Assembly (NCBI GenBank): GCA_943736015.1
Contig: OX031057.1
Coordinates: 60,904,001 to 60,968,000, forward strand
Reading direction: 5' to 3'
DNA from: Tridacna crocea
Taxonomy: Eukaryota > Mollusca > Bivalvia > Cardiida > Cardiidae
DNA: 64,000 nt
Shown piece after piece: positions 1 through 64,000 of the stretch. The notes beneath the pieces were generated by a model. It worked only from the letters and a program-made list of their open reading frames with translations, was not told the origin of the DNA and did not search any database. A program made the translations under genes and the position numbers. Positions within the stretch are counted from its first letter, which is position 1. Every line of letters starts with the position of its first letter.

Positions 1-127
1 AAGTACATGTATAATTAGGAATATGTAAATGCCACACCAGTAAATTTATTTGTAACATATATATCAACAATAAATTTCATCAGTATGCATTTAGTAAAGT
101 TATCTTGCAACTGGAGGTTTGTCACAC
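1..127. other. AT-rich sequence, FPGS intron or 3' side
   Basis: No exon, repeat or motif recognised. Confidence 0.4.
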
Positions 128-889
128 AAGTTGCTGACTATCAAAATTGTAGACTTGTCGAAATTGAAAGCATTTCCAGACAACTAAATAAATGTGGCTC
201 AAAACTAAAAGGTTTTGGGAAGGGTAGAAAACATTGTGGGAAAAGGAGAAAATGCTGGTAAGCAGCATTTTCTCCTTTTCTCACAATGTTCTCTATAGGC
301 TTCTTACTCGGGTCATTAAAGGTGGCCCTTCAGATATTGGGACAAAAATTTTACAAAAATACAAAAAAACCATCCTTATACTCCCAAAGTCTTATAATTT
401 TCATTCATTAAACCCTAGTAGTCGAAAACCATCCGACAACTACACAAATTAGAGATTTACTACAGCCCAATGTCTACACTGAAGGGAAACACGGTCTATT
501 TTTACATCAGCAACTCACTCATTTACATATCGGAAATATAAAGACGATGTTTCAAACAGCGTCCGAAGTTCTAGACATTATGGAAAATAATTACATGTTT
601 GTTATGCTATGGAATTTAATAGTTATTAGTCACATGCGAGTCACTTAACATTCCCAGAATGCTTTTTTGATTTTGGCAGGAAATCTAAAAATAGCTTAAG
701 AGGCTAAGTAGCCTTTTAAGGGAATACCACTAAAAAAAATTTTTTTTGTAATTTTATGTTTCGTAATTACTGATGATTTCTATTGATTTTTCATATAGAT
801 TTCATTGACATATATATTTTTTGATTTCGTGTGATTTGAAAGTTCTAAATACCCACCTTTAAAAGTTGGGATTGTTTGGTAAAGAGTTG
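128..889 (-). mobile_element. TTAA palindromic MITE split by a second TTAA element
   Basis: The MITE runs from about 128 to 319 and resumes at 863-889. It carries the central palindrome (229-289) and is interrupted exactly at an internal TTAA by the element at 320-858. Joining the two parts restores the usual family sequence around the TTAA. Its own right terminus is degraded (GAGTTGGG instead of GAGTTAA). Confidence 0.75.
320..858. mobile_element. AGGTGG-ended TTAA element, copy 1
   Basis: 539 bp beginning AGGTGG and ending CCACCT, bracketed by TTAA at 316-319 and 859-862. A second copy in inverted orientation lies at 49734-50265. It has no ORF, so it is non-autonomous. The TTAA duplication points to the piggyBac or Kolobok superfamilies. 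Confidence 0.75.
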
Positions 890-1054
890 GGTGTGGGTGG
901 GGGTTGTCTGGAGGTCTCTGGAGTAAGCAATATTGTGAAGGGCACTACTATTAGGGAGGGAGCATTAATTGGGTGAAACACAGTATTTTAGATATTTCTG
1001 ACAAAATCTAGACAAATTGTCTCAATAATTCATCTTGATGAAACAACTACTTAC

Positions 1055-1187
1055 CTTGATAGTGTTTAATCCAAGTCTGGCATATCTGTAAGGCAAGAGA
1101 GGCGTTGATACTCTGCATTTTACCTTTAATACCTAATGGTGGTACATCCTTCTCCACTGACAGGTCAGGGCAAATAGTGAGGGGTAC
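1055..1187 (-). CDS. FPGS: FPGS exon G (last exon in window)
   Basis: 133 bp, phase 0 in and 1 out. It encodes [20 protein letters not shown], then [20 protein letters not shown]. The [10 protein letters not shown] segment corresponds to the conserved asparagine helix near the middle of FPGS. The acceptor is gctgtttcag above 1187 and the donor GTAAGT at 1049-1054. The next exon should lie below position 1. Confidence 0.93.
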
Positions 1188-4100
1188 CTGAAACAGCAAC
1201 AATAACGTATGTATAGATGTTTGTATGTTGCATTTAGTCACTTTAACTCAAAATAAAATGACAACATTTTAGACTAGTCCAAATCAAAAGCATTTGCAGA
1301 CGACAAAATAAAAGTGACTGAAAATTTGATTTATAACGAGTTGAAAACATTGTGGAGAAAGGATGATGGTTACTAGCATTTTCTCCTTTTCCCACAATGT
1401 TTTCAAAAGGCTTCATTCTCAGGGTTATCAAAAGTAGGGATTGTGTGGTAATGGGTTAACAATTTACCAAATGACAAAATTCTGGAAAGGACAAAAAAAA
1501 GCATACAGCAGACAACTTATAAATGCCTCACAAAACAGAGTTTGGCTTTAAAAAGGTAGTAAATACATTAGCTGTCTTCACCACCTTAGCAAACAATCCC
1601 CAGTTTTAATGAATGAGCTTTGAAATCATCACAAGACAAGGATGAAATGCCAAGCAACCAGCATTTCATTTTTTTCCCACAATGTTTTCTTGGTTTCTAC
1701 GATTTTAATCTGGCCCAATCATGCTTTCTTCTTCTTTAAATGACAAATTACATTATTTGAGCAACATTGCAATTTTTATCCACAGATGCTTTCACTTTTG
1801 ATGAGTCTAAAATATCTGACCTGTCACACAAGAAGGGACCTTCAGGGAACTGCAAATTATGTTAATCTTGTGTCAATCTTGGTCAGACTGCACAGATTGC
1901 GCAATCTGACCAGGATTGATATTTTTCACTTTTATGATGTTTACTGTATGAAAAGTTGTCATTCTACCTGGTTAACCCATTACCACACAACCCCTTTTTT
2001 TGACGGACCCTGAGAAAGAAGCCTGTAAAAAACATTGTGGGAAAAGGAGAAAATGCTGGTAACCAGCATTTTCTCCTTTTCCCACAATGTTTTCTACCCT
2101 TCACAAAACAAATTTCAAATTTTTGGTCACTTTTGTTGTCTCAAGTGCTTTCAATTTGGACAAGCCTAAAATTTTGTTATTTGGAAATGAGTTAAACAAT
2201 CATTTTTGAACTATCAACTAAAATTGACCTGAACTATCTTTGGTCTGTTTTCATTTCCTTGATATACAGAATTCCCAGATTGTCCATTTTTGCATGATGG
2301 TATTCATAATATCTATACATGAAATAATCAATGAAAAATCTTACGCCGATTTCCTGAGCACGATCAGCTAACACCGCCATGGCTTCTGGGACTTGAGGAG
2401 AAGTAAATGCCGGTACGCCTGGCTGAAATATGATTAATTAATTCATTATCGACTGAAAACAACTCGCGACAAGAAATTTCACTTCAAAAAAATAATAATC
2501 ATAATGTAGCAAACAAGAGCCGTCATAGACAGATTGTGCTCACTAAACAGGTGTCCTTGTAGGAAGGTGAAGGCCGTCAGTAAATGGTTGGTCACAGGAG
2601 AAATTTACAATATAGTCCCCATTTTCCATGACACAGTGTCAAATTGGAAATCATGGCAACAAAATTGGCACAATATCCTAAAGAGTTAATGTAGAAAGTT
2701 TCATTCGATTTGGCACAGGGTTGTTGAGAAAATGCTTTGGATGGACAGACAGAAGGATGGACAGAAAGATGGACAGAAGGATGGACAGAAGGATGGACAG
2801 AAAGACAGAAGGATGGATGGACGAAGTAGCGACTATTTACTTGCCCTTCAGGGAATATCACTGTGGCAGATGGAAAGTATTTGTTGGACAAACAAAATTA
2901 TTTGCTTTGTGAAATTACTAGTAGTACTATCTCTTAACCCATTACCACACAATCCCGATTTTTGACGCCCCTGAGAAAGAAGCCTTTTGAAAACACTGCA
3001 GGAAAAGGAGAAAATGCTGGTAACCAGCATTTTCTCCTTTTCCCACAGTGTTTTCTACCCTTCCCAGAACAAATTTCAAATTTTCAGTCACCTTTATTTT
3101 GTCTTCTGCAAATGCTTTCAATTTGAACCAGTCTAAAATTTTGTCGTGTGGTAAAGAGTTAAGTAGACATTAACATTTAAGACTTGCCCAAATAGACAGC
3201 ATTTGCAAACAACAAATCAACTTGGCTTAAATGAAACAACTTGTATGTGAAAGGGTAGGAAACATAGTTGGAAAATGAGAAATAAAGCTTGTTAGCATTT
3301 TCTTCTTAATTGAAAATGTTTTCAAAAGCGTTGTGGATAGTTAAAATAAAATTACCACATGTAGACATTTTTCTCTTAAATCTTGCACAAAAAATCTCCT
3401 TTGTCCACACTGTTTCAGTAGTACAAATTATTTTGTACAATCCTATCAAACTCGGGATCTCATTGAAACAAGGCCACAGCTCTACATATTTCTTTCCATA
3501 AGTGTTCAGCTAGTTTGTAACATCTTGACAATTTGAGAAAAATTTCATTTATTCAACTTTGTTCTGGGTTTCAGCAGGGCTGGACCATGATGTGGCTTGC
3601 CTAAGGGTAATGCTACTAAAACCAAAGAACTTTCGGTGTGAATCAAATACTAGTAATATGGCTTCAATACTAGATCCCAATCTATCTTGCATGCAACTTT
3701 ATGACAAATTATGTCAGAGTTTCTAATCTTCCTGTTTATGACCTTTCAAACAAGAATGATAAATCCTTAACTCTTTACCACACAATCCTAACTTTTAACA
3801 TCCCTGAGAAAGAAAGCATTGAAAACATTGTAGGAATAGGAGAAAATCCTGGTAAGCAGCATTTTCTCCATTTCTTACACTGTTTTCTACCATTCACAAA
3901 ACAAATTTCACAAGACAAATTTCAAATTTTCAGTCACTTTTATTTTGTTGTCTGCAAATGCTTTCGGTTTGGACAAGCCTAAAATATTGTCATTTGGTAA
4001 AGAGTTAAATAAATACTCTAATAGATGTATAGGTGTAATCTCACCTTAAAAATCCCGGCTTTGTACCACGCTATTTTGTCTATGGTATTTCCTAAAATGG

Positions 4101-7100
4101 ATGTATGATCTAACCCAAGGGAGGTCACTCCACAAACAACTGGTTTTCTTAAAGAATGGAAAAGTATCGTTTTATCAGACAGACCACAACTGGAAGTGCT
4201 TGCTTTAACCCTTTAGCAAATAATGCCTGGAAGAAGCCTTCTTAAAACATTTTGGGAAAAGGAGAAAAATCTGGTTACCAGCTTTTTCTCCTTTTCCCAA
4301 AATGTTTCTACCCTGCTGGTAAAAAATTCCAATTTTTGAATTATCTTTATTTCGTTGTTTGCCCATTGTAAAAGACTGACACAGTAGGTATTTTTCAACT
4401 ACATATATTTTAACCCTTTACCAAACAATCCCTGGTTTCTACGCCCCAGAGGAAGAAGTCTTCTGAAAACATTGTCGGAAAAGGAGAAAATGCTGGTAAC
4501 CAGCATTTTCTCCTTTTCCCACAATGTTTTCTACCCTCCTGGAAACAATGTTCAATTTCTAAGTCACATTTATTTTGCTGTCTGCAAGTGCTTTCAACTT
4601 TGACCAGTCTATACAATGAAGCTGCAGAAAACACCATAATAGGCAAAGAAATGTTTGTGCAACATGTTTTCTTCATGATACCATTTATGCCGTTGCTGTC
4701 CAACACATGTATAGCCAGGTCAGGTAGCTCAGTAGTTGGTGTATCTGACTTGTGACCTGGACATTGCAGGTTTGATACCTGGTTGCTGCAAACTTTCTTT
4801 ACAGCGATTTTTTGCCTCTCACTTTGTGAGAAAGGTAGTCAGTGGCTTTGGAAAGAAAGTTGTGTTAGTACTGGTGTGAGAAAGCCAGGAAACACATGGG
4901 TTCATCACTGACTGCCATGATATGGCCTAAGCTGTTAAAATGGCTTAAAGGCCAAGTAATGGCCATATAATCAAAGCAGGTCTCATAATACATTTAAATC
5001 TAAATCATATCATTTAAAAGTATGGAAAATATTGTGGAGATGAGAGATTCAAACCTACTACACCAGGACGAAAGGCCAACATCATAACCCCTGAGCCAAA
5101 GAGAATTCTCCCTAATGCAGTTGTTAGGTGTTGTATTTTAAGCCTCGGGTGAAGTCATGAATGAAGGAGTGGTCTCCCATAACACAGCCTCTCTTAAAGT
5201 CATCATTTTTTGACGACTCAAAACCTTATTAGGTAGGAAGTCCATTTTTGGACAACAAATGGGATTAATGGCTCAATCGCCAATCCCAGACAAAACCCCA
5301 TCTTACAAACAAAGTCTGTAACAAAGAAAAAAAATGAACAAATGCACAGCAGAAATATTGGGGCCAGGCAGGATTCCAACTAGGAAGTCCTGACGAAAGG
5401 CCAATACCATAACCACTGAGCAGGGTTTTAACGGACGCACATTTTCTGCGTCTCGCATGCAGAAATAGGGAAGCAGGACTCCCAAAACTTATGCTACTGC
5501 GTCCCTAGGACACAATTCTAGTTTTGTTGTCATTGGGTATAGATTTGACGATTAAGAACCCTAAGAAGTAAATGATACCAAAAGATTAATTTTGTCGAGC
5601 GTGAACAATAGTACCCATGAACTGGCCACCGTTGTATACCGTGTATTACAACAGGCACAAGCTAATCGTACCGTGCCCTGTGATTGGATAATTGATACGG
5701 CCAATGAAACGGCTCGATACATATATCGAGTAACCTGACAATGTGCTCAGTTGACTTTATTTCATTCTTATTTTGATTATTATGTTATTAATAAATAATA
5801 GAATACAGGTATTCATAGAGCATAATTTATAACTTTCAGATAAAAGGACCTTTTCCATCTAGAACGATCATTTTTTTTTTTTTAATAAAAAGGAGAGGGA
5901 AATCTGAACATTTCAATGTGAGAAAAGGAGAAACTTCTTGTAACAAGCAATTTCTCCTTTTCTCACAAAATTTTCTACCCAATATGGTACTTATTTTCAA
6001 TTTAAATGCTCTTTAAAATGTCATCTGCAATTTGTTTCAATTTGGACCAGTCTAAAATTTGGTCGTCTGGTAATGGGTTAATTAGATACTTTTATTTCAA
6101 ATCCTCTCTAAATTCTTTATTCATTTAATTTTTTTACTATTAGACATCTGAACAACTGAGTAATACATAAATATTCGGCAAGCAATTTTCCCCTCTTTTA
6201 ATTTTTTTCCCCCCAAACACTTGTTAATAAATGTTGAAACATGCTTCTTTATTCCTTACAAAACAAAGAAATTAAATGTTAAGGGAAAATTAAATGATAA
6301 TTAGACACCACATGTGTTTTATTGCCCCTAGGCTTATCTCTGCAGGCTTCTTCAAAGGGACAACAGACTTTAATCTTTGAGAATTGCAACCTACAATTCA
6401 ATTTATAAGATAATTGATTATCTTATTACCCTTTCTGCTTTATCAAGTACAAATTTGTGCATTATATTTTTTATTTTGATGTTAATTTTTTTAGTAAAAA
6501 TTCAATGTCAGCACTTGAAAATTTTTCATGTATTCATTATTTTAGCATTTATTATAAACATAACAATCAAATAATACTCTTATAATCATTAACATTTTTT
6601 TTCTATCAAATTTTAGACATTTAGCTATTGTTTGTTGAAATGATTCCATGCATAAGTAATTATATTATGATCACAAAACAATCACTTTAAAAGACAGTAG
6701 TATTGAAAATTATTTTCATAGCTATTGCTTTTTACACCCACCAAAAACATACACACAAAAATCAAGAGACGCTACTCTAAGTTACTACTTGCACAGTTAC
6801 CTCGCCTAATACGGGCAGAATTCGCCCCGTATCGATTAGCCTGTACCGGTCCCTATACATGTAGTAGTATCAGGGGCGGTAACCAGTCTATAGTACCCAA
6901 AACATACCGCAGCTTTTCGGACCGTAAGTGCGGTACGGTGTAAAAACCCAGCATTCTCGACAAGCTGATCGAAAATAGGTAGGCTAAAACAGTTCAACAA
7001 AAAATGTTCTTCACGGTAGTTCTTTATAAAAGTAAAGAAATATTGTTAGAAAAATAAACGTATAGTGTCCGCCGAAAATTATCATTAATTTTGACCTTCA

Positions 7101-10100
7101 TAATCTACGAAAGTGGCCGGCTCGTTATCTGTGATTTAGACCGAGCCCCTAAAGGTTGTTTGTGCTGACGCAGCATTAAAAATAGCGTCTGCAAACAAGT
7201 AGTGGGCCGATGATCGACTATATAGTCGAAAGTCAGTTGGTTTTGGCTTCCGATTCCGATAATCGATTGAGAAATCCCGGAATCGACTGTAGTCGGTTCT
7301 TGAACTCGCTTTGTGCCTAAACTTGAATTCTTGGTTTTGTGACTACGATTAATCGGGGTACGGACAAAACCCCCCTAGGACAAAACCCCCCTAGGACAAA
7401 ACCCCCCTGGACAAAACCCCCCTGGACAAAACCCCCCTACTCTTAACTGAAAAGTGGACAAAACCCCCATGGTTTTAAAGTGATTCTTTTTGTACAATCA
7501 TTTTAAAGTTGAATAACATTTACTGCTTTAAATACTTGTGGGAGTGTAAATGTGCTTTATGATCAAAAATGTGCTTTATGATCAAAAATGTGTTTGTTTT
7601 TTTTTTTCTTAAAAATTTGCTTTATGACCAAAATTGTGTTTTTTTCTTAATACATTCATAATAAATTATAAATGCAATCATACAATGAAATCATTTATGT
7701 ATTAATCAAAGGATTTTTTTTTCTTACTTAGTGCTTTTATATGATCAAATCTACTACTAAATATTAGTGAATATGACAGGTGTAAACTTGCAAATCAGGT
7801 GTCTTAATCCCTTCTCAACACCTGTCTTGCCCAAGTCTGCATAGGTGTTGATATATCAATAGAAATTATCAACAAACTTGAGGTACAAATTAAAATAAGA
7901 TAATATTTAAATCATTTTTTGCCTTTCATGTTTGATTTTTTTTCCTTAAATCAAACAGACTTGTTTTGAATACTTTAAAACTATTTGCAAATTATGTGTG
8001 TTTTCTCAAATTTATATGCTTTTTATATAAAATGGGGGTTTTGTCCTAGGGGGGTTTTATCCTAGGGGGGTTTTGTCCTAGGGGGGTTTTGTCCATGGGG
8101 GTTTTATCCTAGGGGGGTTTTGTCCTAGGGGGGTTTTGTCCTACACTCGATTAATCACAATCTTCGATTAAACATAGACTAGTGGATAACAAACATTGGT
8201 AGGAAAAATGAGAAAGAGATTATTTTCCATGGATGTCTTTACAAAACTTGACAACTCGGCATGCTTCTTATTTGATCTCTGAGCCCGGGTTTTAACACTT
8301 GGAATTTTGAAATGACAATGAAAAAAATCTGCCTAAATGTCAATTTGACACTTGAAATTATCGTATAGAGCTTCATATCAACTAGCTTGCGCGCATCCGG
8401 CAGAAATATGGGCCAAACACGATAAGTATAAAATGCGAAGGACTCGCGGATGATAATGAAGTTCGCGAGTCATTAATGACAGAGTAACAAAGGTATTATT
8501 CCTCTTATCTAATGTAAAGTGACAGATTTTTAAGTTACTTGCTATTTAAACTGACGAACGGATGTCAACTCATGTAGTAATACTTCTCCAAAAATGAATT
8601 GCCACGAAAAAATAGATCGCTAAAAAAGCGTGAAAACCCATGACACTACAATGAGCAGCGTGGCATCGTCCAATCAGGTAGACTTAAAACTATCTTCTAA
8701 TCTGTAATAATGAATTTAAACAGTGAATTTACACAAATCCCTGTATAAAGCAATAAATGGAAGCTATATTTCCATTCATGAGTGAAAAAAATGTTTTATG
8801 AAATGAAAATATAGGTATATTATTCTATAGCAGAGGGGAGTGGTAGTCTGCAGATGCTTGAAATATTTCTTTTTTTTATTTAACTTGTTTGGAAATTAAA
8901 TATATGGAAAAAATAATTGGTATTGGTATTCAGAATTGTACAACCAAGGGACTCCCAATTCTTAAGTCAGGACTCCCATAATCATAGAAGTCGAGTCCCA
9001 AGGACCCCCAATAGGAACTGTCAGGCTAAAACCCTGACTGAGCCAAAGAGAATTCTCCCTAACACAGTTGTAAGGTGTTGTATTTCAAGATTGTGATGAA
9101 GCCATGCATGAAAGAGTGGTCTCCCATAACACTATGAAATGTCTTACCTGATTATGTTAGTGGAGTCAAACTGTCCACCAATACCAACCTCCATAACAGC
9201 CACATCAACTTGTTCTTTTAAAAATACATGCATGGCCATCACCGTCAAAAATCCAAAGTAGTGTGGCATTTTTCCCTCATGCTCCTCCTAAAAAGTAGCA
9301 AAAAAAAACCCAAACATGCGATAAGAACTCTTTGTTGCTGACAACTTTTTCAAAATCTTTAACCCTTTACCAAACGACAAAATTTTGGACTGGCCCAAAT
9401 TGAAAGCATATGCAGACGACAATTTCAGTGTGCCTCAAATGGTGCAAATTTTCTTTGATGGGGTTGAAAACATTGTGGAAAAAGGAGAAAATGCTAGTTA
9501 CCAGCATTTTCTCCTTTTCCCAGAATGTTTTCAAAAGGCTCCTTTTCCAGGGTCGTCAAAAGTCTGTATTGTGTGGTAAAGGGTTAACTCTTTACCACAC
9601 AATCCTGACTTGATAACCCTGAGAAAGAAGTCTTTTGAAAACATTGTTGTAAAAGGAAAAAATGCTGGTAACCAGCATTTTCTTCTTTTACCACAATGTT
9701 TTCTACCCTTCCCAAACCAAATTTCAATTTTTCAGTCACAATTATTTTGTCATCTGCAAATGCTTTCAATTTGAGCCAATAATAATTTTGTCGTGTGGTA
9801 AAGAGTTAATGGATTACAATGCCTTGATCTTGTCTAAATTGAAAGCATATGAAGAAAGGATACAAAATCTGGCTTAAGCGACAGTAGCTATCTTTCTAAA
9901 TATAGAAAACATTATGTAAAGTATGGATAATAAACACAATCTTCTTCCTGTTATCTTCTAAGCAATATCCAGCCTATAGTCTGGAAATACATTCAATTTG
10001 ATTAACTCTTTAACAAACAACAAAATTTTGGACTACTAGCAGTCCAAATTGGAAGCATTTGCAGACGACAAAATTTGTGCGACTCAGAAATTGAAATTTG

Positions 10101-13100
10101 TCTTTTGAAGGGTAGGAAACATTGAGGCAAAAGGAGAAATGCTGGTTACTAGTATTTTCTCCTTTTCCCACAATGTTTTCAGAAGGCTTATTTCTCAGGG
10201 TCCTGAAAACAAGGGATTGTTTGGTAAAGGGTTAAGTTTGAAATTTTATCATCAGGGCAAAGGGTTTACCTACAATATAGGAGTGTTTGGTGCTAACCTT
10301 AGTCTTGTCCAGTTTATTGTACACCTCCCAGAAATACACAGCAAACTTCTCCCTATCCAGTGGACTGCCATCTACAACAAATCTCTCCCTTACTTCAACA
10401 AGGTGAGGTGAGCTGAAACAGAGAGAGAAAAGTACCTTTTTTACCGTCAAATAATGTCATACAGGCACATATCAGCCATAGGTAAGCTGAAATACAGAGA
10501 AAATACATGTAGTAGCTTTTTTACCATCCAATATTATCATACAGGCAAATATAAGCCAAGCTCTGTGAAAAGGAAAATCCAATGCTCATGCTGACATGGG
10601 TGAATACTCTTGGTAATTCATAATAAATTTTCTGCATGTTTAAGGACCATTCTACAACAGATTTAAGTTAATTGATAAAAGAAAATGAGTTTTATGGATC
10701 TGTGATAATGTGATAAATAGCCTGGTATAACTTGTCAAGGAGATACATTCAGGTTAGGACACGAAAATTGAATAAATTCCGCTAAAACTTGCGTAATCCG
10801 TAATCAATATTGGGAACCAGCATCTACTGGCAGATCAACCAATTCTTAGCCAGATCTGTATGTTTTGTTTTTAGTTGAGAGGCAATGTTACATGAATCCC
10901 ATCAGGGTGCCCTCTCCTTAACCCTTTACCAAATAATTCCTGATTTTATGACCCTGAGATAGAAGCCTTTTTAAAACATTGCGGGAAAAGAAGAAAATGC
11001 TGGTAACCAGCATTTTCTGCTTTTCCCACAACGTTTTCTACTTTGCTGGAATCAAATTTCAAATTTTGAATTACATTTATTTCATCGTCTGCAAGTACTT
11101 TCAATTTGGACCAGTTAAAAATTGTTGTTTTTCGGTAAGGGGGTTCAAACCCCTTTTTCCAGAGATCTATCCACATGATCATACAATTCTTTTTAGAAGA
11201 TATTAAATTCAAATGTAAAACTCAAGGATTTTTTGGCTAAAAAATTGAAACTTGACTTTAGAAGAGTAGAACAGATTGTAGGATAAGGATAAAATGCTGG
11301 TTACCAGCATTTCCTCCCTTTCCTACAATCTTTTACAAGGCTTTTTCCTCTGGGTGGTAAAAACCAAAGATTGTTTGTTAAAGGGTTAAAGCTTTGATAA
11401 AGGGTTCTGTAAACCATGTAATAAACAGAGGAATTTCAAAGGTTTACAAATTTTCCATTATCTTACTTTGAAACTTCAATATTCTATCTATATAAAATGG
11501 ATTTGAAACATTAATATTCTAAAGCTCTATCTATTCAAACTATACTTATACCAATATACCATTTACGAATGGCGGTCAAAAGCCCCTCCAGTCATTACCC
11601 CCTACCCCCAAAACAGGTATGGTGGTCAAAAGCCCCTTCACGATTTTGCAAGGGCGGTCAATATCCCCTTCATCAAATTTTAAAGGCGGTCAAAAGCCCC
11701 TTTGCGATTTCGCAAGGGCGGTCATTATCCCCTTCATTCAGTCTTAAAGGCGTACATAATCCCCTTTAAATTAGGCTAGCGTTTTCTGCTGTGATTTTTA
11801 ACGAAGAAATGAAATAATGTCAGAGTGTCTTACCTATGTCTTGCATCCCTATCCCCCTCCCCCTTTTTTTCTTTGCTCGATGGTGGTTTACACATTAGAA
11901 TTGTTTCCTGTCGGTCTATACATTCAACATGTAATAAATTTGCATCATGATATAGACAATTATCTTAATCCGTCCTCAGTTTGTCTTATAGATGTAAAGA
12001 CAACACCTTTTCCAAGATAAAGAAAATAAATGACCAAAATGTACGAGTCATGTATTATATATCAAGGCTATTTCCATATAATTTTGGTCAACTAGTTCAA
12101 TAAACATGAAAACACACAAAACACTCATATGAGATACTCTGAATAAGTATGTTTCATTTCGATTTTTTTTTTTCAATGGAAATTTTTCAATGAAGAATCA
12201 AGTAATAATACAATTACAAGAATAATTTTAGTCCATTTTTCGCCAAAAACTCGTCACCAAACAACAAACTTTTATCTAAGTGTCCATTTTTAAAGTGTTG
12301 GCAGAGGGCACTGTGGCTGTTAGTGTTTATGTGATTTTTGTACGATAAGGATCAAAACATTGTGGGAAAAAGAGGAACTTCTGGTACCAAGCATTATTGC
12401 ATTTTCAGTAAAAAAATGAAAAAGCATGCTTTCTCGAGGCGTTCACATTTGAAATATTTCTAAGGGACTACAAAGAAGCTGACTAGGAATAGCTTCATAT
12501 GTAGATCGAGATCAGACCGTGTGGTCTGCGCAGTCTGATCTTGATCTACACTGTTCCCAACGTGGCAAAGTGTAGGGACTCGAGTCCTAATTCCAAGAAT
12601 CATAATTAATAAAATGCCTTTGGAACATGCCGACCCCTTTTTTGCGAGCAGCTGGGTGTCGCTGGTTCGATGACATTTCCTTTCTAAGGATTGATGACAG
12701 GATTCATACCTGTCACTGCTGACCATTGGCACTCAAATTGTTATGTGAGAAAGCAGCCAGTGGATTGGGAAAAAATTGCGGATTAATGGATAAAAAAGCA
12801 ACCTGGGAAAGCATTGATAGGTACACTGGCCTCCGCGATATAAGTCAAATACGGTTGAAAACGGCGTTAAACAACATACAATCAATCAACAATCATCGGA
12901 TCCACGTCGGACAATTTCAGACTTTCAGAATTTGTATAGAGCTTTTAAAGCGATAATCAGACTTCATGTTTACGGAGGGGATCATGTCGGCATGGTTACC
13001 ATTCATATGGACTATTGTCTGCTACTAATGAAGGGGGTTTTGGCCGCCTTCAAAATTTGATGAAGGGGATAATGACCGCCCTTGCAAAATCACAAAGGGG

Positions 13101-16100
13101 CTTTTGACCGCCTTTAAAATTTTATGAAGGGGATAATGACCGCCCTTACAAAACTGGAAAGGGGCTTTTGACCGCCCTACCTGTTTTGGGGGTAGGGGAT
13201 AATGACCGGAGGGGCTTTTGACCGTTTACCACCATTTACAAGCAGCTGTTCTGCACCATACATTAACCCTTTACCAAACGACAAAATTTTAGACTGGTCC
13301 AAATTGAAAGCATTTGCAGACAACAAAATAAACATACCGGTAACTCAAAAATTGAAATTTGTTTCCAGCAGGATAGAAAGCATTGTGGGAAAAGGAGAAA
13401 ATGCTGGGTACCAGCATTTTCGCCTTTTCCCTCAATGTCTTCTTCCCTTCCCTATCTAGTCACATTTATTTTGTTGTCTGCAAATGCTTTGGACCAGTCT
13501 ACATTTTTCTTGTTTGGTAAAGAGTTAAACCATTTTGCAAATTATAGATCAGAAAATGCAAATCCATCTATAGATGCACCTTTAGTAATATCCCTAAAAC
13601 TCATTCACTTCTTAGAAAGATATTCAAAATGATATCAAAAATAATGTCACACAATTGTGATAACAAACACATATAAGACAAGAAAGTGCATGATGGGTAT
13701 ATTACACTGAAAATAAGGGAGGTTATATGATCGTGTTTCTTTTTTGAAAAAAGAAAAGGTCAAAATATTTTTTTAACGGTAGTGTGTTTTTTTCATAGAG
13801 TAAACAGATATGAAACTGTAGAGGAGGGTACCTGAAGAATCCAGTCTTGTAACCATGGTGACGTAGAATACTTTCACAAAAAGCACAAGTTGATCCCTTT
13901 CCTTTTGTACCACTGACATGTATAATATTCAACCGATTCATATCATCTTCCTGTAATAATAAGTCAGCAGTATTTTATTCATTAACTAGAAGGCCCTGAA
14001 GGGCCTGAATATGCTCTACTGGCAGAGAGTGTGCTTTTAAATAAAGCATACATAGGAATTCATTACGCAAAAAGACAAAAAAGTTGACATTTTCAACTCA
14101 AAATGGCTACTTTTCCATTACTGTTTGCTGAATTTTTTCAAACTCAACAGGGTTAAAAAGCTATTGATGGGATAAAAACGATGAAAAATTCATAAAAATC
14201 TGATCACAAATAAATACTTTATCATGTAAACAGGCAATGAAATTGTTCAATTTGAAATGGCTACTTTTCCCATACTATTTGTCTGATTTTTTTCAAAATC
14301 AATAGGATTAAAGCTATTGATGAGATAAACAAACTGTGTAAGTTTCATGAAAATCTTACCAAAAATGAAGACTTTATCGCGTAAACAAGAAATGAAAATT
14401 TTCAACTTGAAATGGCTACTTTTCCCATAATGTTTCTTGGATTTTTTTCAAAATAAATAGGGTTGAAGCTTTTGATAAGATAAACAAACTCTGCAAGTTT
14501 CATGGAAATCTGATCAAAAATACAGACTTTATCACGTAAACGAGAAATGGAAATTTTAAACTTGAAATGGCTACTTTTCCCATACTGTTTGTCGGATTCT
14601 TTTCAAAATCCATAGGGTAAAAGCTATTGATGAGATAAACAAACTGTGTAAGTTTCACAGAAATCTGACCAAAAATGAAGACTTTATCGCGTAAACAAGA
14701 AATGAAATTTTTCAACTTGAAATGGCTACTTTTCCCATACTGTTTCTTGGATTTTTTTGAAAATCAATAGGGTTGAAGCTATTGATAAGATAAACAAACT
14801 CTGCAAGTTTCATGGAAATCTGACCAAATATACAGACTTTATCACGTAAACAAGAAATGGAAATTTTAAACTTGAAATGGCTACTTTTCCAATACTTTTT
14901 GTCAGATTTTTTTCAAAATCAATAGGGTCAAAGCTATTGATGAGATAAACAAACTGTGTAAGTTTCACAGAAATCTGACCAAAAATGAAGATTTTATCGC
15001 ATAAACAAGAAATGAAATTTTTCAACTTGAAATGGCTACTTTTCCCATACTGTTTCTTGGATTTTTTTGAAAATCAATAGGGTTGAAGCTATCGATAAGA
15101 TAAACAAACTCTGCAAGTTTCATGGAAATCTGACAAAAAATACAGATTTTATCGCGTAAACAAGAAATGGAAATTTTAAACTTGAAATGGCTACTTTTCC
15201 AATACTTTTTGTTGGATTTTTTTCAAAATCAATAGGGTTAAAGGTATCGATGAGATTAACAAACTGTGTAAGTTTCACGAAAATCTGACCAGAAATGAAG
15301 ACTTTATCGCGTAAACAAGAAAAAGACTAATGGACGGACGGACAGACGGACGGCTAGACAGACAGACGGACGGACGGACGGACGACGGAAACCACGCCAT
15401 GACATAAGCTCTGCTGGCTGAAAGCCAGTAGAGCTAAAAATGCCTCAAATGCTATACTAGGCTGTGGCCATAATATGCAAATGATGCTCAAAAATAATAA
15501 TGTGTTATTAAGGTAGTTACCCCTAACATTTCTGTTGCAACATGGAGTAAAATTTCTTGATAGTTGATAAATACAGATCTATTCAGATATAATACTTTTG
15601 TACATTTTTAACCAACCAGAAAGTCCTTTGATGTCTATCTTGACATTATAATTATATTGATACTTTTTTTAGTTTCCAGAAAAGGGAGGTAATTATTATC
15701 TCTCTCTGTAATGAGAATATAGTGGTTTTAGATTTATAAATGATAATTCTAAGAAGGAAAAAAAAGTAAAAAGTGGCTCGGTTAAAGTAGTACAATAATA
15801 CTTATTTTTAATAACAGTAAATTTTGTACGATGATATTATAGTGAAAAGAGCTGTTTTCTGTTATGAGTCGACTACCTTAACTCTTTCATTCAAACATAA
15901 TATGTAAGCAACGCTCTAAGAAAGGGGGATTCCATAAAGTATGATACCAAGCAAGAAGTCATCACAGTCATGGTTCCATAAAATCCCATTTTTCTAACAA
16001 GAGACTCAATCATAAGGTTGACTGATCCTTTGACATACAGAATTAAAACAAAATTTGATCCAGGTCAGTCTGTGTGGACTGCGCAGGCTGGCATGGGCAG

Positions 16101-16840
16101 ATACTTTCTTCAGATGCACTGAACCTCCTTTTTACAGAAAACAATTGAGCAACATCAAAGAATTTCTTTTAGTCCATACAGTGCAAAAAAGGGAGGTAAT
16201 TTAATAACCTCCATCACAGCTGTGTTTTTCAACAGATCACAATTTCGCAAACAAATTTTGGAACAGGTCACCCAAGAAACATTTCAGTGAAATTATTTCA
16301 AATCTGAAAAGCGGTTTCAGAGGAGAAGATTTTAAAAGAATTTCTCTGAAAATTTCATTCCGTTGCCATGGCAACCAGTTTTTGATGAGATCAAATTCTG
16401 TGAACAAGTTTTAAAGAGGATCTACCAAGGAAGATTCCAGCAAAGTTTGGTCCAAATTGGTCCAGTGGTTAAGAAGAAGATGTTTAACGAATTCTTGCTG
16501 ACAGGCAACGCACAACAGATAACACACAAAGGACACAATAGTGATCCATCCTAAAAGCTCCCCTTGAGCATGTTTTGCTCAGGTGAGCTAAAAAAGAAAC
16601 AATTACTAGTTACAAATGACTGCTGCTTTTCCCACAGTATTTTCTAAGGTGATGCATAGCAAGAGCATTTTATAGTCATATCTGTGCATTAGTGAGTTTA
16701 ATACTTACTGTGATACCAGCTCGAGCAGCGTATCCGAACATGTTCCAAAACTTGCCATGAGCACGTTTGTCCCTCTCTTGTCGTATTTTTTCCAGTGTCT
16801 GTGCATTGGTCTGTAAGGTATTTAAAGTCTTCACAGCTTC
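1055..16840 (-). CDS. FPGS: Folylpolyglutamate synthase gene, partial (seven internal exons)
   Basis: FPGS adds glutamates to folates in an ATP-dependent ligase reaction, in cytosol and mitochondria, so that folates are retained and used in one-carbon metabolism. Seven exons are read on the minus strand: 16709-16840, 13832-13950, 10298-10412, 9148-9287, 4045-4147, 2345-2422 and 1055-1187. They sum to 820 nt, or 273 codons plus 1 nt, and all phases agree across junctions. The P-loop GTKGKGST, the SSPHL motif, EVGIGG and the LGLDHTS...AWYKAGIFK stretch appear in family order. Vertebrate FPGS is about 550-590 residues, so roughly the N-terminal half to the middle is here. The first exon (leader and start codon) was not found, and the C-terminal exons lie off the left edge. 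Introns run from 1.0 to 5.0 kb and are filled with transposons. The reading frame is open throughout, so I regard the gene as functional. Confidence 0.95.
1243..1459 (-). mobile_element. TTAA palindromic MITE
   Basis: TTAA at both ends (1243-1246, 1456-1459) and a central palindrome at about 1347-1402 with some decay in the left arm. It starts 55 bp upstream of FPGS exon G. Confidence 0.85.
1645..1692. mobile_element. Degenerate palindromic MITE core
   Basis: Only the right half of the central palindrome (ACCAGCATTT...CCCACAATGTTTTC) is recognisable; the ends are lost. Confidence 0.45.
1972..2195 (+). mobile_element. TTAA palindromic MITE, well preserved
   Basis: A good reference copy. The left end is TTAACCCATTACCACACAA, followed by a GAGAAAGAAGCC segment. 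The central palindrome (2028-2093) is built on AACATTGTGGGAAAAGGAG with its complement. Next comes a CACTTTTGTTGTCTC tract, and the end is GGAAATGAGTTAA. 'Plus' orientation is defined as having the ACCACACAA end on the left and the ACGACAAAATTTTAGACTGG-type end on the right. Confidence 0.92.
2345..2422 (-). CDS. FPGS: FPGS exon F
   Basis: 78 bp, 26 codons in phase 0-0, encoding [20 protein letters not shown] then RAQEIG. This matches the family position straight after GIFK (consensus GVPAFT). The acceptor is atttcag above 2422 and the donor GTAAG at 2340-2344. Confidence 0.93.
2552..2860 (+). repeat. Interspersed repeat with (GGACAGAAGGAT)n tract
   Basis: Contains a minisatellite of GGACAGAA/GGATGGAC units at 2745-2822, followed by a 'gcgacta' box. 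It resembles the repeat at 23655-23970, with which it shares the 'gttgttgagaaa' segment, the GGAC-rich tract and 'gcgacta'. Probably a non-autonomous element of the same broad class as the helitron-like copies. Confidence 0.55.
2934..3162 (+). mobile_element. TTAA palindromic MITE
   Basis: TTAA at 2934-2937 and 3159-3162, with the full central palindrome at about 2990-3056. The left arm carries small changes (CACTGCAGG), partly mirrored in the right arm (CACAGTG). Confidence 0.9.
3170..3335 (-). mobile_element. Degenerate TTAA palindromic MITE
   Basis: Follows the previous copy directly in the opposite orientation. The ACTTGCCCAAAT..GCATTTGCA stretch and a broken palindrome remain. Confidence 0.6.
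3336..3766. other. FPGS intron sequence, nothing recognised
   Basis: No exon or known repeat is seen in this stretch. Confidence 0.4.
3767..4008 (+). mobile_element. TTAA palindromic MITE
   Basis: TTAA at 3767-3770 and 4005-4008. The palindrome has several unpaired changes. There is a small internal duplication of the 'ACAAATTTCA' segment (about 3898-3928), absent from other copies. Confidence 0.85.
4045..4147 (-). CDS. FPGS: FPGS exon E ([10 protein letters not shown]...[11 protein letters not shown])
   Basis: 103 bp, phase 2 in and 0 out. It encodes [20 protein letters not shown], then [14 protein letters not shown]. The GLDHTS histidine segment and the IAW-KAGIFK stretch (carrying the lysine that is modified in bacterial relatives) are diagnostic of the Mur ligase/FPGS fold. 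The acceptor is tctttaag above 4147 and the donor GTGAG at 4040-4044. A MITE begins 57 bp upstream of the acceptor. Confidence 0.95.
4205..4375 (+). mobile_element. TTAA palindromic MITE, right end lost
   Basis: TTAA at 4205-4208, followed by a shortened left flank and a complete hairpin. The 'GTTGTTTGCCC' segment ends abruptly. It starts 57 bp upstream of FPGS exon E. Confidence 0.8.
4410..4612 (+). mobile_element. TTAA palindromic MITE, right end lost
   Basis: TTAA at 4410-4413 and a near-perfect central palindrome (4467-4533). The right part stops after 'GACCAGTCTA'. Confidence 0.85.
4716..4940 (+). mobile_element. tRNA-derived SINE (family 1)
   Basis: The head has an A-box-like TAGCTCAGTAGTTGG and a B-box-like GGTTTGATACCTG. 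The body includes 'CTTTCTTT..GTGAGAAAG' and a 3' part 'CACTGACTGCCATGATATGGCC'. Related copies lie at 12650-12895 (+) and 19826-20058 (-). As a degenerate pol III-type promoter with a non-coding body, it reads as a SINE and not a tRNA gene. Confidence 0.75.
5027..5190 (-). mobile_element. tRNA-derived SINE (family 2)
   Basis: On the minus strand it reads 'gaccactccttcattcatg', 'cttaaaatacaacacct', then a tRNA-like segment with TGGCTCAGGGGTTA (A box) and GGTTTGAATCTC (B box). The same arrangement is seen at 60430-60620 (+) and in the split copy at 5340/9145. Confidence 0.7.
5900..6081 (+). mobile_element. TTAA palindromic MITE, divergent hairpin
   Basis: The hairpin reads GTGAGAAAAGGAGAAACTTC / AATTTCTCCTTTTCTCAC with the tip TTGTAACAAG, a different tip sequence from the main family. 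The right end is GTAATGGGTTAA; the left end is lost. Confidence 0.75.
6082..7345. other. Interior of the 3.6-kb element
   Basis: AT-rich, with no coding similarity recognised. At 7210-7315 there is a cluster of 'TCGACTATAGTCGA/AATCGATT' short inverted motifs, possibly a decayed subterminal region. Confidence 0.4.
7355..8147. mobile_element. Foldback-like element with G-rich minisatellite arms
   Basis: The left arm (7359-7472) is tandem GGACAAAACCCCCCTA units. The right arm (8031-8142) is the complement, about seven GGGGGGTTTTGTCCTA units. The AT-rich core between them has no ORF. It is flanked by CGATTAATC at 7346-7354 and 8148-8156, a candidate 9-bp target duplication. Minisatellite inverted arms with a 9-bp duplication recall Drosophila FB elements and MULE-type transposons. 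Confidence 0.75.
9148..9287 (-). CDS. FPGS: FPGS exon D (EVGIGG motif)
   Basis: 140 bp, phase 0 in and 2 out. It encodes [20 protein letters not shown], then [20 protein letters not shown]. The MEVGIGG glycine loop with its glutamate is the Mg/ATP site segment of FPGS. The acceptor is ctttttag above 9287 and the donor GTAAG at 9143-9147. The next intron (4148-9147) is 5.0 kb and contains the SINE split by the 3.6-kb CAGGG-ended element. Confidence 0.95.
9359..9587 (-). mobile_element. TTAA palindromic MITE, first of an abutting pair
   Basis: Left end TTAACCCTTTACCAAACGAC and right end GGTAAAGGGTTAA. The hairpin is intact. It shares TTAA 9584-9587 with the next copy and lies 71 bp from FPGS exon D. 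Confidence 0.9.
9584..9809 (+). mobile_element. TTAA palindromic MITE, second of an abutting pair
   Basis: Begins at the TTAA that ends the previous copy and is in the opposite orientation. The hairpin arms show matching changes (GTTGTAAAAGG / CTTTTACCAC). Confidence 0.9.
10002..10235 (-). mobile_element. TTAA palindromic MITE
   Basis: TTAA at 10002-10005 and 10232-10235. A 5-6 nt insertion is present in the 'GACTACTAGCAGTCC' part. The hairpin is slightly decayed. Located 62 bp from FPGS exon C. Confidence 0.88.
10298..10412 (-). CDS. FPGS: FPGS exon C (SSPHL motif)
   Basis: 115 bp, phase 2 in and 0 out. It encodes [20 protein letters not shown], continuing to [16 protein letters not shown] followed by VRER is the conserved segment after the P-loop exon. 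The acceptor is ctgtttcag above 10412 and the donor GTTAGC at 10292-10297. A TTAA palindromic MITE ends 62 bp downstream of the donor (10235). Confidence 0.95.
10428..10560. repeat. Short tandem duplication in FPGS intron
   Basis: A ~45-bp segment ending 'TCATACAGGCA(C/A)ATAT(C/A)AGCCA' occurs at about 10430-10480 and again at about 10513-10557. The rest of the gap up to 10917 shows nothing recognisable. Confidence 0.6.
10918..11146 (+). mobile_element. TTAA palindromic MITE, right TTAA mutated
   Basis: TTAA at 10918-10921. The hairpin (10973-11041) is nearly complete. The right end reads GGTAAGGGGGTTC, having lost the TTAA. Confidence 0.85.
11220..11389 (-). mobile_element. TTAA palindromic MITE, left end lost
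   Basis: The hairpin carries mirrored changes on both arms (AGATTGTAGG / CCTACAATCTT). The right end is TTAAAGGGTTAA (TTAA 11386-11389). Confidence 0.8.
11567..13230. mobile_element. Foldback-like element with GGTCAAAAGCCCC minisatellite arms
   Basis: The left arm (11571-11765) alternates GGCGGTCAAAAGCCCCTT and GGGCGGTCATTATCCCCTTC units. The right arm (13023-13225) is the inverted counterpart. It is flanked by ACCATTTAC at 11558-11566 and 13231-13239, a perfect 9-bp direct repeat. The core holds unrelated sequence including a SINE (12650-12895). No transposase ORF was found. Confidence 0.8.
12650..12895 (+). mobile_element. SINE (family 1), 3' part well preserved
   Basis: The 3' portion contains 'ACTGGCCTCCGCGATATAAG', then 'GAAAACGGCGTTAAAC' and a (AATC)-rich tail, typical of molluscan SINE 3' ends. 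The tRNA-like head is degraded. It lies inside the foldback element. Confidence 0.65.
13263..13528. mobile_element. TTAA palindromic MITE with two identical half-types
   Basis: Both ends are the ACGACAAAATTTTAGACTGG type, instead of one of each, so nearly the whole ~266 bp forms a single hairpin. TTAA at 13263-13266 and 13525-13528. Confidence 0.88.
13832..13950 (-). CDS. FPGS: FPGS exon B with ATP-binding P-loop
   Basis: 119 bp, phase 0 in and 2 out. It encodes the [18 protein letters not shown] stretch with the P-loop GTKGKGST that binds ATP phosphate, then [13 protein letters not shown]. The acceptor is attacag just above 13950. The donor is GTACC at 13827-13831, and the split serine codon AG|C is completed in the next exon. 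Reading past the donor gives an unrelated tail, which confirms the exon end. Confidence 0.95.
13986..15437 (+). mobile_element. Helitron-like element copy A with dimeric minisatellite
   Basis: The 5' hairpin AGGCCCTGAAGGGCCT is followed by GCTCTACTGGC. The 3' end has the hairpin CTGGCTGAAAGCCAG overlapping GCCAGTAGAGC, then CTAA. Inside are about eight ~155-bp units (about 14100-15320) in two alternating types, so the real period is ~310 bp. A (GACG)n tract lies at 15334-15387. There is no ORF: a non-autonomous element. Confidence 0.75.
14100..15322 (+). repeat. ~155-bp minisatellite, dimeric higher-order period ~310 bp
   Basis: The anchor AATGGCTACTTTTCC recurs at about 14103, 14259, 14409, 14566, 14719, 14876, 15029 and 15186. 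Units 310 bp apart are more alike (e.g. GTTTCTTGGATTTTTTT against TGTC/TTGGATTTTTTTC types). Confidence 0.85.
15438..16144. other. FPGS intron sequence, nothing recognised
   Basis: No exon seen. It contains a 'GTGTGGACTGCGCAGGCTGG' stretch at about 16068-16090, a motif found elsewhere in the window in palindromic repeats. Confidence 0.4.
16145..16591 (+). mobile_element. Helitron-like element copy E, 5' truncated
   Basis: Shares its body and 3' domain with copy D (61602-63189). One unit of the ~165-bp repeat is followed by GTTGCCATGGCAAC, a conserved ~200-bp 3' domain and the hairpin TTGAGCATGTTTTGCTCAGG, then TGAGCTAA. Confidence 0.75.
16362..16375. promoter_or_regulatory. Perfect palindromic X-box (RFX-type) in a mobile element
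   Basis: GTTGCCATGGCAAC, identical at 18143-18156 and 62980-62993. It matches the established RFX-factor consensus GTNRCC-N(0-3)-RGYAAC. Function here is inferred. Confidence 0.6.
16709..16840 (-). CDS. FPGS: FPGS exon A (N-terminal helix region)
   Basis: 44 codons in phase 0-0. The translation opens [20 protein letters not shown] and ends in YAARAGIT. The LNTLQTNA core is a hallmark of eukaryotic FPGS. The acceptor is a pyrimidine stretch ending ctctag at 16841 and above; the donor is GTAAG at 16704-16708. This is the most upstream exon I can recognise. The preceding exon, which should carry the start codon, is not identified, so the true 5' end of the gene lies above 16840 and may be beyond recognition or outside the window. 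Confidence 0.93.
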
Positions 16841-17082
16841 CTAGAGAAGATACAAAACCAGAAAAGATCTTTAGTTTTACCTTATTATTCCTTTTAATCA
16901 CAAATTCTTGGGAACATGGGGAAGAGGCCTATTGAAATAATATGGTTAACCCTTTCCCAAACAATCTCTGGTTTATACGGGTCAAGAATAGAAGCCTTTT
17001 GAAAACATTGTGGGAAAAGAAGAAAATGCTGGTAACCAGCATTTTCTCCTTTTCCCACAATGTTTTCTACCCTATCATATAG

Positions 17083-18391
17083 AACAAGAGGGCCATGATG
17101 GCCCTGTATCGCTCCACTGGCTAATTTGTAAAAACACTACAAGCCAAACATTACATTATTTGGCCAACTGGTTTCAAACTTGAGGGCATACAGTTTTTTT
17201 CCCATAACAACCTACAAAAAAGTTGTGACCCCTGGGCAAATCCAATTTTGACCACAAAGCTATAATTACTTGAATCCTGGTGGAGGTCTACAAGATAAAG
17301 CCCCATATCAAATAATACAGGTCTAGAATGTGTGGTTATAAACAAGAAGATTTTCAAAGTTTTCTTAATAAAAGGCCTGTAAAACATAAAATCCATGAGA
17401 CAGGGCTAAATTTAGTGGTCCTAGTCTTTATCATGGTTAGTAACAAGATGACTCAGAAAGTTTTCACCACAAAAGCCCATGTAAAACTTATAACCCCTGG
17501 TGTGGGGATAAACTTGACCCTAAGGCTATAATTTGGGCCCTCCTGGTAGAGGCCCACTAGATAAAGCTACATGCAAAATTTGATAGCCCTAGGCCTTATG
17601 GCTAGGTACAAGTAGATTTTTAAAAAATTCCCAATATGAGCCCATGTAAAACTTGTGACCCCCAGGACAGGGCCAAATTTGACCCCAGGGCTACAATTTG
17701 GGCACATTTGGTAGACAACCACTTGATAAAGCTAGATGCAAAATTGAGTAGCCCTGGGCCTTATGGCTTGGTACGAAAAGATTTTTAAAGTTTTCACTAT
17801 ATAAGCCCATATAAAACTTGTGACCCCCGGGGCCGGGCCAAATTTGACCTCTGGGCTATCATTTGGGCACTCTGGGTAGAGGTCTACTAGATAAAGCTAC
17901 ATGCCAAATTTGGTAGCCCTAGGCCCTATGGCTAGGTACCAGAAAGATTTTAAAGTTTTCCCTATATAAGCCCATATAAAACTTGTGACCCCCGGGGTGG
18001 GGCCAATTTTGACCCCAGGGCTATTATTTGAAGGAACTTGGTAGAGGTCCACTAGATAAAGCTACATGCCAAATTTGGTAGCTCTAGGCCTTATGGTTTC
18101 AGAGAAGAAGATTTTTAAAAATTTTCAATATTTTTCAGTTTTGTTGCCATGGCAACCAGAGTTTTTGAAGGAATAAAATTCTTTCAAGGAATTCTGAAGA
18201 GGACCATGGCAGGATCATTTCTGTGAATTTTCATCAAAATTGGATGGGTAGTTTCAGAGAAGAAGATGTTTGAAATAAAAGTTAACGCACGCACGGACGG
18301 ATGGACGCACGCACGCACAGACGGACGGACGGACGCACGACGGACACCGGGCCATGACATAAGCCGGCTGGCCTTCGGCCAGTGGAGCTAA
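17083..18391 (+). mobile_element. Helitron-like element copy B
   Basis: The 5' hairpin AGGGCCATGATGGCCCT is followed by GCTCCACTGGC. The 3' end has the hairpin CTGGCCTTCGGCCAG overlapping GCCAGTGGAGC and ending CTAA. Inside are about six ~145-bp units (17200-18120, anchor 'AAAACTTGTGACCCC'), the X-box at 18143 and a (GACG/GCAC)n tract at 18290-18345. Confidence 0.78.
18143..18156. promoter_or_regulatory. X-box (RFX-type) palindrome
   Basis: GTTGCCATGGCAAC inside helitron-like copy B, just before the conserved 3' domain. Confidence 0.6.
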
Positions 18392-18481
18392 AAATCATCT
18401 TTTTAGCAACTGTTAATTTGTCATCTGCAAAATGCTTTCAATTTGGTCTGGTCCAAAATTTGCCGTTTGGGAAAGGGTTAA

Positions 18482-19106
18482 AGGAGGAAATGCTGACTAA
18501 CATCAATTATGTTCTATACCTATACATGGATCCGTGGAAACCGGTATTTGACCAATCAGGTCATCGCATTTATTCTTCCCGATGTGCATCGTTGTGTTCT
18601 GATATTTCGGCTCACAAATAAAGGACTGTTAAAGTTGGAGGGATGCGATACTATTTATTTATTTTGTGTTTTTAACGTTTGAATTTAAGAAAAACCTTAA
18701 AATATGTGGTTGTTTTTTTTTTCCTTTCACATTGGAGTTCGAAGTTTTATTTAAACATGTATATCTGTTACATTGTCCGTTGACCCTATAATTCTCCCTT
18801 TTAATACATATCTGTGTGTAAATTCGTTCAAGCATCTTTAAATTACTTACCGAGAATTTATCATTTACAGAAATATACGATCAAAATATTTTTTCCAAAA
18901 TTTTATTGAGAGAAAAAGTCATGACAGCACGATTTAAGTAGCCTATCTGCTATACTGTATATGTATTGACAGCGTTTGTTTGTGAGTCCTTGGCAACAGC
19001 ATCTAAGGTAGTGGGTTTATCTTATCGCCACGGATCCATGTATTGAAAGACATTGAAAGCAATTGAGGACAACTATTCCTTGGGGCTCAAATGATGGAAA
19101 ATGTCT
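18482..19106. other. Unannotated AT-rich stretch
   Basis: A minus-strand GTAAGTAA donor-like site at 18843-18850 is the only splice-like signal. I could not tie it to a first FPGS exon. Confidence 0.35.
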
Positions 19107-19333
19107 TTAACCCTTTCCCAAACAAGCCCTTGTTTTTACATGTCTGCAGTACAAGTCTTTTAAAAAACACTGTGGGAAATGGAGAAATTGCTCGTAACGA
19201 GCAATTTCTCCTTTTCCCACAGTGTTTTCTACCCATTTAGAGAACTTTCTGCCATTTTTATCAAATTTGAAATTGTCATCTGCAAACTCTTTGAGTTTGA
19301 AAGAGTAAAATTTATCATTTGGGAAAGGGTTAA
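19107..19333 (+). mobile_element. TTAA palindromic MITE, subfamily 2
   Basis: Ends are TTAACCCTTTCCCAAAC / TTTGGGAAAGGGTTAA. The hairpin tip is ATTGCTCGTAACGAGCAAT and the outer arms ACACTGTGGG / CCCACAGTGTT, so both arms differ from subfamily 1 in a paired way. Sister copy at 59573-59800. Confidence 0.88.
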
Positions 19334-19373
19334 ATGGATGGAAAATAGTTAAGGGATATGTAAAAGAAAGACC

Positions 19374-19571
19374 AGGTCCGTATTCATCAACCATTCTTAA
19401 GAACACTCTATGTTTATTATTCAGAATTTGTCAGTGTGAAAGTAACAGAACTTCTGATTGGCTAAACCATATGGTTAAGTGAATCAGAGGTTCTGTTACT
19501 TTCATTGTCAGAAAATCTTGATGAATAAGACTAAGAACGTTCCTAAGAATGGTTGGTGAGCAAGGACCTTG
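19374..19571. mobile_element. Foldback MITE with ~36-bp imperfect inverted ends
   Basis: The left end 'AGGTCCGTATTCATCAACCA' and right end 'TGGTTGGTGAGCAAGGACCT' are complementary with a few mismatches. There is a second internal inverted pair, AAAGTAACAGAACTTCTGATT / AGAGGTTCTGTTACTTTC. Confidence 0.7.
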
Positions 19572-19667
19572 ATTTTCAACGTAATCTCCTTTTTCTTGGA
19601 TCTTTTTCCAAAACCTTACTCCTCTTGCATAGCTGTAAAAGCATGGATGTTTATACTTTGAAAAAGG

Positions 19668-19822
19668 TTGACCCTTTACAACATAATGCAGAATTTTACT
19701 GACGCTCTTGAAAACATTGCGGGAAAAAAGAAAATGCTGGTAGCCAGCACTTTCTTCCTTTCCTACTATGTTTTCTACTAATTCTGTAACAAACCCCATA
19801 ATTTGAGTCACAAATAACTTCA
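19668..19822 (+). mobile_element. Degenerate TTAA palindromic MITE
   Basis: 'GACCCTTTACAACATAATG' followed by a recognisable hairpin (about 19711-19773) and a decayed right side. Confidence 0.65.
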
Positions 19823-19825
19823 CAG

Positions 19826-20058
19826 CTTAGGTCATATCATGGCAGTCAGTGACACAGCCATGTGTTTCCTGGCTTTCCCAAACCAGTACTGGCACAACTT
19901 TCTTTCCAAGGCCATCGACTACTTTTCTCACATGCATCAGAAATGAGAGGTGAAATATCGCCTAAAAGAAAGTTTGCCCCAGTCGGGTATAAAACCCACA
20001 TCCTCCAGATAAGGAGTCAGATACGCTAACCACTGAACAACCCGAACAGGCTTGCCCC
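19826..20058 (-). mobile_element. tRNA-derived SINE (family 1)
   Basis: Read on the minus strand, the tRNA-like head contains 'GTTCAGTGGTTAGCG' and 'GTGGGTTTTATACCC'. The body ends with 'CACTGACTGCCATGATATGACC'. Homologous to 4716-4940. Confidence 0.75.
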
Positions 20059-20192
20059 TCTTGTATGAGCTCCACTTTTCATAGCTGACAACTTGTTCAA
20101 ATTTGAAGTAAACATTTTCAGTAATACCAAACTGTTAAAGTTTTTGCAAGATAATACAGACTACACAGATAAGGATGGTGCAAGAGATATAG

Positions 20193-20545
20193 AGGATAAT
20201 CAACTGGTTGTTTTTGATATGAAAATTATCTCACGAGGATGCGTTGTTAGGTGTTGAAAAAACGAGTGCACAGCATGAGTTTTTTAACGCCTTACGACGC
20301 GTCCGAGTGAGATATTTTTCATATCAAAAATAACCAGTTGATTATTCTATTTATTATATACCTTATTAACATCATTATTTGTAATTTTGCGTTTGAAAGT
20401 CGAAAAAAATGTAGTCGAAAAAAAAGTAGTTCCCAAATTACGGCAGGAAGTGAAAGTGAAAGTTGATAACGTCACTAGTGATGATATCAAAATTTATTAA
20501 ACTGGGAAATTCCAGGATTTTACTGCTAGGTATATAATAAATAAC
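20193..20545. mobile_element. Foldback repeat with ~39-bp arms
   Basis: Arms at 20194-20234 and 20308-20346 (ATAATCAACTGGTT...GATATGAAAA and complement) pair with few mismatches. The 3' side to about 20545 ends near 'GGTATATAATAAATAA'. No ORF. Confidence 0.65.
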
Positions 20546-20613
20546 AATCACTCAACATTTTTTTCAAAACCAGCCAAGCTATTAAAAGAGGCTTGCTCTG
20601 AAAAAAAGAGGTT

Positions 20614-20842
20614 TTAACTCTTTACCACACGAGAAAATATTAGACTGGTCCAAATTGAGAGCATTTGCAGACGACAAAATAAAGGTGACTGAAAAATTGA
20701 AATTTGTTTTGGGAAGGGTAGAAAACATTGTGGGAAAAGGAGAAAATGCTGGTTACCAGCATTTTCTCCTTTTCCCACAGTTTTTTCAAAAGGATTCTTC
20801 CTCAGGGGCGTCAAAAGTAGGGACTGTGTGGTAATGGGTTAA
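20614..20842 (-). mobile_element. TTAA palindromic MITE, well preserved
   Basis: TTAA at 20614-20617 and 20839-20842. Near-perfect hairpin at 20722-20790. Confidence 0.92.
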
Positions 20843-20937
20843 TGCATTTTCCTGATGCACAATACTTATTAAAGTCGATACATAATTATGGATGCATAAA
20901 AAACACATTTTTTTCTATCAAATGACTCAATTCAACC

Positions 20938-21168
20938 TTAACCCATTACCACGCAATCTCTACTTTTGACGACACTGAGAAAGAAGCCTTCAGAAAACAT
21001 TGTGGGAAAAGGAGAAAATGCTGGTTACCAGCATTTTCTCCTTTTCCCACAGCATTTTCTATTCTTCACGAAACAAATTTCAAATTTTCAGTCACTTTTA
21101 TTTTGTCGTCTGTAAATGCTTTCGATTTGGACAAGCCTAGAAAATATTGTCGTTTGGTAATGAGTTAA
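20938..21168 (+). mobile_element. TTAA palindromic MITE
   Basis: TTAA at 20938-20941 and 21165-21168. Near-perfect hairpin. The right TTAA is shared with the next, shorter element. Confidence 0.92.
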
Positions 21169-21281
21169 CCTTTTACTCTATAGATACTCATTTCTATGCA
21201 TTGCTTGAAGGGGCCTATGGCAAACATTGTGGCAAGAGATTTAGAGATACCATAGAAATGCCTTATGGGGTAAAGGGTTAA
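21165..21281. mobile_element. Short TTAA element of a different family
   Basis: ~117 bp. TTAACCTTTTACTCTATAGA at the left and GGGGTAAAGGGTTAA at the right, with internal short inverted pieces (CATTTCTATG / CATAGAAATG). A longer relative is at 50796-51016. Confidence 0.7.
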
Positions 21282-21419
21282 AGCAGACATGCAAGAAACT
21301 TAAAAATAGCAAAAAGTTTAATCCCATGTCAGCCTGCTTTGACTGGGCAGGCTGATAAGGGTAAATACTCTTGTCAGATGAATTAATCCCCTTTTCACAA
21401 AGCAAAGTTCAAATATAAA

Positions 21420-21611
21420 CAGGGCTCCGGATAGAGGGAATGATTTTGATTTCAAAATCGAAAATATCAATCATTCTCCACAAAACCCTATGTCATGGGT
21501 ACTCATTAGAATCATCTTGTCGAGACAATTCTAATGAGTACCCACAACATAGGGTTTGGAAGAGAAATAATGGATTTAGAATACCATCACTCCCTCTTAT
21601 CTGAAGCTCTG
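21420..21611. mobile_element. 192-bp foldback MITE with CAGGGCTC ends
   Basis: Ends are CAGGGCTCCGGAT and (complement) CAGAGCTTCAGAT. There is an internal inverted pair on GGGTACTCATTAGAAT (21497-21543). It is flanked by TATAAA at 21414-21419 and 21612-21617 (or TATAAACA, 8 bp, if the terminal CA is counted as target). Confidence 0.72.
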
Positions 21612-21789
21612 TATAAACATGCAGTACTGGGTGAAAACTGGATAAAGCAGAAAAAAATACTGAAAAAAATAATATAAAAAAAAAATATATATAACCCAAA
21701 AACTAGGGCAGGATTTAAGATCTGCAGAAATTGCTAGTAGCAGGTCCATGATCAATAGAACACTGTAATATCTATTTCAAAGTCATATA

Positions 21790-23323
21790 TACTGAACTAA
21801 AAAACAAACTTTCGCCAAGTTTGAATGTAGATATGTTAGTACAGTTTCAATCCTTTTGGCTGAAAGCTTACATTTTTGTAAAATAATGTATTGTGGTTCT
21901 ATTAAAATCGTCATTTTGGAGAAAAGGATCAGATTGATTGTTGAATTTTAAATTAAAATAAGGTAGGGGTCATTTCTAAAGTCAAAAATCAGTAGCGTGT
22001 GTGACCGCCGCGTGCGATGCTGACTGCCTGACAGCGACGTCGCATTGAGAGCACAAGTCTGTTAATGTCAGCCTGTGGAATATTATTCCATTCTTCAAGC
22101 AATGCTGCTCGAAGGTCGTTGATGTTGTTTGGAGGGTTCGGACGTTGACGTACGCGTCTATCCAGATTATCCCAAAGATGTTCAATTGGGTTCAAATCTG
22201 GACTTTTTGAGGGCCAGTCGTCGATGAAATCAACGTTATGATTTTGTAAAAACTGTATATTGACATGAGCAACATGGGATGTGGCATTATCCTGTTGTAA
22301 CGTCATTATTACGTTATGGGTCTGAAGCAGAGGGACAACATGAGGGCCTAAAATGTCTTCCCTGTATTTTTGGGCATTTAAATTGCCATCAATAACGACG
22401 AGCGGGGTTCGATACCCGTAGGCAATACCACCCCACACCATAACTGAGCCCCCACCCCCAAAACGATCCCGTTGCAATACGCAGCAGTTGGCATAACGTT
22501 CGTTCCTGCGGCGGTATAATTGTACACGGCCATCACCTCGAGACAATGCAAACCTTGACTCATCAGTAAAAAGAATTGTCCGCCAACGCTGTCTTGTCCA
22601 GTTTATGTGTCCAAGGGCCCATTGCTCTCTATTATTGCGATGGCGGCGCGTCAAAACCGAACCGACGTACGGACGATGTCCGTGCAAACTGCTCTCGGCT
22701 AAACGATTCCTTACTGTCTGGGCGGAAATATGGTTGTTGTGAGTACCGGGGGTAACAGCAGCTGTAGCTGTCGCTGTTCGAAAGCGATAGCGCAGGTGCT
22801 GGTTCAAGATACAGCGGTCTTGGGCTCGAGACGTTACGCGCGGTCTACCGCTCCGCGGCAAGTCCCTTGTACTCCCGGTCTGTGCAAATTGCCGCCGAAG
22901 GCTTCTGATTGATTGCACGGATGCACCAACACCAGCTGCAACCTCCGCAATTGTGCTACCAGCTCCAAGCATGCCCAAGGCCCTCTCACGTAAATTTTCG
23001 GGAATTCTTGGCATTGAAATTTCAATACAAAACTTCAATTAAAAACGTTTTTCAATTTTTTTCTACAGCTTTACCACTATAGCAATATTTTGATAAAGAC
23101 AAATATGCACCACGTGGAGCGGATATGCCCATCCCTTACGCGCACGTGAAACTCGAATTTTACGTTGAATAAACATATCGCGCTTTTATACGGGGATTAG
23201 CTGACCGATTTTGCAAACAAAACGAGTTTTAAAAGCTACTATATGTATATATGTGTGAACATCTAAGTGGTACCCTTGAACAACTGGCACATACTTTGCG
23301 AAAGTTTCTTTTTTGGTTCACTG
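21790..23323 (-). mobile_element. Tc1/mariner transposon, apparently complete
   Basis: Terminal inverted repeats of about 28-30 bp: left TACTGAACTAAAAAACAAAC and right (complement) CAGTGAACCAAAAAAGAAAC. The element is flanked by TA (21788-21789, 23324-23325). Total length 1534 bp, with one uninterrupted transposase ORF. Confidence 0.92.
21989..23038 (-). CDS. Tc1/mariner transposase, DD35E type, intact
   Basis: A 349-residue transposase that would cut and paste its own element. The N-terminal helix-turn-helix region (residues 12-60) is followed by a GRPR box at 64-67. The catalytic core reads TILFTDESRF (D159), TLQQDNATSH (D250) and SPDLNPIEHLWD (E286). There are 35 residues between the last two acids, so it is DD35E, not the DD34E usual for Tc1. 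The full length matches the family (about 340-350). Translation may instead begin at Met9 (MPRIPENLRERAL). With no stop or frameshift, the copy is young and may be active. Codons are more GC-rich than the flanks, as expected for a recent arrival. Confidence 0.95.
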   Translation of the reverse strand: MKFCIEISMPRIPENLRERALGMLGAGSTIAEVAAGVGASVQSIRSLRRQFAQTGSTRDLPRSGRPRVTSRAQDRCILNQHLRYRFRTATATAAVTPGTHNNHISAQTVRNRLAESSLHGHRPYVGSVLTRRHRNNREQWALGHINWTRQRWRTILFTDESRFALSRGDGRVQLYRRRNERYANCCVLQRDRFGGGGSVMVWGGIAYGYRTPLVVIDGNLNAQKYREDILGPHVVPLLQTHNVIMTLQQDNATSHVAHVNIQFLQNHNVDFIDDWPSKSPDLNPIEHLWDNLDRRVRQRPNPPNNINDLRAALLEEWNNIPQADINRLVLSMRRRCQAVSIARGGHTRY

Positions 23324-23385
23324 TATGTTATCTTAGTCTTTTATCTATAAACCCTTCAGGGACCTTTCACAACTAAATGTGCTTC

Positions 23386-23680
23386 ATTCTTTACAACTTG
23401 ACAAAATTTTACACATATTGAGAGCATTTTGCAGTCAACAAATTAGACGTTATTCAAATGATGATTTCTTTTTTTTTATGGGGGGTTGAAACTTTGTTGT
23501 TTAGAAAAAGAAAATGCTGGTTGCCGTCATTTCTCCTTTCCCATCATGATTTAAAAAGGATTCTGCCTCAGGGTCTTTAAGTTATTACCAAACGACAATA
23601 TTTTAGGCTTGTCCAAATCTAAAGCATTAGCAGACAACAATATGAAAATGACTGAAAATTTTTAAATTTTAAAACATTCC
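23386..23680 (-). mobile_element. Two decayed TTAA palindromic MITE fragments
   Basis: 23386-23580 retains a broken hairpin (AAAATGCTGGTTGCCGTCATTT). 23578-23675 is a left half only (TTACCAAACGACAATATTTTA), cut by the repeat that begins near 23676. Confidence 0.65.
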
Positions 23681-23970
23681 AATGAGTTCAGATTCGAAAT
23701 TTCACAAAGTTTAGAGCACTGATGTAGGAGATAAATTAGTGAAAAACAATTTTTTACATGAAGCCCCCTTTTTCCGTGATACAGCCTCAAATTGAGAAAC
23801 CGGGAAAGAGGTATTTGTGCATTGTTCCAAGGAATTAAGATATGAAATTTCATGAAATTTGGTCCAGGAGTTGTTGAGAAATAGCTTCCTACGGACGGGT
23901 GGACGAATGGACGCACTCACAGCGTGGCGACTATATGCTCCCCCGAAATGTTTCAGGGAGCATAAAAAAT
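23655..23970 (+). repeat. Interspersed repeat ending in a GGGAGCATAAAAA hairpin
   Basis: The 3' end forms a hairpin TGCTCCCCCGAAATG / TTTCAGGGAGCA followed by TAAAAA. A GGACGGGTGGACG tract and 'gcgacta' box precede it. Related to 2552-2860. Confidence 0.6.
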
Positions 23971-24059
23971 GTGTAAAAAGGAGGATACATCGATATAAAC
24001 AGTATTTCCTTCTTTTCCAACGATATTATCTGTCTTAAAAAGGAACAAGGAAGAAATGT

Positions 24060-24430
24060 TATAAAAATGAAAACCTAAAGGGGAATAACTCAAAATTCAT
24101 GCTAGGAAGAGTTATGGTTCTTGTGCAGTGCATTCCATAATTTCTAAATATGCATACCAAATTTGAAGATGTTCAGACAAAAAATGACAGTTATATTCCA
24201 TACAAACAGAAAATGCTGTAAAATAACAATCAAAGGGAAATAACTCAAAAACAGCACAAGGTAGATTTATGGTTTTCTCACACTGCACTCCATATTATTG
24301 CAACAAACACAAATGCCAAGTTTCAAGTGAATCGGACTGGAGATGACAAAGTTACGCTGCAGGCAAAGAACTTGGAGCTGCCCACCTGCCTGGACACCCG
24401 TACACCATGGGTGATCCCGTAATACGTCCT
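24060..24430. repeat. Two diverged ~180-bp tandem units
   Basis: 'GGGGAATAACTCAAAA' at about 24080 and 'GGGAAATAACTCAAAA' at about 24235, each followed by a similar 'TATGGTT..GCACTGCAxTCCAT' stretch. No ORF. Confidence 0.55.
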
Positions 24431-24566
24431 GTCTCTGACAGGCGTACAAAAACCTAATCAATTGAGCTATATGTTAACCCAGAAAAGTCTACCATTTTTT
24501 ATGCACCAGCTAAACCAACTTTTGTCTTATCAAGATAACCTTTTGACCATGTATTGCCTTAATCAT

Positions 24567-24773
24567 TTAACTCTTTACCAAACGACAAAATTGTAGACTT
24601 GTCCAAATTGAAAGCACTTGCAAACAACAAATGAATGTGACTAAAAAATTGAAATTTGATTTGGGAAGGATAGAAAACATTGTATGAAAAGGAGAAAACG
24701 CTGGTTCAAAGTTTTTTCTAAAGGCTTCTTTCTCAGGGCCGTTAAAGGTCGGGATTGTGTGGTAAAGGGTTAA
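24567..24773 (-). mobile_element. TTAA palindromic MITE with most of one hairpin arm deleted
   Basis: TTAA at 24567-24570 and 24770-24773. The right hairpin arm is missing after GCTGGTTC. First of a chain of abutting copies. Confidence 0.85.
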
Positions 24774-24992
24774 CTCTTTACCATACAACCCAGACTTTTA
24801 ATGACCCTGATAAAGAAGCTTTTGAGAATATTGTGAGAAAAGGAGAAAATGCTGGTAATCGTTTCCCACAATGTTTTCTACCTATAAATGTACAAATACT
24901 ACCAACTGAAAAACATTGGACTTGTTGCTAAAAATTCCTTCAATATGGACAAGTCTCGAATTTTGCAGTGTCACGGTGTGGTAAAGAATTAA
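24770..24992 (+). mobile_element. TTAA palindromic MITE, second in chain
   Basis: Shares TTAA 24770-24773 with the previous copy and 24989-24992 with the next. The central part is shortened (GCTGGTAATCG). Confidence 0.85.
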
Positions 24993-25200
24993 CTGCTTAT
25001 CAGATGACAAAATAATAGACTTGTCAAAATATAAAGCACTTGTAGATGAAATTCAAAATGAATTGGATAATGGGTGGAGTTTATCTTTGAAACAGTTGAA
25101 AACACAGAAAGAAAAAGGACAAAATGCTGATTAACATCTTTTTTTCCTTTTCCCACAAGGGTCCTCAGGGTCATTAAAATTCAGGGGTGAAATAAAAAGA
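24989..25200 (-). mobile_element. TTAA palindromic MITE, third in chain, degraded right end
   Basis: TTAACTGCTTATCAGATGACA at the left, a decayed hairpin at about 25100-25160, and 'CTCAGGGTCATTAAAATTC' at the right. Confidence 0.75.
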
Positions 25201-25265
25201 ATGATGTTAACAGGGAGATTACTTGTCCAATGGCAGACAACTACATAATTAGGACAAGGTATACT

Positions 25266-25450
25266 TAACACTTTACCATATTTGGCAAAATCATTTCTTT
25301 CTTTCTTGAAAGAATTTGCACATGACAAATTTAATGTGGCTTACTTAGTGGCAGTTGTCTTTTAAAACGTAAAAAAACATTGTGGGAAAAGGAGAAAATA
25401 CTAGTTACCTGCATTTCCTCTTTCAATATTTTCAAAAGCCGTCTTCGTAT
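25266..25450 (-). mobile_element. Degenerate TTAA palindromic MITE
   Basis: TTAACACTTTACCATATTTGG at the left. The hairpin left arm AACATTGTGGGAAAAGGAGA is kept but the right arm is mostly lost. Confidence 0.7.
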
Positions 25451-25669
25451 CCCTTTACCACCCAATCCTGACTTTTGACAACCCTGAGAAAGAAGCCTTT
25501 TGATAACATTGTGAGAAAAGGAGAAAATGCTGGTAACAAGCATTTTCTCCTTTTCCCACAATGTTTTCATACCCTTCTTAAAGCAAATTTCAATTTTTCA
25601 GTCACATTTTCTTTGCAAATGCTTTCAATTTGGACCAGTCTAAAATTTTCTTGTGTGGTAAAGAGTTAA
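25446..25669 (+). mobile_element. TTAA palindromic MITE
   Basis: The left end TATCCCTTTACCACCC lacks TTAA; the right TTAA is at 25666-25669. Full hairpin. Confidence 0.82.
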
Positions 25670-25701
25670 GGGCTGTAAAAAACAATATTGTTTGATGATT
25701 G

Positions 25702-25920
25702 GTTAAACCTTTTCCACAACATCCTGAGTTTTAGCAACCCTCAGAAAAAAAACCAGAGTGTGAAAAGAAGAAAATGTTGGTTACCAGCATTCTCCCCCTT
25801 TCCCACTTAGTTTTCAGGAATTCTGAGGCAAACTGCATCATTTGAGTAAGCTTCCATTAGAATTTTGTCATCTGTGAGAGATTTTAAAAGTCTAAAATTC
25901 TTTTGTCTGGTAAAGAGAAT
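25702..25920 (+). mobile_element. Degenerate TTAA palindromic MITE
   Basis: 'GGTTAAACCTTTTCCACAAC' at the left, an altered hairpin (GAAAATGTTGGTTACCAGCATTC), and 'TCTGGTAAAGAGAAT' at the right. Confidence 0.7.
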
Positions 25921-26148
25921 AAATCCTTACCACACAATCCCTACTTTTGACAACCCTGAGAAAGAAGCCTTTAGAAAACATTGTGGGAAAAGGAGAAAAT
26001 GCTAGTAACCAGGATTTTCTCCTTTTCCCACAATGTTTTCTACCCTTCACAAAACAAATTTCAAATTTTTTGTCACTTTTATTTTGTCGTCTGTAAATGC
26101 TTTAGATTTGGACAAGCCCAAAATTTTGTTGTGTGGTAATGAGTTTAA
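25921..26148 (+). mobile_element. TTAA palindromic MITE
   Basis: Terminal tetramers are altered (AATAAATCC / GAGTTTAAC) but the body and hairpin are well kept. Confidence 0.82.
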
Positions 26149-26476
26149 CATTATTCTGTAACACCAACACTTTTTATTAATTTCAAAATTAATGTAGATC
26201 TATCTGGATATATAGGAATGTAGTTTTATCATTTATATGATTAATTTCAGTTTTATCTTATATACTTCAAACAAAAAACATCGGGATGTGCGATCACCAT
26301 TATACTATTACAAAACATACAACAAGAGTATCCCATGCAGGTGCCAATGTACAGCTGTGTTTGCTTTTAGACATGGTGAAAATGTTATGTAATTAGAAAA
26401 AGGGGTACAATTGTGTCAAATTTTTTAGTAGTTTGAGGCTTATCTGCCATACTGTACTATGTTCTGCTTTTGAAAG
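26149..26476. other. Unannotated AT-rich stretch
   Basis: No exon or repeat recognised. Confidence 0.4.
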
Positions 26477-26692
26477 TTAACCCATTACCGCACAATCCCT
26501 ACTTTTGACGCCCCCGAGAAAGAAGCCTTAAGAAAACATTGTGGGAAAAGGAGAAAATGCTGGTAACCAGCATTTTCTCCTTTTCCCACAGTGTTTTCTA
26601 CCCTTCCCAGAATAAATTTCAAATTTTCAGTCACTTTTATTTTGTCGTCTGCAAATGCTTTAATTTAAATTTGTCGTTTGGTAATGAGTTAA
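26477..26692 (+). mobile_element. TTAA palindromic MITE
   Basis: TTAA at 26477-26480 and 26689-26692. Near-perfect hairpin at 26533-26598. A short deletion removes part of the GACCAGTCTAAA segment. Confidence 0.9.
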
Positions 26693-26963
26693 GAACTAGT
26701 TCAAGCTTGAGGTAAATGTGACCAGTCACTCCAACAGGGAAAATCTGGGAATTCTGTACATCAATTAGACCAAAACAGATCAAAGATCGCGCAGGTCATT
26801 TTAAGCTAATAATTCAAAAATGATTAAATAGTAATGTAAAATGACCACTTTTCATACAGAAAATGTCATAAAAGTAAAACATCTCGACCCTGTACTGCCC
26901 CCCCAATCCACACAGTCTGACCAGGGTTGACATTTTTCACAGTTCCCAGATGGTCTATTTTTG

Positions 26964-27029
26964 GGTGACGGGTGACAAATCAATACAATAATGACTTAGG
27001 TGACGGGTGACAAATCTATACAATAATGA
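26964..27029. repeat. Tandem duplication, ~38-bp unit
   Basis: GTGACGGGTGACAAATC followed by 'ATACAATAATGAC' occurs twice in a row. The surrounding stretch (26693-27148) shows no gene. Confidence 0.7.
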
Positions 27030-27148
27030 CAAAGATATAATATGTCAAATGTTTTGAATGGTGACAATGACAACGCAGACAAACACAGGGCTTCAAAGAA
27101 ATTGATTTTTTTTTTCCCCATAAACAGTCAATGTAGAAATTTATATCA

Positions 27149-27296
27149 ACCCTTACCCCAAAAAATCCCTGGGGAGAAAAGTTTTTTGAAAATATTTTGG
27201 GAACAAGAGAGAATGCTGGTAACCAGCATTGTCTCAGTTTTCCACAATATTTTCTTCCCTCTCAAAAGCAAATTTCAAAATCTGACCTACATTAAC
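27149..27296 (+). mobile_element. Degenerate TTAA palindromic MITE
   Basis: 'CCCTTACCCCAAAAAATCCC' and a decayed hairpin. It abuts the next copy at TTAA 27292-27295. Confidence 0.65.
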
Positions 27297-27500
27297 CCTT
27301 TACCAAACAATCCATGGTTTTTACAACCCTGAGATAGAAGCCTATTGAAAAAACTGTGGGAAAAGGAGGAAATGCTGGTTACCAGCATTTACTCCTTTTC
27401 CCACAATGTTGTCTACCATAAGACAGAAAAATCTCAGAATTCAAAGCAAATCTGATTTGTTGTCTGCAAGTTCTTTCAATGCAGATAAGGCCTAACAAAA
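27292..27500 (+). mobile_element. TTAA palindromic MITE, right end lost
   Basis: TTAACCCTTTACCAAACAAT start. The hairpin has paired changes (GGAGGAAATGCTGG / CCAGCATTTACTCC). The body fades at about 27500. Confidence 0.8.
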
Positions 27501-27559
27501 AATATCTGTGTTTAGGCTTTCAGTGAGTCTGAGATGTGTTACGTAGGGATTTATTTAAG

Positions 27560-27728
27560 AAATAATCTTCTTTCTATCGTGGTATATCGTTCAATAAACC
27601 ACAGTTGTGAGTTATGAGGCACAATAAATAATCCACAAGGGCGATAGCCCAACTGGGTTATTCATTGAGCCTCATAATTTACAACGTGGTTTATTGAACG
27701 ATATACCACGATAGAAAGAAGATTATTT
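27560..27728. mobile_element. 169-bp palindrome with 43-bp perfect outer arms
   Basis: 27560-27602 and 27686-27728 are perfect inverted copies (starting AAATAATCTTCTTTCTATCG). The inner arms also pair with a few mismatches, leaving a short loop near GGGCGATAGCCC. Probably one end of a longer element, as 'TTCTAACATGGC' at 27733 is inverted at 27938-27951. Confidence 0.8.
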
Positions 27729-28187
27729 CGATTCTAACATGGCCAATTCGTAATGAAAGGAAAACAAGTTCAAACTAAGAGTAAAAACGCGGATGAAGAT
27801 TATGTTCCATTGAATAACTCACTCATTGAATGACGTCACTCGATATAGGATGACGTCACTCTACATAGATTGTCGCAGATTTTACCACGTTTTCCTTGCA
27901 CTGTGTTTATAGAGCCAAAGTCGCGTGTCATGTTAGAATTAACTTTTTACATGAACTGTGTACATGTACCTATACCATATTCGACAGATTTTCTTTTCTT
28001 CAATTGTAGTGAAGAAAGTTTAGAAACTGCAGCAGTTTCTGGGTAGGGTAGGAAAACCCTATAGAGCAACGGCGGGTATTATCGACACTTTAAGAGATCG
28101 GAAAGTGTGGTGTCGATAACAGCCGCTTTAAATACAAACTGAAGTTATCAGTGGTTTATTTTGCGGATACTCTACTGATCTACGATA

Positions 28188-28245
28188 AAATCAAGCGTTC
28201 TCCCAATAAGCTTCTCCCAATAAGAACAATAACGGTAACTCTGTA
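28188..28245 (+). repeat. Left inner inverted repeat of the satellite block
   Basis: 58 bp. The inverted partner at 44416-44473 differs by a single base (CTTCTCCC against CTTTTCCC). Confidence 0.9.
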
Positions 28246-28659
28246 TAGACTGTAAATGGACAAATCGGCCCATAACTATTTCGACCCACAACAAAACCAG
28301 TGCGTACGGCTTTCGGCATACAGTTTCATGGAAACAATAGTATGCTTACTATTTCTGCATGGTATTTGTCAAGCTTTACGCTAAGGTTGTAAGTCCGCAG
28401 TTAAAGACAAAAATCTAGGATAATTTATTTAATTTAGTCTGAAAGTGTGTGTGAATACATAGGTATTACGACACCTACCAATATCGCCCATAACTACCCA
28501 TAAAATGCAAATTTTGCAGTAGTTATCGTTTTTAACTCTGCCCAGAAGCTTCAGAGGAACAAAACCTGCTGTCATAGGTATGTTTATTATTAATATTATT
28601 ATTTCTATCTGTGATACAACACTACAAATAATTGAAATGACTCTCTAAGGCTCCTATAT

Positions 28660-28905
28660 GGCTTGCTACATGGGAAAAAGAACATTCGGACATTTACGTA
28701 AAGTGTCGTCTCGGATCAGCCTGCGCAGGCTAATCCGAGACGGCACTTTCCGTTATAGTGCAATTTTCTGTTTTGCGCATGTCTATTGTAGCACAAAATC
28801 TAATGTAGTCGTAAAGTGCCGTCTCGGATTAGCCTGCACGGACTGCGCAGGCTGATCCGAGACGACACTTTACGCAGATGTCCGAATGTCCCTTTTCACG
28901 TGTTG
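28660..28905. mobile_element. Foldback repeat containing two nested palindromes
   Basis: The outer arms AACATTCGGACAT / ATGTCCGAATGT enclose two internal palindromes, each built on GTCTCGGAT(C/T)AGCCTGCGCAGGCT-type sequence (28703-28750 and 28808-28874). The same GCGCAGGCT motif is scattered through bivalve repeats. Confidence 0.8.
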
Positions 28906-29109
28906 CACACCATATGCGGATTATATCACTTACTGTAATAGCCCAAAATTCACAATAGCCTGTCACTGGAAAGTCCCTTTTTCTTACCGTCAGTGATGCA
29001 ATATTAAAATACATAAATTGGCATAAAACAATCTCCGGTCGGACTTTTTCAGAGGAGTACTGACAGTGACACCTACCCTTATCGCTCAATATTAACTGTA
29101 GTTTGCATG

Positions 29110-29661
29110 GTTAAGTATTAAAATAAAGTTAAGTGGGGCATTACCACTTGAAAATTGTTGCTCGATTAATTAAAACAATAAGCTTTAGTTGGGCAGTACC
29201 TTGAGACACAAATTTTGTTTTTGATTGCTTCATTTTTCTGTCCCCAAAGAACATGACAAATATGACGTTATAATTGACTGACACTCTAGTGCCCCTTTAG
29301 TGGGATTGTGACACCTTAGCATAGAGGCTATTCTTTACAGAGGTTATCGCTGATTATCAAACAATGAGATTCTGTGGGGCAGTACCATCAGACAAAGGAT
29401 TTTGTTTTGTTTTCCATTCCTGAGGAAACAAGGCAGCTTTAACATACTTATTGACCAGCCCCTTTAGGGCCCCTTCATTGGGATTGTGACATCTACTCCT
29501 ACACCCCTTTTTTTGCAGTGGATATCAAGGATAGAAAATGCACTAAGAATGAGTGGGGCAGTACCACCAGACACAGGATTTTTCTTATGTCTTTTTGTCA
29601 TTGAGGCAAAAAAAGCATGTTTGATGTTATTGTTGATTGACCCCTCTTTGGCCCATTTATT
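29110..29661 (+). repeat. Left edge of the satellite array, diverged monomers
   Basis: Three monomers recognisable by 'GGGATTGTGACA(C/T)CT' and 'GTGGGGCAGTACCA' but more different from the core. Isolated 'GACACCTACC' traces at about 28470 and 29070 suggest older remnants further left. Confidence 0.75.
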
Positions 29662-32600
29662 GGGATTGTGACACCTACCCCTGTGGTCTATTTTTTACAG
29701 TGGACATTGAGGATAATAAAAACAATAAGCCTTAGTGGGGCAGTACCATCAGACACGATATTTTTTTTTTTCTTTTTTCATCTAAGCGGTAAAATCACAG
29801 ATAAAACGTAATTATTGACCGACCTCTCTGAAGCCCCTTTCCAGGGATTGTGACACCAACCAATACAGTTTTTTATTTACAGTGTATATCAGGCATAAAA
29901 AATATACTAAGCTTAATTGGGGCAGTACCACTAGACACGGGATTTTTTTCCTTTGTGTCTGCATTCATGAGGCAACAAGACATCTTTAACATACTTATTG
30001 ACCAGCCCCTTTAGGGCCCCTTTCATAGGATTGTGACACCTACTCTTATACCCCATTTGTTAGAGTGGATATCAGGGATAACAAATGCAATAAGATTGAA
30101 TGGGGCAGTACCACCAGACATAGGAATTTTTTTTTTATGTCTTTTTGTCATTGAGGCAAAATAGCAAATTTGATGTTATTATTGATTGACCCCACTTTGG
30201 CCCATTTATTGGGATTGTGACACCTACCCCTGTAGTCCATTATTTACAGTGGACATTAAGGATAATAAAAATAAGAAGCCTTAGTGGGGCAGTACCATCA
30301 GACACAATATTTTTTTTTCTTTTTCAATCCCAGTGGAAAAATCACAGATAAAACATAATTATTGAACTACCCCTCCAAAGCCCCTTTTAAGGGATTGTGA
30401 CACCAACCCATACAGATTTTTATTTACAGTGTATATCAGGGATAAAAAATATACTAAGCTTAATTGGGGCAGTACCACCAGATACAGGATTTGTTTTTCC
30501 TTTGTTTCTGCATTCATGAGGCAACAAGACAAATTTAACATACTTATTGACCAGCCCCTTCAGGGCCCCTTTACTGGGATTGTGACACCTACTCCTATAC
30601 CCTATTTTTTACAGTGCATATCAGGGATAACAAATGCAATAAAATTGAGTGGGGCAGTACCACCATACATAGGAAGTTTCTTATGTCTTTTTATCACTGA
30701 GGCAGTTTCTTATGTCTTTTTGTCATTGAGGCAAAATAGCAAATTTGATATTATTATAGATTGACCCCTCTTTGGCCCATTTAATGGGATTGTGACACCT
30801 ACCCCTGTAGTCCATTATGTAGAGTGGATAGTGAGGATGATAAAAACAATAAGCTCTAGTGGGGCAGTGCCATCAGACACAATAATTTTTTTTTTGTAAT
30901 CCCAGCGGTAAAATCACAGATAAAACATAATTATTGACCGACCCCTCTGAAGCCCCTTTTCAGGGATTGTGACACCAACCCATACAGGTTTTTATTTACA
31001 GTGTATATCAGGGATGAAAAATATACTAAGCATATTTGGGGCAGTACCACCAGACACAGAATTTTTTTTTCTTTGTTTCTGCATTCTTGAGGCAACAAGA
31101 CAAATTTGACATACTTATTGACCAGCCCCTTTAGGGCCCCTTCATTTGAATTGTGACACCTACTCCTATACCCCATTTTTTAGAGTGGATATCAGGGAAA
31201 ACAAGTGCAATAAGATTGAGTGGGGCAGTACCACCAAACATAGGAACTTTCTTATGTCTTTTTGTCATTGAGGCAAAATAGCAAATTTGATGTTATTATT
31301 GATTAACCCGTCTTTGGCCCATTTATTGGGATTGTGACACCTACCCCTGCAGTCCATCATTTACAGTGGACATTAAGAATAATAAAAATAATAAGCTTCA
31401 GTGGGGCAGTACCATCAGACACAATATTTTTTTTTCTTATTCAATCCCAGCGGTGAAATCACAGAAAAAACATAATTATTGACCGACCCCTCTGAAGCCC
31501 CTTTTAAGGGATTGTGACACCAACCAATACAGTTTTTTTTTTTACAGTGTATATCAGGGATGAAAAATATACTAAGCTTAATTGGGGCAGTACCACCAGA
31601 TACAGGATTTTTTTCCTTTGTTTCTGCATTTATAAGGCAACAAGGCAAATTTAACATACTTATTGACCAGCCCCTTTAGGGCCCCTTTATTGGGATTGTG
31701 GCACCTACTCTTATACCCCATTTTTTAGAGTGGATATCAGGGATAACAAATGCAATTAGGTTGAGTGGGGCAGTACCACCAGACATAGGAAGTTTCTTAT
31801 GTCTTTTTGTCACTGAGGCAAAATAGCAAATTTGATGTTATCATCGATTGACCCCTCTTTGGCCCATTTATTGGGATTGTGACACCTACCCCTGTAGTCC
31901 ATTTTTTACAGTGGACATTGAGGATAATAAAAACAATAAGCCTTAGTGGGGCAGTACCATAAGACACAATTTTTTTTTTCTTTTTCAATCCAAGTGGAAA
32001 AATCACAGATAAAACATAATTATTGACCGACCCCTCTAATACCCCTTTTTCTGGGATTGTGACACCAACCCATACAGTTTTTTTTTACAGTGTATATCAG
32101 GGATAAAAAATAAACTAAGCTTAATTGGGGCAGTACCACCAGATACAGGATTTTGTTTCCTTTGTTTCTGCATTCATGAGGCAACAAGACAAATTTAACA
32201 TGCTTATTGACCAGCCCCTTCAGGGCCCCTTTACTGGGATTGTGACACCTACTCCTATACCCTATTTTTTACAGTGCATATCAGGGATAACAAATGCAAT
32301 AAAATTGAGTGGGGCAGTACCACCATACATAGGAAGTTTCTTATGTCTTTTTATCACTGAGGCAAAATAGCAAATTTGATGTTATCATTGATTGACCCCT
32401 CTTTGGCTCATTTAATGGGATTGTGACACCTACCCCTGTAGTCCATTTTGTACAGTGGACATTTAGGATAATAAAGACAATAAGCTCTAGTGGGGCAGTA
32501 CCATAAAACACAATTTTTTTTTCTTTTTCAATCCAAGAGGTAAAATCCCAGATAAAACGTGATTATTAACCGACCCCTCTAAAGCCCCATTTCAGGGATT

Positions 32601-35600
32601 GTGACATCAACCCATACAGTTTTTTATAAACAGTGCATATCAGGGATAAAAAATATACTAAACTTAAATGGGGCAGTACCACCAGACACAGCATTTTTCC
32701 CCCTTTGTTTCTACATTCATGGGGCAACAAGACAAATTTAACATACTTATTGACCAGCCCCTTTAGAGCCTCTTCATTGGATTTGTGACACCTACTCCTT
32801 TACCCCATTTTTTAGAGTGGATATCAGGGATAACAAATCCAATAAGACTGAGTGGGGCAGTACCACCAGACATAGGAACTTTCTTATTTTTTTTTGTCAT
32901 TGAGGCAAAATAGCAAATTTGATGTTATTATTGATTGACCCCTCTTTGGCCCATTTATTGGGATTGTGACGCCTACCCCTGTAGTCCATTTTTTACAGTG
33001 GACATTGACGATAATAAAAATAATAGGCTTTTGTGGGGCAGTAACATCAGACACAATATTTTTTTTCTTTTACAATCCCAGCGATAAAATCACAAATAAA
33101 ATATAATTATTGACTGACCCCTTTAAAGCCCCTTTTAAGGGATTGTGACACCAACCCATACAGTTTTTTATGTACAGCGGATATCAGGGATAAAAAATAT
33201 ACTAAGCTTAATTGGGGCAGTACCACTAGACACAGTTTTTTTTCCCTTTGTTTCTGCATTCATGAGGCAACCAGACAAATTTAACATACCTATTGACCAT
33301 CCCCTTCAGGGCCCCTTCATTGGGATTGTGACACCTACTCTTATATCCCATTTTTTAGAGTGGATATCAGGGATAACAAATGCAATAAGATTGAGTGGGG
33401 CAGAACCACCAGACATAGGAATTTTCTTATGTCTTCTTGTCATTGAGGCAAAATAGCAAATTTGATATTAATATTGATTGACCCCTCTTTTGGCCCATTC
33501 ATTGGGATTGTGACGCCTACCCCTGTAGTCCATTTTTTACATTGGACATTTAGGATGATAAAGACAATAAGCCTTAGTGGGGCAGTACCATAAAACACAA
33601 TTTTTTTTCTTTTTCAATCCAAGAGGTAAAATCCCAGATAAAACATAATTATTGACCGACCCCTCTAAAGGTGCCTTTTAAGGGATTGTGACACCAACCC
33701 ATGCAGTTTTCTATTTACGGTTTATATCAGGGATAAAAAATATACTAAGCTTAATTGGGGCAGTACCACCAGATACAGATTTTTTCCCCTTGGTTTCTGC
33801 ATTCATGAGGCAACAAGACAAATTAAACATACTTTTTGACCAGCCCCTTTAGGGCCCCTTCATTGGGATTGTGACACCTACTCCTATACCCCATTTTTTA
33901 GAGTGGATATCAGGGATAACAAATGCAATAAGATTGAGTGGGGCAGTACCACCAGACATAGGAAGTTTCTTATGTCTTTTTGTCATTGAGGCAAAAATAG
34001 GAAATTTGATGTTATTATTGATTGACCCCTCTTTGGCCCATTTATTGGGATTGTGACAACTACCCCTGTAGTCTACTTTTTACAGTGGACATTGACAATA
34101 ATAAAAACAATAAGCCTTAGTGGGGCAGTACCATAAGACACAACATTTTTTTTCTTTTTCAATCCCAGCGTTAAAATCACAGATGAAACGTAATTATTGA
34201 CCGACCCCTCTAAAGCCCCTTTACAGGGATTGTGACACCAACCCATATAGTTTTTTATGTACAGTGGATATCAGGGATGAAAAATATACTAAGCTTAATT
34301 GGGGCAGTACCACCAGATACAGGATTTTTTTTCCTTTGTTTCTGCATTCATGAGGCATCAAGACAAATTTAACGTACTTATTGACCAGCCCCTTTAGGGC
34401 CCCTTCATTGGGATTGTGACACCTACTCCTATACCCCATTTTTTAGAGTGCATATCAGGGATAACAAAAGCAATAAGATTTAGTGGGGCAGTACCACCAG
34501 ATATAGGAATTTTCTTATGTCTTTTTGTCATTGAGGCAAAATAGCAAATTTGATATTATTATTGATTGACCCCTCTTTGGCCCATTTATTGGGATTGTGA
34601 CACTTACCCCTGTAGTCCATTTTTTACAGTGGACATTGAGGATAATAAAAATAATAGGCTTTTGTGGGGCAGTACCATCAGACAAAATTTTTTTTTCTTT
34701 TACAATCCCAGCGATAAAATCACAAAAAAAAAACATAATTATTGACTGACCCCTTTAAAGCCCCTTTTAAGGGATTGTGACACCAACCCATACAGTTTTT
34801 TATGTACAGTGGATATCAGGGATGAAAAATATACTAAGCTTAATTAGGGCAGTACCACCAGACACAGTTTTTTTTCCCCTTTGTTTCTGCATTCATGAGG
34901 CAACCAGACAAATTTAACATACTTATTGACCAGCCCCTTTTGGGCCCCTTTTTTGATATTGTGACACCTACTCTTATATCCCATTTTTTGGAGTGGATAT
35001 CAGGGATAACAAATCCAATAAGACTGAGTGGGGCAGTACCACCAGATATAGGAATTTTCTTATGTCTTTTTGTCATTGAGGCAAAATAGCAAATTTGATG
35101 TTATTATTGATTGACCCCTCTTTGGCCCATTTATTGGGATTGTGATACTTACCCCTGTAGTCCATTATTTACAGTGGACATTGAGGATAATAAAAATAAG
35201 AAGCCTTAGTGGGGCAGTACCATCAGACAAAAATTTTTTTTTTTTCTTTTACAATCCTAGCGATAAAATCACAAATAAAACATAATTATTGACCGACCCC
35301 TCTAAAGCCCCTTTTAAGGGATTGTGACACCAACCCATACAGTTTTTCATGTACAGTGGATATCAGGGATGAAAAATAAACTAAGCTTAATCGGGGCAGT
35401 ACCACCAGATACAGGATTTTTTTCCCTTTGTTTCTGCATTTATGAGGCAACAAGACAAATTTAACATACTTATTGACCAGCCCCTTAAGGGCCCCTTCAT
35501 TGGGATTGTGACACCTACTCAAACACCTCATTTTTTAGAGTGCATATCTGGGATAACAAAAGCAAAAAGATTGAGTGGGGCAGTACCACCAGACATAGGA

Positions 35601-38600
35601 ATTTTCTTCGGTCTTTTTGTCATTGAGGCAAAATAGCAAATTTGATATTATTATTGATTGACCCCTCTTTGGCCCATTTCTTGGGATTGTGACACTTACC
35701 CCTGTAGTCCATTGTTTACAGTGGACATTGAGGATAATAAAAACATTAAGCCTTAGTGGGGCAGTACCATCAGACACAATATCTTTTTTTCTTTTTCAAT
35801 CCAAGCGGAAACAATCGCAGATAAAACATAATTATTGACCAACCCCTCTGAAGCCCCTTTTAAGGGATTGTGACACCAACCCATAAAGATTTTTATTTAC
35901 AGTGTATATCAGGGATAAAAAATATATTAAGGGTAATTGGGGCTGTACCACCAGACACAGGATTTTTTCCCTTTGTTTCTGGATTTGTGTGGCAACAAGA
36001 CAAATTTAACATACTTATTGCCCAGCCCCTTCAGGGCCCCTTGATTGGGATTGTGACACCTACACCTATACCCCATTTTTTAAAGTGTGTATCAGGGATA
36101 ACAAATCCAATAAGACTGAGTGGGGCAGTACCACCAAACATAGGAATTTTCTTATGTCTTTTTGTCATTGAGGCAAAATAGTAAAATTTGATGTTATTAT
36201 TGATTGACCCCTTTTTGGCCCAATTATTGGGATTGTGACACCTACCCCTGTAGTCTATTATTAAAAGTGGGCATTGACGATAATATAAACAATAAGCCTT
36301 AGTGGGGCAGTACCATAAGACACAATATTTTTTTTTTCTTTTTCAGTCCCAGCTGTAAAATCACAGATGAAACGTAATTATTGACCGACCCCTCTAAAGC
36401 CTCTTTTAAGGGATTGTGACACCAACCCATACAGTTTTTTATTTACAGTGTATATCAGGGATGAAAAATATACTAAGCCTAATTGGGGCAGCACCACCAG
36501 ATACAGGATTTGTTTTTCCTTTGTTTCTGCATTCATGAGGCAACAAGACAAATTTAACGTACTTATTGACCAGCCCCTTCAGGGCCCCTTCATTGGGATT
36601 GTGACACCTACTCCTATACCCCATGTTTTAGAGTGGATATCAAGGATAACAAATGCAATAAGATTGAGTGGGGCAGTACCACCAGATATAGGAATTTTCT
36701 TATGTCTTTTTGTCATTGAGGCAAAAAAGCAAATTTGATGTTATTCTTGATTGACCCCTCTTTGGCCCATTTCTTGGGATTGTGACACCTACCCCTGTAG
36801 TCCATTGTTTACAGTGGACATTGAGGATAATAAAAACAATAACCCTTAGTTGGGCACTACCATAAGATACAATATTTTTTTTTTCTTTTTCAATCCCAGC
36901 AGAAAAAATCGCAGATAAAACATAATATTTGACCAACCCCTCTGAAGCCCCTTTTAAAGATTTTTATTTACAGTGTTAATCAGAGATGAAAAATATACTA
37001 AGCGTAATTGGGGCAGTACCACCAGATACAGGATTTTTTTCCCTTTGTTTCTGCATTCATGAGGCAACTAGACAAATTTAACATACTTATTGACCAGCCC
37101 CTTTAGGGCCCCTTCATTGGGATTGTGACATCTACTCCTACACCCCATTTTTTGCAGTGGATATCAGGGATAGCAAATGCATTAAGAATGAGTGGGGCAG
37201 TACCTGAGTACCACCAGACACAGGATTTTTCTTATGTCTTTTTGTCATTGAGGCAAAAATAGCATGTTTGATGTTATTGTTCATTGATCCCTCTTTTGCC
37301 CTTTTATTGGGATTGTGACACCTACCCCTGTAGTCCATTATTAACAGTGGACATTGAGGATAATAAAAACAATAAGCCTTAGTGGGGCACAGTACCATAA
37401 GACACAATTTTTTTTTTCTTTTTCAATCCCAGAGGTAAAATCACAGAAAAAACGTCATTATTGACCGACCCCTCTGAAGCCCCTTTCCAGGGATTGTGAC
37501 ACCAACCAATACAGTTTTTTATTTACAGTGTATATCAGGCATAAAGATATACTAAGCTTGATTGGGGCAGTACCACCAGATATAGGATTTTTTTTTTCCT
37601 TTGTTTCTGCATTCATGAGGCAACAAGACAAATTTAACGTACTTATTGACCAGCCCTGTAGTACCACCTGATTGGGATTGTGACACCTCCTCCTATACCC
37701 CATTTTTTAGAGTGGATATCAGGGATAACAAATGCAATGTATCTTTTTGTCACTGAGGCAAAAATAGCAGGTTTGATGTTATTATTGATTGACCCCTCTT
37801 TGGCCCATTTAAATGGATTGTGACACCTACCACTGTTGTCCATTATGTACAGTTGATAGTGAGGATGATAAAAACAATAAGCTTTTGTGGGGCGGTACCA
37901 TTAGACACAATTTTTTTTTTCTTTTTTTAATCCCAGTGGTAAAATCACAACGTAATTATTGACCAACCCTTTTAAAGCCCCTTTTAAGGGATTGTGACAC
38001 CAACCCATACAATTTTTTATTTACAGTGTATATCAGGGATAAAAAATATACTAAGCTTAATTGGGGCAGTACTACCAGATACAGGATTTTTTTCCCCTTT
38101 GTTTCTGCATTCATGAGGCAACTAAACAAAATTTACATACTTATTGACCAACCCCTTCAGGGCCCCTTCATTGGGATTGTGACACCTACTCCTATACCCC
38201 ATTTATTAGAGTGGGTATCAGGGATAACAAATGCAATAAGATTGAGTGGGGCAGTACCACCAGACATAGGAATTTTCTTATGTCTTTTTGTCATTGAAGC
38301 AAAATAGCAAATTTGATGTTATTATTGGTTGACCCCTCTTTGGCCCATTTATTGGGATTGTGACACCTACCCCTGTAGTCTATTATTTACAGTGGACATT
38401 TAGGATAATAAAAACAATAAGCCTTAGTGGGGCAGTACCATAAGACACAATATTTCTTTTTTCTTTTTCAATCCCAGCCGTAAAATCACAGATGAAAAGT
38501 TATTATTGACCGACCCCTCTGAAGCCCCTTAACATGGATTGTGACACCAACCCATACAGTCTTTTATTTACAGTGTTCATCAGGGATAAAAAATATACTA

Positions 38601-41080
38601 AGCTTAATTGGGGCAGTACCACCAGATACAGGATTTGTTTTTCCTTTGTTTCTGCATTTATGAGGCAACAAGACAAATTTAACATACTTATTCACCAGCC
38701 CCTTTAGGGCCCCTTTATTTGAATTGTGACACCTACTCCTATACCCCATTTTTTAGAGTGCATATCAGGGATAACAAAAGCAATAAGATTGAGTGGGGCA
38801 GTACCACCAAACATAGGAATTTTCTTATGCCTTTTTGTCATTGAGGCAAAATAGCAAATTTGATGTTATTATTGATTGACCCTTCTTTGGCCCATTTCTT
38901 GAGATTGTGACACCTACCCCTATAGTCCATTGTTTACAGTGGATACTGAGGATAATAAAAACAATAAGCCTTAGTGGGGCAGTACCATCAGACACAATAT
39001 CTTATTTTCTTTTTCAATCCAAGCGGAAAAAATCGCAGAAAAAACATAATTATTGACCAACCCCTCTGAAGCCCCTTTTAAGGGATTGTGACACCAACCC
39101 ATTAAAATTTTTAATTACAGTGTATATCAGGGATAAAAAATATACTAAGGGTAATTGTGGCAGTACCACCAGACACAGGATTTTTTTTCCCTTTGTTTCT
39201 GCATTCATGAGGCAACAACACAAATTTAACATACTTATTGACCAACCCCTTCAGGGCCCCTTCATTGGGATTGTGACACCTACTCCTATACCCCATTTTT
39301 TAGAGTGGGTATCAGGGATAACAAATGCAATGAGACTGAGTGGGGCATACCACCAAACATAGGAATTTTCTCATGTCTTTTTGTCATTGAGGCAAAATAG
39401 CAAATTTGATGTTATTATTGATTGACCCCTTTTTGGCCCATTTATTGGGATTGTGACACCTACCCCTGTAGTCTATTATTAAAAGAGGGCATTGACGATA
39501 ATATAAACAATAAGCCTTAGTGGGGCAGTACCATAAGACACAATATTTTTTTTCTTTTTCAATCGCAGCGGTAAACTCACAGATGAAACGTAATTATTGA
39601 CCGACCCCTCTAAAGCCTCTTTTAAGGGATTGTGACACCAACCCATACAGTTTTTTATGAACAGTGGATATCAGGGATAAAAAATATACCAAACTTAATT
39701 AGGGCAGTACCACCAGATACAGGATTTGTTTTTCCTTTGTTTCTGCATTCATGAGGCAACAAGACAAATTTAACGTACTTATTGACCAGACCCTACAGGG
39801 CCCCTTCATTGGGATTGTGACACCTACTCCTGTACCCCATGTTTTAGAGTGCATATCAGGGATAACAAATGCAATAAGATTGAGTGGGGCAGTACCACCA
39901 GATATAGGAATTTTCTTATGTCTTTTTGTCATTGAGGCAAAATAGCAAATTTGATGTTATTATTGATTGACCCCTCTTTGGCCCATTTCTTGGGATTGTG
40001 ACACCTACCCCTGTAGTCTGTTATTTACAGTGGACATTGACGATAATAAAAACAATAAGCCTTAGTGGGGTAGTACCATAAGACACAATTTTTTTTTTCT
40101 TTTTCAATCCCAGCGGTAAACTCACAGATGAAACGTAATTATTGACCGACCCCTCTAAAGCCCCTTTACAGGGATTGTGACACCAACCCATACAGTTTTT
40201 TATTTACAGTGGATATCAGGGATAAAAAATATACTAAGCTTATTTGGGGCAGTACCACCAGACACAGGATTTTTTCCCCTTAGTTTCCGCATTCATAAGG
40301 CAACAAGACAAATTGAACATACTTATTGACTAGCCCCTTTACGACCTATTCATTGGGATTGTGACACCTTTTCCTATAAATCATTTTTTTGAGTGGATAT
40401 TAGGGAAAACAAATGCAATAAGATTAAGTGGGGCAGTACCACTAGACTCAGGAATTTTCTTCGGTCTTTTTGTCATTGAGGCAAAATAGCAAATTTGATG
40501 TTATTATTGATTGACCCCTCTTTGGCCCATTTATTGGGATTGTGACACCTACCCCTATAGTTTATTATTTATAGTAGATATTGAGGATAATAAAAACAAA
40601 AAGCTTCAGTGGGGCAGTACCATAAGACACAATTTTTTTTTTCTTTTTCAATCCCAGCGGTAAAATCACAGATGAAACATAATTATTGACCAACCCCTCT
40701 TAAGCCTCTTTTAAGGGATTGTGACACCAACCCATACAGTTTTTTATGAACAGTGGATATCAGAGATAAAAAATATACTAAGCTTAATTGGGGCTGTACC
40801 ACCAGACACAGAATATTTTTTCCTTTGTTGCTGCATTCCTCAGGCAACAAGACAAATTTAACGTACTAATTGACCAGCCCCTTTGGGGCCCCTTTATTCG
40901 GATTGTGACACCTACTCCTATACCCAATTATTTACAGGAGATATCAAGCATAACACTTGCAATAAGACTGAGTGGGGCAGTACCACAAAGCACAGAACTT
41001 TTCTTACATCTGTTTGTCATTGAGACAAAAGTAACTAATTTGATGTTATTATTGATGGACCCCTCTTTGGACCATTTATT
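29662..41080 (+). repeat. Higher-order satellite core: ~21 x ~545 bp, each of three ~181-bp monomers
   Basis: Monomer type 1 carries CCCCTGTAGTCCATT and GGACATTGAGGATAATAAAA. Type 2 carries CCAACCCATACAG and GTATATCAGGGATAAAAAAT. Type 3 carries CTCCTATACCCCATTTTTTA and GATAACAAATGCAATAAGA. The order 1-2-3 repeats. Type-1 starts fall at 29662, 30211, 30786, 31328, 31873, 32417, 32960, 33504, 34047, 34591, 35136, 35683, 36229, 36776, 37309, 37814, 38354, 38901, 39447, 39992, 40536 and 41081. Exceptions to the ~545 spacing are a 575-bp block with a local duplication near 30690 and a 505-bp block near 37700. Every monomer shares GGGATTGTGACACC, GTGGGGCAGTACCA and a poly-T tract. Confidence 0.95.
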
Positions 41081-42775
41081 GGGATTGTGACACCTACCCC
41101 TGTAGTCCACTATTTACAGTGGATAGTGAGGATAATAAAAACAATAAGCTTTAGTGGGGCAGTACCATCAGACACAACATTTTTTTCCTTCTTTACTGCA
41201 TTCCTGAGGCTACAACACAAATTTAACATACTTATTGACCTGCCCCTCTTGGACCCCTTCATTGTGTCAACCGCCCCTATTATCCATTATTTTCAGTGGA
41301 TATCAAGGATAATAAAAGCAATAAGATTGGGTGGGGCAGTACCACCAGACACAGGATTTTTCTTAAATTTCCAATATACTTCAGGAAAAAATAACAAATT
41401 TGATGCTGTTAATGAGGAAACCCTCTTGGGCCAATTTATTGGGATTGTGACACCTACCCCATTTGTGCATTGTGTACAGTGGATATTGGAGATTATAAAA
41501 GCAATAACCTTCAGTGGGGCTGTGCCACCAGACACATTCTTTTTTTCTTCTCTTTTTATCCATAAGATAAAATCACAAATAAATGGTAATTATTGACAAT
41601 CCCTTCTGCAGTCCCTTTTAAGGGATTGTGACACCTACCTTAACAGCTTTTAATTTACAATGCATATCAGGGATAATAAAAATAATGAGCTGCAGTGGAG
41701 CAGTACCACCAGACACAATTTTTTTTAAGTTTCTTTTTCTGAAGGAATTATTAGACATTCAACATAAACATTTGCCGACCCCTCTGGAGCCCCTTTATTG
41801 AGATTTGTGGCACCTACCACTAAAGCTAATTATATACAGTACCTATTAATGATTATCAAAACAGTAAGCATCATTGGGGCAGTACCACAAGACACACAAA
41901 ATTTCTTCTTGACCTATCCCTTAGGGACCCAATTTATTGGGATTGTGACATCTATCTTTGAAGCCTCTTAATTGCAGTAGATATCAAAGGTAATAAAAAC
42001 AGTAAGTTTTATTTGGGAAGTACCACCAGACACATGAATTTGTTTTGTTTTCTATCCCTGTGGAAATTTGCAAATACATGTAAAGCGTTATCATTCACCT
42101 AACCCTATTGAGCCCCTTTACTGGGATTGTGACTCCTAACCCTATGGCTTATTATATACAGTAGATATTAGTGATAATCAAAACAGTAAGTTTTTGTGGG
42201 GCAGTATCACAAGCACACAGACTTCGGTTTTTCAAAGTCTGGGAAAAAGTCACAAATATGACCTTATTATTTATACTGACCCCTCAGGAACCCAAGCATT
42301 GGGATTGTTACACCTACCCCAAGCCCATTACTTACATCATAGAAACAAGAAGCTTTGAACAGTGGGGAAGTACCACCAGATACATACTTTTTTTTCTCTT
42401 TTGTTCTGTTTGTTTTTTTCCCAAAATTTCAAATATGACATTATTGTTGAACTTCTCTTAAGGCCCATTCATTGGGCAGTCACACATCCCCTTTAGGCCA
42501 TTATTTACAGTGGGTATCAGAGATAATATACAATGTGCTTTAATGCAGCAATCCCACCAGACCACACTGGATGTTTTTTTCATGTATAAGGCAAAAGTAG
42601 AAATACATGTATGACACAATTATTGCTCAACCTTTTTTGAGGCCCTTTATTTAGGTTGTGACACCTAACCCTATAGAATAATTTTTAATATGCATATCAG
42701 GGGCAAAAACAGTGAACTGTACTGGGGCAGTACCAGTGTTCACAGGAATAATTTTGTCTTTTAACCTCTGAGGCA
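41081..42775 (+). repeat. Right edge of the satellite array: diverged monomers without 1-2-3 order
   Basis: About nine monomers, still with GGGATTGTGACxCCTA and GGGGCAGTACCAC anchors but increasingly different, with variable lengths (about 150-185 bp). Confidence 0.85.
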
Positions 42776-42834
42776 ATATTACCTTTATTAAAATTTGTGG
42801 TCAGTAGCAAAGAAACATTGTCTTTCCGGGTCTG

Positions 42835-43220
42835 TACATACAAAGGTAGTTGGGAATCCAGGCATGCATGCAAACAAGCAGGCAGGCAGGAAAGCAGATC
42901 AGTGAGTTATAGGTTAGTTAGTTGGTATGTAGGTAGGTTTGCCTATAGGTAGTAGACAGATTGGTAGAAAGGTAGGTTGGTTGGTAGGTTGTTGGATAGG
43001 TATGTAGGCCTAGGTTGGTCATTTGATAGGTAAGTAGGTTGTTGGTTGGTATATCAGTTGATAGGTCATACATGTAGATAGGTAGGTAGGTAGGTTGTGT
43101 GATATGTATATCAGTAGGTTTGTCGGAAGATAGGTTGATCGGGTGACAGATAGATAGGTTGGTACATGTAGGTAGGTTTTAGGTTGAGAGTTAACAGGTA
43201 AATAGGTTGTCAATTTCTTG
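42835..43220. repeat. (GTAGGTAGGTTG)-like simple repeat
   Basis: ~380 bp of imperfect TAGG/GGTTGGTA units interrupting the decayed satellite monomers. Confidence 0.85.
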
Positions 43221-43284
43221 GCCTTTTGGAAGGTCTTTAGTTAGTTGTTTTTTTCCCCCCCATTTTATTGATTGAAACAACCTG

Positions 43285-43690
43285 TCCAGGGCACTCAATG
43301 TATTCTGTGACATCTATCCTAATGCCCAATTTTCATAGAATAGGTGTTATGATAGGTAGATCTATTACAAATGATGGGTCAATGTCTCAAGTCATCAATG
43401 TTTGCTCTTTCAAAGGAGTTACATTAATCTACAAATTATAGGCCTGCATTTAACCAACCCTCTGGAACCTCCTATTTATGCTCATTACAAACACTATCAA
43501 TGGTGCAATACCTCATGTTAATAATTTAGCAGATTTACAATGAAATGACTCAGGTTGAGACCATTGATGGGGATTGTGACCCCTACCCTTGTAGCCTAGT
43601 TTGTAAAGTAGGTATCCTGCAGAATTGTGCTAATAACCTTTGGTGGGACAGTGCCTACAATTATAGTAGATTCTTCTTTTTTTTCTTTTG
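43285..43690 (+). repeat. Outlying decayed satellite monomers
   Basis: 'TTCTGTGACATCTATCCTAATGCCC' (about 43300) and 'GGGGATTGTGACCCCTACCC' with 'GGTGGGACAGTGCC' (about 43570-43655) are the last recognisable monomers. Confidence 0.65.
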
Positions 43691-43705
43691 TGCAAAATAA
43701 CAATC

Positions 43706-43912
43706 AGCCCTTTACCACCTTACAAAATTTTAGACTAATCCATATTGAAAGCATCTGAAGAGGAGAAACTTTGACTTAAATGCTGAGATTTGTTTTTGAA
43801 TAAGTAGAAAACATTGTGTGAATGATGGTTACTAGCATTTTCTCCTTTTCACACATTGTTTTCCTCTTTTCTTCATTAAGTTAAGACTTGGGATTGTGTG
43901 ATAAAGGGTTAA
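43706..43912 (-). mobile_element. TTAA palindromic MITE
   Basis: The right TTAA is at 43909-43912; the left end is decayed (CAGCCCTTTACCACCTTAC). The hairpin is shortened in the left arm. Confidence 0.78.
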
Positions 43913-44415
43913 CATAATGATATCAAGCTAACCGTTCTAGGGCCTTTCTATAATGAGTGTGACATCAGCAGATCTCTTGAAGATGACGTCATGACAACGT
44001 CACACGCTCCGAATGTGGCCTTGTAGGGAAAGAATTTATTTGAAATTTGATTAACATATTAATTGTTTACTTTCAGAGGTTCGTGTTTTATACAGTTTTC
44101 GAAAACATGCATTTCAACTAAACTCGATGTATATTCGACATAAATGTATAGGAAAGAGCCTATTTACCGGTATTCTCAACTCTGTTCCTTGATAAGAATC
44201 ACTGCAGCAGATCTATCCACAATATTAAATCCATTCAACCATTCTCTTCTATAAATAGCTTGGTGTAAAACATTGTAGTGCAGGAGTAAATAAAATATAG
44301 GCAAATTAACTCATTACAGCACTCTTACCTTTTCAAAATTGTGACCAAAATCGCCGTTTGCAGATTTTATTGAGTGTCGAACTGATCCTGGGTCGAATAG
44401 TCCAATGATCGTCAA
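43913..44415. other. Inside of block, right side, nothing recognised
   Basis: No exon or repeat recognised between the last MITE and the inner inverted repeat. Confidence 0.4.
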
Positions 44416-44473
44416 TACAGAGTTACCGTTATTGTTCTTATTGGGAAAAGCTTATTGGGAGAACGCTTGATTT
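44416..44473 (-). repeat. Right inner inverted repeat of the satellite block
   Basis: Complement of 28188-28245 with one mismatch. Confidence 0.9.
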
Positions 44474-45354
44474 CGGTCTGATCTACACGTATAATATAAT
44501 GGTGTAAAGTTGCGTATTGTAGCAAACAACGCCAACATTACATAAGGGTATGTCGGGCGATATCGACAGGCTTCGTCTATTATCGACATTGTATTTAATT
44601 TTCAAGAATTTAACATCAAAATTCTCTTTTAACTCATCATTATGGGTTTTATTTAGTACTCGTTGCCGAATTAGATCTAATACAAAGCAATTAAATCAAA
44701 ACTTGACGCGTAACATAGGTACAACCGCAAAAGAAGGCCGAACAGGTACACGTTGGTAATATCATGGACTAAGATGTCTGGACATTGCACCACTGCGCAC
44801 CATTTCTATGGCCTATGACATGTTATTTGACGAGTATTGACCTCGTTTTGGAGTTTTCAAGCCAACATTTGTCTGGACATAGCTGTAACCCTAAAGATAA
44901 AAAGAAATTGAGGCTACATAAAACATATTAATTCTTATTTCTTTTATTCATGTCTTAATCTGTCGATAATTGCCGATCACACAAATTAGCATCGCCAGTC
45001 ATCGACACATGAATAAGTTGCCTTATGGTGAGCAAAACACGCTCAATTTTGTGATGCGAACACTATTTTACATCTGAAACTCGTATTTAAGTTTGAATTC
45101 AAGCAATCGAGCACGTTTCAGGACACCCTTCACGCTGACAAAAACCACCACCCTCCTTATCGTAGCCGTTAACGTTGGGTAATTTCATTACTGTAAAATT
45201 TCACTGACTCTTTGGCACTTACAGAGTACTGTTTACTTCCGGCCCTGTGATTAGATAAAATATTGATGTCGTATTTTACATCATAAAAATGAAATTTGTT
45301 CATCTTTCATGGAATTAAAGGACACAATAAAGAATTGACGATAACTGCCGACGG
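44474..45354. other. Right flank of block with repeated ATCGAC motifs
   Basis: No gene. TATCGACA-type motifs occur at about 44560, 44578, 44952 (inverted) and 45000. The palindrome TGCCGACGGTCGGCA lies at 45346-45360, next to the outer inverted repeat. The left flank has the same motif at 28079 and inverted at 28114. Confidence 0.5.
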
Positions 45355-45432
45355 TCGGCAATACCCGACGTTGCTCTACACAGATATCTTTTTTAGGCGC
45401 AAATCTGGAATTTCTTCACGAGGTCGAAACTC

Positions 45433-45580
45433 AACCCTTTCCCATTACATATAATTCAACAATGTTATGAACCTGAAGAAGGTGGCTTTTAAAAACAGAA
45501 AATGGTGGTAAGTAGTATTTCTCCTCCTTTTTTCCACTATGTTTTCTAGCTTCTACTCTGTCAAAGACAAATACTGGTAC
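45433..45580 (+). mobile_element. Degenerate TTAA palindromic MITE
   Basis: 'CAACCCTTTCCCATTAC' and a decayed hairpin (AGAAAATGGTGGTAAGTAGTATTTCTCC). Confidence 0.55.
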
Positions 45581-45634
45581 AATCATTTGGGATACATCCC
45601 ATTTTGCTCTGGCACAAGGGAAGTTAACCTGTCC

Positions 45635-45842
45635 CACAAAATGACAAATTTTGACAACCCTGAGATAGAAGCCTTTTTAAAACATTGTGGGAAAAGGAGG
45701 AAATGGAGGTAACCAGCGTTTTCTCCTTTCCCAACAATGTTTTCAACCCTTCCAAAGTCAAGTTTTGATTTTTCAGTAACTTTTATTTCGTCCTCTGCAA
45801 GTGCTTTCAATTTGGACCAGTCTAAAATTTTTTCATGTGATC
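45635..45842 (+). mobile_element. TTAA palindromic MITE, both terminal TTAA lost
   Basis: Body and hairpin (about 45680-45745) clear. The right side ends GACCAGTCTAAAATTTTTTC. Confidence 0.75.
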
Positions 45843-46654
45843 CACCACACCAAGTCATAAAATTATTATGAATCTGTTTTGTCTGACAAATGGCTGATTC
45901 ATGGGGTAAAAAGGTCCTTGGACATGGAGATTATTTATCAAGAGCAGAAATTTTTCACCATGGTCAGCCTGTGCCAACCTAGGTTGAAACTTTTTTTCAG
46001 ATGCATGAGAGAGGTGAGGTCCCTATTCACTGACTTTGGCAATCTCAGAGCAGAGTTGTCGTTCGTTACCTCACATACATCTCTGCGATGGGTTAAATGA
46101 CAAGAATCTTGTCAAACCGAGGAAAAGATGTTTTGTTACTGTTTAGCTGTTTCATATGTAAAATTGTAAGTTAGACAAAGGAGATATGATTCTGGATACA
46201 TTATAGGTTCGTTCAAACTGATGAATTTACCTGTATAAAATGGAACTAATTTTTTCGAGCCTCTTCACTTTTCAGAATCTTACGCCGATTTTAACAAAAA
46301 TGGCTGCGCCCACGAATGATGACAACTGATTTGACACACCGCTGGATCTAAGTTTGTACGATTAAAAATCAAGTTATCGTCCTTTAAAGATATTTAGGCT
46401 TTTCAGAAAATCCCCCTTTTGTTCATTTCCTATCATTAAGTCTGATTGGTCCCATGCTGTTTGAACAGCACACGAAACAATCGATATTGGTCTTTCTTTT
46501 ACCGGCGTTTGTGTAGCCATTTTGAGTTATGGTCATGTGACAAAAATATGACGTAATGACGGGCTACTTTCTGAGCCCACTACAGAGGTAAATGTAATGA
46601 TCCGGAGTGCAAGAGAGTGTGACTTTGGCTCATTTGATTTTTTGTGCCGTGTGT
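45843..46654. other. Unannotated stretch
   Basis: No exon, RNA gene or named repeat recognised. Confidence 0.4.
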
Positions 46655-46872
46655 TCAATAACCCTTCACTAAACAATCCCTGTTGTTTACAACCCTTAGA
46701 AAGATGCCTTCTGAAAACATTGTGGGAAAGGGAGAAAATGCTGGCAACCAGCATTTTCTCCTTTTTCCACAATGTTTTCTACTCTTTTAAAGTCAAATTT
46801 CAATTTTTGGGTCACATTTATTTTTCATCATTCTGCAAGTGCTTTCAATTTTGACCAGTCTAAAATTTTGCT
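46655..46872 (+). mobile_element. TTAA palindromic MITE, terminal TTAA lost
   Basis: 'AATAACCCTTCACTAAACAAT' at the left and a near-perfect hairpin (46714-46783). Confidence 0.8.
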
Positions 46873-46905
46873 TGGGTTCTTTTGGTTTTAAAAGTCATAA
46901 TGACA

Positions 46906-47126
46906 TTAATTACCAAACAATATTTTAGGCTTGTCCAATCAAAAGCATTTGTGGACAACAAAATAAAAGTCATAGAAAGCTTGAAATTTGTTTTGTGAAG
47001 AGTAAAAAACAGTGTGGGAAAAGGAGAAAATGCTGGTTACCAACATTTTCTCCTTTTCCCACAATGTTTTCTAAAGGCTTCTTTCTTAGGTTCATCAAAA
47101 GTCGGGAGTGTGTGGTAATGGGTTAA
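46906..47126 (-). mobile_element. TTAA palindromic MITE
   Basis: TTAA at 46906-46909 and 47123-47126. Near-perfect hairpin. Confidence 0.88.
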
Positions 47127-49235
47127 GGATAAATATACATCAGATACATACCAAATCCAGTATTATAACTGGATTTGGGCGACTTGGGCGAAGAAGTCGC
47201 CTGATTTCAAAAAACTTCGCTCATTTCGCCAAGTAAAGCGAAGTCCAAGTCGCCTGAAAAAATCGGGAAGTCGCCTCGCGTACATTGACAAAGCATCCTG
47301 TGTCTAATTCACCAAATCAGCGTGTGCCGTACCCGATTTACAGTTAGTGCCCAATCAGCGAGTTTAATAGTTTACAACAACCCGAGAGTCTGATTGACAA
47401 GTCATTGTTAATTAACTTTACGACACCATGGGATAATCCCCTATTATTGACAAATATCAGCGCCACCTATCGGTGTTTGTCGGACCTCTATTTTTGGAAC
47501 CCGGTTTGCTAAATTTAGTAACGATATGAAAGTCCTACCCCGGATATTCTGTCACTCTTCGTCAACTTTTATTTCCAAAGTTTTAAATGGATTGAAATAT
47601 TCCAGTTTTTAAAACGATGGAATCGGTACCTACTTGCTTATCACTATTTACCCCATCCTTTAAAATTGGTTATTACTCGCAGTTTTCCAAACAAACGATA
47701 TGATGACGTACTTAGATCATCTAGATCATGCGGCAATATTTCCAAATCATGTGACTATAATTTGGCGCCAATGTAGTATCACGTTACAAGGCTTTCAGCG
47801 AATTTTAGCGAAGTCACATGATTCAACTTCAAAATGGTAACTCGTCGCCGCAACAGCGTTTCGATGAAATCGATTATATTCTATGACGCAAACTAAAAGT
47901 TAAAATTTAAAAAAAGTTATTGTCTTTAATTCGAAATAAATCTAAGTATTCCTTTGCTTTTAAAGTATTTCTTTGATTGGGCCGTGAACCGCCGATCTAC
48001 AAGGCTTTGAAAGTAAATTAGCTGTTAGTTGTTGAACGATGGTTTTATTTACGATTTATCCGATATTAATTAAAGACAAACGGTAATCAGGCAGCTATAT
48101 TTTCGATGTCTGTCGCACTCTGAAACTGGGTCTTACTTATTGAAAACATCGTGGCAATATGAGAAAATGCTGGAAGTAACCTTTTCTACATTTGACAGGC
48201 TATCTTTTTTTGATAAATCTTTAAACATAGTACAACCTTTGAGCGGTTATCTACCGGTATTTGCCTGCTGCAAATGCTGTCAATTTAATAGGTTACTATA
48301 TTACATTTATATTATAATATATATTAAATTTGCTAATGAGAATGACTTTTAGCAAAAACTATATTCAGGACTTTGGAAACAAATAGTCTAGTGTTTGGAA
48401 GATTTTGAAAAGAAAAATGTGCCAGGAGAAACTATTTAATACTCAAACTAGCACTACTTTGTCTTTCCATTATCATTTCTTTCAATAATGTATTAATCCT
48501 AAAAATACATACATGTACATGAATTTAGCCAGCCAAACTATGAATAAATATGTTTCGAGTAGTTTCCAAAAGGAATTAGTATACTGATCACGAAAAAGAT
48601 AGAAAGCATAAAATGATTTTATTCCATTTAGATTCACATGATTTTCAATTTTATTAATTTGTTATATTGTTCCGGTGTTGTTTTACAACAACATATACTT
48701 TATTTTCACTAAGGTACAAAGTTTTGTACAACATTAGCAAAGGAGCAAAGCCAAATGAAAACATGTGAGAAAAGATCGACCTCAAAAATCTGGACAATTC
48801 AGCAGTATATAATATAAATCAGCAAATAGATCTATTAGCTTACAGTAGTTTCTGTTCAGGATTACTAGTCATTAAAGAATGGTAAATATACATATGTATG
48901 TGCCGGGAAAATCCCAGGTCCGCGAGTGATTTTGATAAGGTTGGTGTGAGTTGTGAATTCCCTCTATATTTCGGCCCACATCTATTTTTTGATGTCCGTC
49001 CAAACTTCTCCCCAAAGTCTGACCACTTCTCCCCATTTTGAAAAACTTCTCCCAATTCTCAGACTAGGGAGAAGTCACTTCTTCCCAATTTCTGAGAGTT
49101 GGCAGAGGCCTGGTATAACTGAAACACTCAGTTATAGAACTTTGCAAGTGAGTTTCTCTACCTATCACATTCACAAAAACTTACCCTAAACCGTCTAAGT
49201 ACCTGTGGAGAACAAAGGGAAATCATAAAAAAAAT
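47127..49235. other. 2.1-kb stretch without a recognised gene
   Basis: Contains a GCGACTT/GCGAAGTCGCC-rich segment (47175-47285), a decayed MITE hairpin (about 48142-48200) and a CTTCTCCC-rich segment (48990-49085). These may be the ends of an old element, but I could not define matching termini. Confidence 0.4.
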
Positions 49236-49463
49236 TTAACTTTTACCAAACGAAAAAATTATAGACTGGTCCAAAATGAAAACATCAGCAGACAACAAAA
49301 GAAATATGACCGAAATATTGAAATCTGGTTTGGTAAGGGTAGAAAACATCGCGGTAAAAGGAGAAAGTGCTGGTTACCACCATTTTCTCCTTTTCCCACA
49401 ATGTTTTCAAAAGGCTGCTTTCTCAGGGTTGTTAAAAGTTGGGCTTGTGTGTTAAAGAGTTAA
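49236..49463 (-). mobile_element. TTAA palindromic MITE, first of an abutting same-strand pair
   Basis: TTAA at 49236-49239 and 49460-49463. Hairpin slightly altered (ACATCGCGG in the left arm). Confidence 0.88.
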
Positions 49464-49686
49464 CTCTTTACCAAACGACATAATTTTAGACTAGTCCAAA
49501 TTGACAGCATTTGCAGACGACAAATGTATATGAAAAAATTAAACTTTGGTTGGGAAGGGTAGAAAACATTGTGGTAAAAGGAGAAAAATGCTGGTTACCA
49601 GCATTTTTCTCCTTTTCCCACAATGTTTTCAAAAGGCTGCGTTCTCAAAGTTGTTACAAAGTCGGAATTGTGTGTTAAAGAGTTAA
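49460..49686 (-). mobile_element. TTAA palindromic MITE, second of an abutting pair
   Basis: Shares TTAA 49460-49463. The hairpin has a paired extra A/T (GAAAAATGCTGG / CCAGCATTTTTC), so both arms changed together. Confidence 0.9.
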
Positions 49687-49733
49687 AGATACGTCCTTAT
49701 AGCTAGAGACAAAAAAATGCTTGAAAACTTTAA

Positions 49734-50265
49734 AGGTGGGTATTTAGAATTTTCACATCAAACCAAATTCAAAAATACATGTACTACTGAGATTTATATG
49801 AAAAAACAATACAATTCATCAATAATCAAGAATCATAAAATTTAAAAAAAAAACCTTTTTATTGCGGTATTCCCTTAAAAGGCTACGTAGCCTCTTAAGC
49901 TATTTTTAGATTTCCCACCAAAAATTTAAAAAAGCATTGTGGGAAGGTTAAGTGAGTAGCACATGACTGATGACTCTTAAATTCCATAACATAACAAATA
50001 TGTAATTACTTTCCAAATGTCTAGAACTATGAATGCTACGTTTGAAGCTTCGTCTATATATTTCCGGTATGTAAATGAGCGAGTAGCTGATGTAAAAATA
50101 AACGGTGTTTCCTTTCATTGTCGACCTGGGCTGTAGTAAATCTCTAATTTCTCTTGTTTTCGGATGGTTTTCGACTACTGGGGTTTTATGAATGAAAATT
50201 ATAAGGCTTTTGGAGTATAAGGATAATTTCTTTGTATTTTTGTAAAATTTTCTGAAGGGCCACCT
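49734..50265. mobile_element. AGGTGG-ended TTAA element, copy 2
   Basis: 532 bp, TTAA at 49730-49733 and 50266-50269. Inverted copy of 320-858 along its whole length, with shared stretches such as CTAAAAATAGCTTAAGAGGC. Confidence 0.8.
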
Positions 50266-50289
50266 TTAAAGCATGTAAAATGGCTCAGC

Positions 50290-51370
50290 TGTGTAAAAGA
50301 AAATTTTAAGTTTTCACGATAAAAACTAACGGAAAACTTGTGAACCCGAGGGTAGGGCCGGTCTTGACCCCACGGCTATAAATTGGGCCCTCTTGGTAGA
50401 GGCTTACCAGATAAAGCTATATTCAAAATTTGGTTGCCTTACACCATATGGCTAGGTACTAGAAGGTTTATAAGGCTTTCCCTATGTGAGCTCATGTAAA
50501 ACTTGTGAACGCCATGATGGTGCAAAAATGACCCCATGGCTATAATTTCGACCCTCTTGGTAGAGGCTCACCAGACAAAACTTCAAAATTTGATTGTCCT
50601 ACAGTCACAGTACACCATAATTATGGCTAGGTACTAGAAGATTTTTAAAGTTTTTCCTATGTGAGCTCACGTAAAACTTGACCCCACTGCTATAATTAGG
50701 GCACTCTTGGAAGACGCCCACTAAGTAAAGCTACGTGCCCTAGGCCTATGGTTTCAGACAAGAAGATTTTTAAGGTTTTCCCTGTACCAGCAAATTTAAC
50801 CCTTTACTCCATAGATACTCATTTTGAAGTATAAACAAAAGACTCTGACAGCTTTTGAAAACATTGTGGGAAAAGGAGAAATTGCTCACCTTTTTCCACA
50901 ATGTTTTCCACTCAATCACATATTTGTATCCTCATTTGTCCATATTTTTGATACCATATCTTTATTTGCTGCTGAAATGGAAGAGCCTCAAATTGGCATA
51001 TCAGGTAAAGGGTTAAAACTTGTGAATCCCCGGGGCAGGACCAAGTTTGACCCCAGTGCTATTATTTGGGCACTCATGGTAGATGCCCTCCAAATAAAGC
51101 TACATGCAAAATTTGGTAGCCCTCAGCCTTATGGTTAGGTACAAGAAGTACTTTAAAGTTTTCCCTATATAAGCCCAGGGTAAAACTTGTGACCCCTGGG
51201 ACAAGGCCATATTTGACCCCAGGGTTATGAGTTGAAGACACTTTGTAGAGGTCCACTAGATCAAGCTTCATACTCATTTTGGTAGCCATAGGCCTTATGT
51301 TTTCAGATGGGGATATTTTCAAAGATTTTCAATATTTCTAGTTTTATTGCGCACAGCAACCAGAGAGTTT
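50290..51370 (+). repeat. Interior of a helitron-like element (copy B type), ends not seen
   Basis: ~145-bp units with 'AAAACTTGTGA' and 'GGTAGAGG(C/T)CxACxAGATAAA' anchors. It is interrupted by the TTAA element at 50796-51016 and ends near a decayed 'GCGCACAGCAACCAGAGAG' in place of the X-box. Confidence 0.7.
50796..51016. mobile_element. TTAA element related to 21165-21281, longer form
   Basis: TTAACCCTTTACTCCATAGA at the left and GGTAAAGGGTTAA at the right. It carries a shortened version of the main MITE hairpin (AACATTGTGGGAAAAGGAGA / TTTTTCCACAATGTT) in the middle. Confidence 0.75.
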
Positions 51371-51440
51371 GAACTGTTACAGGACACCACTCCTTCATCC
51401 ATGGTTTCATCCTGATTAAAGTACAATACCTACAGTAACA
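51365..51440 (+). mobile_element. Fragment of SINE family 2
   Basis: 'GACACCACTCCTTCATCCATG' and 'AAGTACAATACCT' match the 5' body at 60437-60500. The tRNA-like part is absent. Confidence 0.5.
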
Positions 51441-51712
51441 GAGATTGTAGATACAAGATCTGATTAAACACATGCACTGTGCAGTCTAATCTTGGATCCA
51501 ATTTACACTGTCAGAGTTTGCAATTCCCACATATTTACTCCCAGTATGCCAGTCAAAATAAGAAAATGTGAGTTGAAATTTCAAGCTCTTGATAAAAACT
51601 GAGAGTGCAAGTTATTGAAGAACAATAACCAAAATGTACTATACTTCATATATGAATACAAAATTTATAGGGTAATTCTTCGACAAATGTTAATAATGTT
51701 ACATGTCGCCAT

Positions 51713-51941
51713 TTAACTCATTACCAGCCGATAAAATTCTTGACTTGTCCAAACCGAAAGCATTTGGAGACGACAAAATAAAAGTGGCTGAAAATTTGAA
51801 ATTTGTTTTGTGAAGGGTAGAAAACATTGTGGGAAAAGGAGAAAATGCTTGTTACCAGCATTTTCTCCTTTCCCCACATTGTTTTCTAAAGTCTTCTTTC
51901 TCAGGGGCATCAAAATTAGGCATTGTGTGATAAAGGGTTAA
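51713..51941 (-). mobile_element. TTAA palindromic MITE, well preserved
   Basis: TTAA at 51713-51716 and 51938-51941. Near-perfect hairpin. Confidence 0.9.
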
Positions 51942-52563
51942 GTCCAAGTTGTTCGTTATCCAAGTTTCTTGAGCAACATGCGTTCTTCTGCAATCACTGC
52001 ATATGGCATGTTTTTGCAGTTTTTATATGGAAAAAAAAAATCAGAGCGCAAATTTAATCTGATTATAAAACAGAAATATTTGTTAATCTTTCATGAAAAG
52101 ATAATTATCAGGCTATGATAATGACGAGAAGCAAGTCTGACATGGCCGCCTCACCAACCAGTAATCGGACACACAGATATTTGGATGTGATTTGTTCGTA
52201 ATTCACTTACAAAATCGTCCACCATTGAAAGTTTTATAGAGATTTAATTTGGTTTGAGAACAGATATTCAACTGGAATTGATAGTTAAATGATGGTTTTA
52301 ATATTAATTAACGTTCTTCTTTTTTTTTGTATTGCTGTTGTGTCTAGTCAACATGTTAACATAATACATATACATGTAGAATTGAACAGTTTGTTCTGAT
52401 TGTTCCTTCTTTACCAATGGTTGGCATGCTGGGCTCAAAAAAAAAAAAAGGCGAGTCCAGTCGTAATTTTGTAAGTGAGAAAAAAGGCCACTTGCTAAAA
52501 TTTGCAAATAGATGAATACTATGATTTCGAACCCTTACTGTCTGAAATGTGAAGATATTCTTG
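51942..52563. other. Unannotated stretch
   Basis: No exon or repeat recognised. Confidence 0.4.
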
Positions 52564-52800
52564 CTTAACCCCGTACCACACAATCTCAAGTTTTAATAAT
52601 AACCCTAAAGTGGAAAACTTTTGAAAACATTCTGTTAAAAGCATTAAACGCTGACAACCAGCATTTTCTACTTTCCGAATTCCCCATCAATGTTTTCTTA
52701 CCTTTCAAATGCAAATTTTGTCATTTCAGCCAAACTGAATTTATTGTTCAAAATTGCATTGAATTGGGACCAGTTAAAAGTTTTGTTGACAGGTATAGAG
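52564..52800 (+). mobile_element. Degenerate TTAA palindromic MITE
   Basis: TTAACCCCGTACCACACAAT at the left. The hairpin is strongly decayed and the right TTAA is lost. Confidence 0.7.
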
Positions 52801-53370
52801 GCCTAGATACTCATTTTCAGCCACTTTTAACTCGTTTTGTCTTTATTTTATCAAAATATAATCATTTTTATATCTTCATGCCAAATATTGCGCCTGACGG
52901 TTATAAGGTTGCTTAGATTACGGTCGATAGAAAATGCATTTCGAAGGGATGCTGCCAGTAATGTAAACAGACTCGTCGTTACCGGGTTTTGAATCGAAGA
53001 TATTCCGTATATCCGTTATACACTCGGGTAGATTCGTATGATAAATATGCATATTGTCAGGTGACTCTATTTGACCTTCGCCCTGCGTCTAATGAGGTAA
53101 ACAAAGGAAGATGGAGGCTAGAAAGCGTGCACGACTTGTCCGAGTCGGAAAAAAAAGAGATGAAAATTGGAACACGGAAGGAAAACTAGCAGAGCGAAAG
53201 TTTTTATAGGTTCAGCCATCGATCGCTGGAACGAACTGAAAGCGCTAAAAGGCTTTGAAGGCAATACGGAGGTAGCACACAGGGGCTCGAAACATACTTT
53301 AATCACAGGAATTTGACATTCTATAACCAAAATAAATGACAAAACATGAAAAAAAACTCTCCCCTATATA

Positions 53371-53980
53371 GGATGGTCCTCGATGGTACCGCGGTACTTA
53401 ATTTTGCCGAAAATTACTACAAGATAGGAAACTCACATGTATTATTTTCTAATACTGTAATAAACAGTTGCATGTAAAGTTACAATAACTGAACTATCAA
53501 AGCTTCAGTCGTGTTTTTTAGACAAAAATATCTAGGTCAAGCAAACATGTTGACTACAAGTGCTCCGAAAGGAGTCCGCTATGGTACCGCGTTATCACCT
53601 GAAATTTGAAAAATCATGAAAAATATGAGATTTATATTCAAAATATGACTCGAGTACCTTTTTTTATTTCCGGCGAGGACTATGACCCCAAAGCAGATGA
53701 CCTTTACTTGTCAAAAATAAATTGTCGGTTTTTTGAAGAGTTGTGGGTAATCAATTTCAAAACATGGAAGAAAATTGTGCTTTATCATTGCAATTTGTGA
53801 ATATTGAAAGAAACCTATTATTAATGAAGAAATATCTATTATTTTTGACCGATGCGATACAAAGAAAACTTCTGCTGTCGATTTGAAAGAGTGAACAGTG
53901 GTTAGGTGGCGCTACATATGCAAATTAGGTATTTTCCGGATTACCGCGGTATCATATATGACGCGGTACCAGCGAGGAGG
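53371..53980. mobile_element. ~610-bp insertion in the left arm of the foldback element
   Basis: Ends near GTCCTCGATGGTACCGCG and its complement CGCGGTACCAGCGAGGAGGAC. The right arm of the host element preserves the empty site (CCCTATATAATATAAACAC), giving a TATA-type duplication. It contains no recognised ORF. Confidence 0.7.
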
Positions 53981-54532
53981 ACTATAATATAAACACAAGG
54001 AACGCAACGTCTCCATTGCTGGCGCTAGCACCCGACAGCCTTTCCCAACCAAAATCACCCACGAAACAAACATTGATCATAATCTCATTTAGCCTAGCGA
54101 TAGACAAGACAATAATGTACCTGCGACATCCGGCGATACCTCAGTAGACACCTTTCAACCAGAGATATCCGTCATGTTTTACAGCTCTATCAGGACATTT
54201 TGATTTATCCGGGACTCCATTCGCTGACGTCACAGAAAGTAGCAGGATGCGTATTTTCGTATTACTTATTACTATTATTTTTTTCGTTTTTAAGACATTT
54301 ATGGACATCAAATGATACTAAAGATTCTACATTATTGTCTTGTCTATCGCTAGGCTAAATGAGATTATGATCAATGTTTGTTTCGTGGGTGATTTTGGTT
54401 GGGAAAGGCTGTCGGGTGCTAGCACCCAGCAATCGAGACGTTGCGTTCCTTGTGTTTATATTATATAGGGGAGAGTTTTTTTTTCATGTTTTATCAATTA
54501 TTTTGGTTACAGAATGTCAAATTCCTGTGCTT

Positions 54533-54660
54533 TAATATGCATAAATATACGGGATTATTGACATTTATGAAAAAAAATCAGAATCTCTGAATATTTATAT
54601 TCAGAGATTCTGATTTTTTTTTTCATAAATGTCAATAATCCCGTATATTTATGCATATTA
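54533..54660. mobile_element. 128-bp near-perfect palindrome
   Basis: Starts TAATATGCATAAATATACGG and ends with its complement, with its centre in CTGAATATTTATATTCAG. It interrupts the right arm of the foldback element at a position where the left arm is uninterrupted. Confidence 0.85.
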
Positions 54661-54725
54661 AAGTATGTTTCGAGCCCCTGTGAGGTAGCACACTATCTTC
54701 TGGACTTGGCCGAGCGTGAAATAAA

Positions 54726-55382
54726 GTAGGTCACTTGTTTCTTTACGAAAACAAATTTCTCTCAGCTCATTTCATTTTAGTAAACCTTTTAGTCTTCCTA
54801 TATAATTTGCGACTGATCTGTGCTGTAGTGTTTCAACGTGCATCCAGGTAAATACATGAAATAATTTAAATCTACAGTACAATAACTATATTATCTGTTC
54901 TACGAGCTGCTTGTCTGGCAAATTTCCTGTAGGCCTATCTCGTTTGTCTCTCCATAATTCCCTCGGTCTTCCTGTAGCTGTAAATTTTAAAATTGTCCCT
55001 GTGCCTCTGTCATGTGTGCTCTATCTCTCGAAGGAGACTGAGTTCGTCAGTTCGAAAAAAATTGAGGATGGGTGGGATCATAACTGATTAGGAGTTTAGG
55101 ACCAATGTGGCAGCAAGGGAGTGAGACACTTAGACCCCTGACCATTTAGACCCCTATAACTGGCGGCAATTCCGTCTTGTTATTCCATATTATTTTCCTT
55201 ATTGATTTATACTGAAGGCATTTGCAGAAAACAAATCAAATAGATTGAATGAAATATTTGAAAAACAAATGGTTTTAAGGACAGTTTCCTTTCATTGCAT
55301 ATTTTGCATTTAATTTAAAGACAGATTTATGAATTAATCAGGTAAATACTGTGGATATATTTGATCTTTACACATATTCCAG
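54726..55382 (+). other. Intron of the decayed gene
   Basis: No additional repeat recognised. Confidence 0.4.
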
Positions 55383-55517
55383 GGCAGAATATGGGAAAAG
55401 AACAGATGAACCATCAACATCTACCTCCACGCCATATAGAAGGATGACAAAGTTTACCTCGACATTGAGTGGTATTAGTGAAGGTGAAACAACCAGTACT
55501 GCCACAGAGCAGGAAAT
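55383..55517 (+). pseudogene. Second exon (Ser/Thr-rich linker)
   Basis: Acceptor acatattccag, donor GTGAGT. Open in the expected frame: AEYGKRTDEPSTSTSTPYRR then MTKFTSTLSGISEGETTSTA. A Ser/Thr-rich linker follows the N-terminal module in remembered relatives. 135 bp, phase 2 in and 2 out. Confidence 0.7.
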
Positions 55518-55531
55518 GTGAGTCATAAACC

Positions 55532-55660
55532 ATTGTTCAAAGCCTTTTCTACACAATACCAAATTTTAACAGCCCTAAGAAAGGAGCTTTTTGAAAACAT
55601 TAATGGTATAAGAAAAAATCCCTTTCACTAGTATTTTCCATATTCCCATGATGTTAATTA
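55532..55660 (+). mobile_element. Degenerate TTAA palindromic MITE
   Basis: 'GAAAGGAGCTTTTTGAAAACATT' and a broken hairpin remain. Confidence 0.5.
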
Positions 55661-55691
55661 CCTTGTAAATGATCACTATCTTTGAGCTGCA

Positions 55692-55916
55692 TTAACTCTT
55701 TACCAAACAACAAAATTTGGATTAGTCCAAACTGAAAGTATTTGCAAAGGACAAAATAAATACGAATCAGAAATAGAAATTTGATCTGGAAAAGGTAGAA
55801 ATCATTATGGGAAAAGGAGAAAATGCTGGTTGCCAGCATTTTCTTCTTTTTCCACAATGTTTTCAAAGGCTTTCTTTCTCAGGGTCGTTAAATAAAAGTC
55901 GGGATTTTGTGGAACT
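55692..55916 (-). mobile_element. TTAA palindromic MITE, right TTAA lost
   Basis: TTAA at 55692-55695. Near-complete hairpin (55800-55863). The right end reads GGGATTTTGTGGAAC. Confidence 0.85.
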
Positions 55917-55957
55917 GTTGGAAATTTTTCCATAAAGGTCACTACTCTGATTTTCAG

Positions 55958-56056
55958 GTAGCAATGAAAAAAGGAAATGGTGTTTTGATGCCTTGGACAA
56001 AAGACATTGTCAATCACTTCTGGTTTGTGTGTAAAATGGCTGAAAAACAATTTGTG
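55958..56056 (+). pseudogene. Third recognisable exon (WTKDIVNHFWFVCK module)
   Basis: Acceptor ctgattttcag, donor GTAAGT, 33 open codons in phase 0-0 ending MAEKQFV. It lies well into the C-terminal half of remembered relatives, so the exons for the core are missing upstream. Confidence 0.72.
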
Positions 56057-56159
56057 GTAAGTATATTTATGAATAGTCAAAAAAGACTGCTCCCATATGC
56101 GTACAGTTAAATAGGAATATGTTAATTGACTTATGCTGCAGGAATCAAACTTATTTTTA

Positions 56160-57915
56160 TTAGCTCACCTGAGCACGAAGTGCTCATGGTGAGCTATTGT
56201 GATCGTGCTGTGTCCGGCGTCCGTCGTCCGTCGTGCGTCGTGCGTCGTCCGTCGTCAACTTTTTACCTTGTGTACGCTCTACAGGCCACAGTTTTGGTCG
56301 GATACTCATGAAAGTTGGTCAGGATGTTTTTCTCGATGAAATCTCGGACGAGTTCGAAAATGGGTCATGTGGGGTCAAAAACTAGGTCACTAGGTCAAAT
56401 CTTAGAAAAACCTTGTGTACGCTCTAGAGGCCGCATTTTTAGTCGGATACTCATGAAAGTTGGTCAGGATGTTTGTCTCGATGATATCTCGGACGAGTTC
56501 GAAAATGGGTCACGTGGGGTCAAAAACTAGGTCACTAGGTCAAATCTTAGAAAAACCTTGTGTACGCTCTAGAGGCCGCATTTTCAGTCCGATACTCATG
56601 AAAGTTGGTCAGGATGTTTGTCTCGATGATATCTCGGACGAGTTCGAAAATGGGTCACGTGGGGTCAAAAACTAGGTCACCAGGTCAAATCTTAGAAAAA
56701 CCTTGTGTACGCTCTAGAGGCCGCATTTTCAGTCGGATACTCATGAAAGTTGGTCAGGATGTTTGTCTGGATGATATCTCGGACGAGTTCGAAAGTGGGT
56801 CACGTGGGGTCAAAAACTAGGTCACCAGGTCAAATCTTAGAAAAACCTTTTGTATGCTCTAGAGGCCACATTTTCAGTCGGATACTCATGAAAGTTGGTC
56901 AGGATGTTTGTCTGGATGATATCTCGGACGAGTTCGAAAATGGGTCACGTGGGGTCAAAAACTAGGTCACCAGGTCAAATCTCAGAAAAACCTTTTGTAC
57001 GCTCTAGAGGCCACATTTTCAGTCGGATACTCATGAAAGTTGGTCAGGATGTTTGCCTGGATGATATCTCGGACAAGAACGAAAATGGGTCACGTGGGGT
57101 CAAAAACTAGGTCACTAGGTCAAATGTTAGAAAAACCTTTTGTAGGCTCTAGAGGCCACATTTTCAGTCCGAAACTCTTGTTAGTTGGTCAGAATGTTTG
57201 TCTTAATGATATCTCAGACAGGTTTGAAAATGGGTCATTGGGGGTTAAAAACTAGGTCACCAGGTCAAATCTTAGAAAAACCTTTTGTATGCTCTGGATG
57301 CCACATTTTCAGTCCAACACTCTTGAAAATTAGTCAGAATGTTTGCCTTTATAATATCTTGGATGAGTTTGAAAATGGGTCATGTTAGGTCAAAAACTGG
57401 GTCAATAGGTCAAATGTTATAAACACCTTTTGTATGCTCTGGAGGACACATTTTCAGTCTGATACTCCTAAAACTTGTTCATAATATTTGTCCTGGTGAT
57501 ACCTTGAATGAGTTTGAAAATGGGTCATGTGGAGTCAAAAACTAGGTCAATGGGTCAAATATTAGAAAAACCTTGTGTACACTCCAGAGGCTACATTTTC
57601 TGCCTGATACTCTTCAGACTTGGTCAGAATGTTTGTTTTGGTGATGTCTCAAAAGAGTTTGATAATGGGTATTTGTCGGGTCCAAAACTAGGTCACTTGA
57701 TGAAATCTTAGAAAAACCTTTTGTACACTGTAGAGGCCACATTTTCAGTCCAATACTCATGAAACTTGGCCAGAATGTTTGTCTTATTGATATCTCAAAA
57801 GTGTTTGATGATGGGTAATGTCTGATAAAAAAACTAGGTCACTGGGAAACTAGATGGTGCATGTTTGGTCAATAAACTCAGGTGAGCGATTTCAGGGCCA
57901 TCATGGCCCTCTTGT
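56160..57915 (-). mobile_element. Helitron-like element copy C with 145-bp minisatellite
   Basis: On the minus strand the 5' hairpin AGGGCCATGATGGCCCT is followed by CGCTCACCTGAG. The 3' end has the hairpin TGAGCACTTCGTGCTCA overlapping CTCAGGTGAGC and ending CTAA. It lies in the intron between two exons of the decayed gene. A (GTCC/GTGC)n tract at 56215-56260 equals the (GACG)n tract of copies A and B. Confidence 0.78.
56285..57840 (+). repeat. 145-bp minisatellite, ~10-11 units
   Basis: Exact 145-bp spacing from 56315 through 57185 (anchor GTTGGTCAGGATGTTTGTCT). The first six units are nearly identical; later ones diverge steadily towards 57840. 145 is not a multiple of 3, so the repeated short ORFs are not a protein repeat. 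Confidence 0.92.
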
Positions 57916-57919
57916 CATG

Positions 57920-58147
57920 TTAACCCATTACCACACAATCCCTACTTTGACGCCCCTGAGAAAGAAGCTTTTAGAAAACATTGTGGGTAAAGGAGAAAAT
58001 GCTGGTAACCAGCATTTTCTCCTTTTCCCTCAATGTTTTCTACCCTTCACAAAACAAATTTCAAATTTTCAGTCACTTTTATTTTGTTGTCTGCAAATGC
58101 TTTGAATTTGGACAAGTCTAAAATTTTGTCGTCTGGTAATGAGTTAA
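57920..58147 (+). mobile_element. TTAA palindromic MITE, well preserved
   Basis: TTAA at 57920-57923 and 58144-58147. Near-perfect hairpin. It directly follows helitron-like copy C. Confidence 0.92.
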
Positions 58148-58371
58148 ATGCTGCAGAGACACATAGACAACTGAGTATGTTAAACTAAATTGAAACATTT
58201 GTCTTGATACCTTGGACAAGTTTGAAACTTGGTCATGTTGGGTCAAAAAGGGTCTTTTATGTCACCAAAACCAAGTTTTTTTTTTTTCTTGTATGTGAAA
58301 AAGTAAACAACTTAAAGTCAGTGCTTCAATTTTGAGTACTTTCATATTTCTTCTAGTGGAGCCAAATAGGC

Positions 58372-58826
58372 TTAACTCTTTGCCAAACGACAAAATTTTA
58401 GACTGGCCCAAATTTAGAGTATTGGCAGACGACAAAATAAATCACCAAAAAATTGAAATTTGGTTCTAGGAAGGGAAGAAAACATTACGGGAAAAGGAGT
58501 AAATGCTGGTTAAGAGCATTTTCTCCTTTTCCCTCAATGGTTTTAACCCATTACCAAACGACAATATTTTTAGACTGGTCCAAATCAAAAGCATTTGCAG
58601 ACAACAAAATGAAAGTGACTGAAGATTCAAAATTTGTTTTGTGAAGGGTAGAAAACATTGTGGGAAAAGGAGAAAATGCTGGTTACCAGCATTTTCTCCT
58701 TTTCTCATAATGTTTTCTAAAGGCTTCTTTCTCAGGGGCGTCAAAAGTAGGGATTGTGTGGTCATGGGTTAAAAGGCTTCTTTCACAGGGCCATTAAAAG
58801 TAATGATTGTTTGTTTAATAAAGCAT
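58372..58826 (-). mobile_element. TTAA palindromic MITE, host of a nested copy
   Basis: 58372-58546 is the left part and 58773 to about 58826 the right part (AAGGCTTCTTTCACAGGGCC). The join at TTAA restores the usual sequence after the hairpin. Confidence 0.85.
58543..58772 (-). mobile_element. TTAA palindromic MITE inserted in another MITE
   Basis: A complete copy with TTAA 58543-58546 and 58769-58772, located inside the preceding element. Confidence 0.92.
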
Positions 58827-58882
58827 AAAAAAAAATGAACTACCCATAAAGTTGAATTATTTTCCACTCATTATATTTGCAG

Positions 58883-59099
58883 GCTATTTGGACAGGAATA
58901 ATGCACCACATAGTCAACAAGCATGAATGGGTTTTAGGCCATGGGGATTACACCAAGAACCACTGTCTTCATGGACCCCTTCAAGATCAGGAGAGAATTG
59001 GCTCCATCCAGTAAAAAATGCATCCACCCTAAAAGACCTCGCCAAAATTGTATTTGACAAGAGACTTTTTAATCAGATACACAAGTATCTGAATTTCAG
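58883..59099 (+). pseudogene. Fourth recognisable exon (MHHIVNKHEW module), frameshifted
   Basis: Acceptor atatttgcag. Reads AIWTGIMHHIVNKHEWVLGH, then NHCLHGPLQDQERIG. The frame meets TAA at 59012, but a 1-nt deletion near 58996 would restore WLHPVKNASTLKDLAKIVFD and IHKYLNFR up to a GTAAAA donor at 59100. No later exon found. Confidence 0.7.
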
Positions 59100-59295
59100 G
59101 TAAAATACATGAAGACAAAGCTATCAAAATTTGTATTGGTTAGTCAGTGTTCCACATCCTCTCTTCATTTTTTTCATTTGCATTTTTTGGCTAGTGCACT
59201 AATCAATGCCTTTGGTTTTCCTTTTATAAGTATTTTGTACAACATTCTATAAAAGCCACAGGTTGCTTTCCCTCTCAAACATCTTCAAAGCAATG

Positions 59296-59525
59296 TTAAC
59301 CCATTACCACACAATCCCAACTTTTGACGAACCCTGAGAAAGACGCCTTTAGAAAACATTGTGGGAAAAGGAGAAAATGCTGGTAACCAGCATTTTCTCC
59401 TTTTCCCACAGTGTTTTCTACCCTTCTCAGAATAAATTTCAATTTTTTAGTCATCTTTATTTTGTCATCTGCAAATGCTTTCAATTTGGACCAGTCTAAA
59501 ATTTTCTCGTGTGGTAAAGAGTTAA
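59296..59525 (+). mobile_element. TTAA palindromic MITE, well preserved
   Basis: TTAA at 59296-59299 and 59522-59525. Near-perfect hairpin at 59355-59418. Confidence 0.92.
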
Positions 59526-59572
59526 GCAGTAGGAGTGGGATGAAATGTATTGCAGTTACCACCATCAGTCCT

Positions 59573-59800
59573 TTAACCCTTTCCCAAACGACAAATTTTG
59601 GACTCTTCCAAACCGAAAGAGTTTGCAGACGACAATTTTAGATTTTGAGAAAATGGCAGAAAGTTCTCAAAAAGGGTAGAAAACACTGTGGGAAAAGGAG
59701 AAATTGCTCGTTACGAGCAATTTTTCCTTTTCCCGCAGTGTTTTCAAAAGACTTTTACTGCAGACACGTAAAAACCAGGGCTTGTTTGGGAAAGGGTTAA
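59573..59800 (-). mobile_element. TTAA palindromic MITE, subfamily 2
   Basis: TTAACCCTTTCCCAAACGAC at the left. The hairpin has ACACTGTGGG / CCCGCAGTGTT arms and tip ATTGCTCGTTACGAGCAAT. The right end is GGGAAAGGGTTAA. Confidence 0.9.
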
Positions 59801-60064
59801 AAAAAATGCTGAGGTCAGAATGAATGTAGGAATCCCTAGGAAAAGCAGTTCGAGTACATACCAGAACTTCTAACTCTAGCCTTGAGGTAAAGATTAGAAG
59901 ACAAGGTCGGAATGAGGAAGGCAAAACAATTGGAGGAAGGGGATCCAAGGCGGATATCAACCCATTTAGCCCCAGTCTCGCCACCAAGCACAAAAGAAAT
60001 ATACACTGAACAGAATTCAATGTTTAAATAATTGTACACATTTCATTGTTATGTATAGTAACCT

Positions 60065-60240
60065 TTACCACAACCTGAACTGTTTAATAACTGTATAGGG
60101 AAGTAGGCTTTAACAATGTGTGATGTAAAAAGGAGCAATTTGCTTGTAGCATGTTTGTTCTCCTTTGGCCATAGTGTTTTCTAAGATACTGTCATACAGG
60201 GACATGTGATTTGATGCATGATAATTCATTTACTTAGGAC
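60065..60240. mobile_element. Possible decayed palindromic MITE
   Basis: 'AAAAAGGAGCAATTTGCTTG' and 'CTCCTTTGGCCATAGTGTTTTC' suggest a subfamily 2 hairpin remnant. Confidence 0.4.
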
Positions 60241-60429
60241 TAGTCATAAATTTTGTTTCCTAGTCAAGGATCAAAGGACTGAAGGTCCTGAAAGTCGCAC
60301 TAATGGTGAAACCTTGATATTTTTGGACTGATAGATGGTCATCACCCTTTTACATGACAATCTTGCTTTTACGTAATTCAAACAGCTTTGGAAAACAGAG
60401 CTGAAAGAAAGAAAAACTCATTTTTTTTA

Positions 60430-60620
60430 CTCAAGGTTGTTACGACAGACCACTCCTTCCTGCATGGTATACTCCCGATTTAAATACAATACCTGGCTAC
60501 TGCGTCAGGGAGATATCTCTTTGGCTCAGTGGTTAGGGTATTGGCTTTGCGTCCGGGAGTTCGGAGTTCGAATCCCGCTCCGATCCTTATTTCTGCCATG
60601 CATTTCTTTGTTACGGACTT
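60430..60620 (+). mobile_element. tRNA-derived SINE (family 2), best preserved
   Basis: 5' body 'GACCACTCCTTCCTGCATGG', then tRNA-like TTTGGCTCAGTGGTTAGGG (A box) and GGAGTTCGAATCCCGCTCC (T arm and B box). The acceptor stem does not pair, so it is not a tRNA gene. Copies at 5027 and 5340/9145. Confidence 0.72.
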
Positions 60621-61601
60621 CGTTCGTAAGAAGGTTTTCTTCCAATTAGACTCAAATTTAATGGTTTACCGTAAGTCATATTTGATTAGTTTTCAGCAAT
60701 TCTTCGATTTTGACCAGTCTGCAATTTAGTTGAGCAAATGCAGTTACTTGTAACAGACAGCTTCCCACTAAATTAGATCTTTTCATTTTTCTTTAATATA
60801 TCCATGTTGGCATATAGCCTGACATAATTTACCCAAAACAATATTAAATGTAAATGTATGTCATTGGTCACCTCTATTACTTGGAACTTACTGAAACAGT
60901 GCCACTGCATACCGATGCTAGCACTCGACTGCTTAAAGCAGCTAACAGATTACAATATTTTAGATTGCTTAAAATTTCAGCCATAAATGGGATGAAAATA
61001 TTGTTTGTAAAGAAAATGCATTGTCTTATTTTCCCATGTTTTTCTGTCTATTTATTATTCCACTATATATTAGTCTTTGTAATTTTGTTTTGATTTTCTT
61101 CTCTAAAGCAACCCATACAGGTCTTGGTTTTCAAAATTCTGACTTCAATATACTTGTGAAAATTGGCCATTCTCCCTCAGACTCAAACTCCAAAGTTTGA
61201 TGTTCATTGAAAAGGTGAATTCCCCTGTTATTCTAGACCCTCTGAATTTCTGTTGGTATTTTTTATGGCCGTGTTGGAGACATCTTGCTTGTATGACGGG
61301 ATTTACCTGAACTTCACAACTATGACAATTGGCATTCTTGTAAAAACTATTCTGACTGTTATGATTAGCTTTACCATCCCTAAACCACTGTGTGAACACT
61401 ATATCATGGCCCTTTGTTTTTGGTACAGGTTATGATATGTAGGTGTAATTGAGTCAGTGCTCTTAGACAACAAATTTTTCACTTATCCAAATTTAAAGAA
61501 CTTCCAAATGCTGAAAATGTTACAAAACAAAAACCTTTCCAAAGGGTAGAGATGGAAAATATAAAAAAAAAAAACATTCATCAGATCATTTACTGAATTT
61601 A
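60621..61601. other. Unannotated stretch
   Basis: No exon supported. A few short ORFs without recognisable features. Confidence 0.4.
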
Positions 61602-61799
61602 AACAAGAAGGCCAAGATGGCCCTGGATCGCTCACCTGAATTTTTGAGGGGACCATTGCCTTTTTTTTTTTTTTTTTTTAAGGTATTGAAATATTGGAAA
61701 CATAATCATCATTTTGCAAAGAAATTTTCAAAAAGTCACCTGTAAAAGTAATTTCAAAATCTGACGATCAGTTTCAGAAAAGAAGAATTTTTAAGAATT

Positions 61800-62955
61800 T
61801 CTTAATTTCTGTATGGTGCAAGTAGCCCCCATTCACCAGTGCCATGATTCTTGATGGATCAAAATTTTGTAAAGAAAATTTTAAAAGGTTCATTCAAGGA
61901 ACATCTCTGTGAAATTATTTCAAAATCTGACCAGCCGTTTCAGAGAAGAATTTTCAAGAATTTCTTCATGTCTGTATAGTGCAAGTGGGCCCCATTCACC
62001 AGAGACATGTTTCTTGAGGGATCAAAATTTCGAGCACAAAGTTTGAAAAGGGTCACCCAAGGAACATTGCTGTGAATTTTTTTTAAAAATCTGACCTAGG
62101 GTTTCAGAGAAGAATAATTTTCAAGAAATTCTTCATTTCCATATAGTGCAAGTAGCCCCCATTCACCTCAGCCATGTTTCTTGAAGGATCAAAATTTCGC
62201 AAACAATTTTTGAAAAGGGACACATAAGGGACATCTCTGGGAAATCATTTCAAAATCTGACCAACCACTTCAGTGAAGAAGAATTTTCAAGAATTTCTTC
62301 ATGTCTGAATAGTGCAAGTGGACCCCATTTACCAGAGCCATGTTTCTTGATGGATGAAAATTTCGCAAACATTTTTGAAAAGGGTCACCCAAGGAACATT
62401 GCTGTGAAATTATTTTAAAATCTGATCATGGCTTTCAGAGAAGGAGAATTTTCAAGAAATTCTTCATTTCCATATAGTGCAAGTAGCCCCCATTCACCTG
62501 AGCCATGTTTCTTGGCAAATCAAAATTTCGCAAACAGCTTTTTAAAAGAGTCACCCAAGGAACATCTCTGTGAATTTTTTTCAATATCTGATCTGCCGTT
62601 TCAGAGAAGTAAGAATTTTCAAGAATTTCTGTATGTCTATATAAGTACAAGTAGCCCCCATTCACCAGAGCCATGTTTCTTGAAGGATCGAAATTTCGCA
62701 AACACTTTTTGAAAAGGGTCACCAATAGAACATCCCTAAGAAATGATTTCAAAATCTGACCAGTGGTTTCTGAGAAGAAGAATTTTTTAGAATTTCTTAA
62801 TTTCTGTATAGTGCAAATAGCCCCCATTCACCTGAGTCATGTTTTTTTGACTGATCAAAATTTCACAAAAAATTTTTGGAAAGGGTCACTTAAGGAACAT
62901 CGCTGTGAAATTATTTTAAAATCTGGCCAGCTTTTCAGAGAAGAAGATCTTTAAA
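61800..62955 (+). repeat. ~165-bp minisatellite, seven units
   Basis: The anchor GTGCAAGT(A/G)G(C/G)CCCCATTCAC recurs at about 61815, 61979, 62145, 62312, 62476, 62643 and 62811. Confidence 0.88.
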
Positions 62956-62979
62956 GAATTTCTTAGAAAACTCTGCTTG

Positions 62980-62993
62980 GTTGCCATGGCAAC
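62980..62993. promoter_or_regulatory. X-box (RFX-type) palindrome
   Basis: GTTGCCATGGCAAC in helitron-like copy D, at the same place relative to the 3' domain as in copies B and E. Confidence 0.6.
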
Positions 62994-63308
62994 CAAAACT
63001 TTTGATGTAATCAAATTCTGTGGGCAATTTTTAAAGAGGACCTCCCAAGGACCATTCCAGCCAAGTTTGGCCCATATTGGCCCTGCTGTTTTGGAGGAGT
63101 TGATGTTTAAAGAATTGTTGATGACGCATGACAGACACCAGGTGATCCTAAAAGCTTCCCTTGAGCATGTTGTGTTCAGGTCAGCTGAAAAAACAGTCCT
63201 CAGGTTGTTCATCTCAACCAAACTATCTCTCAAATTATAAAAATATTTGCAAAGTAATTAATAACCATGCAATCTACAACAGATTAAAGACCATTGTGAA
63301 TAATTAGT

Positions 63309-63538
63309 TTAACTCATTACCATACCAGCCCAATTTTAGGCTTGTCCAAATTGAAAGCATTTGCAGACGACAAAATAAAAGTGACAGAAAATTTGAAATT
63401 TGTTTTGTGAAGGTTAGAAAAAATTGTGGGAAAAGAAGAAAATGCATTTTTCTCCTTTTCCCACAATGTTTTCTAAATGTTTTCAAAGGCTTCTTTCTCA
63501 GGGTAGTCGAAACTAGCGATTGTGTGGTAATGGGTTAA
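63309..63538 (-). mobile_element. TTAA palindromic MITE with shortened hairpin tip
   Basis: TTAA at 63309-63312 and 63535-63538. The tip 'CTGGTTACCAG' is deleted, leaving AAAATGCATTTTTC. Confidence 0.88.
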
Positions 63539-64000
63539 TCACTACATTAAATTTGTTACACTCTTTTTGAGTGTTGAAATTGTATCTTTGCTATCCAAAC
63601 AATGTAATTAACTTATCACATTCCTCTGTTATATCATTTCTTTAAATGTGCTGAAGCCTATGCTTTTTTTTCATATATAAAACATATTTTTATAATGATG
63701 GATAAATATTTTTAAGGTATCCAATATGCTTTTTTTCATTAATAGCAACTTTATCTTCCAAAAAAAAAAAAAAATAGAAAGAAAAACGTGATTTTATCAC
63801 TAAGCATTTGATAGACTTCGCTATGTTTATTCTTAAATAAGTTTCATGATTGGTTTTAATCATGTAAGGTAAATTCAAAATAGGGCAGAGTTATATTATA
63901 AATCGTCATGATGATGAATAAGTAATTTCTATTAATTTCAATAATTTGTACAAAAAATAAAGTAAGAAATACTATAAAAATCATGTGTACATTTTGACTA
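63539..64000. other. AT-rich sequence at the right edge
   Basis: Poly-A/poly-T tracts; no exon or repeat recognised. Confidence 0.4.

Follow-up and report, generated by a model that had tools for sequence, protein, structure and literature searches.

The window, a stretch of 64,000 nucleotides from Tridacna crocea contig OX031057.1 (positions 60,904,001 to 60,968,000 of the forward strand; assembly GCA_943736015.1), carries an array of ~181-bp satellite monomers between two terminal inverted repeats (TIRs), and the whole is bounded by the perfect 9-bp target duplication CTGATCTAC. The coordinates of all features are listed in Table 1. The TIRs were aligned by BLAST with an E value of 4e-30; read inward, the ends consist of GATA or ACCG followed by AAATCAAGCGTTCTCCCAATAAG. 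A preliminary description of the locus had noticed a 58-bp inverted repeat with one mismatch, which is real and corresponds to the outer 58 bp of the TIRs. It had also estimated ~75 monomers, in agreement with the 75 monomer anchors that were counted within the element on one strand, against 0 on the other. Stop-to-stop frames in the element region were at most 185 aa long and recurred with the array. Three other arrays in the window are adjoined by a GGAC/GTCC-type microsatellite.

Table 1. Features of the satellite-carrying element and its insertion site (positions in the window).
Feature	Position	Strand	Remarks
Left 122 bp of interrupted host MITE	28062..28183	+	TAGAGCAACG... end; includes left copy of the target duplication
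Left target site duplication	28175..28183	+	CTGATCTAC
Whole satellite-carrying transposon	28184..44477	+	16,294 bp, GATAAAATCAAGCG...CGCTTGATTTCGGT
Left TIR	28188..28296	+	109 nt, 84% to right TIR; preceded by 4 non-inverted terminal bases, GATA
Left degenerate edge of satellite array	28462..29272	+	Monomer anchors 28462, 29060
256-bp fold-back insertion within element	28656..28911	.	ATATG at both borders; missing from C1:23.27M copy
Satellite array proper	29273..41896	+	~181-bp monomers, 3-monomer higher-order repeat (~545 bp); TRF
Right degenerate edge of array	41897..43588	+	Anchors 41939, 42123, 42301, 42652, 43570; AGGTAGGT-rich stretch
Right TIR	44365..44473	-	Followed by 4 non-inverted terminal bases, CGGT
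Right target site duplication	44478..44486	+	CTGATCTAC
Right 901 bp of interrupted host MITE	44478..45378	+	Terminates ...CGTTGCTCTA

The interval 28184-44477 is very probably one copy of a non-autonomous DNA transposon with a satellite array of trimeric higher-order structure inside. The sequence evidence for this assignment comprises the exact ends, the TIRs, the 9-bp duplication of the target and the empty site. In addition, the genome has 26 two-ended copies, array length varies between copies, and the searched satellite words are nearly confined to them.

The preliminary description had placed the ends of the element further out, at 28062 and 45380, where it had seen a second inverted repeat of ~25 bp. 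This outer repeat is real: 28062-28086 matches, over 25 bp with 3 mismatches, the reverse-complemented stretch whose last position is 45378 (rather than 45380), and its score of 35 lies above the maximum of 30 obtained among 500 single-base shuffles. However, its arms are the termini of a MITE of 1,014 bp, for which the genome has 189 candidate places. In other genome copies 28062-28183 is joined directly to 44478-45378, and the MITE was uninterrupted at six of the seven other loci from the first genome search (L003-L008). When the element and one duplication were removed, the flanks in the window amounted to 1,014 bp with 94.5-99.1% identity to the six intact MITEs (gapless in five of them; 99.1% for the two closest). 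This alignment of the joined flanks to intact MITE copies without the array provides the empty site and indicates that the satellite element jumped into the MITE. An element comprising the whole 17.3-kb interval 28062-45378 would agree with an outer repeat above chance level, but it is refuted by the intact MITEs, which have this repeat at their two ends and no array inside, and by a second satellite copy, on C4, which has the inner ends without the outer ones. Since the outer repeat belongs to the host MITE, the element is taken to span 28184-44477; the array had been recognized correctly as the cargo of one element with ends set too far out, and the target duplication that had been sought at the outer ends is found at the inner ones. 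The TATCGAC motifs reported for both flanks are present (28080, 44561 and 44581 on the forward strand, 28112 and 44962 on the reverse strand; three more elsewhere in the window), but these five are located inside the interrupted MITE and are not part of the satellite element.

The element was found at ~30 places in the genome and its ends could be paired into the 26 two-ended copies, which have a unit size of 8.5-19 kb where they are not enlarged by other sequence. A TIR 21-mer searched with up to two mismatches yielded 63 matches against 0 for the reversed control; 50 of the 63 belong to two-ended copies and 10 to lone ends, and 3 lie elsewhere. A further copy of full length, at C4:61134055-61150361, aligns with the window copy from end to end at 98.0% identity over 16,219 sites and has its own target duplication, TTCAAGGTC. 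Perfect target duplications were present in 20 of the 26 two-ended copies (19 of 9 bp and one of 10 bp), compared with 0 of 240 in a control with mispaired flanks from 16 flank pairs, in which the best match was 8/9. Six copies are without a perfect duplication: C13a matches at 8 of 9 positions, a level also reached by one mispaired flank, C7a and C7b have flanks that match crosswise only, the flank duplications of C9 and C15a do not match, and C16b, the right flank of which was not readable, was counted among them.

The satellite itself was almost confined to the element. One monomer 25-mer had 58 exact matches, 51 of them inside two-ended copies, 7 on the matching strand no more than 50 kb from a lone end, and 0 elsewhere; for a 20-mer, all 20 matches likewise fell inside copies or at most 50 kb from a lone end. 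The same was true of 98 of the 100 matches listed, out of 422, for another monomer 25-mer, the other two being at C7:17.07 Mb, away from all copies. The satellite located in the assembled sequence would lie almost entirely inside element copies, and the long stand-alone arrays of a classical satellite were not seen among the listed word matches in the assembled sequence. An origin of the copies by segmental duplication, or by recombination between stand-alone satellite arrays, would be in keeping with two pairs of left flanks (L020/L021 and L034/L035) that were duplicated along with the element. These are two of 325 pairs among 26 left flanks, of which 23 belong to two-ended copies and 3 to lone ends, and the remaining pairs are dissimilar up to the junction. 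Together with the exact ends, the perfect duplications and the fact that only two listed matches lie away from any element end, this makes such an origin very improbable compared with transposition, and for the window copy it is refuted by the empty site.

The copies share their ends and differ in monomer number, an outcome that the preliminary description had proposed to look for: the copy at C1:23.27M has 51 anchors, compared with 75 and 76 in the other two copies read whole. When 12 other copies were compared with the C4 copy, four differed by approximately whole multiples of 545 bp (-544, -1086, -2166 and -2716) and eight by lengths other than whole trimers. In the mechanism that we propose, a transposase supplied in trans would bind the element ends and move the whole unit, a 9-bp staggered cut would be made at the target, and repair of the donor site would increase the copy number. 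The array would move as a unit and could later gain or lose ~545-bp trimers via unequal exchange or slippage.

Three outsized two-ended copies measured 42, 70 and 115 kb. Capture of host DNA was considered for these and set aside, as nested insertions are the simpler reading. Twenty 1-kb samples were taken, 12 from the C15 copy and 8 from the C13 copy; four were wholly or mostly element (L072, L081, L084 and L086), three overlapped the element by 98-192 bases, and the remaining 13 did not overlap it. By eye, a 333-aa frame (L087) looks like a candidate Polinton-type DNA polymerase; a Pfam search returned no match for it. In the C12 copy, ~104 kb splits the right TIR. At C7:8119845-8248616 (128.8 kb), two copies of the same orientation are separated by 82 kb, and one outer 9-bp duplication, GGGAAAACA, is common to the unit. 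Both edges of the intervening DNA are ~99% identical to C1. On the right, homology to C1 ends at the inner junction exactly at the end of the element, which C1 lacks at this position. Movement as a macrotransposon would fit both outer ends at C7:8.12-8.25 Mb and one of the inner junctions. Four samples from the interior of the interval had no match in the two C1 stretches at the expected offsets, apart from L113, which matched via a common repeat. Among the 40 candidates scored, of 1,323, in a genome search, the only full-length match of L111 was the sample itself, on C7; the others were short repeat matches, none of which lay in the C1 stretch; L112 is a repeat with ~20 copies at 96-100% in the genome search. 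That the genome contains this higher-order-repeat satellite almost only as transposon cargo, and that its carrier is in addition mobile as a macrotransposon, is a combined proposal that we advance with reserve.

The 9-bp duplication and the length of the TIRs suggest that the element is a non-autonomous Mutator-like element (MULE), an assignment that we moderately favour. Duplications of 9 bp, with one of 10 bp, and TIRs of ~110 bp are typical of Mutator-like elements. The 8-10-bp (usually 9-bp) duplication was found as a perfect 9-bp one in 19 of 26 copies and as a perfect 10-bp one in one, and the window copy has long TIRs, apart from 4 non-inverted bases at each extremity. MULE transposase domains occur at 61 places in the genome. 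A transposase with these ends was not found by searches with the TIR 21-mer at two and three mismatches and by a MULE domain search, in which one of the 61 places was read; at three mismatches, the 21-mer had 3 further matches, compared with 7 in the reversed control, and no further TIR pair. The one copy that was read (L109) represents the commonest MULE group, to which 18 of the 61 matches belong with an identical score. It encodes a FLYWCH+MULE ORF and has TIRs made of GGACGTTTTGGCCA repeats, which are unrelated to those of the satellite element, and by end similarity this group was rejected as the autonomous partner. The lack of a matching transposase in these searches and the different terminal bases of the two ends (GATA and CGGT) would also suit a TIR transposon with a 9-bp duplication outside the Mutator-like group, such as a Merlin-like one or a member of an undescribed superfamily. 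Against the Mutator-like duplication and TIR pattern and the 61 domain places, this is the less favoured reading, though still a plausible one. An argument from 8-10-bp duplications to Mutator is likewise made for Tetris (PMC4079207).

It has long been asked how satellites spread through euchromatin and colonize further chromosomes. The case described here is an array of dozens of monomers, organized in higher-order repeats, that very probably moved whole and whose length varies between copies, in some by whole trimers. As a single genome offers 26 arrays with both element ends, array turnover becomes measurable copy by copy. The findings suggest that Helentrons are not the only vehicles of satellite dispersal in bivalve-type genomes.

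Bivalves are known to have transposons with satellite cargo, mainly Helentrons, and the present element is a variant among them with TIRs and a 9-bp target duplication. To our knowledge, Helitrons make no 9-bp target duplications. The kinship with pearl and Helentron elements that the preliminary description had suggested is contradicted by the true TIRs and the 9-bp duplication, which form a Mutator-like pattern. A Helentron or pearl-type element of the Cg_HINE type with rolling-circle movement would share the general plan of conserved ends around central ~180-bp tandem repeats, which is known in bivalves (PMC7492417); the AGGTAGGT-rich stretch at the right array edge also speaks for it. Such an element is nevertheless highly improbable in view of the TIRs and of perfect 9-bp duplications, which 19 of the 26 copies have; moreover, TRF listed no microsatellite in the interval from the left end to the array, and neither a subTIR nor a palindrome was seen by eye. 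The non-autonomous Cg_HINE/pearl Helentrons of bivalves (PMC7492417, PMC8268682) resemble the Tridacna element in being dispersed, with ~165-180-bp satellite repeats in the middle and arrays of variable size. The longest mobile-element-associated CgiSat01 array has 89 monomers (PMC8268682), so that size alone is not new. They differ in their subterminal inverted repeats, microsatellite and 3' palindrome and in a mean of 3.6 monomers per array in the 13 clusters (PMC7492417), whereas the Tridacna element has TIRs at its ends, the 9-bp duplication, 51, 75 and 76 anchors in the three fully read copies, and higher-order trimers. Tetris, a fold-back element of Drosophila virilis that its authors put in Mutator, is likewise non-autonomous, with 8-10-bp duplications, changing tandem repeat number and no conserved ORF (PMC4079207). 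Tetris, however, is described there with a few ~220-bp repeats within long inverted TIRs, and also as a source of satellite arrays; here, a direct-orientation array of dozens of monomers (75 anchors against 0 by strand) lies between arms of 109 nt, and only two listed matches were away from element ends. The Xenopus MITE miDNA4, as outlined in the review PMC12628747, is also a TIR element with a satellite core of variable monomer number; it is of the Tc1/mariner type, in contrast to the 8.5-19 kb element with 9-bp duplications described here.

The array had been proposed to be the cargo of a single element bounded by two nested inverted repeats (28062-45380), for which empty alleles, target duplications and copies with the same ends and other monomer numbers were expected. 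Both inverted repeats are present around the array and each exceeds chance. The genome (1,048,827,098 bases, 31 contigs; the window is C2:60904001-60968000) was searched with 28062-28300, and with 40 of 189 candidate places scored the window and seven other loci were returned. At six of the seven (L003-L008), 28060-28183 is fused directly to 44478-45378, forming an uninterrupted MITE of 1,014 bp (1,012 bp in L008) with the ends TAGAGCAACG. The seventh, L002, on the opposite strand, shows this junction in slightly altered form and was left out of the comparison. When the window flanks were joined without 28184-44486, a 1,014-bp sequence resulted that was 96.1, 99.1, 94.5, 99.1, 97.7 and 96.2% identical to L003-L008, with a gapless alignment in five of the six. 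The MITE is thus rebuilt from the flanks: it was interrupted by the insertion of a 16,294-bp unit, and the 9-bp CTGATCTAC on either side of the unit is its target duplication. Judged from these alignments, the intact MITE loci represent the empty site of the window copy. The host MITE is young. The outer 25-bp repeat belongs to this target and is not an element end; the array as cargo of one element holds for the inner-repeat unit and fails for the wider outline.

Repeats and elements in the window, with the candidate macrotransposon
Feature	Location	Size	Remarks
Satellite element (window copy)	28184-44477	16,294 bp	array of ~181-bp monomers
Inner inverted repeat	28188-28296 / 44365-44473	109 nt	84%
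Outer inverted repeat	28062 / 45378	25 bp	3 mismatches
Fold-back insertion in window copy	28656-28911	256 bp	
Small element	7355-8147		inverted tandem ends (GGACAAAACCCCCCTA repeats)
Unit with inverted tandem-repeat ends	11624-13178	~1.5 kb	AAGGGGCTTTTGACCGCC type
145-165-bp array	14085-15389		GGAC/GTCC-type microsatellite beside or near
145-165-bp array	17473-18345		GGAC/GTCC-type microsatellite beside or near
145-165-bp array	56212-57796		GGAC/GTCC-type microsatellite beside or near
Candidate macrotransposon	G000:C7:8119845-8248616	~129 kb	two elements and 82 kb between; L031, L034, L061, L098, L107, L111-L114

On comparison between copies, the inner inverted repeat is the terminus of the element. 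A copy on C4 aligns with the window copy from first to last base, at 98.0% identity over 16,219 sites (0.958-0.995 per kb, with a drop to 0.915 near 34.2-35.2 kb), and is flanked on both sides by TTCAAGGTC. Searches with the left and right ends gave 43 and 42 matches, with 40 of 63 and 40 of 66 candidates scored. With up to two mismatches allowed, a 21-mer of the TIR had 63 matches genome-wide and its reversed control 0; 50 of the matches belong to copies with both ends paired and 10 to lone ends, leaving 3 at other places. Ends were paired by hand and by script, which yielded 26 two-ended copies and left 8 ends without a partner. The expected target duplications were present at the ends of the inner-repeat element and were perfect in 20/26 copies (9 bp in 19, 10 bp in one). 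The duplication of C13a matches at 8/9 positions, the flanks of C9 and C15a have no matching duplication, C16b has a rearranged right end with an unreadable right flank, and the flanks of C7a and C7b match crosswise only. Mispairing of 16 flank pairs gave 0/240 perfect matches (best 8/9), and no target-site consensus was visible among 16 target duplications. Similarity of left flanks up to the junction was seen in 2/325 pairs (26 left flanks, 23 from two-ended copies and 3 from lone ends), which look like duplications in which the element was copied along with its flank. In the first 470 bp, the distance to the nearest relative was 0.2-1.1% for 20 of the 26 left ends, two of these close pairs being the apparent flank duplications just mentioned; the remaining six lay 1.5-6% away, with C15b at 25%, apparently because an insertion disturbs its alignment. 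The low divergence points to recent activity of the element.

The ~75 monomers proposed as cargo were borne out by 75 monomer anchors on one strand and 0 on the other, mostly ~181 bp apart from 28462 to 43570. Among 65 clean monomers, mean identity was 0.85, 0.84, 0.83 and 0.83 at lags 3, 6, 9 and 12 and 0.70-0.73 at the remaining lags up to 11, which indicates a 3-monomer higher-order repeat (trimer, ~545 bp). Right-edge monomers were less like the rest (0.67-0.71), and the right 3.0 kb of the copy at C1:23.27 Mb was 97.9% identical to that of the window copy. Since the degenerate edge is alike in both, we infer that array and edge predated the spread of these copies and travelled as a unit. 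Stop-to-stop frames in the element were up to 185 aa long and recurred with the array.

Monomer numbers differ between copies with the same ends, as expected of an element: the whole C1:23.27-Mb copy has 51 anchors, against 75 in the window and 76 on C4, retains the trimer spacing and lacks the fold-back insertion. Two-ended copies with a perfect duplication measured 8.5-19.1 kb, apart from three of 42, 70 and 115 kb. In 20 1-kb samples of the 42- and 70-kb copies, 4 consisted entirely or largely of element sequence and 16 entirely or largely of other DNA. One sample from the 42-kb copy (L087, C13:8713001-8714000) holds a 333-aa open frame that by eye resembled a Polinton-type DNA polymerase and had no match in Pfam. 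Four of 12 copies (15,763, 15,221, 14,141 and 13,591 bp) differed in length from the C4 copy by 1.0, 1.99, 3.97 and 4.98 times 545 bp; the other eight differed by other than whole trimers, possibly due to other insertions.

An exact monomer 25-mer had 58 matches genome-wide. Of these, 51 fell within two-ended copies and the other 7 on the agreeing strand no more than 50 kb from a lone end, with 0 elsewhere; the spans concerned make up 0.084% of the genome. All 20 exact matches of a 20-base satellite word fell in two-ended copies. Another 25-mer, at up to one mismatch, had 422 matches; among the first 100, the ones listed, 91 were inside copies, 7 by a lone end and 2 outside (C7:17,070,332 and 17,070,866). 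These counts cover assembled sequence and little-diverged monomers.

Neither of two like-oriented copies on C7 (C7b and C7a) has matching flanks of its own. A perfect 9-bp pair, GGGAAAACA, is instead formed by the left flank of C7b with the right flank of C7a, 128,772 bp apart. Just outside the inner left end, 1,500 bp align at 98.9% with the flank of C1b, whose own duplication, TTGATATCA, is intact. The DNA beyond the inner right end matches C1 ~50 kb further (99% over 401 bp; 98.9% over 284 bp that overlap these). The similarity ends exactly at the base preceding the element, and C1 has no element at this point. The pattern fits a candidate macrotransposon, in which two elements would have moved together with the sequence they enclose. 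The edges of that sequence both match C1:45.84-45.89 Mb. Against this reading, the sampled middle does not match: at the offsets where C1 should correspond, interior samples have no counterpart, and for L111 none lies in the C1 stretch. L112 proved to be a multicopy repeat, and the length of the interval differs, at 82 kb on C7 and ~51 kb on C1.

Insertion sites were also compared by eye over ~20 bp of flank. Loci L013, L027, L093 and L099 (C11:14.86 Mb, C2:31.58 Mb, C15:4.56 Mb) share one target sequence; the C11 and C2 copies occupy the identical spot in opposite orientations, and on C15 that spot holds ~41 bp of the left TIR alone, which might be an excision remnant. Another repeat, with ends GGCACAAGTAAACAG / GTAGCAGTACAC, was seen by eye inside the TIR at L104, L097, L094, L095 and L100 (C12, C15, C7), adjoining CAATAAG or GCTTA words at five places, as if the TIR were its favoured target; on C12 its two ends are ~104 kb apart.

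From the directly observed ends, TIRs, duplications, empty site, copies and length differences, a mechanism may be proposed in which a transposase supplied in trans would act on the TIRs, the entire unit, array included, would be transferred, copy number would rise by repair, and trimers would afterwards be gained or lost by unequal exchange. Duplications of 9 bp and TIRs of ~109 bp are in keeping with a Mutator-like element. A MULE transposase domain was found at 61 places, the largest group being 18 matches with one common score. One of these 18, L109 (G000:C5:63819001-63823000), has an ORF with FLYWCH and MULE domains and TIRs of ~14-bp tandem repeats, unlike the satellite element's ends; 3.5 copies of a 155-bp repeat lie downstream of this ORF. 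No further elements with the satellite element's TIRs were found, three mismatches adding 3 matches against 7 in the reversed control, so the driver would be lost, diverged or among the other MULE loci.

Elsewhere in the window, the small element has a MULE-like pattern and the 9-bp direct repeat CGATTAATC at its flanks; as this came from a scan of ~90 x 90 positions, the probability of a chance match is ~3%. Some way outside the ~1.5-kb unit lies a 9-bp repeat, ACCATTTAC, possibly by chance. The three 145-165-bp arrays with their microsatellite are arranged like the published Cg_HINE Helentrons, and the window may therefore contain carriers of both types.

Bivalve satellites on mobile elements are reported as established, in oysters chiefly on Helitrons/Helentrons (PMC11136912). 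Array size alone is not new, since arrays of up to 29.3 monomers (mean 3.6 over 13 clusters; PMC7492417) and an element-associated CgiSat01 array of 89, the longest, are reported (PMC8268682). The C7 candidate resembles Ac in maize, for which transposition of two elements with the intervening DNA is described (PMC9910405). Among the open-licence papers listed by literature searches, titles and abstract openings pointed to no Mutator-like element carrying a long satellite array apart from Tetris, the nearest Mutator-type case (PMC4079207). Unlike the satellite element, Tetris is described as carrying a few repeats, and these lie inside its TIRs (PMC4079207).
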